NCBI GenBank assembly: GCA_035236585.1
Contig: CP141135.1
Span: forward strand, 2,452,001 to 2,516,000
Reading direction: 5' to 3'
Source: Warburgia ugandensis
Taxonomy: Eukaryota > Streptophyta > Magnoliopsida > Canellales > Canellaceae
DNA: 64,000 nt
Shown: one piece after another, positions 1 to 64,000 of the stretch
How positions within the stretch are numbered: position 1 is the stretch's first letter
How the letters are laid out: every line of letters begins with the position of its first letter
The notes under the pieces: generated by a model
What the model was told of the DNA's origin: nothing
Seen by the model: the letters and a program-made list of their open reading frames with translations, nothing else
Database searches by the model: none
Position numbers and translations under genes: made by a program

Positions 1-44
1 ACCCAGAAACGAATCATTGGTTCACTGATTGTACTTCACCAGAG

Positions 45-1646
45 TTACATTTCAAGTGTATCACTGTCAAAATCTATAGATTTCAACTGCTTATCCATTC
101 CATGCAATAACAACATCATTTCCTCCATAAGCAAATGCGATTTATCCCCGACAACAAATTCAACAACCGCACCATCTATCTCAATAGAGCTACACCCAGG
201 CACCTTCACGATGCTTTTCTCTTTCATCACCTTCCTAATCTTTGCCACATCCTCCCACCTATTGGCGGATGCATAAATGTTGGAAAGTAGCACGTGCACT
301 CCACTATGATCAAGACTCAAATTTGCCAAACTCTCGACCGTTTCCTCACCCAAGTCAATCTCACCATGCACTCTACAAGCATTTAGCAATGCCCCCAAAA
401 CGTAGGAATCAGGCTCAATTGGCATCTCTTTTACCACTCTCTTTGCCTCTTCAAGCATCCCAGCACGCCCCAATAGATCAACTAAGCACCCATAATGTTG
501 AATTCCTGGTTCGATACCATAAACCTTGTTCATACTTTGGAATAATTCTTGCCCCTCTTCCACGAAACCCATTCGACTGCAAGCACTGAGGACACATATG
601 AATGTAATTTCGTTAGGCTTAACTCCTTCATTTTGCATCTTAACAAACAACTCTATCGCTTTTTTGCTGTTCCCATGATTTGCTAATCCAGAAATCATAG
701 CAGTCCAAGCAAAAACATCTCTGTCATACAGCATATCAAATATTCCGCTAGCTGTTTCTATACACCCACACTTTGCATACATGTCTATAAGTGCAGTACC
801 AAGCACTCTATCCACTTCCATTTTGTTTCTACCCACAAACGCATGAATCCATTTTCCTTGTTCTAAAGCTCCAAACGAAGAGCAAGCAGAGAGAGCAGCG
901 ACAATCCCAGTATAGTTCGGCTTGAGCCCACAAAGCAACATCTGATTGAAAAGATCCAAGGCCTCTTTATACATACCAAACTGTGAATAACTAGTAATCA
1001 TCGCACTCCAAGAAACAACATTCCTCTCAGGCATCCGATCGAAAAAATCCCTAGCAATATCTACCTCTCCCGATTTTGCATACCCACTAACCATTGCGGT
1101 CCATGAAATCACATCTCTATTCAAACTTCTATCAAACAGGTTGCGAGCCGAATCCATGGAGTCACAACTTGCATACATGTGAATCAAACCATTGAGAACA
1201 AAATCATAAGATTCCCATCCAAGTTTGACAATCTGGGAATGGAACTTTTTCCCATCCACAATAGCAGAAAGTTCAATACAAGATCGAAGAATAAAGGAGA
1301 AGGTATAATTGTTGGGTAAGTGCCCATTTTCTAGCATTTGTTTGTAGAGACCAAGGGCTTTCACGGGTTGCGTTTTTTCTGTGAAAGCCCTCATCATGGT
1401 GTTCCAAACGAAGATTGGTGGCTGAGAGAGATGGCGAAAGAGGAGGTGGGCGTATTCGAGATCGCCACGATGGGAAATTGCAGTGAAGGAGATGAGTTCT
1501 CCAGCAGCGAGGGGATCGGAAAGCGTGCCGGAAATGATGAAACTGGCGTGGATTTGGTGGATTTGTTTCATGGTTAGATGGCATTGTTGTAAGAGAGAGA
1601 GGATTTTCTTGCTTGATTTCAAATGTCTGGGGAAAGTAGAGGACAT
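45..1646 (-). CDS. PLS-class pentatricopeptide repeat protein, E/E+ subgroup
   Basis: Intronless 533-residue ORF, complete in the window. An N-terminal segment with QIHQIHASFIISG leads into tandem PPR motifs of P, L and S types (repeated WNTMM, DVISWTAMVSGY, NVVSWSAMITSY, DVFAWTAMISG, then PNEITF). From about residue 418 the C-terminal E motif follows (GALLNACRVHGEIDLGE, then LLSNIYASANRWEDV) and an E+ region from about 486 (SSIEIDGAVVEFVVGDKSH). It stops about 18 residues later, so there is no DYW deaminase domain. Proteins of this class bind organellar RNA one base per repeat and usually serve as C-to-U editing factors in mitochondria or chloroplasts, recruiting a DYW partner. The start is the first ATG of the ORF; the N terminus is not an obvious transit peptide. 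The RNA target cannot be inferred here. No lesions seen, and neighbours are unrelated. Confidence 0.93.
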   Translation of the reverse strand: MSSTFPRHLKSSKKILSLLQQCHLTMKQIHQIHASFIISGTLSDPLAAGELISFTAISHRGDLEYAHLLFRHLSQPPIFVWNTMMRAFTEKTQPVKALGLYKQMLENGHLPNNYTFSFILRSCIELSAIVDGKKFHSQIVKLGWESYDFVLNGLIHMYASCDSMDSARNLFDRSLNRDVISWTAMVSGYAKSGEVDIARDFFDRMPERNVVSWSAMITSYSQFGMYKEALDLFNQMLLCGLKPNYTGIVAALSACSSFGALEQGKWIHAFVGRNKMEVDRVLGTALIDMYAKCGCIETASGIFDMLYDRDVFAWTAMISGLANHGNSKKAIELFVKMQNEGVKPNEITFICVLSACSRMGFVEEGQELFQSMNKVYGIEPGIQHYGCLVDLLGRAGMLEEAKRVVKEMPIEPDSYVLGALLNACRVHGEIDLGEETVESLANLSLDHSGVHVLLSNIYASANRWEDVAKIRKVMKEKSIVKVPGCSSIEIDGAVVEFVVGDKSHLLMEEMMLLLHGMDKQLKSIDFDSDTLEM

Positions 1647-3807
1647 TAGCCGTTGGGATTTTTGAAAAAGCTCGGGTGGCTTTAGAGAGGTGCTTCCCTC
1701 CTAGTCTATCTCCTTATTGACCAGAATGCCCTCACAGCCGGTCTTGATCCATTTTGTAAAGGAGCTGATGGAAAGAAAATGGTAGCGTTGAGGAAGGACA
1801 TTATGGTAATTCAAGTAACTCCATAGTTAATATATCGATCCTAAGTTGGATCATCGACGGCCTGACACTTTCACTACGACTATGTAAACAAGTGTAGGCT
1901 TTTCACGTTAAGTGTGAATTGATAAGTTCTTCCCTTGCTATTCATAGGCTCTTGAATGGTTATGATGATCCGATCAACTTGTCTTTTTGCCTATTAGTAA
2001 TGTCTTTGGACCCACCAAGTAACATAAATTGGCTATATATTTGTTTTAGAGTGAAGGAATTACAGTGAGCCGAATTATTAAGGTCTTGATTGTGATATCA
2101 TTTTTATTTTATTTTTTTGATAAGGGAAGAATTAAAAAGTAAATCACTCGCACACTCTCATAAATCTAATCCTTGGCTAGAAAAAGTGACACCTGAAAGC
2201 TATAGCCAATCATATTCCAATGAAGATGTCAAGTTATCTACAGTCAGCCATGCTAGACGATGTCGGCATTTTAATTATAATAAAATGCAAGAAGAGCAAG
2301 AGTAAGTTCTGGCCAATTAACATGACAAAAGTATGAGTTGCGACCATAATCTTCATTTTGTGAGCCTCATCTTTAGTGATTATATGAGATCAACAGATAT
2401 CATCTATTGGTATAGCAAAGTAAAAAAAACTGTTTCTATGACTTACTGTTTTGCATGGAAAAGCTCATCATATATAGGATTATCACTATCAGAACAGATG
2501 ATTAAGAAAAATGACGGGACACTCCAGATTCAAGTTCGCTTGTCACGTAAATATGAATCATTTTGGGATTACTTGGTTCTTGTTCTATATATGACAAGGG
2601 CTCAATTGAACAACCTGAACTTATTATGCTAATATCAAATGACTAGTTATTTGATGTTAGCTTCTAACTGATCTTATAGCGTGATAATCTAGATTACCCA
2701 TGCTTTCGGTTCTATAAAAAACGGATTAACTTCTTGTTCTATGTCAATTGTGAAATAAAATTCTAGCCACAAACTAGTGCATGCGCAGAAGACATCATGC
2801 ATGACAAGTCCTTCTCATTACGGAAAAGCAGACAAACAAGAGATGAAAAAATATCTACCTAAATTAAAACCATGACATGATCATGTCCTTTACCACCTTT
2901 AGGCCCGGTATTATTTAAGAAAAGGACGGAAATAAAACGTAAACCTAACTAAGGTAAGGTATTAGTTCCGTCACCTCGAAACACACATTTCTTTTCTTAC
3001 AATTTTAGAAAAATTTCAATAAATCATGACTATGGGCGGTATCTACAGTTAGTCCAACTGCTTGTGGATGAAACCCGCCAACTCGGTAAATGCATTTGAG
3101 GTCAGTAAAATCCATGCACCACAGTAGATAAGTTGCACGTCGAGCAAAAAGTAGTCACTCAGTTGTGATAGCCAAAGCACCTTAAAGCGGGGGTGGTTGT
3201 AAAGATTTGAGGTCGTAAGCGTTGCGGACACTAGTGCTGGTGAGAAATTACAAGACCATGTGCATGCTGTCATGTTGAGGGTGTAGGACTCTCCCTTTCT
3301 GCTGTGGCCTACTGACGTGACATTCATCACTTGTCGATAAGGCAACCACATGAACATTAATGTATTTATCACATGTTCCTTTCTTACGTTAAAATGCCGT
3401 ACTGATGCCCACTTTTTGTGGGCCAACTTATTTTTCTATCTACAAGAAGAGTGTGTCAACACAGTTTTAAATTCAACGTAGAAAGTACTGTTCAGGATGT
3501 TAGAATTATGCAATCGCCGTGAATTTTGTTCACTAGTTACCCAAAGCCAGAGGTATGAGTTGAACGGGCGCAATCATCCAAAGGGTCGGTCCTTCCCATG
3601 CTAAATTTGGCCGCTTCTAGGAAAGGTCTGTTTCGAGACTTCGGCTCGTTCTCATGTGTTGAGCACAATGAATGGTTTAGAAGTTAGAGAAATGGACTAG
3701 AACGTGTGGTGGCATCAACTTTTCCATTCACCCCTGGTCGCGAAATCATAGAAAGGATTCTGACCTAGTGAAGAGAGAAGCAAATAAAAAAAGGAAAGAC
3801 ATCGGAG
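1647..3807. other. Intergenic stretch, no recognisable gene
   Basis: AT-rich single-copy-looking DNA between the PPR gene and the first carboxylesterase copy. Small ORFs at 2117-2305, 2333-2632 (+) and 3049-3426 (-, 125 codons) show no motif I recognise. The last 40 bases before 3808 match the 5' leader of the intact carboxylesterase genes (gggaaagacat then ggagatgg), so the CXE leader is retained. The pyrimidine-rich promoter block of the intact gene at 44-45 kb is not evident here. Confidence 0.6.
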
Positions 3808-4794
3808 ATGGCAACCCCTTCGCTTACATGGAGAGACAGAATCACAGTCTTCTTTACCGACATTCTTACAGCAAGCCCTAGCAACGCCTTCGGCCGCTTT
3901 GTGTTTAACTTGGGGGCAACCCACACCCCCCCTGATGCAACACCAATCGAGGGAGTTGAAGCCGCGGATGTCGTAATTGACCCATGTCGAAACCTATGGT
4001 TCCGCGTCTTTACTCCCACAGAAACCAAAAAAGAAGCAAGCCTTCCGGTCATCATCTACTTCCATGGAGGAGGATTCGTCTACGACGCAGCAGACTCCAG
4101 TAGCTTCTACCTCATCGGCCGAAAGATGGCCGTGTAAACTCCCGCCGTCGTTGTCTCCGTAAATTATCGTCTCACGCCAAAGTATCGCTGCCCAGCTCAA
4201 TATGAAGACGGTCTGGATGCCATCAGGTATGTCGATAACTCCCCCAACATCGACGGGTTAGCCCCAAACACTGACTTGTCTAGGTGCTTCATTCTTGGTG
4301 ATAGTGCCGAGGGGGAATATTGCCCACCATGTGACTAGACGGATTTCTGACACACAGTCTGAGTATCAAACCCTACGAGTTATCGGCCTGCTGGAACTTC
4401 AACCATTTTACGGCTGTGAAGAACGAACTCCGTCACAACTTCGGCTGATTAATGCACCGCTGCTGCGTTTACGTCAGTCGGACCAGATGTGGAGTCTGTT
4501 TCTACCAGAGGGTTCGAATCGGCAAATGTAACAGGTCCGAATGCGGTGGATATTTCGGGTTTGGACTTTCCTGCTACGTTAGTGGTTGTTGGTGGGTTCG
4601 ATCCCACGCAGGACCTTCAGAGAGCGTACGTCGCCTGGCTGATAAAATCCGGGCAAGAGGCTTACCGAGTGGAGTATCCGAGGGCGATACATGCGTTTTA
4701 CACTCTTACGGATTTGCCCGAAACTACGGAGGTATTTACCGAGATGGTGTATTTCATACACAAGCCATTCGACGAGCTCAAGCATGGCAATTGA
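3808..4794 (+). pseudogene. Broken CXE18-like carboxylesterase
   Basis: Collinear over its whole length with the intact 332-residue carboxylesterases at 44,324 and 57,052. It keeps the start (MATPSLTWRD), HGGGF at about residue 86, the GDSA nucleophile elbow and the terminal IHAFY segment. It cannot give a full protein. Codon 110 (Q) is a TAA stop at 4135-4137. A one-base insertion near 4310, just after GDSA, shifts the frame. A 13-bp deletion near 4519 shifts it back, so the last 100 codons return to the original frame and end at the normal stop. A protein truncated at residue 109 would lack all three catalytic residues. The few lesions suggest fairly recent inactivation. Confidence 0.92.
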
Positions 4795-5835
4795 AATCCC
4801 TATGGCCATGTATTAGTAATGCACGCTCTTTTCGTTGATTTTTCCAATAATACTGGACCAACCGGTAGTTGCAGGTGTGATCCAGTTACGTATTTTTGTC
4901 TCGTCACTTGTTTGTTGGTCTATCTGTGACGATAATGAAATGTTGGGTACGGTATTTGCATATCTATCTGTCATTATAATGTATTTATTTATGGTGTGTT
5001 ACCTAATATTTTGTATGCTGAACATGATGATCGGCCAATGTTGAATAAGAATTGATAGAGGGGTTATTCCTACTTCTTTAGAGGGAAAAATGCATGTATT
5101 CTTGCTGGGACTCTTATTATTTTCAATATGGTGCTCCTCGTGGCTGTCTATCATCATTCTTGATGTTTTAATTTAGATGCCTAGTTTTGCTGCATCCACA
5201 AGTTCGAGATGAATGCCTTTTGCATCTCTATGGCGTATTTTACTTGTTACAATTAAATAATTTGATGGTCCAAATTTCTCAACCAGCATTGATAAACTAC
5301 TCGGTGGTTCCTAGTATGGGAACTGAAATCTGCATGCCATGTACTAGTAATTCACGCTCTTTTTCGTCTTTTTGTCCAATAATACTGGACCAACCGGTAG
5401 TTGCAGGTGTGATCTGGTTATTAAGGTATTTTTGTCTAGTCACTTGTTAGCTAGTTTATCTGTGACGATAATGAAATGTTATGTATGGTGTTTGTATATC
5501 TATTTGTTAGTATAATGTATTTATCTATGGCGTGTTACCCAACATTTTGTATGCTGAGCATGATGATCGGCCGATGTTGAATAAAAATTGCTGGAGGGGT
5601 TATTCTACTTCTTCAAAGGGACAAATGCGTGTATTCATGCTGGGACTCCTATTATTTTCAATATATTGTTCCTGATCGCTATCTATCATCGTTCTTGATG
5701 TTTTAATTTAGATGCCTAGTTTCATTACATCCACTTGTTCGCGATGAATGACTTTTGCATATGTTACAATTAAATAATTTGCTGGTCCAAATTTCTCAAC
5801 CAGCATCGATAAAGTACTCGGTGGTTCCCAGGAAC
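4790..5835 (+). repeat. Tandemly duplicated CXE 3' flank (2 x about 520 bp)
   Basis: The sequence following the CXE stop occurs twice in a row, about 4790-5312 and 5313-5835. Both copies carry ccaataatactggaccaacc, the tgtgacgataatgaaatgtt block and a closing tctcaaccagcat. The same flank follows every other CXE 3' end in the window, near 27.71, 44.3, 46.7, 57.0 and 59.5 kb, but only this copy is doubled. No ORF of note; probably 3' UTR and downstream DNA. Confidence 0.8.
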
Positions 5836-6013
5836 AACCCTTAGTTTAGGCTTTCATTTTTTCGGCCAATAGCTTGTGCATGTCACTTAGAAAAAAATTG
5901 GAATGCAAGAAATGAGTCCCTACGGACAAGCAAATGTATTATGATTGAACAGATGATTAACCATTGGATATCCAAAGCCAGTTTTGTAGCAAATTTTTGT
6001 AGTATAAAAAATC

Positions 6014-6220
6014 TTGCACTTAGGGAACATGTTAATACACTTAAACAATGGAACCAAGACTTCTGTCATCATATTATCCAAGCCTGTTGTTTTAGCTAAG
6101 TGGCAACCTCCACCACCAGGCCCTTTCCGACTTTGTTTCGATGGCGCATCAAAGTCCAACCTGGGATTGGCGGGATTTAGAGTGGTGACAGAGTGGGACG
6201 TTTCATTATTGGAAGGGTAA
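6014..6220 (+). pseudogene. RNase H-domain fragment (LINE type) in the CXE flank
   Basis: A short open stretch encodes LAKWQPPPPGPF followed by FDGASKSNLGLAGFRVV. This is the start of the RNase H-like domain typical of plant LINE-derived proteins (PPxGxxKLNFDGASKGNPGPAG pattern), with the first catalytic Asp in FDGA. Only about 45 residues remain. Degenerate copies of the same scrap lie at the same place downstream of the other CXE copies (34.8, 43.5, 47.5, 56.2, 60.3 kb), so it was captured before the CXE units multiplied. Not expected to be functional. Confidence 0.75.
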
Positions 6221-6472
6221 GCTTCATTGGAAGTAAAACAAATAACCAGGTAGAATGGAACGTCTTATGTCTAGTCTTTTGCTGGCGAGTTAAACTAAAT
6301 TCAATAACAGGAGAAGGAACTTAAATGGCAAAAGTGCCACATAGGAAAATAATAGTGTTAGGTGTGAAATTGTATTACTTTAATGTCTAGTAGATTATAG
6401 TTGTTTATTTTTTTTAATAATTTCTATTATGCATCCCAAGAAAGAAATTCTCCAACAATATCTAGCACTATT

Positions 6473-9449
6473 GGATGCATTTGGTATCTCGTCTAGGTCG
6501 CCGTTGCTAGAAGTGATGACTGGACTCTAGTTGCTGCTGGCAACACCCACAGTTCAAAACTTTGCTATTTTTATGTCATTTTGATCGAATTTTTATGTAC
6601 ATTCACTTTATAACATTTCGATCAACTGATTTTGCATGAATCTAAGATTTTTACTCAATTTTCATCATGTTCACAAAAAAAAAAAATTGTTACTATTTTT
6701 CACAATTTTCGGTCTCCTTAGCCGTTGGATTCCCATAAGATTTTATAGGTTTGTTTATGGATTTATCATGCATAAGATGAACAGTTCAGATTATCAATCT
6801 GATACCGTTTCATTGATTTATTTTCACAAAAACAATAAATTATATACAATCACTGGAAAATGGCAATCCATCCCCTTTTCTTGGTGTAAACAGATGGAAA
6901 AAACTTCATATAATAGCCGAAAAATGGGAAACGGGGAGAAAGAATAGGACCTAACTCAGGCCAGGCCGGTCGGGGAGGGGTAATTCCATCGCCTGCATGA
7001 GGGGGGAGATAGAATGCGCGTGCATGTTCCATAAGTGCATCACGCAACGCATGTCCCTGCGGCATTGGATTGAATTATTTAACTAAAAATTGGTTTATTT
7101 AGACCATCCAATCACTACAAACTCGATTTTGGGAGCTACAGAGGCCCAAATCATGATCTGAGATATTTGTTGTGTTCGTCTCAACAATGAGAACCTAGAT
7201 TTGATATGAAAACTTCGATTTGACTACTTTTAAAGTAGTCAAATCATAAAATAGTATTCAATAACCTATATCAAGCTGATCAATGGATGACCAGGCTTTA
7301 GAAATTGATTATGTGTATCAAATATGTGGTGATCTAGGGGATTAGGAGAACATATCTCATGTGATTATCAAGAAAAGTGATCTTGATCGTTGATCTAATC
7401 AGGTGCCATAAGATTGGCTAATCAGAGAGTGATCTGATGTTGATTATAAGTGATAAAGAGTAATCCAACAGTTGGATCTTCTCTAAACTTCATAAGATGA
7501 AAGAGATTGACTCTTTATTGATTAAGGGACATAAATGAATGAAGCATGACATAGATTGATGATCAAAGATAATGGATAACTGTCTAGATGTTAGAAAAAC
7601 CAACATCTAGGTAAGAATAACCCTAATTGAGTGTTAATCATATGATCTACATCATTGATCTAGGATTAACTACTAGATCAGGGAAGTTATCACTTGGATT
7701 AGCTTATTTTTGAGATTTAAGAACACCAAGTGATCGGATGACTTGTGATGTGACAAGTATGTCAAAGTGAGCGGTTTGATATTATTATGTGCTTGATTGG
7801 AGTACCACATTTTTGAGGTAGGTAATTACATTTGAAAATTTTCCATGATTTCATTGATCAAGACATGTTATCTAAAATTCTTGAGGTATGTATTTTACGT
7901 CCTATCATGTTTTATTGAAATGTGTTCATTATTTCATGTTCGATATCATGACATTTTATTATACGATTATCCATGTTTTGACATGTGATGGGTTATACTT
8001 TATCATGAATTTTGATTTAAGCCTATTGAAGTTTATTTCACATGGGATTTTTTCATGATTTATAGCATGTTTTGTTTTGTTGTGTTATGGTTGATGTTGT
8101 TGCCTAGTGGGTACTATGCTAAGAGGGTTATAGGGTTGGCCACCCGTTCTCTGACTGTATGATGATATGTTTAGACACCTGCCCCAAAGGGGGGAATGTA
8201 CATAGGGGTGGTATCATGGATAGCCCACATTATGGGTCCATCTTCTCCCATGCGAGACAAAGGAAGTCTCCCGTTCTGGTGTCGATGGAGAGCGGCAGTG
8301 GTTAGGACCCTAGAGTGGTTGCCACTGCAATATAGTAGCTATACTCTTATTTTGTGTGTTCATGCAATGCATATGTGTATGTAAACCCACAGTGTGATGA
8401 TATATTAAGGGTGATGTCTAGGTGAGCGGCCAGATGTGGGCGGGCTTATGGGTTGTGTGAATTACCTGGTGTGCGAGCTACATGCAAGGGACCCTGGATT
8501 TTGGGATGAGTACTCATTATCGGTGATTGAGTGTAGTGGGACACTCCTAGAGCTTGTTGTGTGTAGTACCCTGTTCATCATGACATGCATCATATTATTT
8601 TGTGGACACGGGTCTTTATCTATTTTGACTGATGCTTATTCATATATTAATCATGCTTCGCATGCTAAGGTGTTGTGCTTTGATATTACATTGCTCAGGC
8701 AAAAAGCATGTTTTGATCTTGATTGTTTCGCTCAGATTTATGAGATTCATGCGTTATTCATTATGGATGCTTGATGATTTAACTTGCCTTATAAATGATT
8801 TACTCTATGACACTCAACATGATATTGGTACTCTTTGCAAAGTGTTTATCACATCTTTTAATTAATTTGAATCACCTACACAATCAATAGTTTGCTAAGG
8901 CATTGCTTTGTTTTGCAATGCCTTAGACTTGGAGTGCGATAGTGCTAAGGGAAAGTAGGTGGAGCAATGCTGTTGAGTGAGGACTTAAGGACCATTTGCT
9001 ATTTTGTACTTTAGAGACTAACTTGGTGTATGACTCTCCAACTTGTGATTAGACTCATTTGGGTTGTACATGGATGTTGTTATTTTGGATAGTTTAGACC
9101 CACACTTTTGTGTAGTATACATTTACTTACATGAGTGTATATGATGTGGTGATCATGGATGAAAACCTGGGGATTATGGACACTTTGTCATTACTATCTC
9201 TTTCACGACTGATATTTGATTTTTCGTCATTTTATATTGATCATGCTCAGCGTATCGATGATTTGATTTTTGTTTATTGCTGTAGTTTAGCTCTTAGATG
9301 ACCCTCGAGGTTTTCTTTATTTAACGTTGCTCTTGAAACACTTGTGTTATTTATGTTAAATGCAAGTTTTCTGTTTCTGGGATCCCGCTTATTTTTATTA
9401 TTAATATTATATGTATTGAAAAAAGATTTAGAAAACCTAGTGTGTCACA
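6473..9449 (-). mobile_element. Long LTR (family C), minus orientation, internally rearranged
   Basis: From about 7056 to 9449 this is the reverse complement of the family C LTR at 12,339-14,700. It ends (the LTR 5' end) with TGTGACACAC read on the minus strand. The piece 6570-6980 instead matches 15,000-15,380 of that LTR in the plus orientation. The element is therefore either internally inverted or made of two opposed fragments. The CXE flank breaks off at about 6472 (agcactat). A clean target duplication is not visible. Confidence 0.75.
8895..8926 (-). other. Conserved LTR stem-loop (family C copy)
   Basis: A perfect 12-bp stem, CTAAGGCATTGC paired with GCAATGCCTTAG, around an 8-nt T-rich loop (A-rich on the element's sense strand). 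It lies about 525 bp from the LTR 5' end. The same stem recurs in the LTRs at 12,882, 17,145, 38,984 and 51,468. Confidence 0.85.
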
Positions 9450-9469
9450 CCTGAAGTAACATCTTAGCG

Positions 9470-11196
9470 AGTTCAACACTTTGATCGGTTAGCTATAGTC
9501 AATTGTGGTAAAAACCAAAGAAGATGAAAATATTTCACTTTTTGATTTATATTATGCTAGACTTTTAGGATATTTTGATTATAAATCTCATTATGGAAAA
9601 ACCTAATGAGTGGAATATGACCATTTATACATTGCTTATTAAAGAATCTCATAAAAAATCAAGGCGGAGTTCTTCAAGAGATGCAATGACAATGACAAGA
9701 AGATTTCATGAAAGAGAGTGGTTGGAAAAATCAAATCAAATCTAGATCAAGAGGGTGTAAGAAAGAAGTGTTGAAATTTTTGAAAGACAAGATAATATGT
9801 CAAAGACTACAAGCAACTCTCACAAATTGATAATAATAAAAAATTCTGTCCTCATCAACCACCACTTTCAAAGAATTCCAAGATGATCTTGTTGAAGATG
9901 GCAACTCTTCTATTGATGGTATAGTGTTTTCTTTCCACATGACAATTTGTAAAATTAATGGATTTTGGATTTTGGTGCTGCTTTTCTTATGACACCACAT
10001 ATAGACTTGTTTCTTACATGCCAGAGAATTGTTTACGTGGGCAATGTAAAATAGTGAGTGTTAGAAATGTTAGGATCACTATACTTTGATGGTTGCAGTT
10101 GCATTATCATAGGTGTTTGACACATATCAGATTGTAAAATAGTCTTCTATCAATAAGAAAGTTTGATGTTAATGAATTCAATTGTTTTGAAGAAAAGGGT
10201 CAACTAAAGATCTCAAGAGTGATGGTGGTAGCAAAAGGAGAACTACATGATAATATGTTCAATTTGATAAAAAACACTATATATGACAATACTTTTATTG
10301 CAAATACTATGAAGGCTTAGTTCTAATCTGGCACACGCATTTGGGTCACGTGAGCAAGCAATGATTCAAGGTACTTCTTTATTGTTTTTCCTGGTATAAA
10401 GTATTAGTGTATATGTTGAAAAGGAAGAGTGAGACTTTTTCTTATTTTGTAAAATTCAAAGCATTGGTTATGAACTAGAAAGGAAAAAAAAATGAATTTG
10501 AAAATTTGTAATAGAATAGAGTACACATCAAAAGAGTTTGAGAAATTTTATAGTAAGCATGACATTGAGTAGCATGATACAATTCCTGGTATTATACATC
10601 AAAATAGAGTTATATAACAAATGAATGACTCTTATGGACTGACCTAGGAGCATGTTGAGCACAACTAGGTTGGATTAGTAGTTTTGGGAGAGGCAGTTAC
10701 CACCATTTGTTACTTGATGAATCGTTCTCCTACTAATGTCCTTTTTTACAAAAATTTGAAGAAGATATGGTGTTGACAACCTGTTGGTTACTCATTCCTA
10801 CATGCACTTAGTTGTGATGCTTATGATTAGATTCCCAAGGAACAAAGAACCAAGCTAGAGGCAAGGTTTTAAAGATGTACTTTTTGTAGATATTCACCGA
10901 GAACAAAGGGGTACAAATTGTGGGACCCTACTCCCACATGTACTCAATGAAGATTCTATGTAGAAAGTAAGTGTGCACCAAGCTTTGAGACAATGATAGG
11001 CTTTGAACATTAATTCTAAAAAAGGATTCAAGATAAATGGAAGACATAGAGTATACATAAGCATATGGCTTTGGGATGATGTTGATGAAGAAGATGAGGA
11101 GCATAAAGAACCAGCACCACAAGCTAAACCCAAGATGATCAAGGCAAACCTAAAAGAACTCGAGCATCTTTTGTTTGGCTCAAGAATAATGTGACA
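9470..11196 (+). mobile_element. Degenerate Ty1/copia gag-pol remnant
   Basis: Frames broken by many stops carry ordered copia landmarks. The protease entry WILDFGAAFLMTPHIDLF starts at 9959, with the usual DSGA changed to DFGA. A GAG-pre-integrase piece (LWHTHLGHVSKQ) is near 10,335. The integrase core remnant EYTSKEFEKFY is near 10,520, and conserved integrase tail words follow (PxNxxSYLLNRSPT-like and FGCDAYxxIPKEQRTKLE-like, degenerate) near 10,700-10,870. Reverse transcriptase is missing. The element is cut on the left by the family C LTR and on the right by another LTR-like sequence. Dead. Confidence 0.8.
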
Positions 11197-11687
11197 ATGT
11201 AATACCTCAAATTTTAAATTCCATTTTTATGTAATTTTTACAAATATTTATAAAATATAATGAAATTTCTAGGAATTTTTATAATCTTTTTGAGTTCAGT
11301 AAATTAAGAATTATAAATGTCAACTTGAGTGTTGGAACCTCAATTTTTTCAATTCTACTTGGAAGAAGGATTCCTATGGCACTAAGAACACTAAAATTTG
11401 AGTTCGGATGAAAATTTTGAAAATTTTATGAGTGAAGGGTAATATAGTAATTTTTAGGTAGGCCTTACTCATGAAAATTGGAAAACCAAGGGGACTAGAC
11501 ACTCATTATCATGCTTCTTACTAGAATGATTGCATTTCATTGACTAGGAAACATAATCATATGATTAAAATGTATTAATAATGGTTTAAAAACTAAATAA
11601 TAAAATAAATTAAAGAGGACCATGTTGATATCGGCACCCCCTTTTTTCAAACAAAATAGATCAAAACCCAATCTATTACTCAATGCA

Positions 11688-11751
<64 letters not shown>

Positions 11752-12100
11752 ATTACCATCAGTCTTGGAGAAATTTGGTGACAAAAAATGGAAAAAAACT
11801 CGACAAAGAAGACAATGAGGACAAGGCAAGTGATAAACAGATTTGGAAGATCCAATCCGTTCATCCTCTTTCCCATCCTTAGATCTACAAAAGCCTTATG
11901 GAACAAAGGAGATCCAAGCCATCTTTGCCAATCAACTAGAGGGAATGACACATGACAAGGGATCTCACCACCAGAAAACAACAATCGATCTGACTAATCC
12001 ATTGAAGAACGAATGCCATAGATATGTCATTGAGATTGAAGCACCTGTGGTCTTTCGTGAAAAGAGGATGATTAAAGCTATGGAAAGAAGATAAAATCAC
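11197..12100 (+). mobile_element. LTR-like sequence, 3' end uncertain
   Basis: Starts TGTAATACCTCAAATTTT right at the break in the copia remnant, the same pattern as the other LTR starts here. It contains gatatcggcacccccttttt near 11,625, which resembles the gatatgggcacccc box of the small LTR at 61.8 kb. A clear CA end with a matching target duplication was not found. The region 12,101-12,338 looks like anonymous AT-rich DNA. Confidence 0.45.
11690..11750. repeat. (GA)n microsatellite
   Basis: About 60 bases of pure AG dinucleotide repeat. Reading frames through it give artefactual RERERE or SLSLSL peptides on the two strands. Confidence 0.97.
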
Positions 12101-12338
12101 TACGAGAGGCGGGTAATCTGATACTACTAAGTGTCAAATGAACTTCAAAATGAGAACAAGTTTGTGCACTATTTCTGCATTGAAATAGTTTGATTATACT
12201 GATGATTTGATACATATGCATGTTATTTGAGAGTATATGATTTTTCTGTAGATCCATGATTTATCATATATTTCTTATATGTAAAAAACATGACATTCTT
12301 ATATGTGAAAAGCTTGATATTCTTATAAATAATGCATG

Positions 12339-15300
12339 TGTGACACACCGGGTTTTCTAAAACCTTTTTGCAATATATATAATAATAACAATGTGTATAA
12401 TAAAATAGAGGGAATCCCTAAAATAGAAAACTCACAATTATTTTTAAATAGCACAACCGTTTCAAAAAAAATTCCCAAAAAGAAAACCCTGAAGGTCATC
12501 TAAGTAAAAAACTACGATAATAAACAAAATCAAATCATCAATATGCTGAGCATGCTCAATTTAAAACCATGACTAATCAAAATCATCAATCGCAAAAGGC
12601 ATGGTAATAACAAAATATCCAAAATCCCCAAGGTTCCATCCATGATCATGGCATATCATTCACACATATGTGTAAGTAAGCATACACTACCTCAAAAGTG
12701 TGGGTTCAATACCATCCACAAAATATCATCTCTATATAGCCCAAATAGAGTCAAATCACAAGTTTGAAAGACATATGCTAAGTTAGTCTCTGGAGTACAA
12801 AATGGTAGATGGTCATCGTGGTCTTGACTCAATTAGTGCCACTACACTTGCTTTCCTTTAGCACTATCATGCACCAAATCTGAGGCATTGCAAAACAAAG
12901 CAATGCCTCTACAAGTTATTGCTTGTGTAGGTGATTACAAGTAATTAAAGCATGCGATAAAATACTTTGTAAAGGATACCAACATCATGATGAATCTCAT
13001 AAAGTAAATCATTTACAATGCACATTAAATCATTAGGCATCTATAATGAATAAAGCATGAAAACTCATGAGTCTGAATGAAATAATAATAATCAAAGCAT
13101 GCTTTTCACCCAAATAAATCCATCAAATCAAACCACCATGACATGCAAGGCATGAGAAATACATGGATATGCATTCGTCAAAAGTAAATAAAAATCTATG
13201 TCCTCATCACAATATGCATGCATGTCATGATGAATAGGGTATCGTGCAAAATCAAGCCCTAAGAGTATCTCACTACACTCATACCACTGACAATGAGTAC
13301 TGATTCCAATTTCAAGGTTCCTTGCCTATAGCTCGCACACCAAGTAGCTTGCTCAGCCCATAGGCCCACCCACATGTGGTCGCTAACTTAGGCTTCACCT
13401 AATATATCAATACTACATATGATCCTAAGGTTTCTCACCTATAGCTTGCACACCAGGTAGCTTGCTCAGCCCTTAGGCGCCCACATCCAATACCACATGA
13501 GCATGCAGTATAAGAGTATGGGCGATTATGCTATAGTGGCAACCACTCCAATGTCTCAACCACTGTCACTCCCCATCGACATTGAATGGAAGACATCCTT
13601 TCTCTCACATGGGGGGACGGACCTATAGTGGGGATTATCCATGATACCACCACCTACATACATTTCCCCCTTTTGGGGCTGGTGTCTAATCATAATATCA
13701 TATAGTCAGAGGGTGGGTGGCCAAGCCTACAATCCTCCTAGCATAGTACCCATCGGGCAATAACACTCGTCATAAAACTATAAAATATGATATAAACCAT
13801 GATAAACTTCCATGTAAAATAATCTTAATAATCTTAAGTCAAAAGGCATGATAACATATCATTCATCATATGTCAAAATATGGATACTTGCATAAATCAA
13901 AATGTCATGATATTGAACATGCAATAATGAATACATTTTAATAAAACAAGATAAGGCATAAAACACATGCCTCAAAGTTTCCAGACAATACGTCATGATC
14001 TATGAAATCATTAAAAAATCCCAAATGTAATCACCTACCTCAAACACACGGTACTCCAATAAAGCGCGTAGGCAATATCAGATTGTGCGCTCTAACATAC
14101 ATGTTACATCATACATCACACTAAGCCATACGATCACTTAGTATTCTTGAATCTCAAAAATAAGTCAATCCAAGTGAGGATTTTCTTGATTTGGTACTTA
14201 ATCCTAGATTAACTGATCCAACTATTGGATCTCTCCTTATCACTCATAAGCAACATTTGATCATCATTTGCAATCATTTTCATCATGATCTATCTAATTT
14301 CTATGTTTGCATAGTGATTCACATGTATGTCCATGATTACCCATAGATCTGATGATCAGATCGCTCTCTAATCAGCCAGTCCTAAGGCGCCTAATTAGAT
14401 CAACAGTCAAGATCACTTTTCTTAACAATCACATGACATCTGTTCTTCTAATCCACTAGCTCATCTCATATTTGATTCATAGAATCAATTTTTCTGAGGC
14501 TTGATCGTCCATTGATCAGCCTAATCTAGGTCATTGAATAATATTTTGTGATTTGATCCATTTAGAAGTGGTCAAATTAGAGTTTTTATGTTAAATCTAG
14601 GTCTGTGTCGTCAAGACACACTCAACAGATGTCTTGGATCATAATTTAGACCTTTGTAGCTCCAAAAATCGAGTTTTTAGTGAATGAACGGTCCAAAAAT
14701 CACTTTTTAAATAAATAAATCAATTCGGTGTCATGGGGATGCACGCACATACTCAATGCATCATGCACTATCACCATCATCAGGATGCATGTACGCGTTG
14801 TAACGCGCGCCCTATGTGTGTCACCATCATCGGGACACATGCACGTTCCAACTTGCTCGGAGACGATGCAGGGGCCGCCCGCATGCACACGGGTGAGTCG
14901 AGCACATGCATCGTCCCAAGTGTCACCATATTGCATCCTGGGTGTCTCGACAAAGTCGATATCATCGAAGATGACGGCCAAACTTTGGTTGCCGCCGACG
15001 ATGCCCACTATGTGTACTTTCATTTTTTAACACCTCCATCAATTGATTTTCCCTAAATTTGAGGTTTTTACTTGATTTTTTTCACGTTTACAAAATTTTC
15101 CTTATTCACTATTTTTCACGTTTTCGGCTTCATCAACCGTTGGATCTTCATGAGATTTAAAGGGTTTATTCTTAGTTCATCGTGCATAAGAGGAATGGTT
15201 CAGAACATCAATCTGACACCCCGTTTCATTGGTTCATTTTCACAGAAACAATATGTATACATAGTCACCAGAAAATGGCTCCACGTAGTTTTCTGGGGTT

Positions 15301-15929
15301 AACAGACGTGAAAACTCAACATAAACACCAAAAATGGGAAAGTGAAAAGAATGGGAGACTACCTCTAGTCAAGCCGAAAGCAGGGGGGTTGGTGGGGCGA
15401 TGGGTGGGCGAGAAGCCATTGCGTCGTCGCTGTTGGAGTTAGATTATCGTTACAGGTGGCATGGGAAACGGCAAGGGAGTTTAATGTAAGGGGGAAAAAA
15501 CAATGAGGGCATTAATGGGGGAGGAGCATTTAAAGCCCCCCATAAATACCGATTTTTTAATTTTATTTATTTCAAAATTGATTACCAACCATAAATGCCG
15601 GTAATCATTGTCGTACCTTATAAATGCTCATCAAATCATCAATTTTAGTACCTAATTTCATGGACCCCACATGTGCAATTATAATTCTACCCTTTTCGTT
15701 TAATTTTTTAAATAGAAAAATTAAAATAATTAGCCTTTTTCAGCTAGCCTCCGATTTTAGCATTCTTAGTAGTGTTGAATCTCATTTTTTGTGTACGTTT
15801 CAATTATTGGGTTTTAGTTTGTAATTTTGTCTCTATAATTTTAAATCTCCAATTTTCTCAAAATTTACATAATTTCAAAATTTTACACAAGTATGCAATT
15901 TTTAGGATTTAAAAATAGCATGTGTTACA
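12339..15929 (+). mobile_element. Solo LTR, family C (3.6 kb)
   Basis: Begins TGTGACACACCGGG and ends GTGTTACA, giving TG...CA termini. It is flanked by a 5-bp target duplication with one mismatch: GCATG at 12,334-12,338 and GCACG at 15,930-15,934. There is no internal domain or coding region. It shares blocks with families A and B: the long stem-loop at 12,882, the stretch with ggcaaccactcc, cctaccTCAA-type words, the ctaaatctaggtctgtg block near 14,600 and the segment around 15,130. A GC-rich, CpG-rich patch lies at 14,730-15,000. I read it as a solo LTR; a large non-autonomous element is possible. Confidence 0.8.
12882..12926 (+). other. Conserved LTR stem-loop plus second small hairpin (family C)
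   Basis: A 10-bp perfect stem GAGGCATTGC / GCAATGCCTC with loop AAAACAAA (12,882-12,909). It is followed at once by ACAAG-6 nt-CTTGT (12,911-12,926). The same pair of hairpins occurs in family B at 17,145-17,190. Confidence 0.85.
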
Positions 15930-15934
15930 GCACG

Positions 15935-16665
15935 CAAAATGATATATGATTTTAAAGTCGGGGGTGGGTGGGCGCAGGAGAGTTTCCTCTGTATTTTGGA
16001 CCTCGCGCTTTCTTCTCATGTAATGCAGGTTCCCTGATAAATACAATATTATAAAATGAAAGAATAAGGGAGACTCCATCTACATCTCATCACATTTACA
16101 TACATAATTATTTGTATTTTGAAAATCAAAGTTAAATCAAAACGAAGAACATCCATAACTTAAAAATGTACTAGCGAGGATCAATCCAGTCACAGTCACA
16201 CAGCCACAACTTCAAATTAAATGTCCACATATCCATAAGGCAAAGTCATATTAAATCAAAGTATTACGTTAGAGTTCACTAGATCATCAACGACATTGAT
16301 AACCTGTTAGATATACTAGTTAAGTCCTCTTGATATATCTAGAACAATCTTTTGCTCCTCTATCTTATTTCTTCAAACCTAAGAAATTATAAATAATTTA
16401 TAATGTTTTAACAAGCTTACACTTGTGTAAGTAGTTTCACATCTATTTTACTAAATTTGAAATCCAATTATAAATATTTCAAATCATTTTTCATGCAGTT
16501 TCAAAGAATATAATGATCAAATCAAAGATAATAAACGTGATTAAAGATGCATGCTAATCTCAGTTCACAATTTCATGATAAAACATTTTAGATAGTATTA
16601 ATATAAAAATGTATGACTTTAAACATGCATTTTCAAATGATTGAATCATCATAGTAATCTCAAGC
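15935..16665 (+). mobile_element. Family A LTR, left part (5'-truncated)
   Basis: From about 15,975 the sequence matches the family A LTRs at 38,600 and 51,090: gataaatacaat, aagggagactccatct, then caatccagtcacag. The usual TGTA start is absent, so the 5' end is lost next to the family C insertion. A decayed version of the long stem-loop is at about 16,378-16,415. The element continues after 19,574. Confidence 0.75.
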
Positions 16666-19574
16666 TGTGGCACCCCAGATTTTTATAACATTTTATAATA
16701 ATAATAGTCGTAGTCGAGATCTCAAAATAAAAAGATTCTATTAATCAATTATTTAAAACATTTATTGAAAACCTCTGGGTGTTATTTTCTTTTTCCAAAG
16801 CATCACAATTATAATTTAAAACATAATTAAAATTTCGTGGTAATACATTTGAAACAATACACATGTCAAACCAACGTCAAAATCATCGGTGCCTTTATTT
16901 TCAAAACAATAAAGATCCAAAACGCAATGAGGTGGCCCAGGGTCTATCCATCATAACATCCCACCATACTAAATCAATGACCATCATATGTAATACTGTC
17001 TTAATCAAATCCATGAAATAAAAGTTTAGAGTCCATAAAGAAATTATTTACTCACGTCTCTGTCTATCAGTCAAAGTAAGTAATCTCCCACTGTTATCAC
17101 GGTCTCTCAACGATCTTACCCTTTCCGTTGTCGCGCTCAAGATCTAAGGCATTGCAAAATAAAGCAATGCCTTAACAAGCTATTGCTTGTGTGGGTACAT
17201 AGACATTTAATATAATAAAGATAAAACAAATCAAATAACAGTGCTGATATAATGAGAAGATCTATCATCTATGAAAATAAAATCATTATAAGCAATGCCA
17301 ACATAATCTCAAAACATCATGTATGATAAAACATACATCTTATGGGTTTAAAACATGATATGATCTAATGTAAATGAGCATACAATAATAACAGGGGACC
17401 CTAAGGTACTTGGGTCTCTCGAGTGTAGCATACACTCATATCATAGATCATGAGTACTCATATTCAACCTTTGAGTCTAGTCACACCGAAGCATACAATC
17501 ACATCTCCATGCTCATCATGCAAGCACACAGATTAAAAGTATGGATCGTCATGCCACAGTGGCAACCCTCCAAGGTCTCAACCACCGCCGTTTCCCGTCG
17601 ACACCATAACAGGAGACTTAACATTCGTTCCCATGGAAAGGCCCGGACTGGTAGTGTGGACTATCCATGTTACCAAACCCCTATCGAAAGCCATATGTGG
17701 GCAGGTGTCTATCATATCACAATCACATCACAAATCTCAGAGGGTGGGTGGCCAGCCCTACTCCCTCTTAGCATGACATCCACCGGGTGAGAGCACCCGT
17801 TATAAAACACAAAATACACAAATCACATATTTCAAAAACTAGGAGCACTCGTGGCTCGCAATCCCCAAGGCATACCCCTCATCCCGAGGTTAGCCTCTAA
17901 AAGGACCAACCACCAAGCCTCCACTTTATTTTCTCATGAAAACCCATTAGTTTCAATAATGCAATAAGGAAAGAAAATTTTTAATTATGCACAAATACGA
18001 AGTATCAATCTCAAGAAATCCTCAATCATAAATCCATTTAATACATTATCGAAATCTAATATCAATTATAGTATAAAACTCTAAATCTCACAAAATCACA
18101 GACTAATAATAAGTGCAATTAAATTACAATCAATCATGATGCTATGATAATGTAAGGTTTTTAAAATCAAGACATAACATTAAATATCATTACCTACCTC
18201 AATGTGCGATCACTCTACTCCAGCGTATAATTCCTTTATCTTAAATGTTCAGATGTACCTATCAATACTACAATACTATTTTATAATTTTTCTAAATTAA
18301 AAGTGGTTAATTGTAAGTTTTTAAGTTAAATCTAGGTCTGCGTTGTCAAGACAATCGCAGCGGATATTTTCAATTATGATTTGGACCTCTGTAGCTTTAA
18401 AAATCAAGTTTTTTGTGAAAATGCTTTATAAGTTAATATTATTAATTTATAAGGGGTTAGGCGGTGTGTTTGCGCCAGTTTACACCAACGTGAACCGGCG
18501 TCCCCAAGACTCTCCAAGACATGACGCATGCATCCTGGTTACCGGGACGCAATCCCCACATTCGTCTTGGTCGCCAGGACGCTAGTTGTCCCGACCGAGA
18601 GTGATTGGGCATCCCAACATCAGTAATAGAGCACTGACACGAAGACCGTCACCGGAGAAGATGACTAGGGTCTGGTCATCACCGTTGACCCCATAAGTGC
18701 CCAATTTTCAAGATTTTTGCACCCTTTTACTCAAAATTTCATGTATTTTCCATTTTTAACATCCATTTTGATTGCTTTTGACAAAAACTAAGGTTTTTAA
18801 TTGATTTCTCTCACGTTCCTAAATTTCTCCTACATATTATTCTTCGTGATTTTCGGTGTCGTCCATCATTGGATTTCTCTAATATTTACAGGGTTTGTCC
18901 TTGGTTCCCTTATACATTAGATGGATGGGTGGATCGTGGTTTCTACATAGTTTTAGAAACTAAATCCTACTACTACAGTAGGGCATACCAAGTCCTTGGA
19001 AAAACAATGAATCCTCCTTGTTGTTTTGCTGATTTTAATGCATGCCACACACATATATGTTATGCATGAAAAAGGAAAAGAGAGTGGGAAGTTGCCTTGA
19101 TGAATAGGGTGGGCGTTGACGCTATCGGAGGGTTTTTTCTAAGCTTTTCCAGTGTTGCTTTCTTACTAGGGTTTCCTAGGGAAAACCTTTGATCTATGGA
19201 GGTAAGGGACTTGAATGGAGTGATTGAATCGTGAAGGTGTTTCCTTTTAACACTGGTGATATGTTTTTGCCAGTCTCCGATCAATTTTTTTTGGAAAAAT
19301 TGTCGGATCTGATAGAGGTGTGTAGAAGGGGGTGCCATGCTCAAAACAGCCCCCTGTATTTCAGGGCTCTTCAAATTACCAAATTACCCTTCTACTTCAA
19401 CAGCTCATAACTTTTTCGTTTGAGCTCCATTTCCTGCACTCTTTATGTCGTTAAAATTCTATCGATACGTACTTCCTAGTTTTTGGGTTTTAGGACTAAA
19501 TTCCATGCATAAAATTTTAATTTTAATTATTTAATTTATCACTAATTTAAGATTAAAAAATTGAGGATATTACA
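16666..19574 (+). mobile_element. Solo LTR, family B, nested in family A
   Basis: Begins TGTGGCACCCCAG and ends GGATATTACA. It is flanked by CAAGC (16,661-16,665) and TAAGT (19,575-19,579), each one change from CAAGT. The paralogous family A LTR at 51,757-51,761 shows the empty site, tctcaagtaaattg, which proves insertion. It contains the paired hairpins at 17,145-17,190, a CpG-rich patch at 18,460-18,680 and a 3' GC box near 19,325. No coding region. Confidence 0.88.
17145..17190 (+). other. Conserved LTR stem-loop plus second hairpin (family B)
   Basis: An 11-bp perfect stem TAAGGCATTGC / GCAATGCCTTA with loop AAAATAAA. It is followed directly by ACAAGC-TATT-GCTTGT, a 6-bp stem with a 4-nt loop. 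Confidence 0.88.
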
Positions 19575-22283
19575 TAAGTAAATTGTAATGTATATCATAT
19601 CACAAAGTCACATGTAAGCATAACTTAAGAACTATGTGAAAGATCCACCATCTAACTTGATAAATCAAATGCCATAAGATCCTCAAAGTATTAAAGTAGT
19701 AATTGGTTAAACCACGAACGTCAGCAATCCCAATATGACAACATCATCATTATGTGCAAATATACACCCTAGGAAACACATCAACCAGTTGGTCATGAGT
19801 ACTCATCTAAAGACCATCATCAAGCCCATCTACGTGAAGTCATTGAGTCCATCTACATGAGGTCACAAAATAGAAATCCCATGGCACAGTATGCTCATGA
19901 CCAAATCATTAGATCGTGTTTCTCCGATAACTAGAGAATAACCACCACAGCTTTCACGATGACTACAGGCTATGACCAACTCCAATGGTTGTTCCTACCA
20001 TAGCAGTCGAGAAAAATAGATGCCTCTTTGGGCATAGATACCTACCACCTTTGGTGGTTAGAGGCCGGGAGGTCAAACCTGTATAACCTCTTAGCATAGT
20101 GCCCACTAGGCTCATTAACCTGAACAAATATATATCTCAATCCAAATGTCCTTAAATAATAGAACATTTATCCCATGCAATACCATGTATTTTTTTTAAC
20201 TCATCTCAAAACATGGGATTGATGCAATTTCAAGTATAATCATTTCTTTCAAAAACACATAACTGCAATGTAATACAATGAGTAGCATCATTTTAATTTT
20301 CCATATAAAAGCATGTATCATGGCTGTGAAGATACATATATATATATAATTCACACACCTCATTTGTAAATATTGAATTCTTTTAAACCTTAAAACAATG
20401 TAACATGATAAGGTATAGGTTTCATGATATTTAAGTAATCTCAAATAGAAAACATGATAATCAAATGATTTGATTATTTGAAATCCACTTATCTTGATAA
20501 AGATGATGAGATAGTTAAAATCTCAATGGCAAATAGATGTTAAAACTACCTACCTCTCTTGTCGTGCTTCATGAATTAGTTGCATCCCTTCTTCTACTCA
20601 CTTATCGATCAATCTTCTTTGTTGATGTTATAGACTTCTTATGAAGGTTGAATCATAGATTAAGAAGAACATAAGAAATCTGTTTTAATTAAAGCCTAAT
20701 GGTTTAGATCATCATAAATATTTTAATTTGCACGAATCATATATTACATAGAGGAATACATAATCAGTTTAGTCCTAGATCTGCCATCCATTCACCAATT
20801 AGTGGTCCATGGTTTAGATTTGCAGTTACCATTCAAATAACTCCATTGATAAACAATTTAGATATAAAAGTTCAATACAATAGGTTACGGTGGTTTGACT
20901 TAGTATTTTCATGGTTTGATCCCATGTTCTCATTAATCTATTATTGGACGGCAGAGAATATCCAATCAATTCTAGTCTAAGATCCACAATTTGTCATGTC
21001 CAAGTGAATTCAAGGTTTAGGAATTCATTTGTGGCATTTGATCATTGATCATATATCACAAGTTCACTGTTTGAATAGTGCTATATCAGATGGCTAGATT
21101 GTTTAATTTGTTTCAACTCTAGATCATAAAATTTTAATTCATCCTATCAATTAAGAATGGGAAGCTTATTGGTGACATCTGATCATCAAACAGATTTGCT
21201 AGATATTGTTTTGCATAGGAACAGATTGGATTACTAAGATTATTTGATCGACCTATCTATTTTTTTCAAATTTTTGTCATCTCACATCAAATTTAAGGTC
21301 AAAGAAGTCATATGTGATGCCTGATCATTGATAAAATATCACCAAGTTACTATGTCAATAGTACCTAATTGGATGACTAAGATTGTTTGATGGGATTCTA
21401 ACTTAGATCTACAAATTCAGTCAAATCTTAGGTATACCAGGTATGTATTTACCTATTCCTACTCTTAGATTAAGAGATGGATGATTGGATCATCATAAAA
21501 ACCTAGATCTAGCATGAATAATGCGGATCTAGTTAAAACTCTCAAATCAAGAATAGGGTTTTGTAGCTCTTACTTTTAAGGTGTGTTTCCAACCTCTAAT
21601 CATTGTTGGAGAAGGATATTTGCCTTTAATTTTTTCGTAGCTAACAAATCACTATCAGTTGCTACTGTTTCTTCTTTTTCCTCGCCAAATCTTATCCAAT
21701 TCACGAGCAACCACAAGGGTTTTACTCATGGTGGTTAGAAGAAGATGGTGAACGGCTCTGATTGTTGATTAGTGCTACAGTTCACTTTGTCTCTTCTATT
21801 GATTGATGCACAATATCCCACCGTTGATCTGCTTCTCCCGTGTCGGTGGGGCAAATTGATGGAGGAGGATGAGCCGGATCCTCCCCTTTTCTCTCTCTTC
21901 TCCTTCTTCTCTTCTCTCTCTTGGGCTGAGAATAAACATAACAGTTTGTTTGTAGCTTTCTTAAGGGGAGGGGTGTTGGTATCAAATTGGACCCCCTTGT
22001 CTCTTAAGTAATGTGTTTACTTTTTTTTAATCTTAATTTTACACAAATGCCCTTCACACCTAAAATGTCATAACATCTTCTTTTTTTACTCTAATTCCAA
22101 TGTTCTTTATGTCATTGGAATTGTTTTCTCAAGTATAATCCAAATGTAAAGGTTTTGGGATCCAATTTGATGTCTCTCAAAAGGTTAATTCTATGGGACC
22201 TAAACATGGAGTATTTTCAATTTATCTTATCAAAATTAATTTATAATTGTTTGAAATGGAATTTAAAAATTAGGATCGTTAAG
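19575..22283 (+). mobile_element. Family A LTR, right part
   Basis: Continues the family A element across the family B insertion; it matches 51,762-54,508 in order. Near the 3' end it has a pyrimidine tract (21,885-21,930) and a degenerate GC-rich box (21,965-21,995, ggtatcaaat in the loop). It ends about ggatcgttaag, a mutated version of the GGATCATTACA end seen at 41,747. ORFs at 21,772-22,011 are composition artefacts of this tract. Confidence 0.75.
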
Positions 22284-22304
22284 TCAAGTTTTAACTAAAC
22301 TAAA

Positions 22305-22430
22305 AAATGAGTTCAAGACCAGAATCAATCCAGTCACAGCCACATGACCATAATTTCAATTTACATGTCCACTCGTCTATAAAGCAAAGGTCATATTAAG
22401 TTATAGTTGTACACATGCGATGTGACAACC
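22305..22430 (+). repeat. Second short family A fragment
   Basis: The words atcaatccagtcacagccac and catgtccac, then aaagtcatatt-like text, repeat the early part of the family A LTR directly after the previous copy ends. Probably a truncated neighbour copy. Confidence 0.6.
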
Positions 22431-23665
22431 TTGTTAAACATAATATAATGAAATAACAAAGGAGACTCAATGTCCCTGCAATTATACATCCCCACACATG
22501 ATGTCTATGGTTATTGGTTAAATGGGAACTGAATTCCACCCTAGGGAATTCTATTTTAAGAAAATGTAAAGTCACAACCACTGGAATCTAAATCTGAGAG
22601 TTCAATTTCTCTATCACTTAAGAATTAGCTTGTTTGTTGGAAAATTCTAAATAAGCTTGTATGTTAATATTTTATACTTGACATCAACAAGAAATATATC
22701 TTCTTAATGTGAAGGTGATTTACTAAATAAGAACGAGTAGAGAGAGGAGAGAATCAAAGTCATGAGGCTGGAGATCTCGAAAGTCATTGAGTTATGTTCC
22801 TTTTCAGCTCATGCAAATTACACAAGGGTGTGTGTGGAACAATATTTGATTTTGTATCGATACAATTTTTCTGCACTTTCTCTTATATATGTAAAATTTT
22901 AAGTAATGGATCCTAAAGATAGGCAATTCACTTTTGTTTCTCTAAATCTTTCAACTCTTTGTGGCCTTTTGTTGCTCTGTAAAACTAGAGTATTATTACA
23001 ACATGCAAGTGTTTCACTTTTCCTCCATCAACAACAATAGACACCCTCCCTACCCCCACCATCTTGAAGCTTATGAATTGGAAGAAGCTAAAGATGAGTG
23101 TTCATGTTTCTCATATAATTTTATTGACTTTTTGTTTAGAAATTGATGTATGAACAAATTCATGATAAGATTTTCTTTGAAGAACAATTTTGATATTTTT
23201 ATCTGGCATCAATTCTAACACTTGTGGTTTAAATTAGATGTTTATGAAATGGTCTTTAATATCTGAGTGAATGCTTTCTTGGATGGGTTATGCTAAGATT
23301 ATACAAGTCAGGCCTATAGTTTGTAGAGCATTCGTACTAATTTAGATAGGCCATGCCATTAGAATATTTGTTCCTTCTTTAGAAGAAGTTTTAACTTATA
23401 GCCAGGTTTTTAATTCATATATGTTTTCAAGTAATGAGAAACATTACCATGATTCTATTGGTGGATTCACAATTCCTATGTTACTCTCTATCATCTTAGT
23501 TTTAGTTTAATTTGTTATACTTTGGTTCAAGATTTTGTTTAAAAAAAAAACCCTAGTAGAAATTTATTCCATCCATGTAGTTTGATAACTCTTTATACTT
23601 AGCCTACAATAGATCTTGTATATTCTCAAGGGTTTTGGTTTAATATAATAAACATCCAAGCATAG

Positions 23666-23755
<90 letters not shown>

Positions 23756-24030
23756 ACCACTTATATGGGAGACTAAGGTTGGACGTTGCCTGTAGATTGT
23801 GTGTCCAACATTAGAAAAAGTAGACTTCACCACATGGCTCGAGAATTAAATCCTTTCTCAAATGTTTTAAATTGATGATTGGTCAAAAGATGAATTTAAC
23901 TAATCACAAATCTTAGATGAAATACTTATTCACATATTCTTGATAGTGTTGTAACCCATCTTAATGGCAAGGTGGTACAACTCCTATTCCCTAATTCAAG
24001 TCTCCCTATCTCTTTTAGTAAATCCAAAAT
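22431..24030. other. AT-rich sequence with no recognised gene; (GA)n tract
   Basis: No convincing coding region or element boundary. A (GA)n microsatellite of about 82 bases occupies 23,670-23,751, and a poly-A run lies near 23,541. Confidence 0.6.
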
Positions 24031-24039
24031 ATCACTCTA

Positions 24040-24560
24040 GGACCTTTTGCCAGCAGAATATTAAAAAAGATTTTATTTAGGAAGAGAGCTTATCTCTTCA
24101 AGGGTGATAGAGTCACATGTTAAATCATCTCTATTGAACATGCAAATTTACCAAATGTCTATATTGAAGTGTCCAGATACTGTCATTTCAAAAATCAATC
24201 AAACTTGGAGAAGATTCTTATAAAAAGGTGTAGACAATTCCAACAAATTGCATCTAGTTGCATGGAAAAAAGGATGCATACCAAATAAGAACATGGGTTG
24301 GGCACGAAAAGGTTAGAGGAAATGAATAGAGCTCTTTTACACTAGTGATTATGAAGATTTTTTGGGAATAAGGAAGGTCTTTAGCAAACTATTATCACAG
24401 AGACATATAATTGCCATAAAGTTTGGCAGGCGGAATAAGTTAAGTGTTCTATATGATCAAGCATATGGAAGAAGATCCCCAAAAACATTGATTTTTTGAA
24501 GGCTCACAACAAATTTAAATTTTATATGGAGACAAAATCAGATTCTAGTTTGATCCCTAA
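24040..24560 (+). pseudogene. LINE reverse-transcriptase 3' fragment
   Basis: Broken frames show a typical plant L1-type order. LKRAYLFKG resembles the thumb GRAxLIKxVL. It is followed by degenerate words, then GLGTKRLEEMNRALL (family pattern GLGIRRLKEMNRALLxKWLWR), GNKEGLWxxII and VWQAE. No intact ORF; the 5' half is absent. Confidence 0.65.
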
Positions 24561-26089
24561 CTAGGAGACTCCACCTTAGGCTTGAGATTTCCTAGACTAT
24601 ATAGGGCCTCTAGTTTTCCTAATTCTTTTATTATGTACAGTTTATTACACTCCTCTATTCAAATAATTTGGACATCTAACTCAAAAGACCCCAAAGAGGT
24701 GCAAAAGATTCACATTACCACCACATGTTGTAACTGCTTAATGATACCCTAATAATCAACTCAAAGAAAGATAAAATCATATGAACCCTTGACACCATTG
24801 GAAAATACTTTGTTAGCTTTGCATACAACTCCTTTGGCAACATGATGATCCATGGTTGTAAGCCACACTTATAGGAGCTTGTTCCTAGTGCTCCTTGAAG
24901 ACTCATCTTTCAAAAGATCTAGATGTATGCTTGAACCACAAGTAGGCTTGAAAGGAATATCTAGATGTACTCTTGAACCACTCAAATCACGATCTAGGTT
25001 TTCTCATATCTTACATGTAAGTTAAGCTCTAGATGCATTAATTCATTCTTATCAAAACATAGCAATTATTTAGTTTTTCAAGATAGAAATCTGAATCCAC
25101 CTACCTAATATTGACCATTTCAATTTATCAATGTCTTCTAATGATTGATCTGAGTGCTGGTCCTTGATTTAAATCATTGAACCAAGCTTCTAAATTATGA
25201 CAAAACTCGGATCTCACAATTTAATGTAAGATCAACAGTTACCGTAACCTAATTTCCTCAATTAAGTTTGCAAGTCTATATCTAACATTCCATAACTTAA
25301 TTAAGGTTAATAGTTAACATTTTTTTTTTTAATAAAAAAATCTGATTTATTACATGCACAAAATGGATATCAAAGTTTGAGGCACTTAGCTAGGTGAAGG
25401 ATTTACCTGGATTGCCCAAATTTGATGTTAAATAGATTGCCCCATAGTTTATAGTGGCCTGATTTAGTATTATAGAACCTAATTTTATACTCAAAGTTTT
25501 CAGGACTAAGCTTAAGATCATGATCTGACAATCAAAGATTTTGATTTAATAATTTTATTCATGATCCATCAATTTTGAGTAATCAGATTTATCATTTAGT
25601 GTTAAAACTCTATGATTAGAACTCGGCCAAGGTTGTTGGAGTTCTAATCATTGGCTAATCAATATGCATAGTTACAGATCAATGATCCTCATTTAGTCCA
25701 TCAAAATTTCCCAATCTAGATCTTTAAAAAATTTTATTCTATCAATTTAAGTATAGGGAATGTAATGCCAGATCATTAATCAAGCATCACCGGATACTAT
25801 TTAATAGATTTGATGGTTGAGATTGTCAGATCGCTTTTAAGCTTATCTAGATCGACAATCTTAGAAAATTTTGATAGAGACTTACTTAGATATGAAAAGA
25901 GTAGGTTAGACATTTTATTACCAAAGTAGGTATACAAGAATTATAAGTATTTAAAATAACTAAATTACATGCATGCACATATGTGAAAATTTTCAATTAA
26001 CAATGAAAAATGAAGCAAAATATAATAGATACATTCAAAAAGAAATTTAAATTTTAAAAAGAAATAATAAGTATTTAAATGGTTGAGGA
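24561..26089. other. Decayed repeat-like AT-rich DNA
   Basis: Text near 25,000-25,900 vaguely resembles the middle of the family A LTRs (phrases such as cctacctaat and gatcattaatcaagcatcac), but no ends can be drawn. No gene seen. Confidence 0.4.
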
Positions 26090-26224
26090 TAACTGTAAAT
26101 CAAAGTGGGGGACTTTTAAAGTAGTTTGCTGTAAACGACTTTAAAAGTTGGGACTTTACAATATTTTACATAAATACATAATGAAACTAAGTTTTTATGA
26201 TACTCGGTGTTGATTTGGTCATTC

Positions 26225-26229
<5 letters not shown>

Positions 26230-26259
<30 letters not shown>
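26230..26259. repeat. (CA)n microsatellite
   Basis: About 15 CA units. Confidence 0.95.
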
Positions 26260-26260
<1 letters not shown>

Positions 26261-26879
26261 TAAACACGCGAACAAGAAAATCAAAGTATTTTTTTTATTA
26301 GATCCAATGTTACATATTATTAGATCTTATTAATTAAAAATCATGATCAAAGTGCTAATCTAATTTGTTTAATCAAAATCTGACCTCCTAGTATTTAGCT
26401 AACACTACTCTATATGGGGTAAGAGGGTAAAGCTTTTAGCCAACTTGATGTTAGCATTTATCTCCATCAAACCCTGATTTTGGATGAGAACCACAAATTG
26501 TAATGTTCTCCCTTTCTCCAATGGACAGGGTTAGAGAGAGAAGCAATTGTTGTTTGCAATTGAATCATACAATTTTTGAGAAATCACAATGATCTAACAT
26601 ACTTTTTAACCTCATCATAAGTTGTGACAAAACCCGCTTGATCTCCAAAATGAAAATAGAGAGAGTTTGTGACAAGAAAACAATGCATGATAAAAAAAAA
26701 GGTTATGGTTTACTTACATTCTTTTTCATGCTACAACAATCAAAATATCAAAATACAAAGCAAGAAGGGAAAAGGGAGAGAGACATACATAAGGACTTGA
26801 GGAGGAGGCCATCATGCTACCCATGATAAGAAGAACATGAATAGGGTCATAGGAAAAAATGAGACGACTTTGCATTTTA

Positions 26880-27482
26880 GAGGCAAACAAGGACTTTTGA
26901 AGTTGTTTAGTCATAAATGACTTTAAAAGTATGAACTTTTGAAGTCATTTGAGTCGAGCAACTTCAAAAGTATGGACTTATTTTGAAGCTAAGAGGAATT
27001 TTATGTAGAAAAGGAGTTTTAAAGTCATTTAGATACAAAGTCATTCACTTCTAAAGTCGTCAATGACTTTTAAAGTTGTTTATATCTAAACGACTTTAAA
27101 ACTCCTTCCCACTTAAAATTCTTCTTTGTACCAAAATAAGTCTATACTTTTGAAGTCGTTTGACTCAAATGACTTCAAAATTTTATACTTTGAAAGTCAT
27201 TTATGACTAAATGACTTCAAAAGTAAATCACTTTTAAAGTTGTTGACTAAACAACTTTAAAAATATACACTTGAAGTCATTTGAGTCAAATAACTTTAAA
27301 AGTCCTTTTCTGAAGAAAAAAAATTCCCTTCATGTTGACTAAAGAAGTCATTTTTTATTAAACAAATTCTAAATTCTATACTTTTAAAGTCATTTCTTTC
27401 TAAATGACTTATAAAATATTTACAAAGTCAGTAGTTAAAATAACAACTTTAAACCTACTTTAAAAGCCTCCTGTGTAGTAGT
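26880..27482 (+). mobile_element. CACTA-type transposon end with subterminal repeat array
   Basis: A dense array of short inverted and direct units built from ACTTTTGAAGTC-GTTT and its complement AAAC-GACTTTAAAAGT. It ends in TTTAAAAGCCTCCTGTG then TAGTAGTG, which reads CACTACTACACAGG on the other strand. CACTA elements are known for a CACTA terminus and such subterminal arrays, which bind the transposase. Equivalent ends lie at 43,066-43,492 and 55,852-56,219. A further motif pair at 26,100-26,150 may be part of the other end. The junction is 4 bp from a CXE fragment. Confidence 0.65.
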
Positions 27483-27486
27483 GGAA

Positions 27487-27707
27487 GTGGCAGTTGTAAC
27501 AAGTTTGCATGTGGTAGATATTTTGGGTTTGGAGTTTCCTGCTACATTGATGGTCATTGGGGGCTTTGATACCACACACGATAGGTAGAGAGAGTACATG
27601 ATTGGCTGATAAATTTTGGTTTTATGAATTTGCCCGAGACATCAAAGGTGTTTACTGAAGTGGTGTATTTCATATGCAAGCGATTAAACAAGCTTAAGTT
27701 CAAGTAA
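27487..27707 (+). pseudogene. CXE 3'-end fragment
   Basis: Matches CXE codons from about 242 (VANVTG region) to the stop. It keeps versions of VDISGLDFPAT, VGGFD and the LPET-VFTE-VVYF-KRL tail. An internal deletion removes the segment with the catalytic His. The usual 3' flank follows to about 28,222 and is then cut by a retroelement. Confidence 0.85.
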
Positions 27708-28222
27708 TGGGGTTTGACAACTATATGACATATATTGGTAGCGCATGCTCTTTTTCATCATTTTCTCCTATAATACTGGCCCAACTACTAATCACAGGTA
27801 TGACTTGGTTAGTTAGGTACTTTTATTTGGTCACTAGTTTGTTAGTCTGTTTGTGACAATAATGAAATGCTACGTGTGGTGTTTGCATATCTATTTGTTA
27901 GCATAACACATTTATTTATGGTGTGTTACATAATATTTTGTATGTTGAACATGATGATTGGTTAGGTATTGAATAAAAATTTGCTTGAGTGGTTCTTCTA
28001 CTTTTTCATAAAGACATGATGCGTGTATTTATGCTGGGACACTTATTATTTTTCAATATATTGTTCCTAGTTGCTATTTATCATCATTCTTGATGTTTTA
28101 ATTCAAATGCCTTGTTTTTTCACATTCTCTTGACTTTTTATAGTAAAATAATTTGCTAGTCCAAATTTCTCAGCTAATATTGATAAAGGAAGCCATTACT
28201 CAGGGGTTCATAGGAATGACCT

Positions 28223-31200
28223 TGTTGATTATCAAGTGCACGAGCTATTGTGGTACAACTTATGCAAGAATAGGTCGATCCCATGAGGACTTGACTTAGA
28301 AAGTGGGAGTTTGAATAAAATCTAATTGCTAAAATAAACTAAAATTAATTAATAATGCAAAAAAAAAACTTTGATTTATTAATTAACTAAAAATACAAAA
28401 TTTTGAAAAGAAATTAAATTAAATAACAAACTAATTTAAGTTCCCTAACTCGATCATTGTGTCATGTAGTAGATCTTGTTTATGAATTTTCTTAATTTGT
28501 TTTCAAATTAAAATACCAGAGCAACACCTCTCACTGCGTCTACAAGTGAGAGAGTGTCACTAGAAAATTAGTAGAAAATTGAAACAGTCACGCCCAGCTA
28601 CACATGCGTGATACTTTCGAAGCATTAATCTTATCCTTGTTCACAATCCATGATTAGGCAATCTCTCCTTACAATCCATGAGCAGTTAGAATCTGTGAAG
28701 ATTTTATCAATTTTAGGCACTGATTTCTTCGACCTTTGGATGGAAATTTTCAATGAAAATTTGTAACTGTAATAATATGATATAAAAAAATTCAATCATG
28801 TAGTTATATTTTAAATCAATATAACAAAATTTAAGATAATCTATCACAAACATCAATTGTTCACCAACCTACATAATAGTACCTTTCAAGATAATTTTAT
28901 AAAATTAAAAAAAATTCAACCATTAAATTTCAAAATAATTTATGTGACACTCTTTATAACCCAAATAAAAACATAATAAAAGGATTATATCATTCACAAA
29001 CTCATAAAATAAATCAAACTAAAGGTGCATAAATGTATTATTCATGTAAACAGTAGCAAGTAGCTAACTTTAATAAAGAAAAATTACAATATTTGAAATT
29101 AATATTGAAAATCAAACACCATGTTATTCTTCTCCATGCTGTATTCTATCTAATAACCTAAATTTAAGAGATTTTTGTTGGAATCGACGCAAAAACCGAA
29201 GTGCATTCACTAGCCTATGTGCACACTATTCATCTTCTTCAACCTCCATTTCTTTTTTCTAATTTTCAAGTTCTCTTCACTCCATCTTCAATCTGGCATT
29301 TATAAATGATGGGAAGTTGGTATGGATTCAATTTTTGGCAATTTCCTTCTCCATTATGTTTCCTTTTCTCCAAAGAATTCTAAATCAATTGAATTTCTTA
29401 ATTTTAACTTAGTTTCCTATTAAGAAACTATTTCATTTCTCTTCATCATTTCTACTTTCCATAATTAAACATAAAATCTCTTAAATTCTCTTGTGCTCAT
29501 GGTTTAGGATTGATGCTTGAGGATTGAACTGAATTCCTTGCTTCTTGATTTGATCCAAATAATCTAGATTGATCTAGGTTATTCATTTCAATCTAAGCTT
29601 GATCAGAGATCTAGGATGTTATTCGACTTGATCTAACAGTATAGATCTTGATCTAACACCTACAAATTTATCAAATTATGGTTAGATTATAAATTTTCAA
29701 ATGATGTATTTTTCATATAAATTTCTAAATTTAAAAATATATCAAAATTCATTCTAAATGAGGGTAATAAGTACAATTATGGACTCTTAGTACACACCCC
29801 AACCAGCATTTTGCTAGTCTCGAGTAAATTATGTAAAAAACCAAATTACAAAATTGGTACAAATTATCACTTTCGTAGGTACTCACGACTGCATTTACCT
29901 TATGTAACAAGCCCTTAAACCTCTAGGTTACCCCTACTGGGTGAGTTAAGCCTTGTGATGGTTTGTAGTGAATTTACCTAAAAAATTTCAAAAATCTTTT
30001 TCAAGTCAACTCCTACTCTTTTTCTTAGAAAATTATCTTCAATAAATCTATCAACATTAGCATACTAATAAAAATAAATGAAAAATTCAAAACCCTACCC
30101 ATATGCTAAACATATTCCAATTAAGCTCAGATATCAGAGTGAGTGTGTTTACAGTCTACATATGCAATAATCCTTATCTCTAAGTAGACTTCTAACTTTT
30201 GAACTCCATTTAAAATATGTTTTAACCTCAATCATCACTAATGACATATACTCATCAATAAAATCTCTTAAATAAAGGGTTTAAATCATATCTCTCTTTT
30301 AAATATATAAGAAGAGTCAATAAAAAAATAAATTTATCTCACATATACTCATGAAAGAATGGGAGTTACTAAGGAATTTAGTTTTTGATCCCTTTGGAAA
30401 GGATAAGATGCTATTACATTTAAACTTTCAATCATATTACTCTTTAAATTCCATCTTTTTGTATCCTCATCAAGATTATATTCATCTTAAAATCAATAGG
30501 TCTTCAATTGGTACGAAATGTAGGCTTAGGATAGAAACTAAAAAGAAAGGATATAAAGGAAATTCAAAATTTCTTAAAAAATAAGTAGAAGTCTTCTACT
30601 AAAGTTAAAAATTCTTCTTTACATTGTTTTATAAAAAGAATATTTCTTTTTCATTTTTCTATGTTCTTCAATTTCTCTTTTTGGTTTTCTTTTCAGCACT
30701 TTTTCTTTCTTTTCAACACTTTTGAATCTCTTTGAAGAATATTTCTTTTCTTAATATTCACTTTTCTACTATCATTGCAACTAAAAGGTATATCATCATT
30801 CATTTCTATCTTAGCTTTTGAAGAAAATAGGTAATGGATAATTTATGTTGGGTTAATATGGATAAAGTGATAATTTGGGTGACAAAAAAAAGGCTTATAT
30901 AAAAAGGCTCAATTTGGCAAACTAGTGGTAAAAATATTTTTTGGGTCAGATTTATGTCTCTTGGTTAACAATGAAGATGTCCTAAATCATTTTCTAGGTT
31001 TCATATATTAATTAGATTCAATAAACTTCTAGAATTTTAAAGATATTAGTATAATAATTTAGGTAATTAGCTAAATTTAAGAGTGGAAGGGAGCTGAAGA
31101 AAAGTAGGAACTTTTATAACCTATAAAAAAATAAATTGCTCCAAAACTCAATTAGGTTATAGGTCTACACTGAATTTCTTTAGGATCTCTAAGTTATAGC

Positions 31201-32507
31201 TTCTTATCAATTTAAACTATGTATATGCAAATGTGTTTACAGATGTGATTTGAGACTTTACTTTCTTGTAATACTTTAGAAATGAGTAAAATGATGAATT
31301 TATCATGTTCTAATCCATTAATAAGCCAAAGTTATCTAGATTATACTTTAGCAAATCCAATTCTCATCATAATAATTTGTTTTTAAATTTTTAGCAAAAT
31401 TTTTAATTTTTTAGAAAATAAAAAATAACAAAAATTAAAATTTGCTAGAATTCTACACCCACTAACCTTAAAGAAACATTGTCCTCAATATTTAAAAAGT
31501 AGATGATAATGCATCGAAAAATGAAGAAATGAGAGATGTAGAAAAGAAAAGTTCAAAAAAACTATGACACATTATTACAGATGAAAAATTTTTAGAGGAA
31601 AAAATTTACAAAGTTCAAAACTTCCTAGGGTCCCATACAAAATGAGCTAGAAAGGCCTCTAAAAAGAAAAGGTGAATGAATTTATCTTGTAATTTTGAAT
31701 TTTTCATTTTATCATAGGGCAAGATATCAAATATGTCTCTAGGCTACTTCTCATAATTAAAGATAATTGCGGGATCTTGATGCAACCTTTTTGGAAATAG
31801 AGCAGGACTATGGTATGGCTTAATGGATGAAATGTAATCCTTATTAACAAATTTATATTTTTTTCTAATAGATTTTATTACCATTTTAGCCTTTTTAGGA
31901 CCAAATTTCTCAATTATTTTACCACTATGAAGAATAGTAATTGCCTTTCATGCACATCATTAGGGTTTTCATTTGGTGGGGTAGGAAATTAACATTTTTC
32001 AAGGGTTTGTAGCATTTGAAATATCATGTCCTTCACTTCACTTCAGTCATGGATTGTATTCTCTTTTAATTGGGCTTATGAATTAATGAAAATTGTTCTC
32101 CACTTGCCTCTTATGTGGGGGTATATAGGGTCCAGGAGTAGGTGGTTGGTAAGTTTGGTATTGGGCCTTATGTGAGACATTAGCATTATATACATTTCTC
32201 TAATTAAAAGTAGGATGATTACTTATTTTGGGATTATATGCCTCTGAAGATGGAGAAAAATGTTGCTCAAAAGAATATATCTATTCATGAAGCACATTCT
32301 AGAATACAAGAACAATAGGACATTCCTGAGTGAGATGTGTATTATTTTCACAAAATCACACACTTGTTTGACTTTCTTAGAGAAAAAATTTCCCAATTCT
32401 ATGGCCTCAACTTTCTTAGCTAAGGATGCAATTTTAGCATTCATATTGTCTTTTTTAGTCATAGCATATGAGATTCCTCTAGAGAATATGGTGGTGGACT
32501 TGGCTTG
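28223..32507 (-). mobile_element. Ty3/gypsy-like remnant, gag piece only
   Basis: At 28,225-28,310 there is the phrase gattatcaagtgcacgag, then gtcgatcccatgaggac, which I associate with the LTR region of many plant Ty3/gypsy elements. At 29,790-29,830 comes a matching acacaccccaaccag block. Near 32,210-32,470 (minus) a gag-like stretch reads NAKIASLAKKVEAIE, then a cysteine-containing QVCDFV, and further on YQTYQPPTPGPYIPP. No protease or polymerase is seen, so the element is internally deleted. The middle (29,850-31,600) is AT-rich with no coding signal. Confidence 0.55.
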
Positions 32508-34800
32508 TGTAACACCTCGGGTTTTTATAACATTTTTTTATAATAATAATAATAATAGTCATAGTCAGATCCCAGAATAAAAAGATTATATTAATTATTT
32601 TATTAGAACATTTTCTGAAAACCTTCAGGTGTTATTTCTTGTTTCCAAAACATGACAACTATGATTTAAAATATAAATATAATTACGCAGTAATACATTT
32701 AAGACAATACACATATCAAATCCAATGTCAAAATCATCGACACCTTTATTTTCAAAATAATAAATATTCCAAACATAATAATGTGACCCAGGGTCTATCC
32801 ATCATAACATCTTACAATATTTAAATCAATGTCCATCATATGTATAACAGTCATAATCAAATTCATGTATTAAAAGTATAACAGTCATAATGACCTCTCA
32901 GAACGCGTCAAACTCCCCAAACAATGGGGCTAAATCCCGGGGACCAGTAGCTCGTCCAGCCGAAGGCCCACCTACATCATAATGATTCCTCAAGATGGGT
33001 CAAACTCCCCAAACAATGGGGCTAAATCTCAGGGATCGGTAGCTCGTCCAACCTGAAGGCCCGGTCACATCATAACAAACCCTTTTGCTCTTACGAGCCA
33101 TTTCACAATTTTTTGGTATCAATCTTACATTTCTCACACTTGGTTTACAATAATGCATAGCTTATGCATAAACCGTTTATTCATGATTCAATTTCAGCAT
33201 GCACATTCATCTTATCTTTCATATAAACATAAAAGATTCATTTCAATACTTGGAATTCATATACACATGCATATATAGCAAAAATCATAGCAATCTTAAT
33301 TTCACCTACCTCAATTGGAGATCTTCTAATTCACTGACGCGAGTACTTCATTTAGTTTGCGTATGTACTCCCTATCAGTCACATCTGTAACAATACAAAC
33401 ACATGTTTAGTTATACAATTTTAGGACTTCTCCTAACTTCCCTAACACTATTTGGCATAAGGCAAAGTGATAGTGTTTATTACTGTGCAAAAGGCATTTC
33501 ATTAGCTATTGGTTGATAGCTAATTTAATGGCAAACAATTATTGGATTTCCAATCCATGCCATTGGCCCTGGATTGGCTATTCACTACTCTTCTTAAGTG
33601 ATTGCAAGTCACTATCACTATTCAGTGGTCTTAACCCTTGATTCCTATCCATATCAACTCTTGGTTTGGAGCTGTGTGTTATTTCCCATGATATAGTCTT
33701 CAATACAACCTATAATTGTATTCTTAAATCAGACTAATATAATGAGCATCATAAACAGTTCATATTACTCAATTTTTTTCTGTTAGTTTATCCAAATTTG
33801 ATACTTTATATCATATCTAAGCTAATTCATGGTTCAAGAATCCACCTGTGACCTCAAATCATTTATCCGACATCACAAGGTGTATGTTTGAATAGTGATA
33901 AATTGGATGACCTAGATCATCCAATCTGTTTCACTTCAAATTCATATAATTGTAGTTATCCTATTATTTTTTATGACCAGGAACTCATCTGTGGTGTCTG
34001 ATCATCAATCAGACATCATGAAGTTACTATGTGAACAGTACCTGATTGGACGACTGAGATTGTCCAATCGGTTTTCATCCTAGATATGATATTTTTTGTG
34101 TGATCCAAGCTACACCATGCCCTAAATTACTTATTCCTAAGCTTTGATTTAAAAATGGACGGTTGGATTATCCACAAAACTTAGATCTAACATGAATGGT
34201 ACGGATTTAGCTAAAATCTCAAAATCAAGAATAGGGTTTTGTGGATTTTACCTTCTAAATGAATTTTTGTGCATTTTCGATCTAAACCAATCAGTTGCGA
34301 AACCTCCAATCTTAGTCGTACGATGTTCCCCTCTTTAATCGATGGTCAAGATCATGTTGGATCCCCCAATAACCTTGGGGGTTTTGTTCGGCTCAACGTG
34401 CTGAACAAAATGACCAGTTCGATCATCGATCCGAGCCAGCATTGTCTCCGGTGACAACCTGAAACTCTGACGACCCAGGAAAACCCTTGTTTTCCTGCAC
34501 GCATCTCTCTCTCTCTCTCTCTCTCGCCGACACAACCTAGGGTTTCTAAGCGCACTAGTTTTCCCTTTCCTCTCTCCTTCTCTTCTCTTCTCTTCTTCTC
34601 CTTCTTCCTTCTCCTCTTCTTCCCCTTCTTCTTCTCTCCTCCTCTTCCTTCCCTGGCAGGTTTCCTCTTCATTGGGTTTTTTTTTGCCATTGCTTTCGGG
34701 AAGATAAACCCGACGTCTGTCGGGTTTGCTTAATGAGGGGGGTGCCAGTATCAAATCTGGCCCCCCTTCTATTTAGGCTTTTTTTTTGTGCAATGTTACA
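32508..34800 (+). mobile_element. Family B-type long LTR without matching target duplication
   Basis: Begins TGTAACACCTCGGG and ends AATGTTACA. The left neighbour is GCTTG, inside the gypsy gag; the right neighbour is CCAAG, inside the CXE flank, so the two sides do not match. It contains two direct copies of a 92-bp unit (32,892-33,079), a pyrimidine tract (34,500-34,660) and the GC-rich 3' hairpin at 34,736-34,766. Confidence 0.75.
34736..34766 (+). other. GC-rich hairpin near LTR 3' end
   Basis: GGGGGGTGCCAG pairs with CTGGCCCCCC (the left arm has 2 unpaired bases) around the loop TATCAAAT. Related boxes occur at 41,431, 54,200, 21,965 and, in minus orientation, near 62,105. Confidence 0.75.
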
Positions 34801-35904
34801 CCAAGACTCCGTCATCAAATTATCCAAGCTTGTCATTTTAGTTTAGTGGCAACCTCCACCCCTTGGCATTGTCCAACTATGTTTTTATGGTTCAACAAAT
34901 TCCAAGAAAGGATTTACAGGATTTAGACTGGTGACCCAAGATAGCATGGGATTTTCCTTACTGGATGGGTAAGCTTCATTGGAAGTAAGAGAATTAACTA
35001 GGTAGGTAGAATGGAACAGCTATTGTCTGGTCTTTTGCAGGCAAATTGACTAAACTCAATAAAAGGAGGACAAATATAAATGACAAAAGTGTCATATAGT
35101 AAAAATAATAGAGAGTTAATTGTTAACTTGTATTGCTAATTATATAATAGATTTTAGTTGTTTATTTTTTAATAATTTATATTATGCATCCCAAAAAAGA
35201 AATTCTCCAACAATATCTAGCACTATCACTCATCAAGAAATAAACATAACCACCAACAAAATTATATAAATCTGGTCCTAAACCAAGGGGTTTCGCCCTT
35301 TCCACTTTGTCCTATTCACATGACTTTTGCATAACATGTTCACCTTAGCTCCTTCTCTTTTTGTGGACTACCTTATTTTCTCTTTATTTCTCCCGACTAG
35401 AAGAGGCAGTCAAGGAAGAACAAAGGTGAACATATCAATTTCCTAAATTAAATGACTAAATACCACAAAATTTAAGGACAGTAGATTGTATAACAATGGA
35501 TAGAAAGCATAAGATTTAGTTAAATAACTTGAGGACAAGCCTTGAATTCCTTAAGATGTCCTATGCCATGTTTGAATTTGGTTCAATAGCCAATCTCAAC
35601 CCCCACGAACCATCATTTGTGCATAGAATTATGCATGATCCTACTCATTTGGGATATATTGAGCCATGCACTAATTGAAAATGATTAAAAAACTAAGAAG
35701 AAAAAGCTATTAATAATCCTTGGTAATGTTAATAAGTCAATTAAACATGTATAACTAGGAAATTTTTTCTCAAGTATCTATTAATTATTATTATTCTTTT
35801 ATGGAGTTCTTTGATCTCAACTTAACCTCTCCAAAGCAACATGTATTGAAGTATGCCAGGCCCTCTTGCTTAGTCTATGATAATCAATTTTCCACTTTAA
35901 GAGA
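34801..35904 (+). pseudogene. CXE-unit flank with RNase H scrap and promoter-like block
   Basis: Resumes the CXE downstream flank at ccaagactccgtcatc, about 210 bp further on than where it broke at 28,222. The RNase H scrap is at 34,835-34,975. Then comes a stretch shared with 47.7-48.0 kb. At 35,325-35,415 a block matches the CXE promoter (cacatgacttttgc, ttagctcc, ctctttttgtgga, tttatttctc). The rest, to 35,904, is shared with 45.6-46.1 kb in reverse. No intact gene. Confidence 0.7.
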
Positions 35905-35905
35905 A

Positions 35906-36100
35906 CTAAGAGTACAATAAACTAGGCATGTTTGGTTCGGTAAGTGGCTTGGGCAAATACATAGCTTCACTTGCAACTATGACAACATCAGCTCCATGTT
36001 CCTGTGTTTCATGAAAGAACTTCCTTGCATCATCAGATGTGACTGAAGGAATTACTTGCAGAACAAATTTTGCCACTACAAATTAAGGAAATAACATTCA

Positions 36101-36152
<52 letters not shown>

Positions 36153-36860
36153 CCCAATGAACATAACCAATTTCACATGACTTTTGCTAACATTTCACTT
36201 TAGCTCCTCTTTTTGTGGAGCACTCTAATTTTCTCTTTATTTCTCTCTGCTAGAAGAGGCTGTCCAGGGAGGCAAGACAAACTTATCCATCATCGGAAGC
36301 AACCATTTCAAAAAGGGAAAGACATAGGAGATGGCAACCCCTTCGCTTACATTGGCGCGAGACGATAATTTATGGAGACAACGACGGTGGGAGTTTGCAA
36401 GGACATCCTTCGGCTGATGAGGTCGTAGCCATCGGAGTCTGTTGCGTCGTAGACAAATCCTCCTCCATGGAAGTAGATGATGAGAAGAAACCTTTCTTCG
36501 TTGGTGGTTTTTGTGGGAGTAAAGACGAGAAGCCAGAGGCTTCGAGATGGGTCAACTGTGACATCTGTAGCTTCAACTCCCTTGATTGGTGTTGTATCAG
36601 CACGGGTATGGGTTGCCAACAAGTTAAAGACAAAGCTGTAAACTAGTTCTACTATGTTTACAATAAATCAAGGGAATTGATTGAATAAACAGTAACTTAC
36701 CTCCAGCCATAGCAGCATATTTGAAGTAGTTCTCAATAGATTTGCTGATCAATAGCAGTACACAATGATGGAGAACATAGTATATCAGATCTGCTTGAAT
36801 CAAGGACCCTTGAAGATGATGGTTAATGGCAGTTATCCTTCCATCAAGCATAACTGCCAT
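35906..36860 (-). CDS. Unrecognised two-exon gene, 109 residues (exons 36,701-36,860 and 35,906-36,075)
   Basis: I do not recognise this protein. Exon 1 runs from ATG at 36,860 to a strong donor (GAG|GTAAGT) at 36,701. Exon 2 runs from an acceptor (TTTGTAG|T) at 36,075 to TAG at 35,906. Joined, they give 330 nt in one frame. Exon 1 carries SKSIENYFKYAAMAG; exon 2 carries VIPSVTSDDARKFFHE and DVVIVASEAMYLPKPL. No signal peptide or known motif is evident. Exon 2 is repeated at 45.56 (cut short), 48,554-48,726, 58.2 and 61,357-61,526 kb. The two full-length copies stay in frame to a TAG, and the 48.6-kb copy differs in length by 3 nt. The 625-nt intron here holds the CXE promoter and antisense CXE piece. 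It may be a fragment of a larger gene. Confidence 0.45.
36101..36150. repeat. (AT)n tract in CXE promoter region
   Basis: About 25 AT units, 181 bp before the retained CXE ATG. The equivalent tract lies at 45,490-45,520 for the intact gene. Confidence 0.9.
36160..36646 (+). pseudogene. CXE promoter and start joined to inverted CXE 5' half
   Basis: 36,160-36,352 is the CXE promoter, leader and first seven codons (ATG at 36,331, MATPSLT) in plus orientation. At 36,353 the sequence switches to the minus strand of CXE: to about 36,640 it is the reverse complement of codons about 123 to 30, including HGGGFVYDATDSDGYD read on the minus strand. Translation from the ATG gives only 28 residues, stopping at 36,415. 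A transcript from this promoter would be antisense to CXE mRNA over nearly 290 nt. Confidence 0.85.
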
Positions 36861-37009
36861 GGACAGTTACCACATGCATATATGTTGGATTTGAATATAA
36901 TGTTTTGGACCACTAAAATATCAACATTCTCTCACTTGGTCCAAACATTTGTAACTTTATAAGGTCATAAATCTTAATGTACTAGTAAAAAATTACTTCA
37001 TGCTCAAAC

Positions 37010-37745
37010 AAAGAAATAAATTACATGAATTATCGTGGTAATTTCTTTATAAATAATTATTACCTTCTATGTATTACAAAGTAATTATCTTCTTTGAAAA
37101 CCTTTTATGTGGTATTTTATCTTTATGAATAAGCCTCAAATGCTTATTATGGGTCCAAACATAAATATTTGTCATTCAAGAATACAGAGTTTCATTACTA
37201 ATATATGTTACAAGTATAACATCATAATTCAAATAGAAAGTGACAAAAGAGAACAAAGTTCCTTTTGCATTACATGATCCTTAAACAACTTTGGTGGCAT
37301 GCCTTTCATCAAAGGATCTACAATTATTAGCTTAGTATGAATGTGTTCAACAAGCACTTAGTTCCTTTTAACATGCTCTCTGACTGCTAAGAACTTAATG
37401 TCAATGTGCTTACTTTGACTTCCACTCTTATTATTCTTAGCAAAGAACACAGTAGTTGAATTGTCATAATAAATCTTGAGTGACCTAGAGATGGAACAAC
37501 AACTCAAAGCTAGAGATGAAACTCTTTAACCATATACCCCGTTTTGTCTCCTCAAAGTAAGAAATAAACTCAGCTTCCATAGTACAAGTAGCAATCAAAG
37601 ACTGTTTCGCACTTCTCCAAGGTATAACTCCTTTAGCAAATAAGAAGATATTGATTTATGAGAATGAACATAATAAGCGAAGTCTGAATCTGAATATCTA
37701 ACAACCTCCAAGTCATCATATGTATCTTATCATATTACCTTCCTC
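37010..37745 (-). pseudogene. Ty1/copia RNase H fragment, copy 1
   Basis: Read on the minus strand, broken frames give DSDFAYYVHSHKS, then YYDNSTTVFFAKNNKSGSQS joined to KHIDIKFLAVREHVK, and DPLMKGMPPKLFKDHV. This is the classic copia RNase H tail (DNSAAVxxxKN-KHIDIKYHxVRExV-DPLTKxMP). Other pol domains are absent. The duplicate is at 49,498-50,230. Confidence 0.85.
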
Positions 37746-38983
37746 ATCAATAATTTTTAGCTAGAGACCTCAATTTAAATTGTTTATTAACTTTATACAT
37801 TTAAACAGCAACAACATGTGCCATTGAGGTCACCCATCGTTGCATCATCACCTATTGTTGCACTAGTGGAACATGTACTTGTATATATGTTTAATTTTTT
37901 TCATCATAAATTAGGTACTCTTCATTGATTAATATTATTTAGATATATATATTTTTTACATCTTTTAGAACAGTCATAGAAGGATCGTGTGAAATTCCCT
38001 CATAACATGCCTCTATCTCTAAGGTTAATCTATAGTCTCATCGACAAAGATAGGGCAATCAACCCCATACGAATCAAGGAGGAAGTGGTTGCCAATGACG
38101 TTGTTGAAGTGCCACTTATGGAAGAGTACTTATTACAAGTTTGCCTATGGGATCAACTCGAGCACTTTGACATTATCTCCCACATTGGGTATATGCACAT
38201 ATTTGCTTATAAAACATTTGATATTATATGTTATATTTTAATAATATATGTAATAATTATTTCTTTTATGCAGCATCTTGAATGATGCAATTAGCCTTTT
38301 TGAGGTTGATGGTACACTTTACCAATTCTTTGACCCTATCATCATTTATGGAGTGGTGGATGAGATTTTACATGGCTTTTTTCTGTGCTCTAAGGGACAA
38401 GGCTTAATGTAGTGACCCAGGTTTTTATAATACATTTTTGTAATTCTTTTTGAAATGTCGAGCCCTTAGTTTGCAAAAATATTTAGAAAACAAACAGCAA
38501 AAAATATTTTTCATAAAAGACCCTTTTTGAAAACCCCGAGTGTCATTTTACTTTTCTCAAAAGGGATTATTGGTGAAATGAAAGCTACATTTCTACCTAA
38601 AATTTGGGAGAGTTTTCTCTGTTTTTCAAACATTAGACATTTAACGCATGTCATTATGAAGTACCTGATAAATACGATTTTCATACATAAAAGAAATAAG
38701 GGAGACTCCATCTCCATTCTATCATATTTACATACATGACTTCATGTGTTATAAATCAAAATTTAGCCAAATCAAAGGAAAAATCAAGATAGGATCAATC
38801 CAATCATAGCCACACCATTACCACTTTAATCCACATGTCCATAGAGTAAAGTCGTATCAATTCAAAGTATTACTTCAATAAATCATTAACCACATCGTAA
38901 ACCTGCTTGTTATACCTGATTAGTCATCTTAAGCTCTCTAGCACAATCTTTTGCTTTCTTTCCCATGTTCTAATCCTTCAAAC

Positions 38984-39016
38984 CTAAGACATTGTAAACA
39001 ATTTACAATGTCTTAG
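38984..39016 (+). other. Conserved LTR stem-loop (family A)
   Basis: A perfect 15-bp stem, CTAAGACATTGTAAA / TTTACAATGTCTTAG, closed by loop CAA. Against families B and C, two stem pairs change on both sides (G-C to A-T and C-G to T-A). Confidence 0.92.
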
Positions 39017-39270
39017 CAAGCTTACACTTGTGCAGGTAGTTTCTCATCTATTTTACCAAAATTTTCATGCAATTCTACAGTAGCATTTTAAATCATTTTT
39101 CATGCAATTTCTAAAGAATATGATTAACAAATCAAAGATAAGAAACATGATTAAAATTATGAAGGAATAACATCACTTTCATTTCTTTAAAAAACACACA
39201 ACTGCGCATGATAGAAGGAATAACAGCACTTTCATTCTTCATATAAAAATATGCATCATAGTTATGAAGA

Positions 39271-39360
39271 TACATACATACATACATACATACATACATA
39301 CATACATACATACATACATACATACATACATACATACATACATACATACATACATACATA
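39271..39360. repeat. (TACA)n microsatellite
   Basis: About 22 tetranucleotide units. The counterpart at 52,376-52,441 is shorter. Gives false MYVCMYVC reading frames. Confidence 0.96.
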
Positions 39361-42300
39361 ATCACGCATACCGCACTTGCAAGGATAGCATTCCTTTAAA
39401 GCTGAAAGCAAGGTAACATGATGTAATGTAAATCTTATGATAATCAAGTAACCTCGAATAGAAAACATGATAAGCAAAAGATTTGATTAGGTAAAATCTT
39501 AATGGCAAATAGATGTTAAAACCACCTATCTCTTGTGAAGATTTTCCTTTTCCCTAAGCTTTCACAGTCCTCAATGGCCAATTTGACTGCACCTCTCTAC
39601 TAAGTGCCTAATTTTGATGTTTTTAGGATTAGTTCTCATTTTCACACAATTGAAATATATGCATATAACCTAAGGTTTCATTCATTTCAAGGTTTAATGG
39701 TCCAGATCAACTCAAGATCATGAAACCCTTAGGTTTGAGATCCGTCGTTGATCCTAGGCTACAAGTTTGAATCATTTACGAATGACTTATCGTCATATTC
39801 AATTTCATTCTAATGATCATCATAGTTATAAGTCGTTGCCTATATAGACTACCACTTACAACATTCAACCTATGCTTTTGTTGATGTCCAAGTTTTACCA
39901 CCAAATCAATTCATCATCAACCCGATCTGGTTTGTTAAATTTTCTATTACAAACTAGATCTTCACATACTAATCTAATTTTATGTGGTTAATCATTAATC
40001 AAACATAGGGAACAGTATCAGATTATTCTCTGATCTACTGTTCACCCTCTCCACCTGAAATCTAAGGTCGAGGGTGAGTGTTTCATCAATTTAAATGGTC
40101 GGATCAGCCTTTTAGAGATGACCTGACAGCTAACATTAATTGAAAGTGGTCAGATATATCTTTTGCAGATGATCCAATAGTTTGAATGCATTAGATTTGG
40201 CTTTTCAGGGTTGTATGTGCATGATATAAGCTCTGACCAATCTTGGATCATCCGAATTTACAAATTTTGTAAGTTTATTGTTCAACATTTGAAATCTACA
40301 ATAGATTAGGGTTCAGATCTACATTATCTAGCATCATATGCACGATCTAGCTTACTGTCAACCTTTATCCAATAATCATGGACATGGTCGATGGCTAGAT
40401 CATCCATGGACAGGGGTTTAGAGGTCGGATCATTCTTGTCCAAGCTTCAATCGAATGATCGAAACCTAAGACAGGTTGAATAGCACTCCTGCAGTGCTGT
40501 TCTTCAGTCCTAGATCAAGCAATCTTGGTCCAACGAAAATTTTAGAATCTACATACAAACTATACTAAAAACCTTATATTTATGCATTTCTGTTAAATCG
40601 GTGATTGAATCAAGGTAAAACATGGATTTCGGGTAGGAATCTTACTTCTAAATCACTTGTCACTTGATGTAGATGCTAATTTATGGCCAATCAATGTGTT
40701 CTCAGAGGGGTTTTACTTATTTTCCTATGCTGGATGAAATGATCGGCTCAGATCGTCAAGCTCCAATCGAATGATCGAAACCTAAGACAAGTTGAACAGC
40801 ACTCCTACAGTGCTGTTCTTCAGTCTTAGATCAAGCAATCTTGGTCCAACGAAAATTTTAGAATCTACATACAAACTATACTAAAAACCTTATATCTGTG
40901 CATTTCTGTTAAATTGGTGATTGAATCAAGGTAAAACATGGATTTCGGGTAGGAATCTTACTTCTAAATCACTTGTCACTTGATGTAGACCGCCGAAAAA
41001 AGGTGGATGGATGCTGATCTTCTCATCGCTGGTCGGTCATAGACAAATCGCATTTGTCTTCCCTTGTCTTGAGGCCAATTTATGGCCAATCAATGTATTC
41101 TCAGAGGGGCTTTACTTGTTTTCCTATGCTGGATGAAATGATCGGCTCAGATCGTCAATCCAAGCCGTCATCTTCTCTGGCAATGGCTTGGAAGTCCGGC
41201 ACCCAAAAAACCTTTGCTTCTTCCTGCTCATTGGCATGCCAGCCCCCTCCGGCGACTTGCTTTTCTCTCTCCCCTCTTTCTTCTCTTCTTCTTTCTCTTC
41301 TTCTTCTCCTTCCTCTTCCCTTTCTCTCTTCTTCCCTGGTTTCTCCCCCTCATCAGGTTCTTTCCCCTCTTTCCCAGTTTGTCTAGTTTGGGAAGAGCAG
41401 ACTCGACATTGTGTCAGGTTCCCTTAACTGAGGGGGGTTACAGTATCAAATCTGGCCCCCTTGGTTTAAGGCATTTTGTCTTCTTCTTTTTTTAATCTTA
41501 TTTTTACCAAAATGTCCTTCATATTCAAACATCCATATCTCCTTCATTTGAACTTCGATTTCTGCAAACTTGGTATCGTTTGAATCATATTTCTGAGTAC
41601 AATCAAATATGAAGGTATTAGGGTCTAATTTGATGTCTTTCAAAAGGTAAATTTCGTGAAATCTAAATATGAAGATTCTCCCATTTATGCTTATCAAAAT
41701 CAATTTGTAATCCTTTAAAAAGGAATTTAAAAATTAGGATCATTACACTTAATGATTTCTACAATAATGGGTAATTTTTTAGTTTTTAGTTTTCTTTTCA
41801 ACTTATTCTATACCTAAGGATTGTTAATTTTAATTACAATTCATAGGAATACTATATAGGAGTCATTAGATGTTACTCGTGTTGGATATGCATAGTGGGC
41901 ATATTTTCTTTTTTTATTCTTGTGGATCACACATTCGTCCCTCCCTCACAAAAATTATAAATAAGTAAGATTTTTTTTTTTCAAGTATTATGTGTATATA
42001 AATCATTTTTTTCCCATCTATAATCCATTTGAAATTTAAATTTGTAGAGAATGGTTAGAATGAGCTGATATGATCGAGAGTAGACAACCACTAAAACACA
42101 CTTAAAACATTGTCAAGGTATAGAAAGTAGTTCATTACTCTATTTTATAACTAATTAAACTTACACTATTACAAATAATATTTATGGATTCTTTTGTTGT
42201 CCTTGTTGTACAATGCCCTAAACAATAGTCTGATTAGTAGTACAAGTACTACATGATGAGATACATGATGAACTCCCAATTAAAAAAGGTGATACACTTT

Positions 42301-43065
42301 TACTTTTCATAATCTTATATTTTTCATAGATTTTCATGTATCCATTTTAAAGAATGTGACCTAAATTATTATAAGCTATTGTGCTTCTTTTAGAGTGGGC
42401 AAACAAGAGGAGTTACTTCAAAGTAAACCTTAACAAAATACAAAGAAAATGAGCTAAGTATGTTTCAATTAAAATACTTGGTGTAGCTAAATGATTATAA
42501 AATACATAATAAAGTATTTTTTCACTCACTTGTATGTGTTCTTTTAATTATTATATATATATATATATATAAAGCTACAAATGAGTTGAAACTTAGAGTA
42601 TGGGATCGAGTTGTAGGTGAAGTGAATATGGGAGTTGGTTTTTAATATATTCATTGAATTATATAACTTTTATAGGATGATGAATGAAGATAATTTGTGT
42701 GGAGTATGGGAGTTGCAAGTAGAGTAGACTGGGGAGCTGGTTTTCAATATATTCATTGAATTATATAACTTCTATGAGATGATGAATGAGGATAACTTAT
42801 TGTGAATGTGAAAGTAAATGTGAATATGTATAGATATACAAATGAAGCGAATGTGGATATTGTATTGAATGTATGTGTTGTGGTTAATTTCCCATTTTAT
42901 GGTTTCGTAAGATAGATGTGGATGGATAATTAATGATGAATTTGTATGTTTTACACACAATGTGAAAGTGAAGGTATGCTTGTTTTTCATGTGTATAAAG
43001 GTTGTAAGATTATGAATAATATTGAATTGTATACATGTGGTAGTGATTGGAATGCACAAATGAGA

Positions 43066-43492
43066 GAGAATTTTTTTTTCTTCTTAAAGTTGTTTAACCC
43101 TAAACGACTTCAAAAGTATGGTACTTTTGAAGAAAATTTGAAGTCGTTTATAAATAAATGACTTTAAAAGTAGTCTATTTTTAAAGTCGTTTGGTCATTT
43201 AGGTCTAAACCACTTCAAAAGTTGGATACTTTTTGAAGTGGTTTCAAAGTTGTTTATGCATAAACGACTTCAAAAGTTTGATACTTTTGAAGTCATTTAG
43301 TTTTAAACAACTTCAAAAGCTCCATACTTTTAAAGTTATTTAGGTAAGCGACATCAAAAGTAATCGATTTTTAAAGTCATTTAAATGACTTTAAAAGTTA
43401 TCAACTTTTGAAGCCGGCTCAATAGAAGTCACTTTTTGGCCGACTTCTATTATCATTTTTTACTTACTTTAAAAGCATCATGTGTGGTAGTA
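43066..43492 (+). repeat. CACTA subterminal inverted-repeat array, copy 1
   Basis: Alternating ACTTTTGAAGTCGTTT and AAACGACTTCAAAAGT units with small spacers, including the palindrome GTTTATGCATAAAC near 43,252. It abuts the RNase H scrap of the CXE flank. Confidence 0.8.
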
Positions 43493-43496
43493 AATC

Positions 43497-44323
43497 TTGG
43501 GTTGGACTTTGATGCGCCATCAAAATAGAGTTGGATACTGCTTGGTGGTGGAGGCTACCACTTAACTAAAATGACAGGCTTGGATAGAAGCCTTAATTTC
43601 ATTGTTTAAGTGTACTCACATGTTCCTTGAGCACAAGATTTTTCCTACTGCAAAGATTAGCTAATTGGATATCCAAGGGTTAATCATATGTTCAATCATA
43701 ACACCTTTGCATGTATGTATGAACTCCTGCCTTGCATTCTGGTTTTCTTCTATGTGACATGCACAAGCTATTGGCCGAAAGAATGAAAGCCTAAACTGAA
43801 GGGTTGTTCCTAGGAACCACCGAGTACTTTATCAATGCTGGTTGAGAAATTTGAAACAGCAAATTATTTAATTGCAACAAGTAAAATACGCCGTCGAGAT
43901 GCAAAAGGCATTCATCTCGAAAACGTGGATGCAACAAAATTAGGCATCTAAACTAAAACATCAAGAATGATGATAGACAGCCACCCGGAGCACTATATTG
44001 AAAATAATAAGAGTTCGGCAAGAATACATGCATCCCTCTGAAGAAGTAGAATAACCCCTCGATCAATTCTTATTAAACATTGGCCGATCATCATGTTCAG
44101 CATACAAAATATTAGATAACACACCATAAATAAATTCATTCTAATGACAAATAGATATGCAAACACCATACACAACATTTCATTATAGTCACAGATAGAC
44201 TAACAAACAAGTGACAAGACAAAAATACGTAACTTAATCACTCCTGCAACGACCGGTTGGTCCAGTATTATTGGAAAAATCAACGGAAAGAGGGTGCATT
44301 ACTAATACATGGTCATAGGGATT
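43497..44323 (-). other. CXE 3' flank with RNase H scrap, unit 3
   Basis: In the direction of the CXE gene this is its downstream region. It holds the shared 3' flank, then the RNase H scrap at 43,500-43,600 (minus: PPPP, then FDGASKSNP). It is equivalent to 4790-6220, without the tandem doubling. Confidence 0.8.
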
Positions 44324-45322
44324 TCAATTCCCATACTTGAGCCTGTCTAATCGCTTGCGTATGAAATACACCATCTCGGTAAATACCTCCGAAGTTTCGG
44401 GCAAATCCGTATAACCGTAAAACCCATGAACCGCCCTCGGATACTCCACTCGGTAAGCATCTTTCCCGGATTTTATCAGCCAGGCGACGTACGTTCTCTG
44501 AAGGTCCTGAGTGGGATCGAACCCCCCAACAATCACCAACGTAGCAGGAAAGTCCAAACCCGAAATATCCACAGCATTCGGACCTGTTACATTTGCCACT
44601 TTGTTGTCCCGATTCGAACCCTCTGGCAGAAACAGGCTCCACATCTGGTCTGACTTACGTAAATTCAGTAGCGGCGCATTAATCAGCCGAAGTTGTGACG
44701 GAGTTCGTTCTTCACTGCCGTAAAATGGTTGAAGTTCCAGCAGGCCGATAACTCGTAGAGTTTGATACTCAGACTGTGTTTCGGAAATCCGTCTAGTCAC
44801 ATGGTGGGCGATATTGCCCCCGGCACTATCACCAAGAATGAAGCACCTAGACAAGTCAGCGTTTGGGGCTAACCCGTCGATGTTGGGGGAGTTATCGACA
44901 TACCTGATGGCATCCAGACCGTCTTCATATTGTGCTGGGCAGCGATACTTTGGCGCGAGACGATAATTTACGGAGACAACGACGGCGGGAGTTTGCAAGG
45001 ACATCCTTCGGCCGATGAGATCGTTGCCCCTGAAGTCTGGTGCCTCGTAGACAAATCCTCCTCCATGGAAGTAGATGATGACTGGAAGGCTTGCTTCTTT
45101 TTTGGTTTCTGTGGGAGTAAAGACGCGGAACCATAGGTTTCGAGATGGGTCAATTACGACATCCGCGGCTTCAACCCCCTCGATTGGTGTTGCATCAGGG
45201 GGTGTGTGGGTTGCCAACAAGTTATAGACGAAGCGGCTGAAGGCGTTGCTCGGGTTTGCTGTAAGAATGTCGGTAAAGAAGACGGTGATTCTGTCTCTCC
45301 ATGTAAGCGAAGGGGTTGCCAT
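44324..45322 (-). CDS. Probable carboxylesterase 18-like, intact copy 1
   Basis: Intronless 332-residue alpha/beta hydrolase of the plant CXE / hormone-sensitive-lipase group, closest in my reading to Arabidopsis CXE18 (shared LWFR-TPT, SVNYRLAP, LPEGSNRD and GPNAVDISGLDFP words). Oxyanion-hole motif HGGG at 86-89; nucleophile elbow GDSAG at 164-168 with Ser166; acid Asp269 in FDP; His299 in VHGFY. The triad is complete, so it should hydrolyse small esters in the cytosol; the substrate is unknown. Retaining His299 argues against a GID1-type gibberellin receptor. No signal peptide. Start at MATPSLTWRD, shared by all copies. An AT-rich TATA-like tract lies 168-198 bp upstream. Residues 93-100 (EAPDFRGN) differ strongly from all other copies. 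Confidence 0.95.
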   Translation of the reverse strand: MATPSLTWRDRITVFFTDILTANPSNAFSRFVYNLLATHTPPDATPIEGVEAADVVIDPSRNLWFRVFTPTETKKEASLPVIIYFHGGGFVYEAPDFRGNDLIGRRMSLQTPAVVVSVNYRLAPKYRCPAQYEDGLDAIRYVDNSPNIDGLAPNADLSRCFILGDSAGGNIAHHVTRRISETQSEYQTLRVIGLLELQPFYGSEERTPSQLRLINAPLLNLRKSDQMWSLFLPEGSNRDNKVANVTGPNAVDISGLDFPATLVIVGGFDPTQDLQRTYVAWLIKSGKDAYRVEYPRAVHGFYGYTDLPETSEVFTEMVYFIRKRLDRLKYGN

Positions 45323-45540
45323 CTCCTATGTCTTTCCCTTTTTGACGTGCCTGCTTCCTACGATGGACGAGTTTGTCTTGTCTTCCTGGACCGCCTCTTC
45401 TAGTAGAGAGAAACAAAGAGAAAACAAAAAGAGGAGCTAAAGTGAAATGTTAGGCAAAAGTCGCGTGAAATTGGTTATGTTCATTGGGTCATATATATAC
45501 ATATATATATATATATATATGCAGCTACCTCTTGCAATAA
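45323..45540 (-). promoter_or_regulatory. CXE copy 1 promoter and leader
   Basis: Upstream of the ATG there is a pyrimidine-rich block (on the minus strand tctttttgttttctctttg then tttctctctac), a ttagctcc box, aacatttcac and a TATA-like AT tract at 45,490-45,520. The same blocks precede the CXE start at 36,160-36,330. The tract is a candidate TATA region; the transcription start is not determinable. Confidence 0.5.
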
Positions 45541-45554
45541 ATTGCACTGGCAAA

Positions 45555-45606
45555 AGTGGTTCTGCAAGTAATTCCTTCAGTCACATCTGATGATGCAAGG
45601 AAGTTC
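45555..45606 (+). pseudogene. Truncated exon 2 of the unrecognised gene
   Basis: ttctgcaagtaattccttca followed by the VTSDDARKFF-coding words, then broken at 45,606. The rest of the exon was deleted relative to the copy at 58.2 kb. Confidence 0.65.
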
Positions 45607-46195
45607 TTCCAGAGGGCGTGGCGTACTTCAATACATGTTGCTTTGGAGAGGTTAATTTGAGCTCAAAGAACTCCATAAAAGAACAATAACAATTAATAGA
45701 TACTTGAGAAATTTTTTCCGAGTTATACATGTTTGATTGACTTACTAACATTACCAAGGATTATTAATAGCTTCTTCTTCTTAGTTTTTTAATCATGTTC
45801 AATTAATGCATGGCTCAATCTATCCCAAACGAGTAGGATCATGCAGAATTCTATGCACAAATGATGGTTCGTGGGGGTTGAGATTGGCGATTGAACCAGA
45901 TTCATAAATGGTACAGGACATCTTAAGCAATTCAAGGCTTGTCCTGAAGTTATTTGACTAAATCTTATGCTTTCTATCCATTTTTATACAATCCGGACTT
46001 GCTGCCCACGCTTTCCTTAAATTTTGTGGTATTTAGTTATTCAATTTAGGAAATTGATATGTTCACCTCTGTTCTTCCTTGACTGCCTCTTCTAGTAGAG
46101 AAATATAAAGAGTAAAATACGGGGGTCCACAAAAAGAGAAGGAGCTAAGGTGAACATGTTAGGCAAAAGTCATGTGGGTAAGACAAAGTGGAAAG
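45607..46195. other. Shared CXE upstream flank and second promoter-like block
   Basis: Matches 35,440-35,900 in reverse orientation and 58,400-58,998 directly. A CXE promoter-like block on the minus strand (tctagtagaga, ggagctaaggtg, catgttaggcaaaagtcatgtg) lies at 46,085-46,180, next to the fold-back CXE piece. No gene. Confidence 0.6.
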
Positions 46196-46690
46196 GGCAA
46201 TATTCCCCCTGAAACTATCACCAAGAATGAAGCACCTAGACAAGTCAGCGTTTGGGGCTAACCCGTCGATGTTGGGGGAGTTACCGACATACCTGATGGC
46301 ATCCAGACCGTCTTCATATTGTGCTGGGCAGCGATACTTTGGCGCGAGACTTCGACGGGTAAGCCCCAAACGCTGACTTGTCTAGTGATAGTGCCGGAGG
46401 GAATATCGCCCACCATGTGACTAGACGGATTTTCGAAACACAGTCCGAGTATCAGACTCTACGGGTTTGGACTTTCCCGCTACGCCGGTGGTCGTTGGGG
46501 GGTTTGATCCCATGCAGGACCAACAGACGTCGACTGGCTGATAAAATGCCGAAAAGAAGCGTACCAGGTGGAGTATCTGAGAGCGGTACATGGGTTTTAC
46601 ACTTTTATGGATTTGCCCGAGACATTGGAACTGTTTAGCGAGGTGGTGTATTTCATACGCAAGCGATTAGACAAGCTTAAGTTTAAGTAA
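46196..46690. pseudogene. Fold-back CXE pseudogene, copy 1
   Basis: 46,196-46,351 is CXE on the minus strand (about codons 170 back to 121). At 46,352 orientation flips, and 46,352-46,690 is CXE on the plus strand from about codon 149 to the stop. Codons about 192-254 are deleted and several short losses break the frame. The opposed arms share the stretch with gacaagtcagcgtttggggc, at 46,235-46,268 and 46,352-46,385, with about 83 bp between, and the pairing extends further with gaps. Duplicated at 58,999-59,493. Confidence 0.9.
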
Positions 46691-48553
46691 TGGGGATTGA
46701 AATCCGCATGCCATATATTGGTAGTGCACACTCTTTTTCGTCATTTTCTTCTATAATACTGGCCCAACTGCTAGTCGCACGTATGATCTGGTTAGTCATG
46801 TATTTTTATCTCGTCAATTGTTTGGTATTCTGTCTGTGACGATAATGAAATGTTACGTGTGGTGTTTGCATATCTATTTGTTAGTATAATATATTTATCT
46901 ATGGTGTGTTACGTAATATTCGGTATGCTGAACATAATGATCGGTCAGGTGTTAAATAAAAATTGTTGGAGGGGTTCTACTTCTTCAGAGGGACATGGTG
47001 CGTGTATTCATGCTGGGACTCCTATTATTTTCAATATATTGTTCTTGGTCACGGTCTATCATCATTCTTGATGTTTTAATTCAGATGCCTAGTTTTGTTG
47101 CATCCACTTGTTCTAGATGAATGTTTTTGCATCTCTACGGCATATTTTACTTGTTACAATAAAATAATTTGCTGGTCCAAATTTCTCAACATCCATAAAG
47201 GAAGCCTTTATTGGAGGGTTCGGAGGAGCGGCCTTTAATTTAGGCTTTCGTTTTTTCGGCCAACAGCTTGCTCATGTCACTTAGAAGAAATAGGGCATGC
47301 AAGAAATAAGTTCATACTTGCATACAAAGGTATTATGATTGAACAGATGATTAACCATTAGATATCCAAAGCCAGTTTTGTAGCTAATCTTTGTGGCACA
47401 AAAAACCTTGCACACTTAGGAAACATGTGAATACACTTGAACAGTGGACCCAAGACTTCGTCATTAGATTACCCAAGCCTCTCATTTGAGTTAAGTGGTA
47501 ACCTCTACCACCAGGTATTGTCCAACTCTGTTTCGCGCGCATCAAGGTCAAACCCAGGTTTGGCGGGGTTTAGAGTGGTGATCCAAGACAGCATGGGATT
47601 TTCCATTGCTAGAAGGGTAAGCGTCATCTTAAGTAAAACAATTAACCAGGTAGAATGGAACGGCTATTGTCTGGTCTTTTGCTGGCTAATTGACTAAACT
47701 CAATAAAAGAAGGACAAATATAAATGACAAAATTGCCATATAGCAAAATAGTAGAGAGTTAAGTGTTAACTTGTATTGCTAATATATAATAGATTTTTAA
47801 TTGTTTATTTTTTAATAATTATATTATGCATCCCAAGAAAGAAATTCTCTAATTATATCTAGCACTGTCACTCACAAAGAAAATAAAGAAATTCACCAAC
47901 AAAATTATATAAATCTAGTAGTAGACTAGGGGTATCTCCCTTTCCACTTTGTCCTACTCACATGACTTTTGCCTAACATGTTCACCTTAGCTCCTTTTCT
48001 TTTTGTGGACCACCTTATTTTTCTCTTTATTTCTCTCTACTACAAGAGGCGGTCAAGGAAGATGAAGGGTGAATATATCAATTCCCCAAATTAAATGACT
48101 AAATAAAGGAAAGATTAGGCAACAAGGGCAAATTGCATCAAAATGGATAGAAAGCATAAGCTTTAGTCCAATTACTTCAGGACCAGCCTTGAATTCCTTA
48201 AGATGTCCTATGCCATGTTTGAATTTGGTTCAATCACCAATCTCAATCCCACACGAACCATCATTTGTGCATAGAATTCCGCATGTTCTTGCTCATTTGT
48301 GATAGATTGGAATATTAATTGAACATGATTGAAAAACTGGGAAGAAAAAGCTACTAATAATCCTTGGTAATGTTAACAAGTCAATCAAACACGTATAACT
48401 AGATAGGAAAGATTATATGAAGTATCTGTTACTTGTTAGTGTTCTTTTATCAATGTCTTTGAGCTCAAATTAACTTCTCCAAAGCAACATGTATTAAAGA
48501 ATGCTAGGCTCTCTTACTTAGTCTATGATAATCAATTTTCAACTTTAAGAGAA
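46691..48553 (+). other. CXE 3' flank, RNase H scrap and promoter-like block, unit 3b
   Basis: Follows the fold-back piece with the standard flank (tgtgacgataatgaaatgtt near 46,836), the degenerate RNase H scrap at 47,480-47,630 and a promoter-like block at 47,955-48,060. Nothing intact. Relative to 43,497-45,600 it lies in inverted orientation, so the centre near 46.2 kb is an inverted duplication. Confidence 0.7.
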
Positions 48554-48726
48554 CTAAGAGCACAATAGACTAGACAACCCTAGTTTGGTAAGTGGCTTGA
48601 GCAAATACATTGCTTCACCTGCAACTATGACAACAACAACCACCCCATGTTCCCATGATTCATGAAAGAACTTCCTTGCATCATCAGATGTGACTGAAGG
48701 AATTACTTGCGGAATGATTTTTGCCA
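48554..48726 (-). pseudogene. Exon 2 of the unrecognised gene, open, copy at 48.6 kb
   Basis: Acceptor TTTGTAG|T at 48,726 and TAG at 48,554-48,556. The 173-nt exon is open and three bases longer than the 35.9-kb copy, so the frame is kept. It reads VAKIIPQVIPSVTSDDARKF, then AGEAMYLLKPL. No exon 1 is found on its 5' side, where LINE sequence begins instead. Confidence 0.55.
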
Positions 48727-49009
48727 CTACAAATTAAGGAAATAAGATTCAATATATATATATAACTCCACCAATGCGATCCCAAGCCCGGATGAAAAAG
48801 GAGGAGGGTCTTGCGTCAGGTGCTACCTAGCAAGAGAGAAGTTGAAGATAATTTTATTATTTCTTTCCTACTTGCAAATGAATATGCATTTCTATATTAG
48901 TTTGTAAGTAAGAAATGAAAATTATGTCTAGCTTCTTAAAAGTATGACAACCCTACCATTACATGAATCGAAAACTAACATTCTCTCAAGCTAGGGGTTC
49001 CTCATAAGC

Positions 49010-49475
49010 AGACTGCTGCATCAGATCTTAGGTGTAGTGAAAAATGGGCAAGTGTTGTTAGGGCATTCTCCCAGAAGCAACACTCTACATTGGATCCTAG
49101 GTGTAATGAAAAATGGGCAAGGGCTGCTAGAGCATCTCCTCGAAAGCGATGTTCTGCATTAGAACCCAGGTGCAGTGAAAAGTGGACATGGGTTGATGCC
49201 ATGAAGGTAGAGAAGTTTACAGGTAAATAGTATATCTCAAGAGCATAAGATTCACATCACCACATGCAATATAGAGACATTGACAGGTGAGAGTTTGGAG
49301 TTAGTTGACACAACGAAACATAGGAGAGTCAACATCGCTTGTATCCAAGAAACCAAATGAAAAAGAGCTAAAGCTAGAGAAATGGATGGGTAAAAACTTT
49401 GGTATATGAGAAAGGATAATAACAAAAATTACATAGGAATAATAATGGATAAATAATTAAATGATAAAGTTGTAA
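49010..49475 (+). mobile_element. LINE 5' end with 22-residue repeats, truncated at duplication junction
   Basis: 49,017-49,212 holds three 66-bp direct repeats, which in one frame encode LDPRCSEKWARAARASPRK-like units and end at TAG 49,228. From 49,260 the endonuclease start follows (ETLTGESLELVDTTKHRR, then VNIACIQETK). It is cut at 49,475, where copia-linked sequence of copy 2 begins. Confidence 0.75.
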
Positions 49476-49497
49476 AAAATTACTTCATGCTAAAACA

Positions 49498-50230
49498 AAG
49501 AAATAAATTACATGAATTATGGCAGTAATTTCTTTATAAACAAGTATTAGCTTCTATGTATTACAAAGTAATTATCTTCTTTGAAAAGCCTTTTATGTGA
49601 TATTTTATCTTTATGAATAAGCCTCAAACGCTTATTCTGGGTCCAAACATAAATATTTATCATTCAAGAATTCAGAGTTTCATTACCAATATATGCTACA
49701 AGTATAGCATCATAATTCAAACAGAAAGTGACAAATGACAACAAAGTCCCATTCGAATTACATGATCCTTAAACAACTTTGGTGGCATGCCTTTCGTCAA
49801 AGGATCTACCATCATTAGCTTAGTATGAATGTGTTCAACAAGCACTTAGTTCCTTTTAACATGCTTTCTAACTACTAAGAACTTAATGTCAATGTGCTTA
49901 CTTTGACTTTCACTCTTATTATTCTTAGCAAAGAACACAGCAGTTGAATTGTCATAATAAATCTTGAGTGACCTGGAGATGGAACAACAACTCAAAGCCT
50001 AGACATGAAACTCTTTAATAATATACCCTGTTTTGTCTCCTCAAAGTAAGAAACAAACTCAGCGTCTATAGTACAAGTAGCAATCAAAGACTGTTTTGCA
50101 CTTCTCCAAGTTATAACTCCTCTAGCAAATAAGAAGATATTGATTTACGAGAATGAACATAATTAGCGAAGTCTGAATCTGAATATCCAACAACCTCCAA
50201 GTATCATATGTATCTTATCACATTACCTTC
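49498..50230 (-). pseudogene. Ty1/copia RNase H fragment, copy 2
   Basis: Duplicate of 37,010-37,745 with the same KHIDIKFLA and DPLTKGMPPKLF-type words and a few extra substitutions. Confidence 0.85.
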
Positions 50231-50891
50231 CTCATCAATAATTTTTAGCTAGAGACCTCAATTTAAATTGTTTATTAACTTTATACATTTAATCATCAAC
50301 AACAAGTGCCACTGGGGTCACCCATCATTGCATCATCACCTATTGTTGCACTAGTGGAGTAGGTACTTGTATATATGTTTAATTTTTTTCATCATAAATT
50401 AGGTACACTTCATTGATTAATATTATTTAGATAATTTTTTTTACATATTTTACAACAGTCGTATGAGGATCATGTGAAATTCTCAGCTAACATGCCTCTG
50501 TCTCTAAGGTTAATCTATAGTCTCATCAACAAAGATAGGGCAAGCAACCCCATACGAATCAAGGAGGGAGTGGTTGCCAATGACGTTGTTGAAGTGCCAC
50601 TTCTGGCAGAAAACCTATTATAAGTTTGCCTATGGGGTCAACTTGAGCACTTTTACATTATCTCCCACATGGGGTATATGCACATATTTGCTTATAAAAT
50701 ATTTGATATTATATGTTATATTTTCATAATATATGTAATAATTATTTCTTTTATGTAGCTTCTTGAATGATGCAACTAGCTTTTTTGAGGTTGATGGTAC
50801 ACTTTACCAATTCTTTGACCCTAACATCATTTATGGAGCGGAGGATGATATTTACAAGGCTTCTTCGAGCGCTCTAAGGGATAGGGCATAA

Positions 50892-53800
50892 TGTAATAAC
50901 CTGGGTTTTTGTAATACATTTTTGTGATTCTTTTTGAAATGTCGGGCCCTTAGTTTGCAAAAATATTTGGAAAAGAAACAGCAAAAAACATTTTTCATAA
51001 AAGACCCTTTTTGAAAACTCCGAGTGTCATTTTACTTTTCTCAAAAAGGATTATCAGTGAAATGAGTGCTACATTTCTATGAAAAATTTGGCAAAGTTTT
51101 CTCTGTTTTTCGGACATTAAACATTTAACGCATGTCATTACGAACTACCTAATAAACACAATTTTCATACATAAAAGAAATAAGGGAGACTCCGTCTCCA
51201 TTATATCATATTTACATACCCGACTTCATGTGTTGTAAATCAAAATTTAACCAAATCAAAGGAAAAATTAAGACAGGATTAATCTAGTCACAGCCACATC
51301 ATTACCACTTTAATCCACATGTCCATAGAGTAAAGTCATATCATTTCAAAGTATTACTTCAATAAATCATTAACCACATCGCAAACCTGCTTGTTATACT
51401 TGGTTAGTCATCTTGAGCTCTCTAGCATAGTCTTTTACTTTCTTTCCCCTATTCTAATCCTTCAAACCTAAGACATTGTAAACAATTTACAATGTCTTAG
51501 CAAGCTTGCAGTTGTGTAGGTAGTTTCACATCTATTTTACAAATTTTCCATGCAATTCTACAATAACATCTGAAATCATTTTTCATGCAATTTCTAAAGA
51601 ATATGATAAACAAATCAAAGATAAGAAACATGATTAAAGTCATTTTTCAATCTCAATTCCATAGTTTCATGTTAAAACATTTCAAATAGTATCTATATAA
51701 AACATGTACAACTTTAAACATGCATTTTCCAAATGGTTGAATCATCATAATAATCTCAAGTAAATTGTAATATAGAACATATTCCAAAATCACATGTAAG
51801 TATAACTTGAGAACTATGTGAAAGATCTACTATCTAACTTGATAAATCAAACACCATAAGATCCTCAAAGTAGTCATCGGTTAAACTGCGAATGTCGGCA
51901 ATCCCAAACCGACAACATCACGTGCACATATGTACCCTCCCGAACACATCAGTAGGTTGCTCATGAGTACTCATCTAAAGACCATCATCAAGCCCATCTA
52001 CGTGGGGTCACAAAACAAAAATCCTATGGTACACTATGCTTACGACCAGATCACTAAATTGTGTCTCTCCGATATATGGAGAATAGCCATCGTAGCCTCT
52101 GCGGCGACAACGGATACGTATTGAAAGGGTGCTATGACCACCTCTAATGGTTGTTCCTACCACAACAATTGAGAAAATAGATTCCTCTTTAGGCATGGAT
52201 ACCTACCACCTTTGGTAGTTAGAGGCGAGGAGGCCAAACCCATAAAACCTCTCAACATAGTGACCACCAGGCTTATTAGCCTGAACAAATACACATCTCA
52301 ATCCTAAATGATCTTAAATCATATAATATATATGTCATGAAAAATCATGCATTCTTTAACTCATAGTTATGAAGATGCATACATACATACATACATACAT
52401 ACATACATACATACATACATACATACATACATACATACATACTGCATTTGTAAGTATATCATTCTTTTAAAGCTGAAACCAAGGTAACATGATGTAATGT
52501 AAATCTCATGATAATCAACTAACCTCAAATAGAAAACATGATAAGCAAACAATTTGATAAGCTAAAATCTTAATGGCAAATAGATGTTAAAAACACCTAC
52601 CTCTTGTGAAGATTCTCCTTTTCCCCAAGCTTTCACAGTCCTCAATGGCCAATTTGACTGCAGCTCTTTACTCGGTGCCTAATTTTGATGTTTTTAGGAT
52701 TAGTTCTCATTTCCATACAATTCAAATATATGCATATAACCTAATGTTTCATTTATTTCAAGGTTTAATGTCTACATCAACTTAAGATCATGAAACCCTT
52801 AGGTTTTAGATCCATCGTCGATCCTAGGCTAAAAGCTTGAATCATTTACCAATGACTTATCGTCATATTCAATTTCATTCTAATTATCATTGTAGTTATA
52901 AGTCGTTGCCTATATAGACTAGCACTTACAACATTCAACCTATGCTTTTGTTGATGTTCAAGTTTTATCACCGAATCAATTCATCATCAACTTGATCTGG
53001 TATGTTAAATTTTCTATTACAAACTAGATATAAGAATTTCTTCTATTTTCACATAATGATCTAATTTTATGTGGTTAATCATTAATCAAACATAGGGAAC
53101 AGTATTAGATCAATCTTTGATCTATTGTTCACCCTCTCCACCTAAAATCTAAGGTCTAGGGTGAGTGTTTCATTAATTTAAATGGTTAGATCAGCCTTTT
53201 GGAGATGACCCCACAACTAACATTAATTGAAAGTGGTCAGATTTGTCTTTTATAGATGATCCGATAATTTGAATGCATCAGATTTGGCTTTTCAGTGTTG
53301 TACGTGCATGATATAAGCTTTGACCAATCTTGGATCATCCAAATTTACAAATTTTATAGGTTTATGGTTCAATATTTGAAATCTGTAATAGATTAGGGTT
53401 CAGATCTATGTTGTCTAGTATCATATGGGCGGTCCAGTTTACTATCAACCTCTATCCAATAATCATGGATGCGGTCGATGGTTAGATCATCCATGGATAG
53501 GGGTTCAGAGGTTGAATCATTCTTGTCTGAGCTCCAATCGAATGATCAAAACCTCAGCTAGGTTGAACAGCACTCCTACGGTGCTGTTCTTCAATCCTAG
53601 ATCAAGCAATATCGGTCCAACGAAAATTTTAGAATCTACATACAAACTATACTAAAAACCCTAGATATATGCATTTTTGTCAAATTGGGGATTGAATCAA
53701 GGTAAAACATGGATTTCGGGTAGAAATCTTACCTCTGAATCACTTGTCACTTGACATAGACCACCGAAAAAAGGTGGATGGATGCAGATCTTCTCGTCGT

Positions 53801-54508
53801 CGGTCGGTCACAGACAAATCTCGTCTATCTTCCCTTGTCCTGATGCCAATTCTTGGCCAATCAATGTGTTCTGAAAAGGGTTTTACTTGTTTCCCTACGC
53901 TGGATGAAATGATCAGCTTAGATTGTCAATTCGAGCCGCCATCTTCTCTAATGACGGCCTGGAAGTCCAACACCCAAAAACCCTTGCTTCTTCCTCCTCA
54001 CTGGCATGCCAGCTCCCTCCGGCAACTTGCTTTTCTCTCTCCCCTCTTTCTTCTCTTCTTCTTTCTGTCCTTCTACTCCGTCCTCTTCCCTTTCTCTCTT
54101 CTTCCCCAGTTTCTCCCCCTCATCGGGTCCTTTCCCCTCTTTCCCGGTCTGTCGAGTTTGGGAAGAACAGACCTGACATTGTGTCATGTTCCCTTAAGTG
54201 AGGGGGGTTCTAGTATCAAATCTGCCCCCCTTTGTTTAAGGCATTTTGTTAGTTTTTTTTTTTTGTTAATTCTTATTTTTACCAAAATGCCCTTCATATT
54301 CAAACATCCAAACTTCGATTTCTGCAAACTTGGTGTCGTTTGAATTGTATTTCTGAGTACAATCCAAATATGAAGGTATTGGGCTCTAATTTAATGCCTT
54401 TCAAAAGGTAAATTCAGTGAAACCTAAATATGAAGAATCTCCCATTTATGCTTATCAAAATCAATTTATAATCCTTTAAAACAGAATTTAAAAATTAGGA
54501 TCGTTACA
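50892..54508 (+). mobile_element. Solo LTR, family A, copy 2 (3.6 kb)
   Basis: Begins TGTAATAACCTGGG and ends GGATCGTTACA. It is flanked by CATAA (50,887-50,891) and CTTAA (54,509-54,513), the copy 1 target duplication with one change. It contains the stem-loop at 51,468, the empty site for family B insertion at 51,757, a (TACA)n tract at 52,376-52,441 and the 3' GC-rich box at 54,200. ORFs at 53,744-54,343 are pyrimidine-tract artefacts. Confidence 0.9.
51468..51500 (+). other. Conserved LTR stem-loop (family A, copy 2)
   Basis: Identical to 38,984-39,016: a 15-bp perfect stem with loop CAA. Confidence 0.92.
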
Positions 54509-56221
54509 CTTAATGATTTTCTACAATAGAGGGTAAGTTTTCATTTTCTTGTTTTCTTTTCAACTTATTCTATACTTAAGGATTGACAATTTTAATTACA
54601 AATCATAGGACTTACTATATAGGACTCATTAGATGCTACTTGTGTTGGATATGCACAGTGGGCATATTTTCTTTTTTTTATTCTTGTGGATCACACATTC
54701 GTCTCTCCCTCGCAGAAATTATAAATAAGTAAGCTTTTTTTTTTCATGTATTACGTGTAGATAAATAATTTTTTATTCATCTATAATGTATTTGAAATTT
54801 AAGTTGTAGAGCATGGTTAGAATGGGCTGATATGATCGAGAGTGTACAACCACTAAAACACACTTGAAAGATTATCAAGGTCTAGAAAGTAGTTAATTAC
54901 TCTATTTTATAACTAATTAAACTTACAATATTACAAATAATATTTATGGATTCTTTTGTTGTCCTTGTTGTACAATGCCCTAGACAACAAACTGATTAGT
55001 AGTACGAGTACTATGTGATGAGATACATGAGGACATTAATATTTGATGGTATTGGTGTCTCCCAATTAAGAAAGGCGATACACTTTTACTTTTCATAATC
55101 TTATATTTTTCACAGATTTTCTTGCATCCATTTTGAAGAATGTGACCTGAATTATTATAGGCTGCTGTGCTTCTTTCAAAGTGGGCAAACAAGAAGAGTT
55201 ACGCCAAAGTAAACCTCAACGAAATACAAAGGAAATGAGCTGAGTATGTTTCAAGTAGAACACTTGGAGTAGCTAAATGATTATAAAATACATAATAAAG
55301 TATTTTTTCATTCACTTGTATGTGTTCTTTTAATTTTTATTATTTTTTAAATATATATATTAAGTGATAAATGAGTGGAAACTTGGAGTATGGGATCGAG
55401 TTATAAGTAAAGTGAATATGGGAGTTGTCTTTCAATATATTCATTAAACTACATAACTTTTGTGGGATGATGAATGAAGAAAATTTGTGTGGAGTATGGG
55501 AGTTGCAAGTGAAGTAGACATGGGAGTTGGTTTTCAATATATTCATCGAATTATATAACCTCTATGGGATGATGAATGAGGATAACTTATTGTGAATGTG
55601 AAAGTATATAGATATACAAATGAAGCGAATGTGGATATTGTATTGAATGCATGTGTTGTGGTTAATTTCCCATTTTATGGTTTCGTAAGATAGATGTGGA
55701 TGGATAATTAATGATGAATTTGTATGTTTTACACACAATGTGAAAGTGAAGGTATGTTTGTTCTTCATGTGTATAAAGGTTGTAAGATTATGAACAATAT
55801 TGAATTGTTTACAAGTGGTAGTAATTGGAATGCACAAATGAGAAAAAAAAAAAGACTTTTAAAGTCGTTTAACCATAAATGACTTCAAAAGTATGGTACT
55901 TTTGAAGAAAATTTGAAGTCGTTTATAAATAAATGATTTTAAAAGTAGTCTATTTTTAAAGTCGTTTGGTCATTTAGGTCTAAACCACTTTGAAAGTTGG
56001 ATACTTTTCGAAGACTTTCAAAGTTGTTTATGCATAAACGACTTCAAAAGCACAATACTTTTAAAGTTGTTTAGGTAAGCAACATCAAAAGTAATTGATT
56101 TTTAAAGTTGTTTAAATGACTTTAAAAGTTATCAACTTTTGAAGCCGGCTCAATAGAAGTCGGCGAAGCTGACTTCTATTATCATTTTTTACTAACTTTA
56201 AAAGCATCCTGTGTAGTAGTA

Positions 56222-57051
56222 AATCTTGGGTTGGACTTTGATGCACCATCAAAATAGAGTTGGATAATGCTTGGTGGTGGAGGCAGCCGCTTAACTAAAA
56301 TGACAGGCTTGGATAGAAGCCTTAATTTCATTGTTTAAGTGTATTCACATGTTCCTTGCGCACAAGATTTTTTCTACTACAAAGATTAGCTATTTGGATA
56401 TCCAATGGTTAATCATATGTTCAATCATGATACCTTTGCATGCATGCATGAACTCCTGTCTTGCATTTCGGTTTTCTTCCAAGTGACATGCACAAGCTAT
56501 TGGCCGAAAGAATGAAAGCCTCAGCTGAGGGTTGTTCCCAGGAACCCCCGAGTACTTTATCAATGTTGGTTGAGAAATTTGGACCAGCAAATTATTTAAT
56601 TGTAACAAGTAAAATACGCCGTAGAAATGCAAAAGGCATTCATCTCGAACACGTGGATGCAACAAAACTAGGCATCTAAATTAAAACATCAAGAATGATG
56701 ATCGACAGCCACCAAGAGCACTATATTGAAAACAATAAGAGTCCAGCAAGAATACATGCATCCCTCTGAAGAAGTAGAATAACCCCTCCATCAATTCTTA
56801 TTCAACATTGGCTGATCATCATTTTCAACATACAAAATATTAGGTAACACACCATAAATAAATACATTATAATAACAAATAGATATGCAAACACCATACC
56901 CAACATTTTATTATCGTCACAGATAGACTAACAAACAAGTGACAAAACAAAATTACGCAACCGAATCACACCTGCAACTACCGGTTGGTCCAGTATTATT
57001 GGAAAAATCAACTAAAAGAGCGTGCATTACTAATACATGGTCAGAGGGATT
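56222..57051 (-). other. CXE 3' flank with RNase H scrap, unit 4
   Basis: Duplicate of 43,497-44,323. RNase H scrap at 56,225-56,330 (minus). Confidence 0.8.
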
Positions 57052-58050
57052 TCAATTCCCATACTTGAGCCTGTCTAATCGCTTGCGTATGAAGTACACC
57101 ATCTCGGTAAATACCTCCAAAGTTTCGGGCAAATCCGTATAACCGTAAAACCCATGAACCGCCCTCGGATACTCCACTCGGTAAGCATCTTTCCCGGATT
57201 TTATCAGCCAGGCGACGTACGCTCTCTGAAGGTCCTGAGTGGGATCGAACCCCCCAACAACCACCAACGTAGCAGGAAAGTCCAAACCCGAAATATCCAC
57301 CGCATTCGGACCTGTTACATTTGCCACTTTGTTGTCCCGATTCGAACCCTCTGGCAGAAACAGGCTCCACATCTGGTCTGACTTACGTAAATTCAGTAGC
57401 GGCGCATTAATCAGCCGAAGTTGTGACGGAGTTCGTTCTTCACTGCCGTAAAATGGTTGAAGTTCCAGCAGGCCGATAACTCGTAGAGTTTGATACTCAG
57501 ACTGTGTTTCGGAAATCCGTCTAGTCACATGGTGGGCGATATTGCCCCCGGCACTATCACCAAGAATGAAGCACCTAGACAAGTCAGCGTTTGGGGCTAA
57601 CCCGTCGATGTTGGGGGAGTTATCGACATACCTGATGGCATCCAGACCGTCTTCATATTGTGCTGGGCAGCGATACTTTGGCGCGAGACGATAATTTACG
57701 GAGACAACGACGGCGGGAGTTTGCAAGGTCATCCTTCGGCCGATGAGGTCATAGCCACTGGAGTCTGCTGCGTCGTAGACAAATCCTCCTCCATGGAAGT
57801 AGATGATGACCGGAAGGCTTGCTTCTTTTTTGGTTTCTGTGGGAGTAAAGACGCGGAACCATAGGTTTCGAGATGGGTCAATTACGACATCCGCGGCTTC
57901 AACTCCTTCGATTGGTGTTGCATCAGGGGGGGTGTGGGTTGCCACCAAGTTATAGATAAAGCGGTTGAAGGCGTTGCTCGGGTTTGCTGTAAGAATGTCG
58001 GTAAAGAAGACTGTGATTATGTCTCTCCATGTAAGCGAAGGGGTTGCCAT
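57052..58050 (-). CDS. Probable carboxylesterase 18-like, intact copy 2
   Basis: Intronless, 332 residues, same length and same triad (Ser166, Asp269, His299) and HGGG 86-89 as the paralogue at 44,324. It differs at about 15 residues, a third of them within 93-100, where this copy reads DAADSSGY, like the pseudogenes. Others include R11I, S29N, V32I, L36V, S108T, I264V, T277A and S311L. No catalytic or glycine-loop residue changes. The promoter differs: 108 bp of the leader and promoter are deleted, so the AT tract (58,108-58,159) lies only about 58 bp before the ATG. Expected role as for copy 1: cytosolic esterase, substrate unknown. Expression may differ because of the promoter change. Confidence 0.95.
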   Translation of the reverse strand: MATPSLTWRDIITVFFTDILTANPSNAFNRFIYNLVATHTPPDATPIEGVEAADVVIDPSRNLWFRVFTPTETKKEASLPVIIYFHGGGFVYDAADSSGYDLIGRRMTLQTPAVVVSVNYRLAPKYRCPAQYEDGLDAIRYVDNSPNIDGLAPNADLSRCFILGDSAGGNIAHHVTRRISETQSEYQTLRVIGLLELQPFYGSEERTPSQLRLINAPLLNLRKSDQMWSLFLPEGSNRDNKVANVTGPNAVDISGLDFPATLVVVGGFDPTQDLQRAYVAWLIKSGKDAYRVEYPRAVHGFYGYTDLPETLEVFTEMVYFIRKRLDRLKYGN

Positions 58051-58104
58051 CTCCTATGTGTTTCCCTTTTTGACCTGTTGCTTCCTACGATGGTTATGTT
58101 TATT

Positions 58105-58171
<67 letters not shown>

Positions 58172-58172
58172 C
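58051..58172 (-). promoter_or_regulatory. Shortened CXE copy 2 promoter with (TA)n(CA)n tract
   Basis: The copy 1 counterpart of the missing part is 45,367-45,474. The deletion joins two tgg words (cgatgg and aaattgg). The dinucleotide tract runs 58,108-58,170, with TA then CA units. Confidence 0.65.
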
Positions 58173-58214
58173 AAATTATTATTATTGTAGGTGTAAGATA
58201 CAGCTATCACTTGT

Positions 58215-58382
58215 CATTCTGCAAGTAATTCCTTCAGTCACATTTGATGATGCAAGGAAGTTCCTTCATGAAATATGGGAACATGGGGCTGCTGTTGTCA
58301 TAGTTGCAGGTGAAGCTATGTATTTGCTCAAGCCATTTACCGAACCAGGCATGCCTAGTTTATTGTGCTCTTGTTTCTCTTA
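58215..58382 (+). pseudogene. Exon 2 of the unrecognised gene, copy at 58.2 kb
   Basis: Open stretch reading VIPSVTFDDARKFLHE, then AAVVIVAGEAMYLLKPF and MPSLLCSCFS before TAA. The usual TAG after LLCS is changed, adding three residues. It lies upstream of CXE copy 2 in divergent orientation. No exon 1 nearby. Confidence 0.5.
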
Positions 58383-58998
58383 AAGTGGAAAATTCATTAT
58401 CATAGACTAAGCAAGAGGGCCTGGCGTACTTCAATACATGTTGCTTTGGAGAGGTTAATTTGAGCTCAAAGAACTCCATAAAAGAACAATAACGATTAAT
58501 AGATACTTGAGAAAAAATTTCCGAGTTATACATGTTTGATTGACTTACTAACATTACCAAGGATTATTAATAGCTTCTTCTTCTTAGTTTTTTAATCATG
58601 TTCAATTAATGCATGGCTCAATCTATCCCAAACGAGTAGGATCATGCAGAATTCTATGCACAAATGATGGTTCGTGGGGGTTGAGATTGGCGATTGAACC
58701 AGATTCATAAATGGTATAGGACATCTTAAGGAATTCAAGGCTTGTCCTGAAGTTATTTGACTAAATCTTATGCTTTCTATCCATTTTTATACAATCCGGA
58801 CTTGCTGCCCACGCTTTCCTTAAATTTTGCGGTATTTAGTTATTTAATTTAGGAAATTGATATGTTCACTTCTGTTCTTCCTTGACTGCCTCTTGTAGTA
58901 GAGAAATATAAAGAGTAAAATAAGGCGGTCTACAAAAAGAGAAGGAGCTAAGGTGAACATGTTAGGCAAAAGTCATGTGGGTAAGACAAAGTGGAAAG
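58383..58998. other. Shared CXE upstream flank, unit 4
   Basis: Duplicate of 45,607-46,195, with the promoter-like block at 58,895-58,980. No gene. Confidence 0.6.
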
Positions 58999-59493
58999 GG
59001 CAATATTCCTCCTGAAACTATCACCAAGAATGAAGCACCTAGACAAGTCAGCGTTTGGGGCTAACCCGTCGATGTTGGGGGAGTTACCGACATACCTGAT
59101 GGCATCCAGACCGTCTTCATATTGTGCTGGGCAGCGATACTTTGGCGCGAGACATCGACGGGTAAGCCCCAAACGCTGACTTGTCTAATGATAGTGCCGG
59201 AGGGAATATCACCCACCATGTGACTAGACGGATTTTCGAAACACAGTCCGAGTATCAGACTCTACGGGTTTGGACTTTCCCGCTACGCCGGTGGTCGATG
59301 GGGGGTTTGATCCCATACAGGACCGACAGACGTCGACTGGCTGATAAAATGCGGAAAAGAAGCGTACCAGGTGGGGTATCCGAGAGCGGTACATGGGTTT
59401 TACACTTTTATGGATTTGCCCGAGACATTGGAGCTGTTTAGCGAGGTGGTGTATTTCGTACGCAAGCGATTAGACAAGCTTAAGTTTAAGTAA
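58999..59493. pseudogene. Fold-back CXE pseudogene, copy 2
   Basis: Same structure as 46,196-46,690: minus arm 58,999-59,154, flip at 59,155, plus arm to the stop at 59,491-59,493, with the same internal losses. The few point differences show both came from one event before the segmental duplication. Confidence 0.9.
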
Positions 59494-61356
59494 TGGGGAA
59501 TGAAATCCGCATGCCATATATTGGTAGTGCACACTCTTTTTCGTCATTTTCTTCTATAATACTGGCCCAACTGCTAGTCGCACGTATGATCTGCTTAGTC
59601 AGTTATTTTTATCTCGTCAATTGTTTGGTATTTGTCTGTGACGATAATGAAATGTTACATGTGGTGTTTGCATATCTATTGGTTAGTATAATGTATTTAT
59701 CTATGGTGTGTTACGTAATATTATGTATGCTGAACATAATGATCGGTCAGGTGTTAAATAAAAATTGCTGGAGGGGTTCTACTTCTTCAGAGGGACATGG
59801 TGCCTGTATTTTTGCTGGGACTCCTATTATTTTCAATATATTATTCCTGATCACGGTCTATCATCATTCTTGATGTTTTAATTCAGATGCCTAGTTTTGT
59901 TGCATCCACTTGTTCTAGATGAATGCTTTTGCATCTCTACAGCATATTTTACTTGTTACAATAAAATAATTTGCTGGTCCAAATTTCTCAACATCCATAA
60001 AGGAAGCCTTTATTGGAGGGTTCGCAGGAGCGGCCTTTAATTTAGGCTTTCGTTTTTTTGGCCAACAGCTTGCTCATGTCACTTAGAAGAAATAGGGTAT
60101 GCAAGAAATAAGTTCATACTTGCATACAAAGGTATTATGATTGAACATATAATTAACCATTGGATATCCAAAGCCAGTTTTGTAGCTAATCTTTGTAGCA
60201 GAAAAAACCTTGCACACTTAGGGAACATGTGAATACACTTAAACAGTGGACCCAAGACTTCGCCATTAGATTACCCAAGCCTCTCATTTGAGTCAAGTGG
60301 CAACCTCTACCACCGGGTATTGTCCAACTCTGTTTCGCGCGCATCAAGGTCAAACCCAGGATTGGCGGGGTTTAGAGTGGTGATCCAAGACAGCATGGGA
60401 TTTTCCATTGCTAGAAGGGTAAGCGTCATCTTAAGTAAAACAATTAACCAGGTAGAATGGAACGGCTATTGTCTGGTCTTTTGCTGGCTAATTGACTAGA
60501 CTCAATAAAAGAAGGACAAATATAAATGACAAAATTGCCATATAGCAAAATAGTAGAGAGTTAAGTGTTAACTTGTATTGCTAATATATAATAGATTTTT
60601 AATTGTTTATTTTTTAATAATTATATTATGCATCCCAAGAAAGAAATTCTATAATTATATCTAGCACTGTCACTCACAAAGAAAATAAAGAAATTCACCA
60701 ACAAAATTATATAAATCTGGTAGTAGACTAGGGGGTATCTCCCTTTCCACTTTGTCCTACTCACATGACTTTAGCCTAACATGCGCACCTTAGCTCCTTT
60801 TCTTTTTGTGGACCACCTTATTTTTCTCTTTATTTCTCTCTACTACAAGAGGCAGTCAAGGAAGATGAAGAGTGAATATATCAATTCCCCAAATTAAATG
60901 ACTAAATAAAGGAAAGATTAGGCAACAGGGGCAAATTGCATCAAAATGGATAGAAAGCATAAGCTTTAGTCCAATTACTTCAGGACCAGCCTTGAATTCC
61001 TTAAGATGTCCTATGCCATGTTTGAATTTGGTTCAATCGCCAATCTCAATCCCACACAAACCATCATTTGTGCATAGAATTCTGCATGTTCCTGCTCATT
61101 TGTGATAGATTGGAATATTAATTGAACATGATTGAAAAACTGGGAAGAAAAAGCTACTAATAATCCTTGGTAATGTTAACAAGTCAATCAAACACGTATA
61201 ACTAGATAGGAAAGATTATATGAAGTATCTGTTACTTGTTAGTGTTCTTTTATCAATGTCTTTGAGCTCAAATTAACTTCTCCAAAGCAACATGTATTAA
61301 AGAATGCTAGGCTCTCTTACTTAGTCTATGATAATCAATTTTCAACTTTAAGAGAA
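59494..61356 (+). other. CXE 3' flank, RNase H scrap and promoter-like block, unit 4b
   Basis: Duplicate of 46,691-48,553; RNase H scrap at 60,285-60,430, promoter-like block at 60,745-60,850. Nothing intact. Confidence 0.7.
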
Positions 61357-61526
61357 CTAAGAGCACAATAGACCAGACAACCCTAGTTTGGTAAGTGGCT
61401 TGAGCAAATACATTGCTTCACCTGCAACTATGACAACAACAACCCCATGTTCCCATGATTCATGAAAGAACTTCCTTGCATCATCAGATGTGACTGAAGG
61501 AATTACTTGCGGAATGATTTTTGCCA
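61357..61526 (-). pseudogene. Exon 2 of the unrecognised gene, open, copy at 61.4 kb
   Basis: 170 nt from acceptor to TAG, the same length as the 35.9-kb exon; in frame throughout. Same context as the 48.6-kb copy. Confidence 0.55.
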
Positions 61527-61819
61527 CTACAAATTAAGGAAATAAGATTCAATATATATATATATATATATATAACTCCACCAATGTGATCCCAAGCCCA
61601 GATGAAAAAGGAGGAGGGTCTTGCGTCAGGTGCTACCTAGCAAGAGAGAAGTTGAAGATAATTTTATTATTTCTTTCCTACTTGCAAATGAATATGCATT
61701 TCTATATTAGTTTGTAAGTAAGAAATGAAAATTATGTCTAGCTTCTTAAAAGTATGGCAACCCTACCATTACATGAATTGAAAACTAACATTCTCTCAAG
61801 CTAGGGGTTCCTCATAAGC

Positions 61820-62212
61820 TGTAATGACTTCATTTTTGTAACCTTGAAATCCCATGTTGGTAATGAAAAGTTCACTTTTTGAAATAAGGGTATTTTGGTC
61901 ATTTCACTGTTCACCCTAACTAGACCCAAAAATTTGGTCCTTAAAATGGTACCCTTAAGTGCGTCTCGAAAAAATAAATCCAACAAGATCAGAATCACCC
62001 AAAACGGAGTTAAAATGAGCAAGTTATGGCCCTTTGAAGTTCAAGGGCAAAATTGTAATTAAATTTAAAACGAATTGGCCTGAGAAAATAGGAACCCATT
62101 TTGATATGGGCACCCCTTTCAAAACAAAATATTTTCATGCATTTCATATTTCTAAAGCAAGAGATCTCGCCTTTTTATGAAATTTGCATCATATGAAACC
62201 CGGGTCGTCACA
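61820..62212 (-). mobile_element. Small solo LTR (393 bp)
   Basis: On the minus strand it begins TGTGACGACCCGGGTTT and ends AAGTCATTACA. Perfect 5-bp duplication TAAGC (61,815-61,819 and 62,213-62,217). The empty site, cataagcagactg, is present in copy 1 near 49,005, so it inserted after the segmental duplication. It resembles a compact version of the long LTRs: the ggggtgcccatatcaaaatg box, then ttttgcccttgaac and tcattttaactccg. Confidence 0.92.
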
Positions 62213-62217
62213 TAAGC

Positions 62218-63034
62218 GATCCACTACATGAAATCCCAGGTGCAATGAAAAATGGGCAAGTGTTGCTAGGGCATTCTCCCAGAAGCAACACTTTACATTA
62301 GATCCCCGGTGTAATGAAAAATGGGCAAGGGCTACTAGAGCATCTCTTCGAAAGCAATGCACTGCATCAGAACCCAGGTGTAGTGAAAAATGGACGTGAG
62401 TTGATGCCATGAAGGTAGAGAAGTTTATAGGTAAATAGTATATCTCAAGAGCATAAGATTCATATCACCACATGGAATATAGAGACATTGACAGGTGAGA
62501 GTTTGGAGTTAGTTGACACAATGAAACATAGGAGAGTCAACATTGCTTGTATCCAAGAAACCAAGTGAAAAAGACCTAAAGCTACAGAAATCGATGGGTA
62601 TAAACTTTGGTATATAGGAAAGGATAATAACAAAAATGACATAGGAATAATAGTGGATAAAGAATTAAAGGATAAAGTTATAGACATTAAAAGAATCAGT
62701 TATAGAATTATAATAGTAAAACTTGTTCTAATAGAGCAGATCATAAATGTTATAAGTACATACGCACCACAAGTAGAGTTAGAAGATATAATCAAGAGAC
62801 AGTTTTGAGAAGATATGAAGGAAGTCATGCAAGAAATTAATAACGCTGAGAGGATATTTATAGGAGCAGACTTAAATAGACATGTAGGAAAAGAAAAGGA
62901 AGAATATGATATAATACACAGAAGGTATGGTATAGGAGAATGAAATGAGATGGGAGAAACTATCCTCGATTTTTCTTTGCCATATAACCAGGCCATTGCA
63001 AATACACTCTTTAAGAAGAGGGATGAACACTTAA
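62218..63034 (+). mobile_element. LINE 5' end: 22-residue repeats and endonuclease domain
   Basis: Three 66-bp repeats (62,219-62,410), as at 49,017. An APE-type endonuclease then runs 62,465-63,030: NIACIQETK, GIIVDKELKDKVIDIKR, STYAPQVE, FIGADLNRHVG and LDFSLPYNQAIANTLFKKRD. In-frame stops (after QETK, RQF and GIGE) make it inactive. This is the endonuclease of RTE-like plant LINEs, often annotated as craniofacial development protein 2-like. It is interrupted at 63,034 by an LTR. Confidence 0.85.
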
Positions 63035-64000
63035 TGTAACACCCTGGATTTTTAAGACATTTTTTTTGTGACATTTTAAATAAGAGCATTTGGGATCCCA
63101 TGAGAAAAGCTTTATTTAACATTTTACTAAAACCTATCTTAAAAACTCCGGGTGTTAGTTTTCCTTTCTCAAAATGGTATATATGTAAATTAAACATAAA
63201 TAAAACAATCCGCGTATAAATCAACGTCAAATAAATCGGCGCCTTATTTTTAAATCAAATAAATATCCAAAACACAATAATAATATGGCCCAGGGTCCAT
63301 CCATCATAACATCCCATATAAATGTCCAACATTTGTTCAAACATCTAAATCACATCCAAATAAAAAGTATGTAATCCATAATAAAATTCAAATGATAATC
63401 CTCTCTAATGACTCATATCACTGTCTAAAATTATAGGGAAAACTAATCTTCAACAGCTCTCAAGGTTTATCAACAGCTTTTCCTTTCCTGGTGTCACGCT
63501 TGAGATCTAAGGCAATGGAAAACAAAGCAATGCCTCAGCAAGCTATCGCTTGTGTAGGTACATAAACAATTAATGTAATAAATAAAAGAAATAATGAACA
63601 GCTCTGATGAAAAGTCTAACATTTATGAAAATAGTGATATCATAATGTCATGTTCAAATAAATGTTAATTTATTCCATATGCTAAAACATGCAATTCACG
63701 GAGTTAAAACATGACATGAATCAATATAATTGAGTATACAACAAGAATAAGGACACCCTAAGGTAATGGGTCCCACCATCGTACTAATATCACTGATCAG
63801 GAGTACTCATAGTCAACTTCTGAATGTCGTCACACCCAGGCATAACATCCATAACCATGCTCATCATACATGCATACATAACAAGAATATGGGCCATCAT
63901 GCTGTAGTAGCAACCCTCCATGGGTATAAACCATCGCCGCTCTCCATTGACACCATAACGGGAGACTTAGCGTCTGTCCCCATGGAAAGGCTCAGACCGG
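63035..64000 (+). mobile_element. Family B LTR, 5' part, runs off the window
   Basis: Begins TGTAACACCCTGGATTTTT directly after CTTAA (63,030-63,034), the likely left target duplication. It contains a one-mismatch version of the long stem-loop near 63,507-63,535 with the second hairpin (AGCAAGC-TATC-GCTTGT), and the block with ggcccagggtcca and ggcgcc words shared with 16,900-17,000. The right end is outside. Confidence 0.82.

Follow-up and report, generated by a model that had tools for sequence, protein, structure and literature searches.

A chimeric CXE pseudogene with an inverted CXE fragment: anatomy, probable origin and antisense potential

Here we have analysed a rearranged locus lying at about 36 kb in a window of 64,000 nucleotides (C10:2452001-2516000, from a genome of 1.12 Gb in 14 contigs, presumably that of a plant judging by the genes present) that contains a cluster of carboxylesterase (CXE) genes. 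Our results point with good confidence to a chimeric, decayed CXE pseudogene, which would have arisen by one deletion between tail-to-tail copies and whose product is most likely functionless. The original prediction had taken the same locus for a candidate source of an antisense RNA directed against the intact genes of the cluster. We describe the pieces of the locus, weigh the ways in which they could have come together, and compare the locus with a nearby fold-back that seems a better candidate source of small RNAs.

Anatomy of the chimeric locus

The features of the locus, and the CXE genes with which they were compared, are the following.

36012-36330, plus strand: CXE-type upstream sequence and leader; a (TA)n tract spans about 36102-36150 (alignment to CXE44)
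36331-36352, plus strand: first 22 coding nucleotides of a CXE gene, with the ATG at 36331, start of the chimeric 28-codon ORF (alignment to CXE44)
36348-36352: junction overlap of 5 bp with one mismatch, TACAT in the 5' partner and TACTT in the inverted partner (comparison with today's genes)
36348-36639, minus strand: inverted CXE fragment, nt 377 down to nt 86, 86% identical to CXE57, with an open minus frame and no indel (self-comparison)
36637-36926, minus strand: putative LTR-like sequence with TG...CA ends; the polypurine-tract-like GGACCAAGTGAGAGAA comes before it on that strand
37229-37726, minus strand: broken pieces, presumably copia RNase H-like, farther upstream on that strand
34801-36123, plus strand: upstream module, about 85% identical to 47450-48764 and 60252-61574, of which it is an older copy (self-comparison)
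44324-45322, minus strand: intact gene CXE44, 332 aa, an uninterrupted ORF of 332 codons (Pfam Abhydrolase_3, E 4.9e-48)
57052-58050, minus strand: intact gene CXE57, 332 aa, an uninterrupted ORF of 332 codons (Pfam Abhydrolase_3, E 7.7e-49)
3808-4794, plus strand: CXE pseudogene with an in-frame stop and two indels (1 nt inserted, 13 nt deleted)

In the window self-comparison, 36012-36352 (+) aligned with CXE44 at 45611-45301 (81.6% over 342 columns), matching its upstream region, its leader and the first 22 coding nucleotides, and these 22 nucleotides are the only sense CXE coding sequence at the locus. The alignment upholds the leader and first seven codons that had been proposed in plus orientation, while the proposed promoter is one by homology only. 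The leader and the ATG context are well preserved relative to CXE44, and from about 36151 onward the leader is common to the relic and CXE44, most of it being missing from CXE57. The ORF that opens at 36331 reads MATPSLT, continues with 21 unrelated codons and stops after 28 codons, as had been stated.

The inverted fragment corresponds to codons about 126 to 29, somewhat more than the codons 123 to 30 first assigned to it, and its length of 292 nt and opposite orientation agree with the earlier description. It aligns without gaps to CXE57 (251/292 identical, 41 differences) and CXE44 (247/292, 45 differences), a match far above chance (E 4e-94). The join had been placed at 36,353, and the two parts indeed meet and overlap at 36348-36352. 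Among 20,000 random joins, an exact overlap of at least 5 bp was found in about 0.4% and of at least 3 bp in about 5%; the overlap seen here, with its one mismatch, is compatible with microhomology-mediated joining, and we claim no more for it. By its pieces and their orientations, the geometry is that of a CXE-type 5' end facing antisense CXE, as originally predicted.

On the right side, CXE homology stops at about 36637-36639, where the LTR-like sequence begins, so that the region proposed for expression checks, extending to 36860, covers the locus but enters a probable retroelement remnant in its last part. Read on the minus strand from 36926 down to 36637, this sequence runs TGTTGATAT...TTTACA, with GGACCAAGTGAGAGAA preceding it. 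No second copy of 36637-36926 was found in the window or in 16 fetched loci, where the window's own stretch was the only one matched at length, and the copia remnant as a whole (36637-37726) presents one LTR-like end. Pfam returned no family at E<=10 for the four copia-like pieces, and PDB no match for the one piece compared. We read 36637-36926 as the putative LTR of a probable retroelement remnant.

The upstream module to the left of the join deserves some comments of its own. It contains a segment of the leader twice, at 35315-35439 and 36172-36290 (80% identical), and an open piece of 58 codons at 35906-36082 (-), for which there was no Pfam family and only two unconvincing PDB matches (E 0.26 and 0.67). 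In the plus-strand copies of the module (ending at 36113, 48764 and 61574, and at C10:2448084), homology breaks off at the (TA)n tract or close to it, which looks as if it were a recurrent break site.

Further to the right, the self-comparison revealed a unit of about 12.8 kb, 36985-49474, repeated as 49472-62682 with 89-97% identity by block. This unit, the product of a later duplication, starts some 345 bp beyond the right end of the inverted piece; the junction is thus outside it, and neither repeat carries the chimeric structure. We also considered that the junction had been lost from the neighbouring units through a LINE-linked deletion; this idea was rejected, since the unit starts at about 36985 and never contained the junction. 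The homology between 49003-49474 and 62211-62682 ends at the unit join. Next to this join lie stretches with internal repeats, 48765-49471 and 61575-62682, which we take to be LINE-like and which have an 80% relative in another fetched locus (L015); of two such pieces submitted to Pfam, one had no family and the other gave three weak matches below the cut-off.

Age, coding constraint and origin of the chimera

Is the inverted fragment still under selection as coding sequence? It diverges from the intact genes by about 14-15%, and its NG86 dN/dS is 1.08 against CXE57 and 0.88 against CXE44 (96 codons each), and 1.32 against the 3.8-kb pseudogene (95 codons), versus 0.36 for CXE57 against CXE44 over these codons; with fewer than 100 codons, these estimates are rough. 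The changes private to the fragment fall 15/9/9 at codon positions 1/2/3. A seven-sequence tree, rooted on a C4 relative, groups the five other C10 copies in one clade (support 85) that excludes the fragment, and the fragment bears the longest terminal branch (0.113) of the six C10 sequences; it differs from the C4 outgroup at 76/288 sites, the other C10 copies at 62-69 of 287-288. The fragment is an old lineage with no visible coding constraint. Its 292 nt contain no stop and no indel, but when 41 substitutions were placed at random the frame stayed open in 7,249 of 20,000 sets; the open frame is thus not rare by chance, and what is mildly surprising, in a neutral piece of this divergence, is that it shows no indel. 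The locus combines clear homology to a functional parent (86% to CXE57) with a disabled coding sequence, the 28-codon chimeric ORF, and with relaxed constraint, as is characteristic of a duplicated (non-processed), rearranged pseudogene.

We propose that two old CXE copies lay tail to tail in an unstable cluster, an arrangement that we infer for these two. A single deletion, with an imperfect microhomology of 5 bp at most, would have taken out all the DNA from codon 7 of the plus-strand copy as far as codon 126 or so of its minus-strand partner, leaving a CXE 5' end that faces the antisense of another copy's 5' half. The probable LTR retroelement would have interrupted the minus-strand copy around nt 86-90, either before or after the deletion. 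Such a locus would make no protein of note. Transcription from its relic promoter, if it occurs, would give a non-coding RNA with a short ORF and antisense CXE sequence, most likely functionless or under ordinary silencing. Both elements of this scheme occur elsewhere in the window: the pseudogene 3808-4794 (+) faces the minus-strand genes (e.g. CXE44, 44324-45322) tail to tail, and fold-back junctions are found at about 46350 and 59153.

An intragenic inversion followed by loss of the 3' part would give an identical junction, and our data do not separate it from a deletion, although a deletion between two tail-to-tail copies appears the simplest origin. An assembly or library chimera at 36348-36353 must also be weighed: fold-back joins with short microhomology also occur as artefacts, the locus is known from a single assembly, and there is no second copy of the junction among the 27 matches listed in the genome search (whose counts are lower bounds), where query 1-487 was spanned whole by the window's own locus only. 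The order of the 12.8-kb units, which never held the junction, is no evidence against such an artefact. Against it stands the inverted piece itself, which is a diverged lineage of its own with no closer donor among the same 27 matches; this, together with its end at the LTR-like boundary, makes the right side at least look like settled genome sequence. We therefore regard an artefact as highly improbable, and retain the deletion between tail-to-tail copies.

Antisense complementarity and candidate small-RNA sources

The presumed targets were the intact genes. The window holds three near-full-length CXE copies, of which CXE44 and CXE57 are indeed intact and the third (3808-4794) is disabled; two further near-full-length copies lie outside it, one with an open ORF of about 330 aa (C10:2027757) and one with a frameshift (C10:2543246). 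The solved structures nearest to CXE57 by sequence are the gibberellin receptors GID1 and plant CXEs. CXE57 lacks, at 58050-58170, about 110 bp of the leader common to CXE44 and the 36-kb relic, hence transcription may start differently in the two intact genes, or their expression may not be the same. No Rfam family was hit in the window, and the available part of the literature on CXE18 tandem clusters, or on CXE genes with natural antisense transcripts, yielded nothing about this locus.

In the regulatory reading, the relic CXE promoter would drive a leader plus antisense RNA in those cells that express the intact genes, and pairing with their mRNAs would generate siRNAs acting in trans. The geometry is right for this, with a CXE44-like leader, and antisense pairing is possible: the fragment, 7.7 kb from CXE44, shares 24/272 exact 21-mers with it and 22/272 with CXE57, with longest exact runs of 37 and 41 nt, respectively. 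The preserved leader and ATG context, and mildly the lack of indels, count against a decayed pseudogene. Nevertheless, the divergence of the fragment from the intact genes is neutral-like; the four near-full-length C10 copies (CXE44, CXE57 and the two outside the window, one of them frameshifted) together contain exact matches to only 28 of its 272 21-mers; the shared leader would be sense and add no antisense; and a single such locus was found among the 27 matches listed. There is no hairpin either, since 36200-36640 folds with z +0.6 (71/100 shuffles as good) and contains no internal sense/antisense CXE pair. This indirect evidence leans against a maintained regulator.

Rice offers a useful frame for these observations. 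According to the part of PMC2708354 available to us, 145/11,956 rice pseudogenes were potential sources of antisense small RNAs, and 21/38 candidate trans-nat gene-pseudogene pairs lay within 10 kb of each other, as against 437/11,956 pseudogenes overall. On that account, pseudogene antisense siRNAs are real but concern a minority of pseudogenes, and the 7.7 kb that separate the fragment from CXE44 fall in the enriched distance class. The ratio 21/437 (about 5%), computed here from these rice figures, is the rough base rate from which we judge a trans-acting regulator at 36 kb to be very unlikely, and on the sequence evidence a regulatory reading of the locus as a whole is unlikely.

A variant of the idea is that transcription from the LTR-like sequence, leftward and in the CXE sense, converges with rightward transcription from the relic promoter, so that the resulting dsRNA would yield local, mostly 24-nt siRNAs silencing the locus and perhaps its paralogues. 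The LTR-like end, on the minus strand, points straight at the fragment, and the rice pseudogene antisense small RNAs are described in the same source (PMC2708354, in the part available) as mostly 24 nt long, some being linked to cis-acting repression. The LTR identity is itself only probable, a single copy was seen and the element is a remnant, for which reasons we find convergent transcription quite unlikely as well. A functionless pseudogene thus remains our preferred reading of the 36-kb locus.

A different structure, 10 kb away, has the fold that the chimera lacks.

46195-46411: CXE fold-back, nt 517 down to 362 (-) joined at about 46350 to nt 440 onward (+) (self-comparison; folding)
58998-59209: second fold-back copy, longest helix 36 bp with one mismatch (folding; helices)

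In the first copy, 46195-46350 (-) represents CXE nt 517->362 and 46349-46467 (+) nt 440-573, and the longest helix, of 31 bp with one mismatch, pairs 46237-46268 with 46353-46384; in the second, the longest helix pairs 59040-59076 with 59151-59187. The segment 46180-46480 folds at -133 kcal/mol, with z -9.3 on the plus strand and z -7.9 on the minus strand, and the segment 58983-59283 gives z -7.7; in each of these three tests, 0/100 shuffles folded as well. The two copies are 297/301 identical over the 301-nt stretches. In both, the minus piece shares 96/136 exact 21-mers with CXE44 and with CXE57, and the plus piece 15/99 (copy 1) and 7/99 (copy 2). The region 46195-46411 thus forms a stable fold-back whose arms resemble a family of protein-coding genes.

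Could this be the real silencing source of the cluster, if there is one? The fold-back at 46195-46411 and its copy at 58998-59209 represent a young inverted duplication of CXE coding sequence and have folding energies and minus-piece 21-mers in their favour, and this makes them better small-RNA candidates than the 36-kb locus. The plus piece, however, shares few exact 21-mers with the genes; no promoter reading in was recognised (no dedicated plant-promoter search being involved); and the first copy is flanked by the upstream region of CXE44, on the minus strand, and by a 3' remnant on the plus strand. Moreover, both copies derive from one recent duplication and are not a case of independent conservation, so that, with no promoter recognised, their persistence does not imply function. 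We consider such a role unlikely, and the duplicated fold-back is all the same a more useful lead than the chimera. One could go further and imagine a cluster regulated by its own wreckage, in which codons about 147-173 would be targeted by primary small RNAs from the hairpins at 46195 and 58998, and codons 29-126 by additional antisense RNA from the 36-kb relic promoter, working alongside the intact genes, and in which paralogue dosage would set the level of silencing; we hold this combined scheme to be extremely improbable.

Two further points concern the relation between the fold-back and the chimera. We rejected the possibility that an insertion had split a single gene into the inverted piece at 36348 and the minus piece at 46195-46350, as the two are respectively 86% and 96% identical to the intact genes. 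The breaks at 36348 and 46350, which belong to two different fold-back junctions, fall in the same 16 nt of CXE (nt 362-377).

Comparison with known systems

In the rice Lgc1 glutelin locus, a deletion occurred between two tail-to-tail paralogues, which is the event we propose for the 36-kb locus, and enough of the sense copy was retained for a hairpin to form. In contrast, the 36-kb locus has lost nearly all of its sense copy.

The fold-back at 46195-46411 has the anatomy of a young inverted duplication, the kind of structure from which MIRNA and hairpin-siRNA genes may originate. Young inverted duplications gave 16 Arabidopsis MIRNA loci (in the available text of PMC1790633), and as in the young plant MIRNA loci of that type (PMC1790633 and PMC3237417, both in part), the arms of the fold-back come from the family that it could target. 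This likeness, one of DNA anatomy, concerns the neighbour and not the 36-kb locus.

The chimera itself recalls the rice candidate trans-nat-siRNA loci, which, as far as the available part of PMC2708354 goes, are also duplicated pseudogenes near their parent with potential antisense complementarity; those loci were called from small-RNA reads, unlike the 36-kb locus, whose description here comes from sequence. Similarly, the soybean GmIRCHS (I locus, chalcone synthase silencing) is a rearranged family pseudogene that lies next to an intact relative and whose 5' end and promoter have been recruited; the available part of PMC13051633 describes an inverted repeat of 1,087 bp, with a spacer of 78 bp, placed under the 5' portion of a DnaJ gene, and detected dsRNA. 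GmIRCHS thus has both arms, sense and antisense, in one transcript, whereas the 36-kb locus has the antisense half only and no hairpin; and its promoter belongs to another gene, whereas the 36-kb locus stands under a CXE-type 5' end. If transcribed, the chimera would represent an antisense by-product of an unstable cluster, with a matching promoter, and possibly an early step toward loci of the GmIRCHS kind; for now, it simply adds to the rearranged pseudogenes of a familiar kind.
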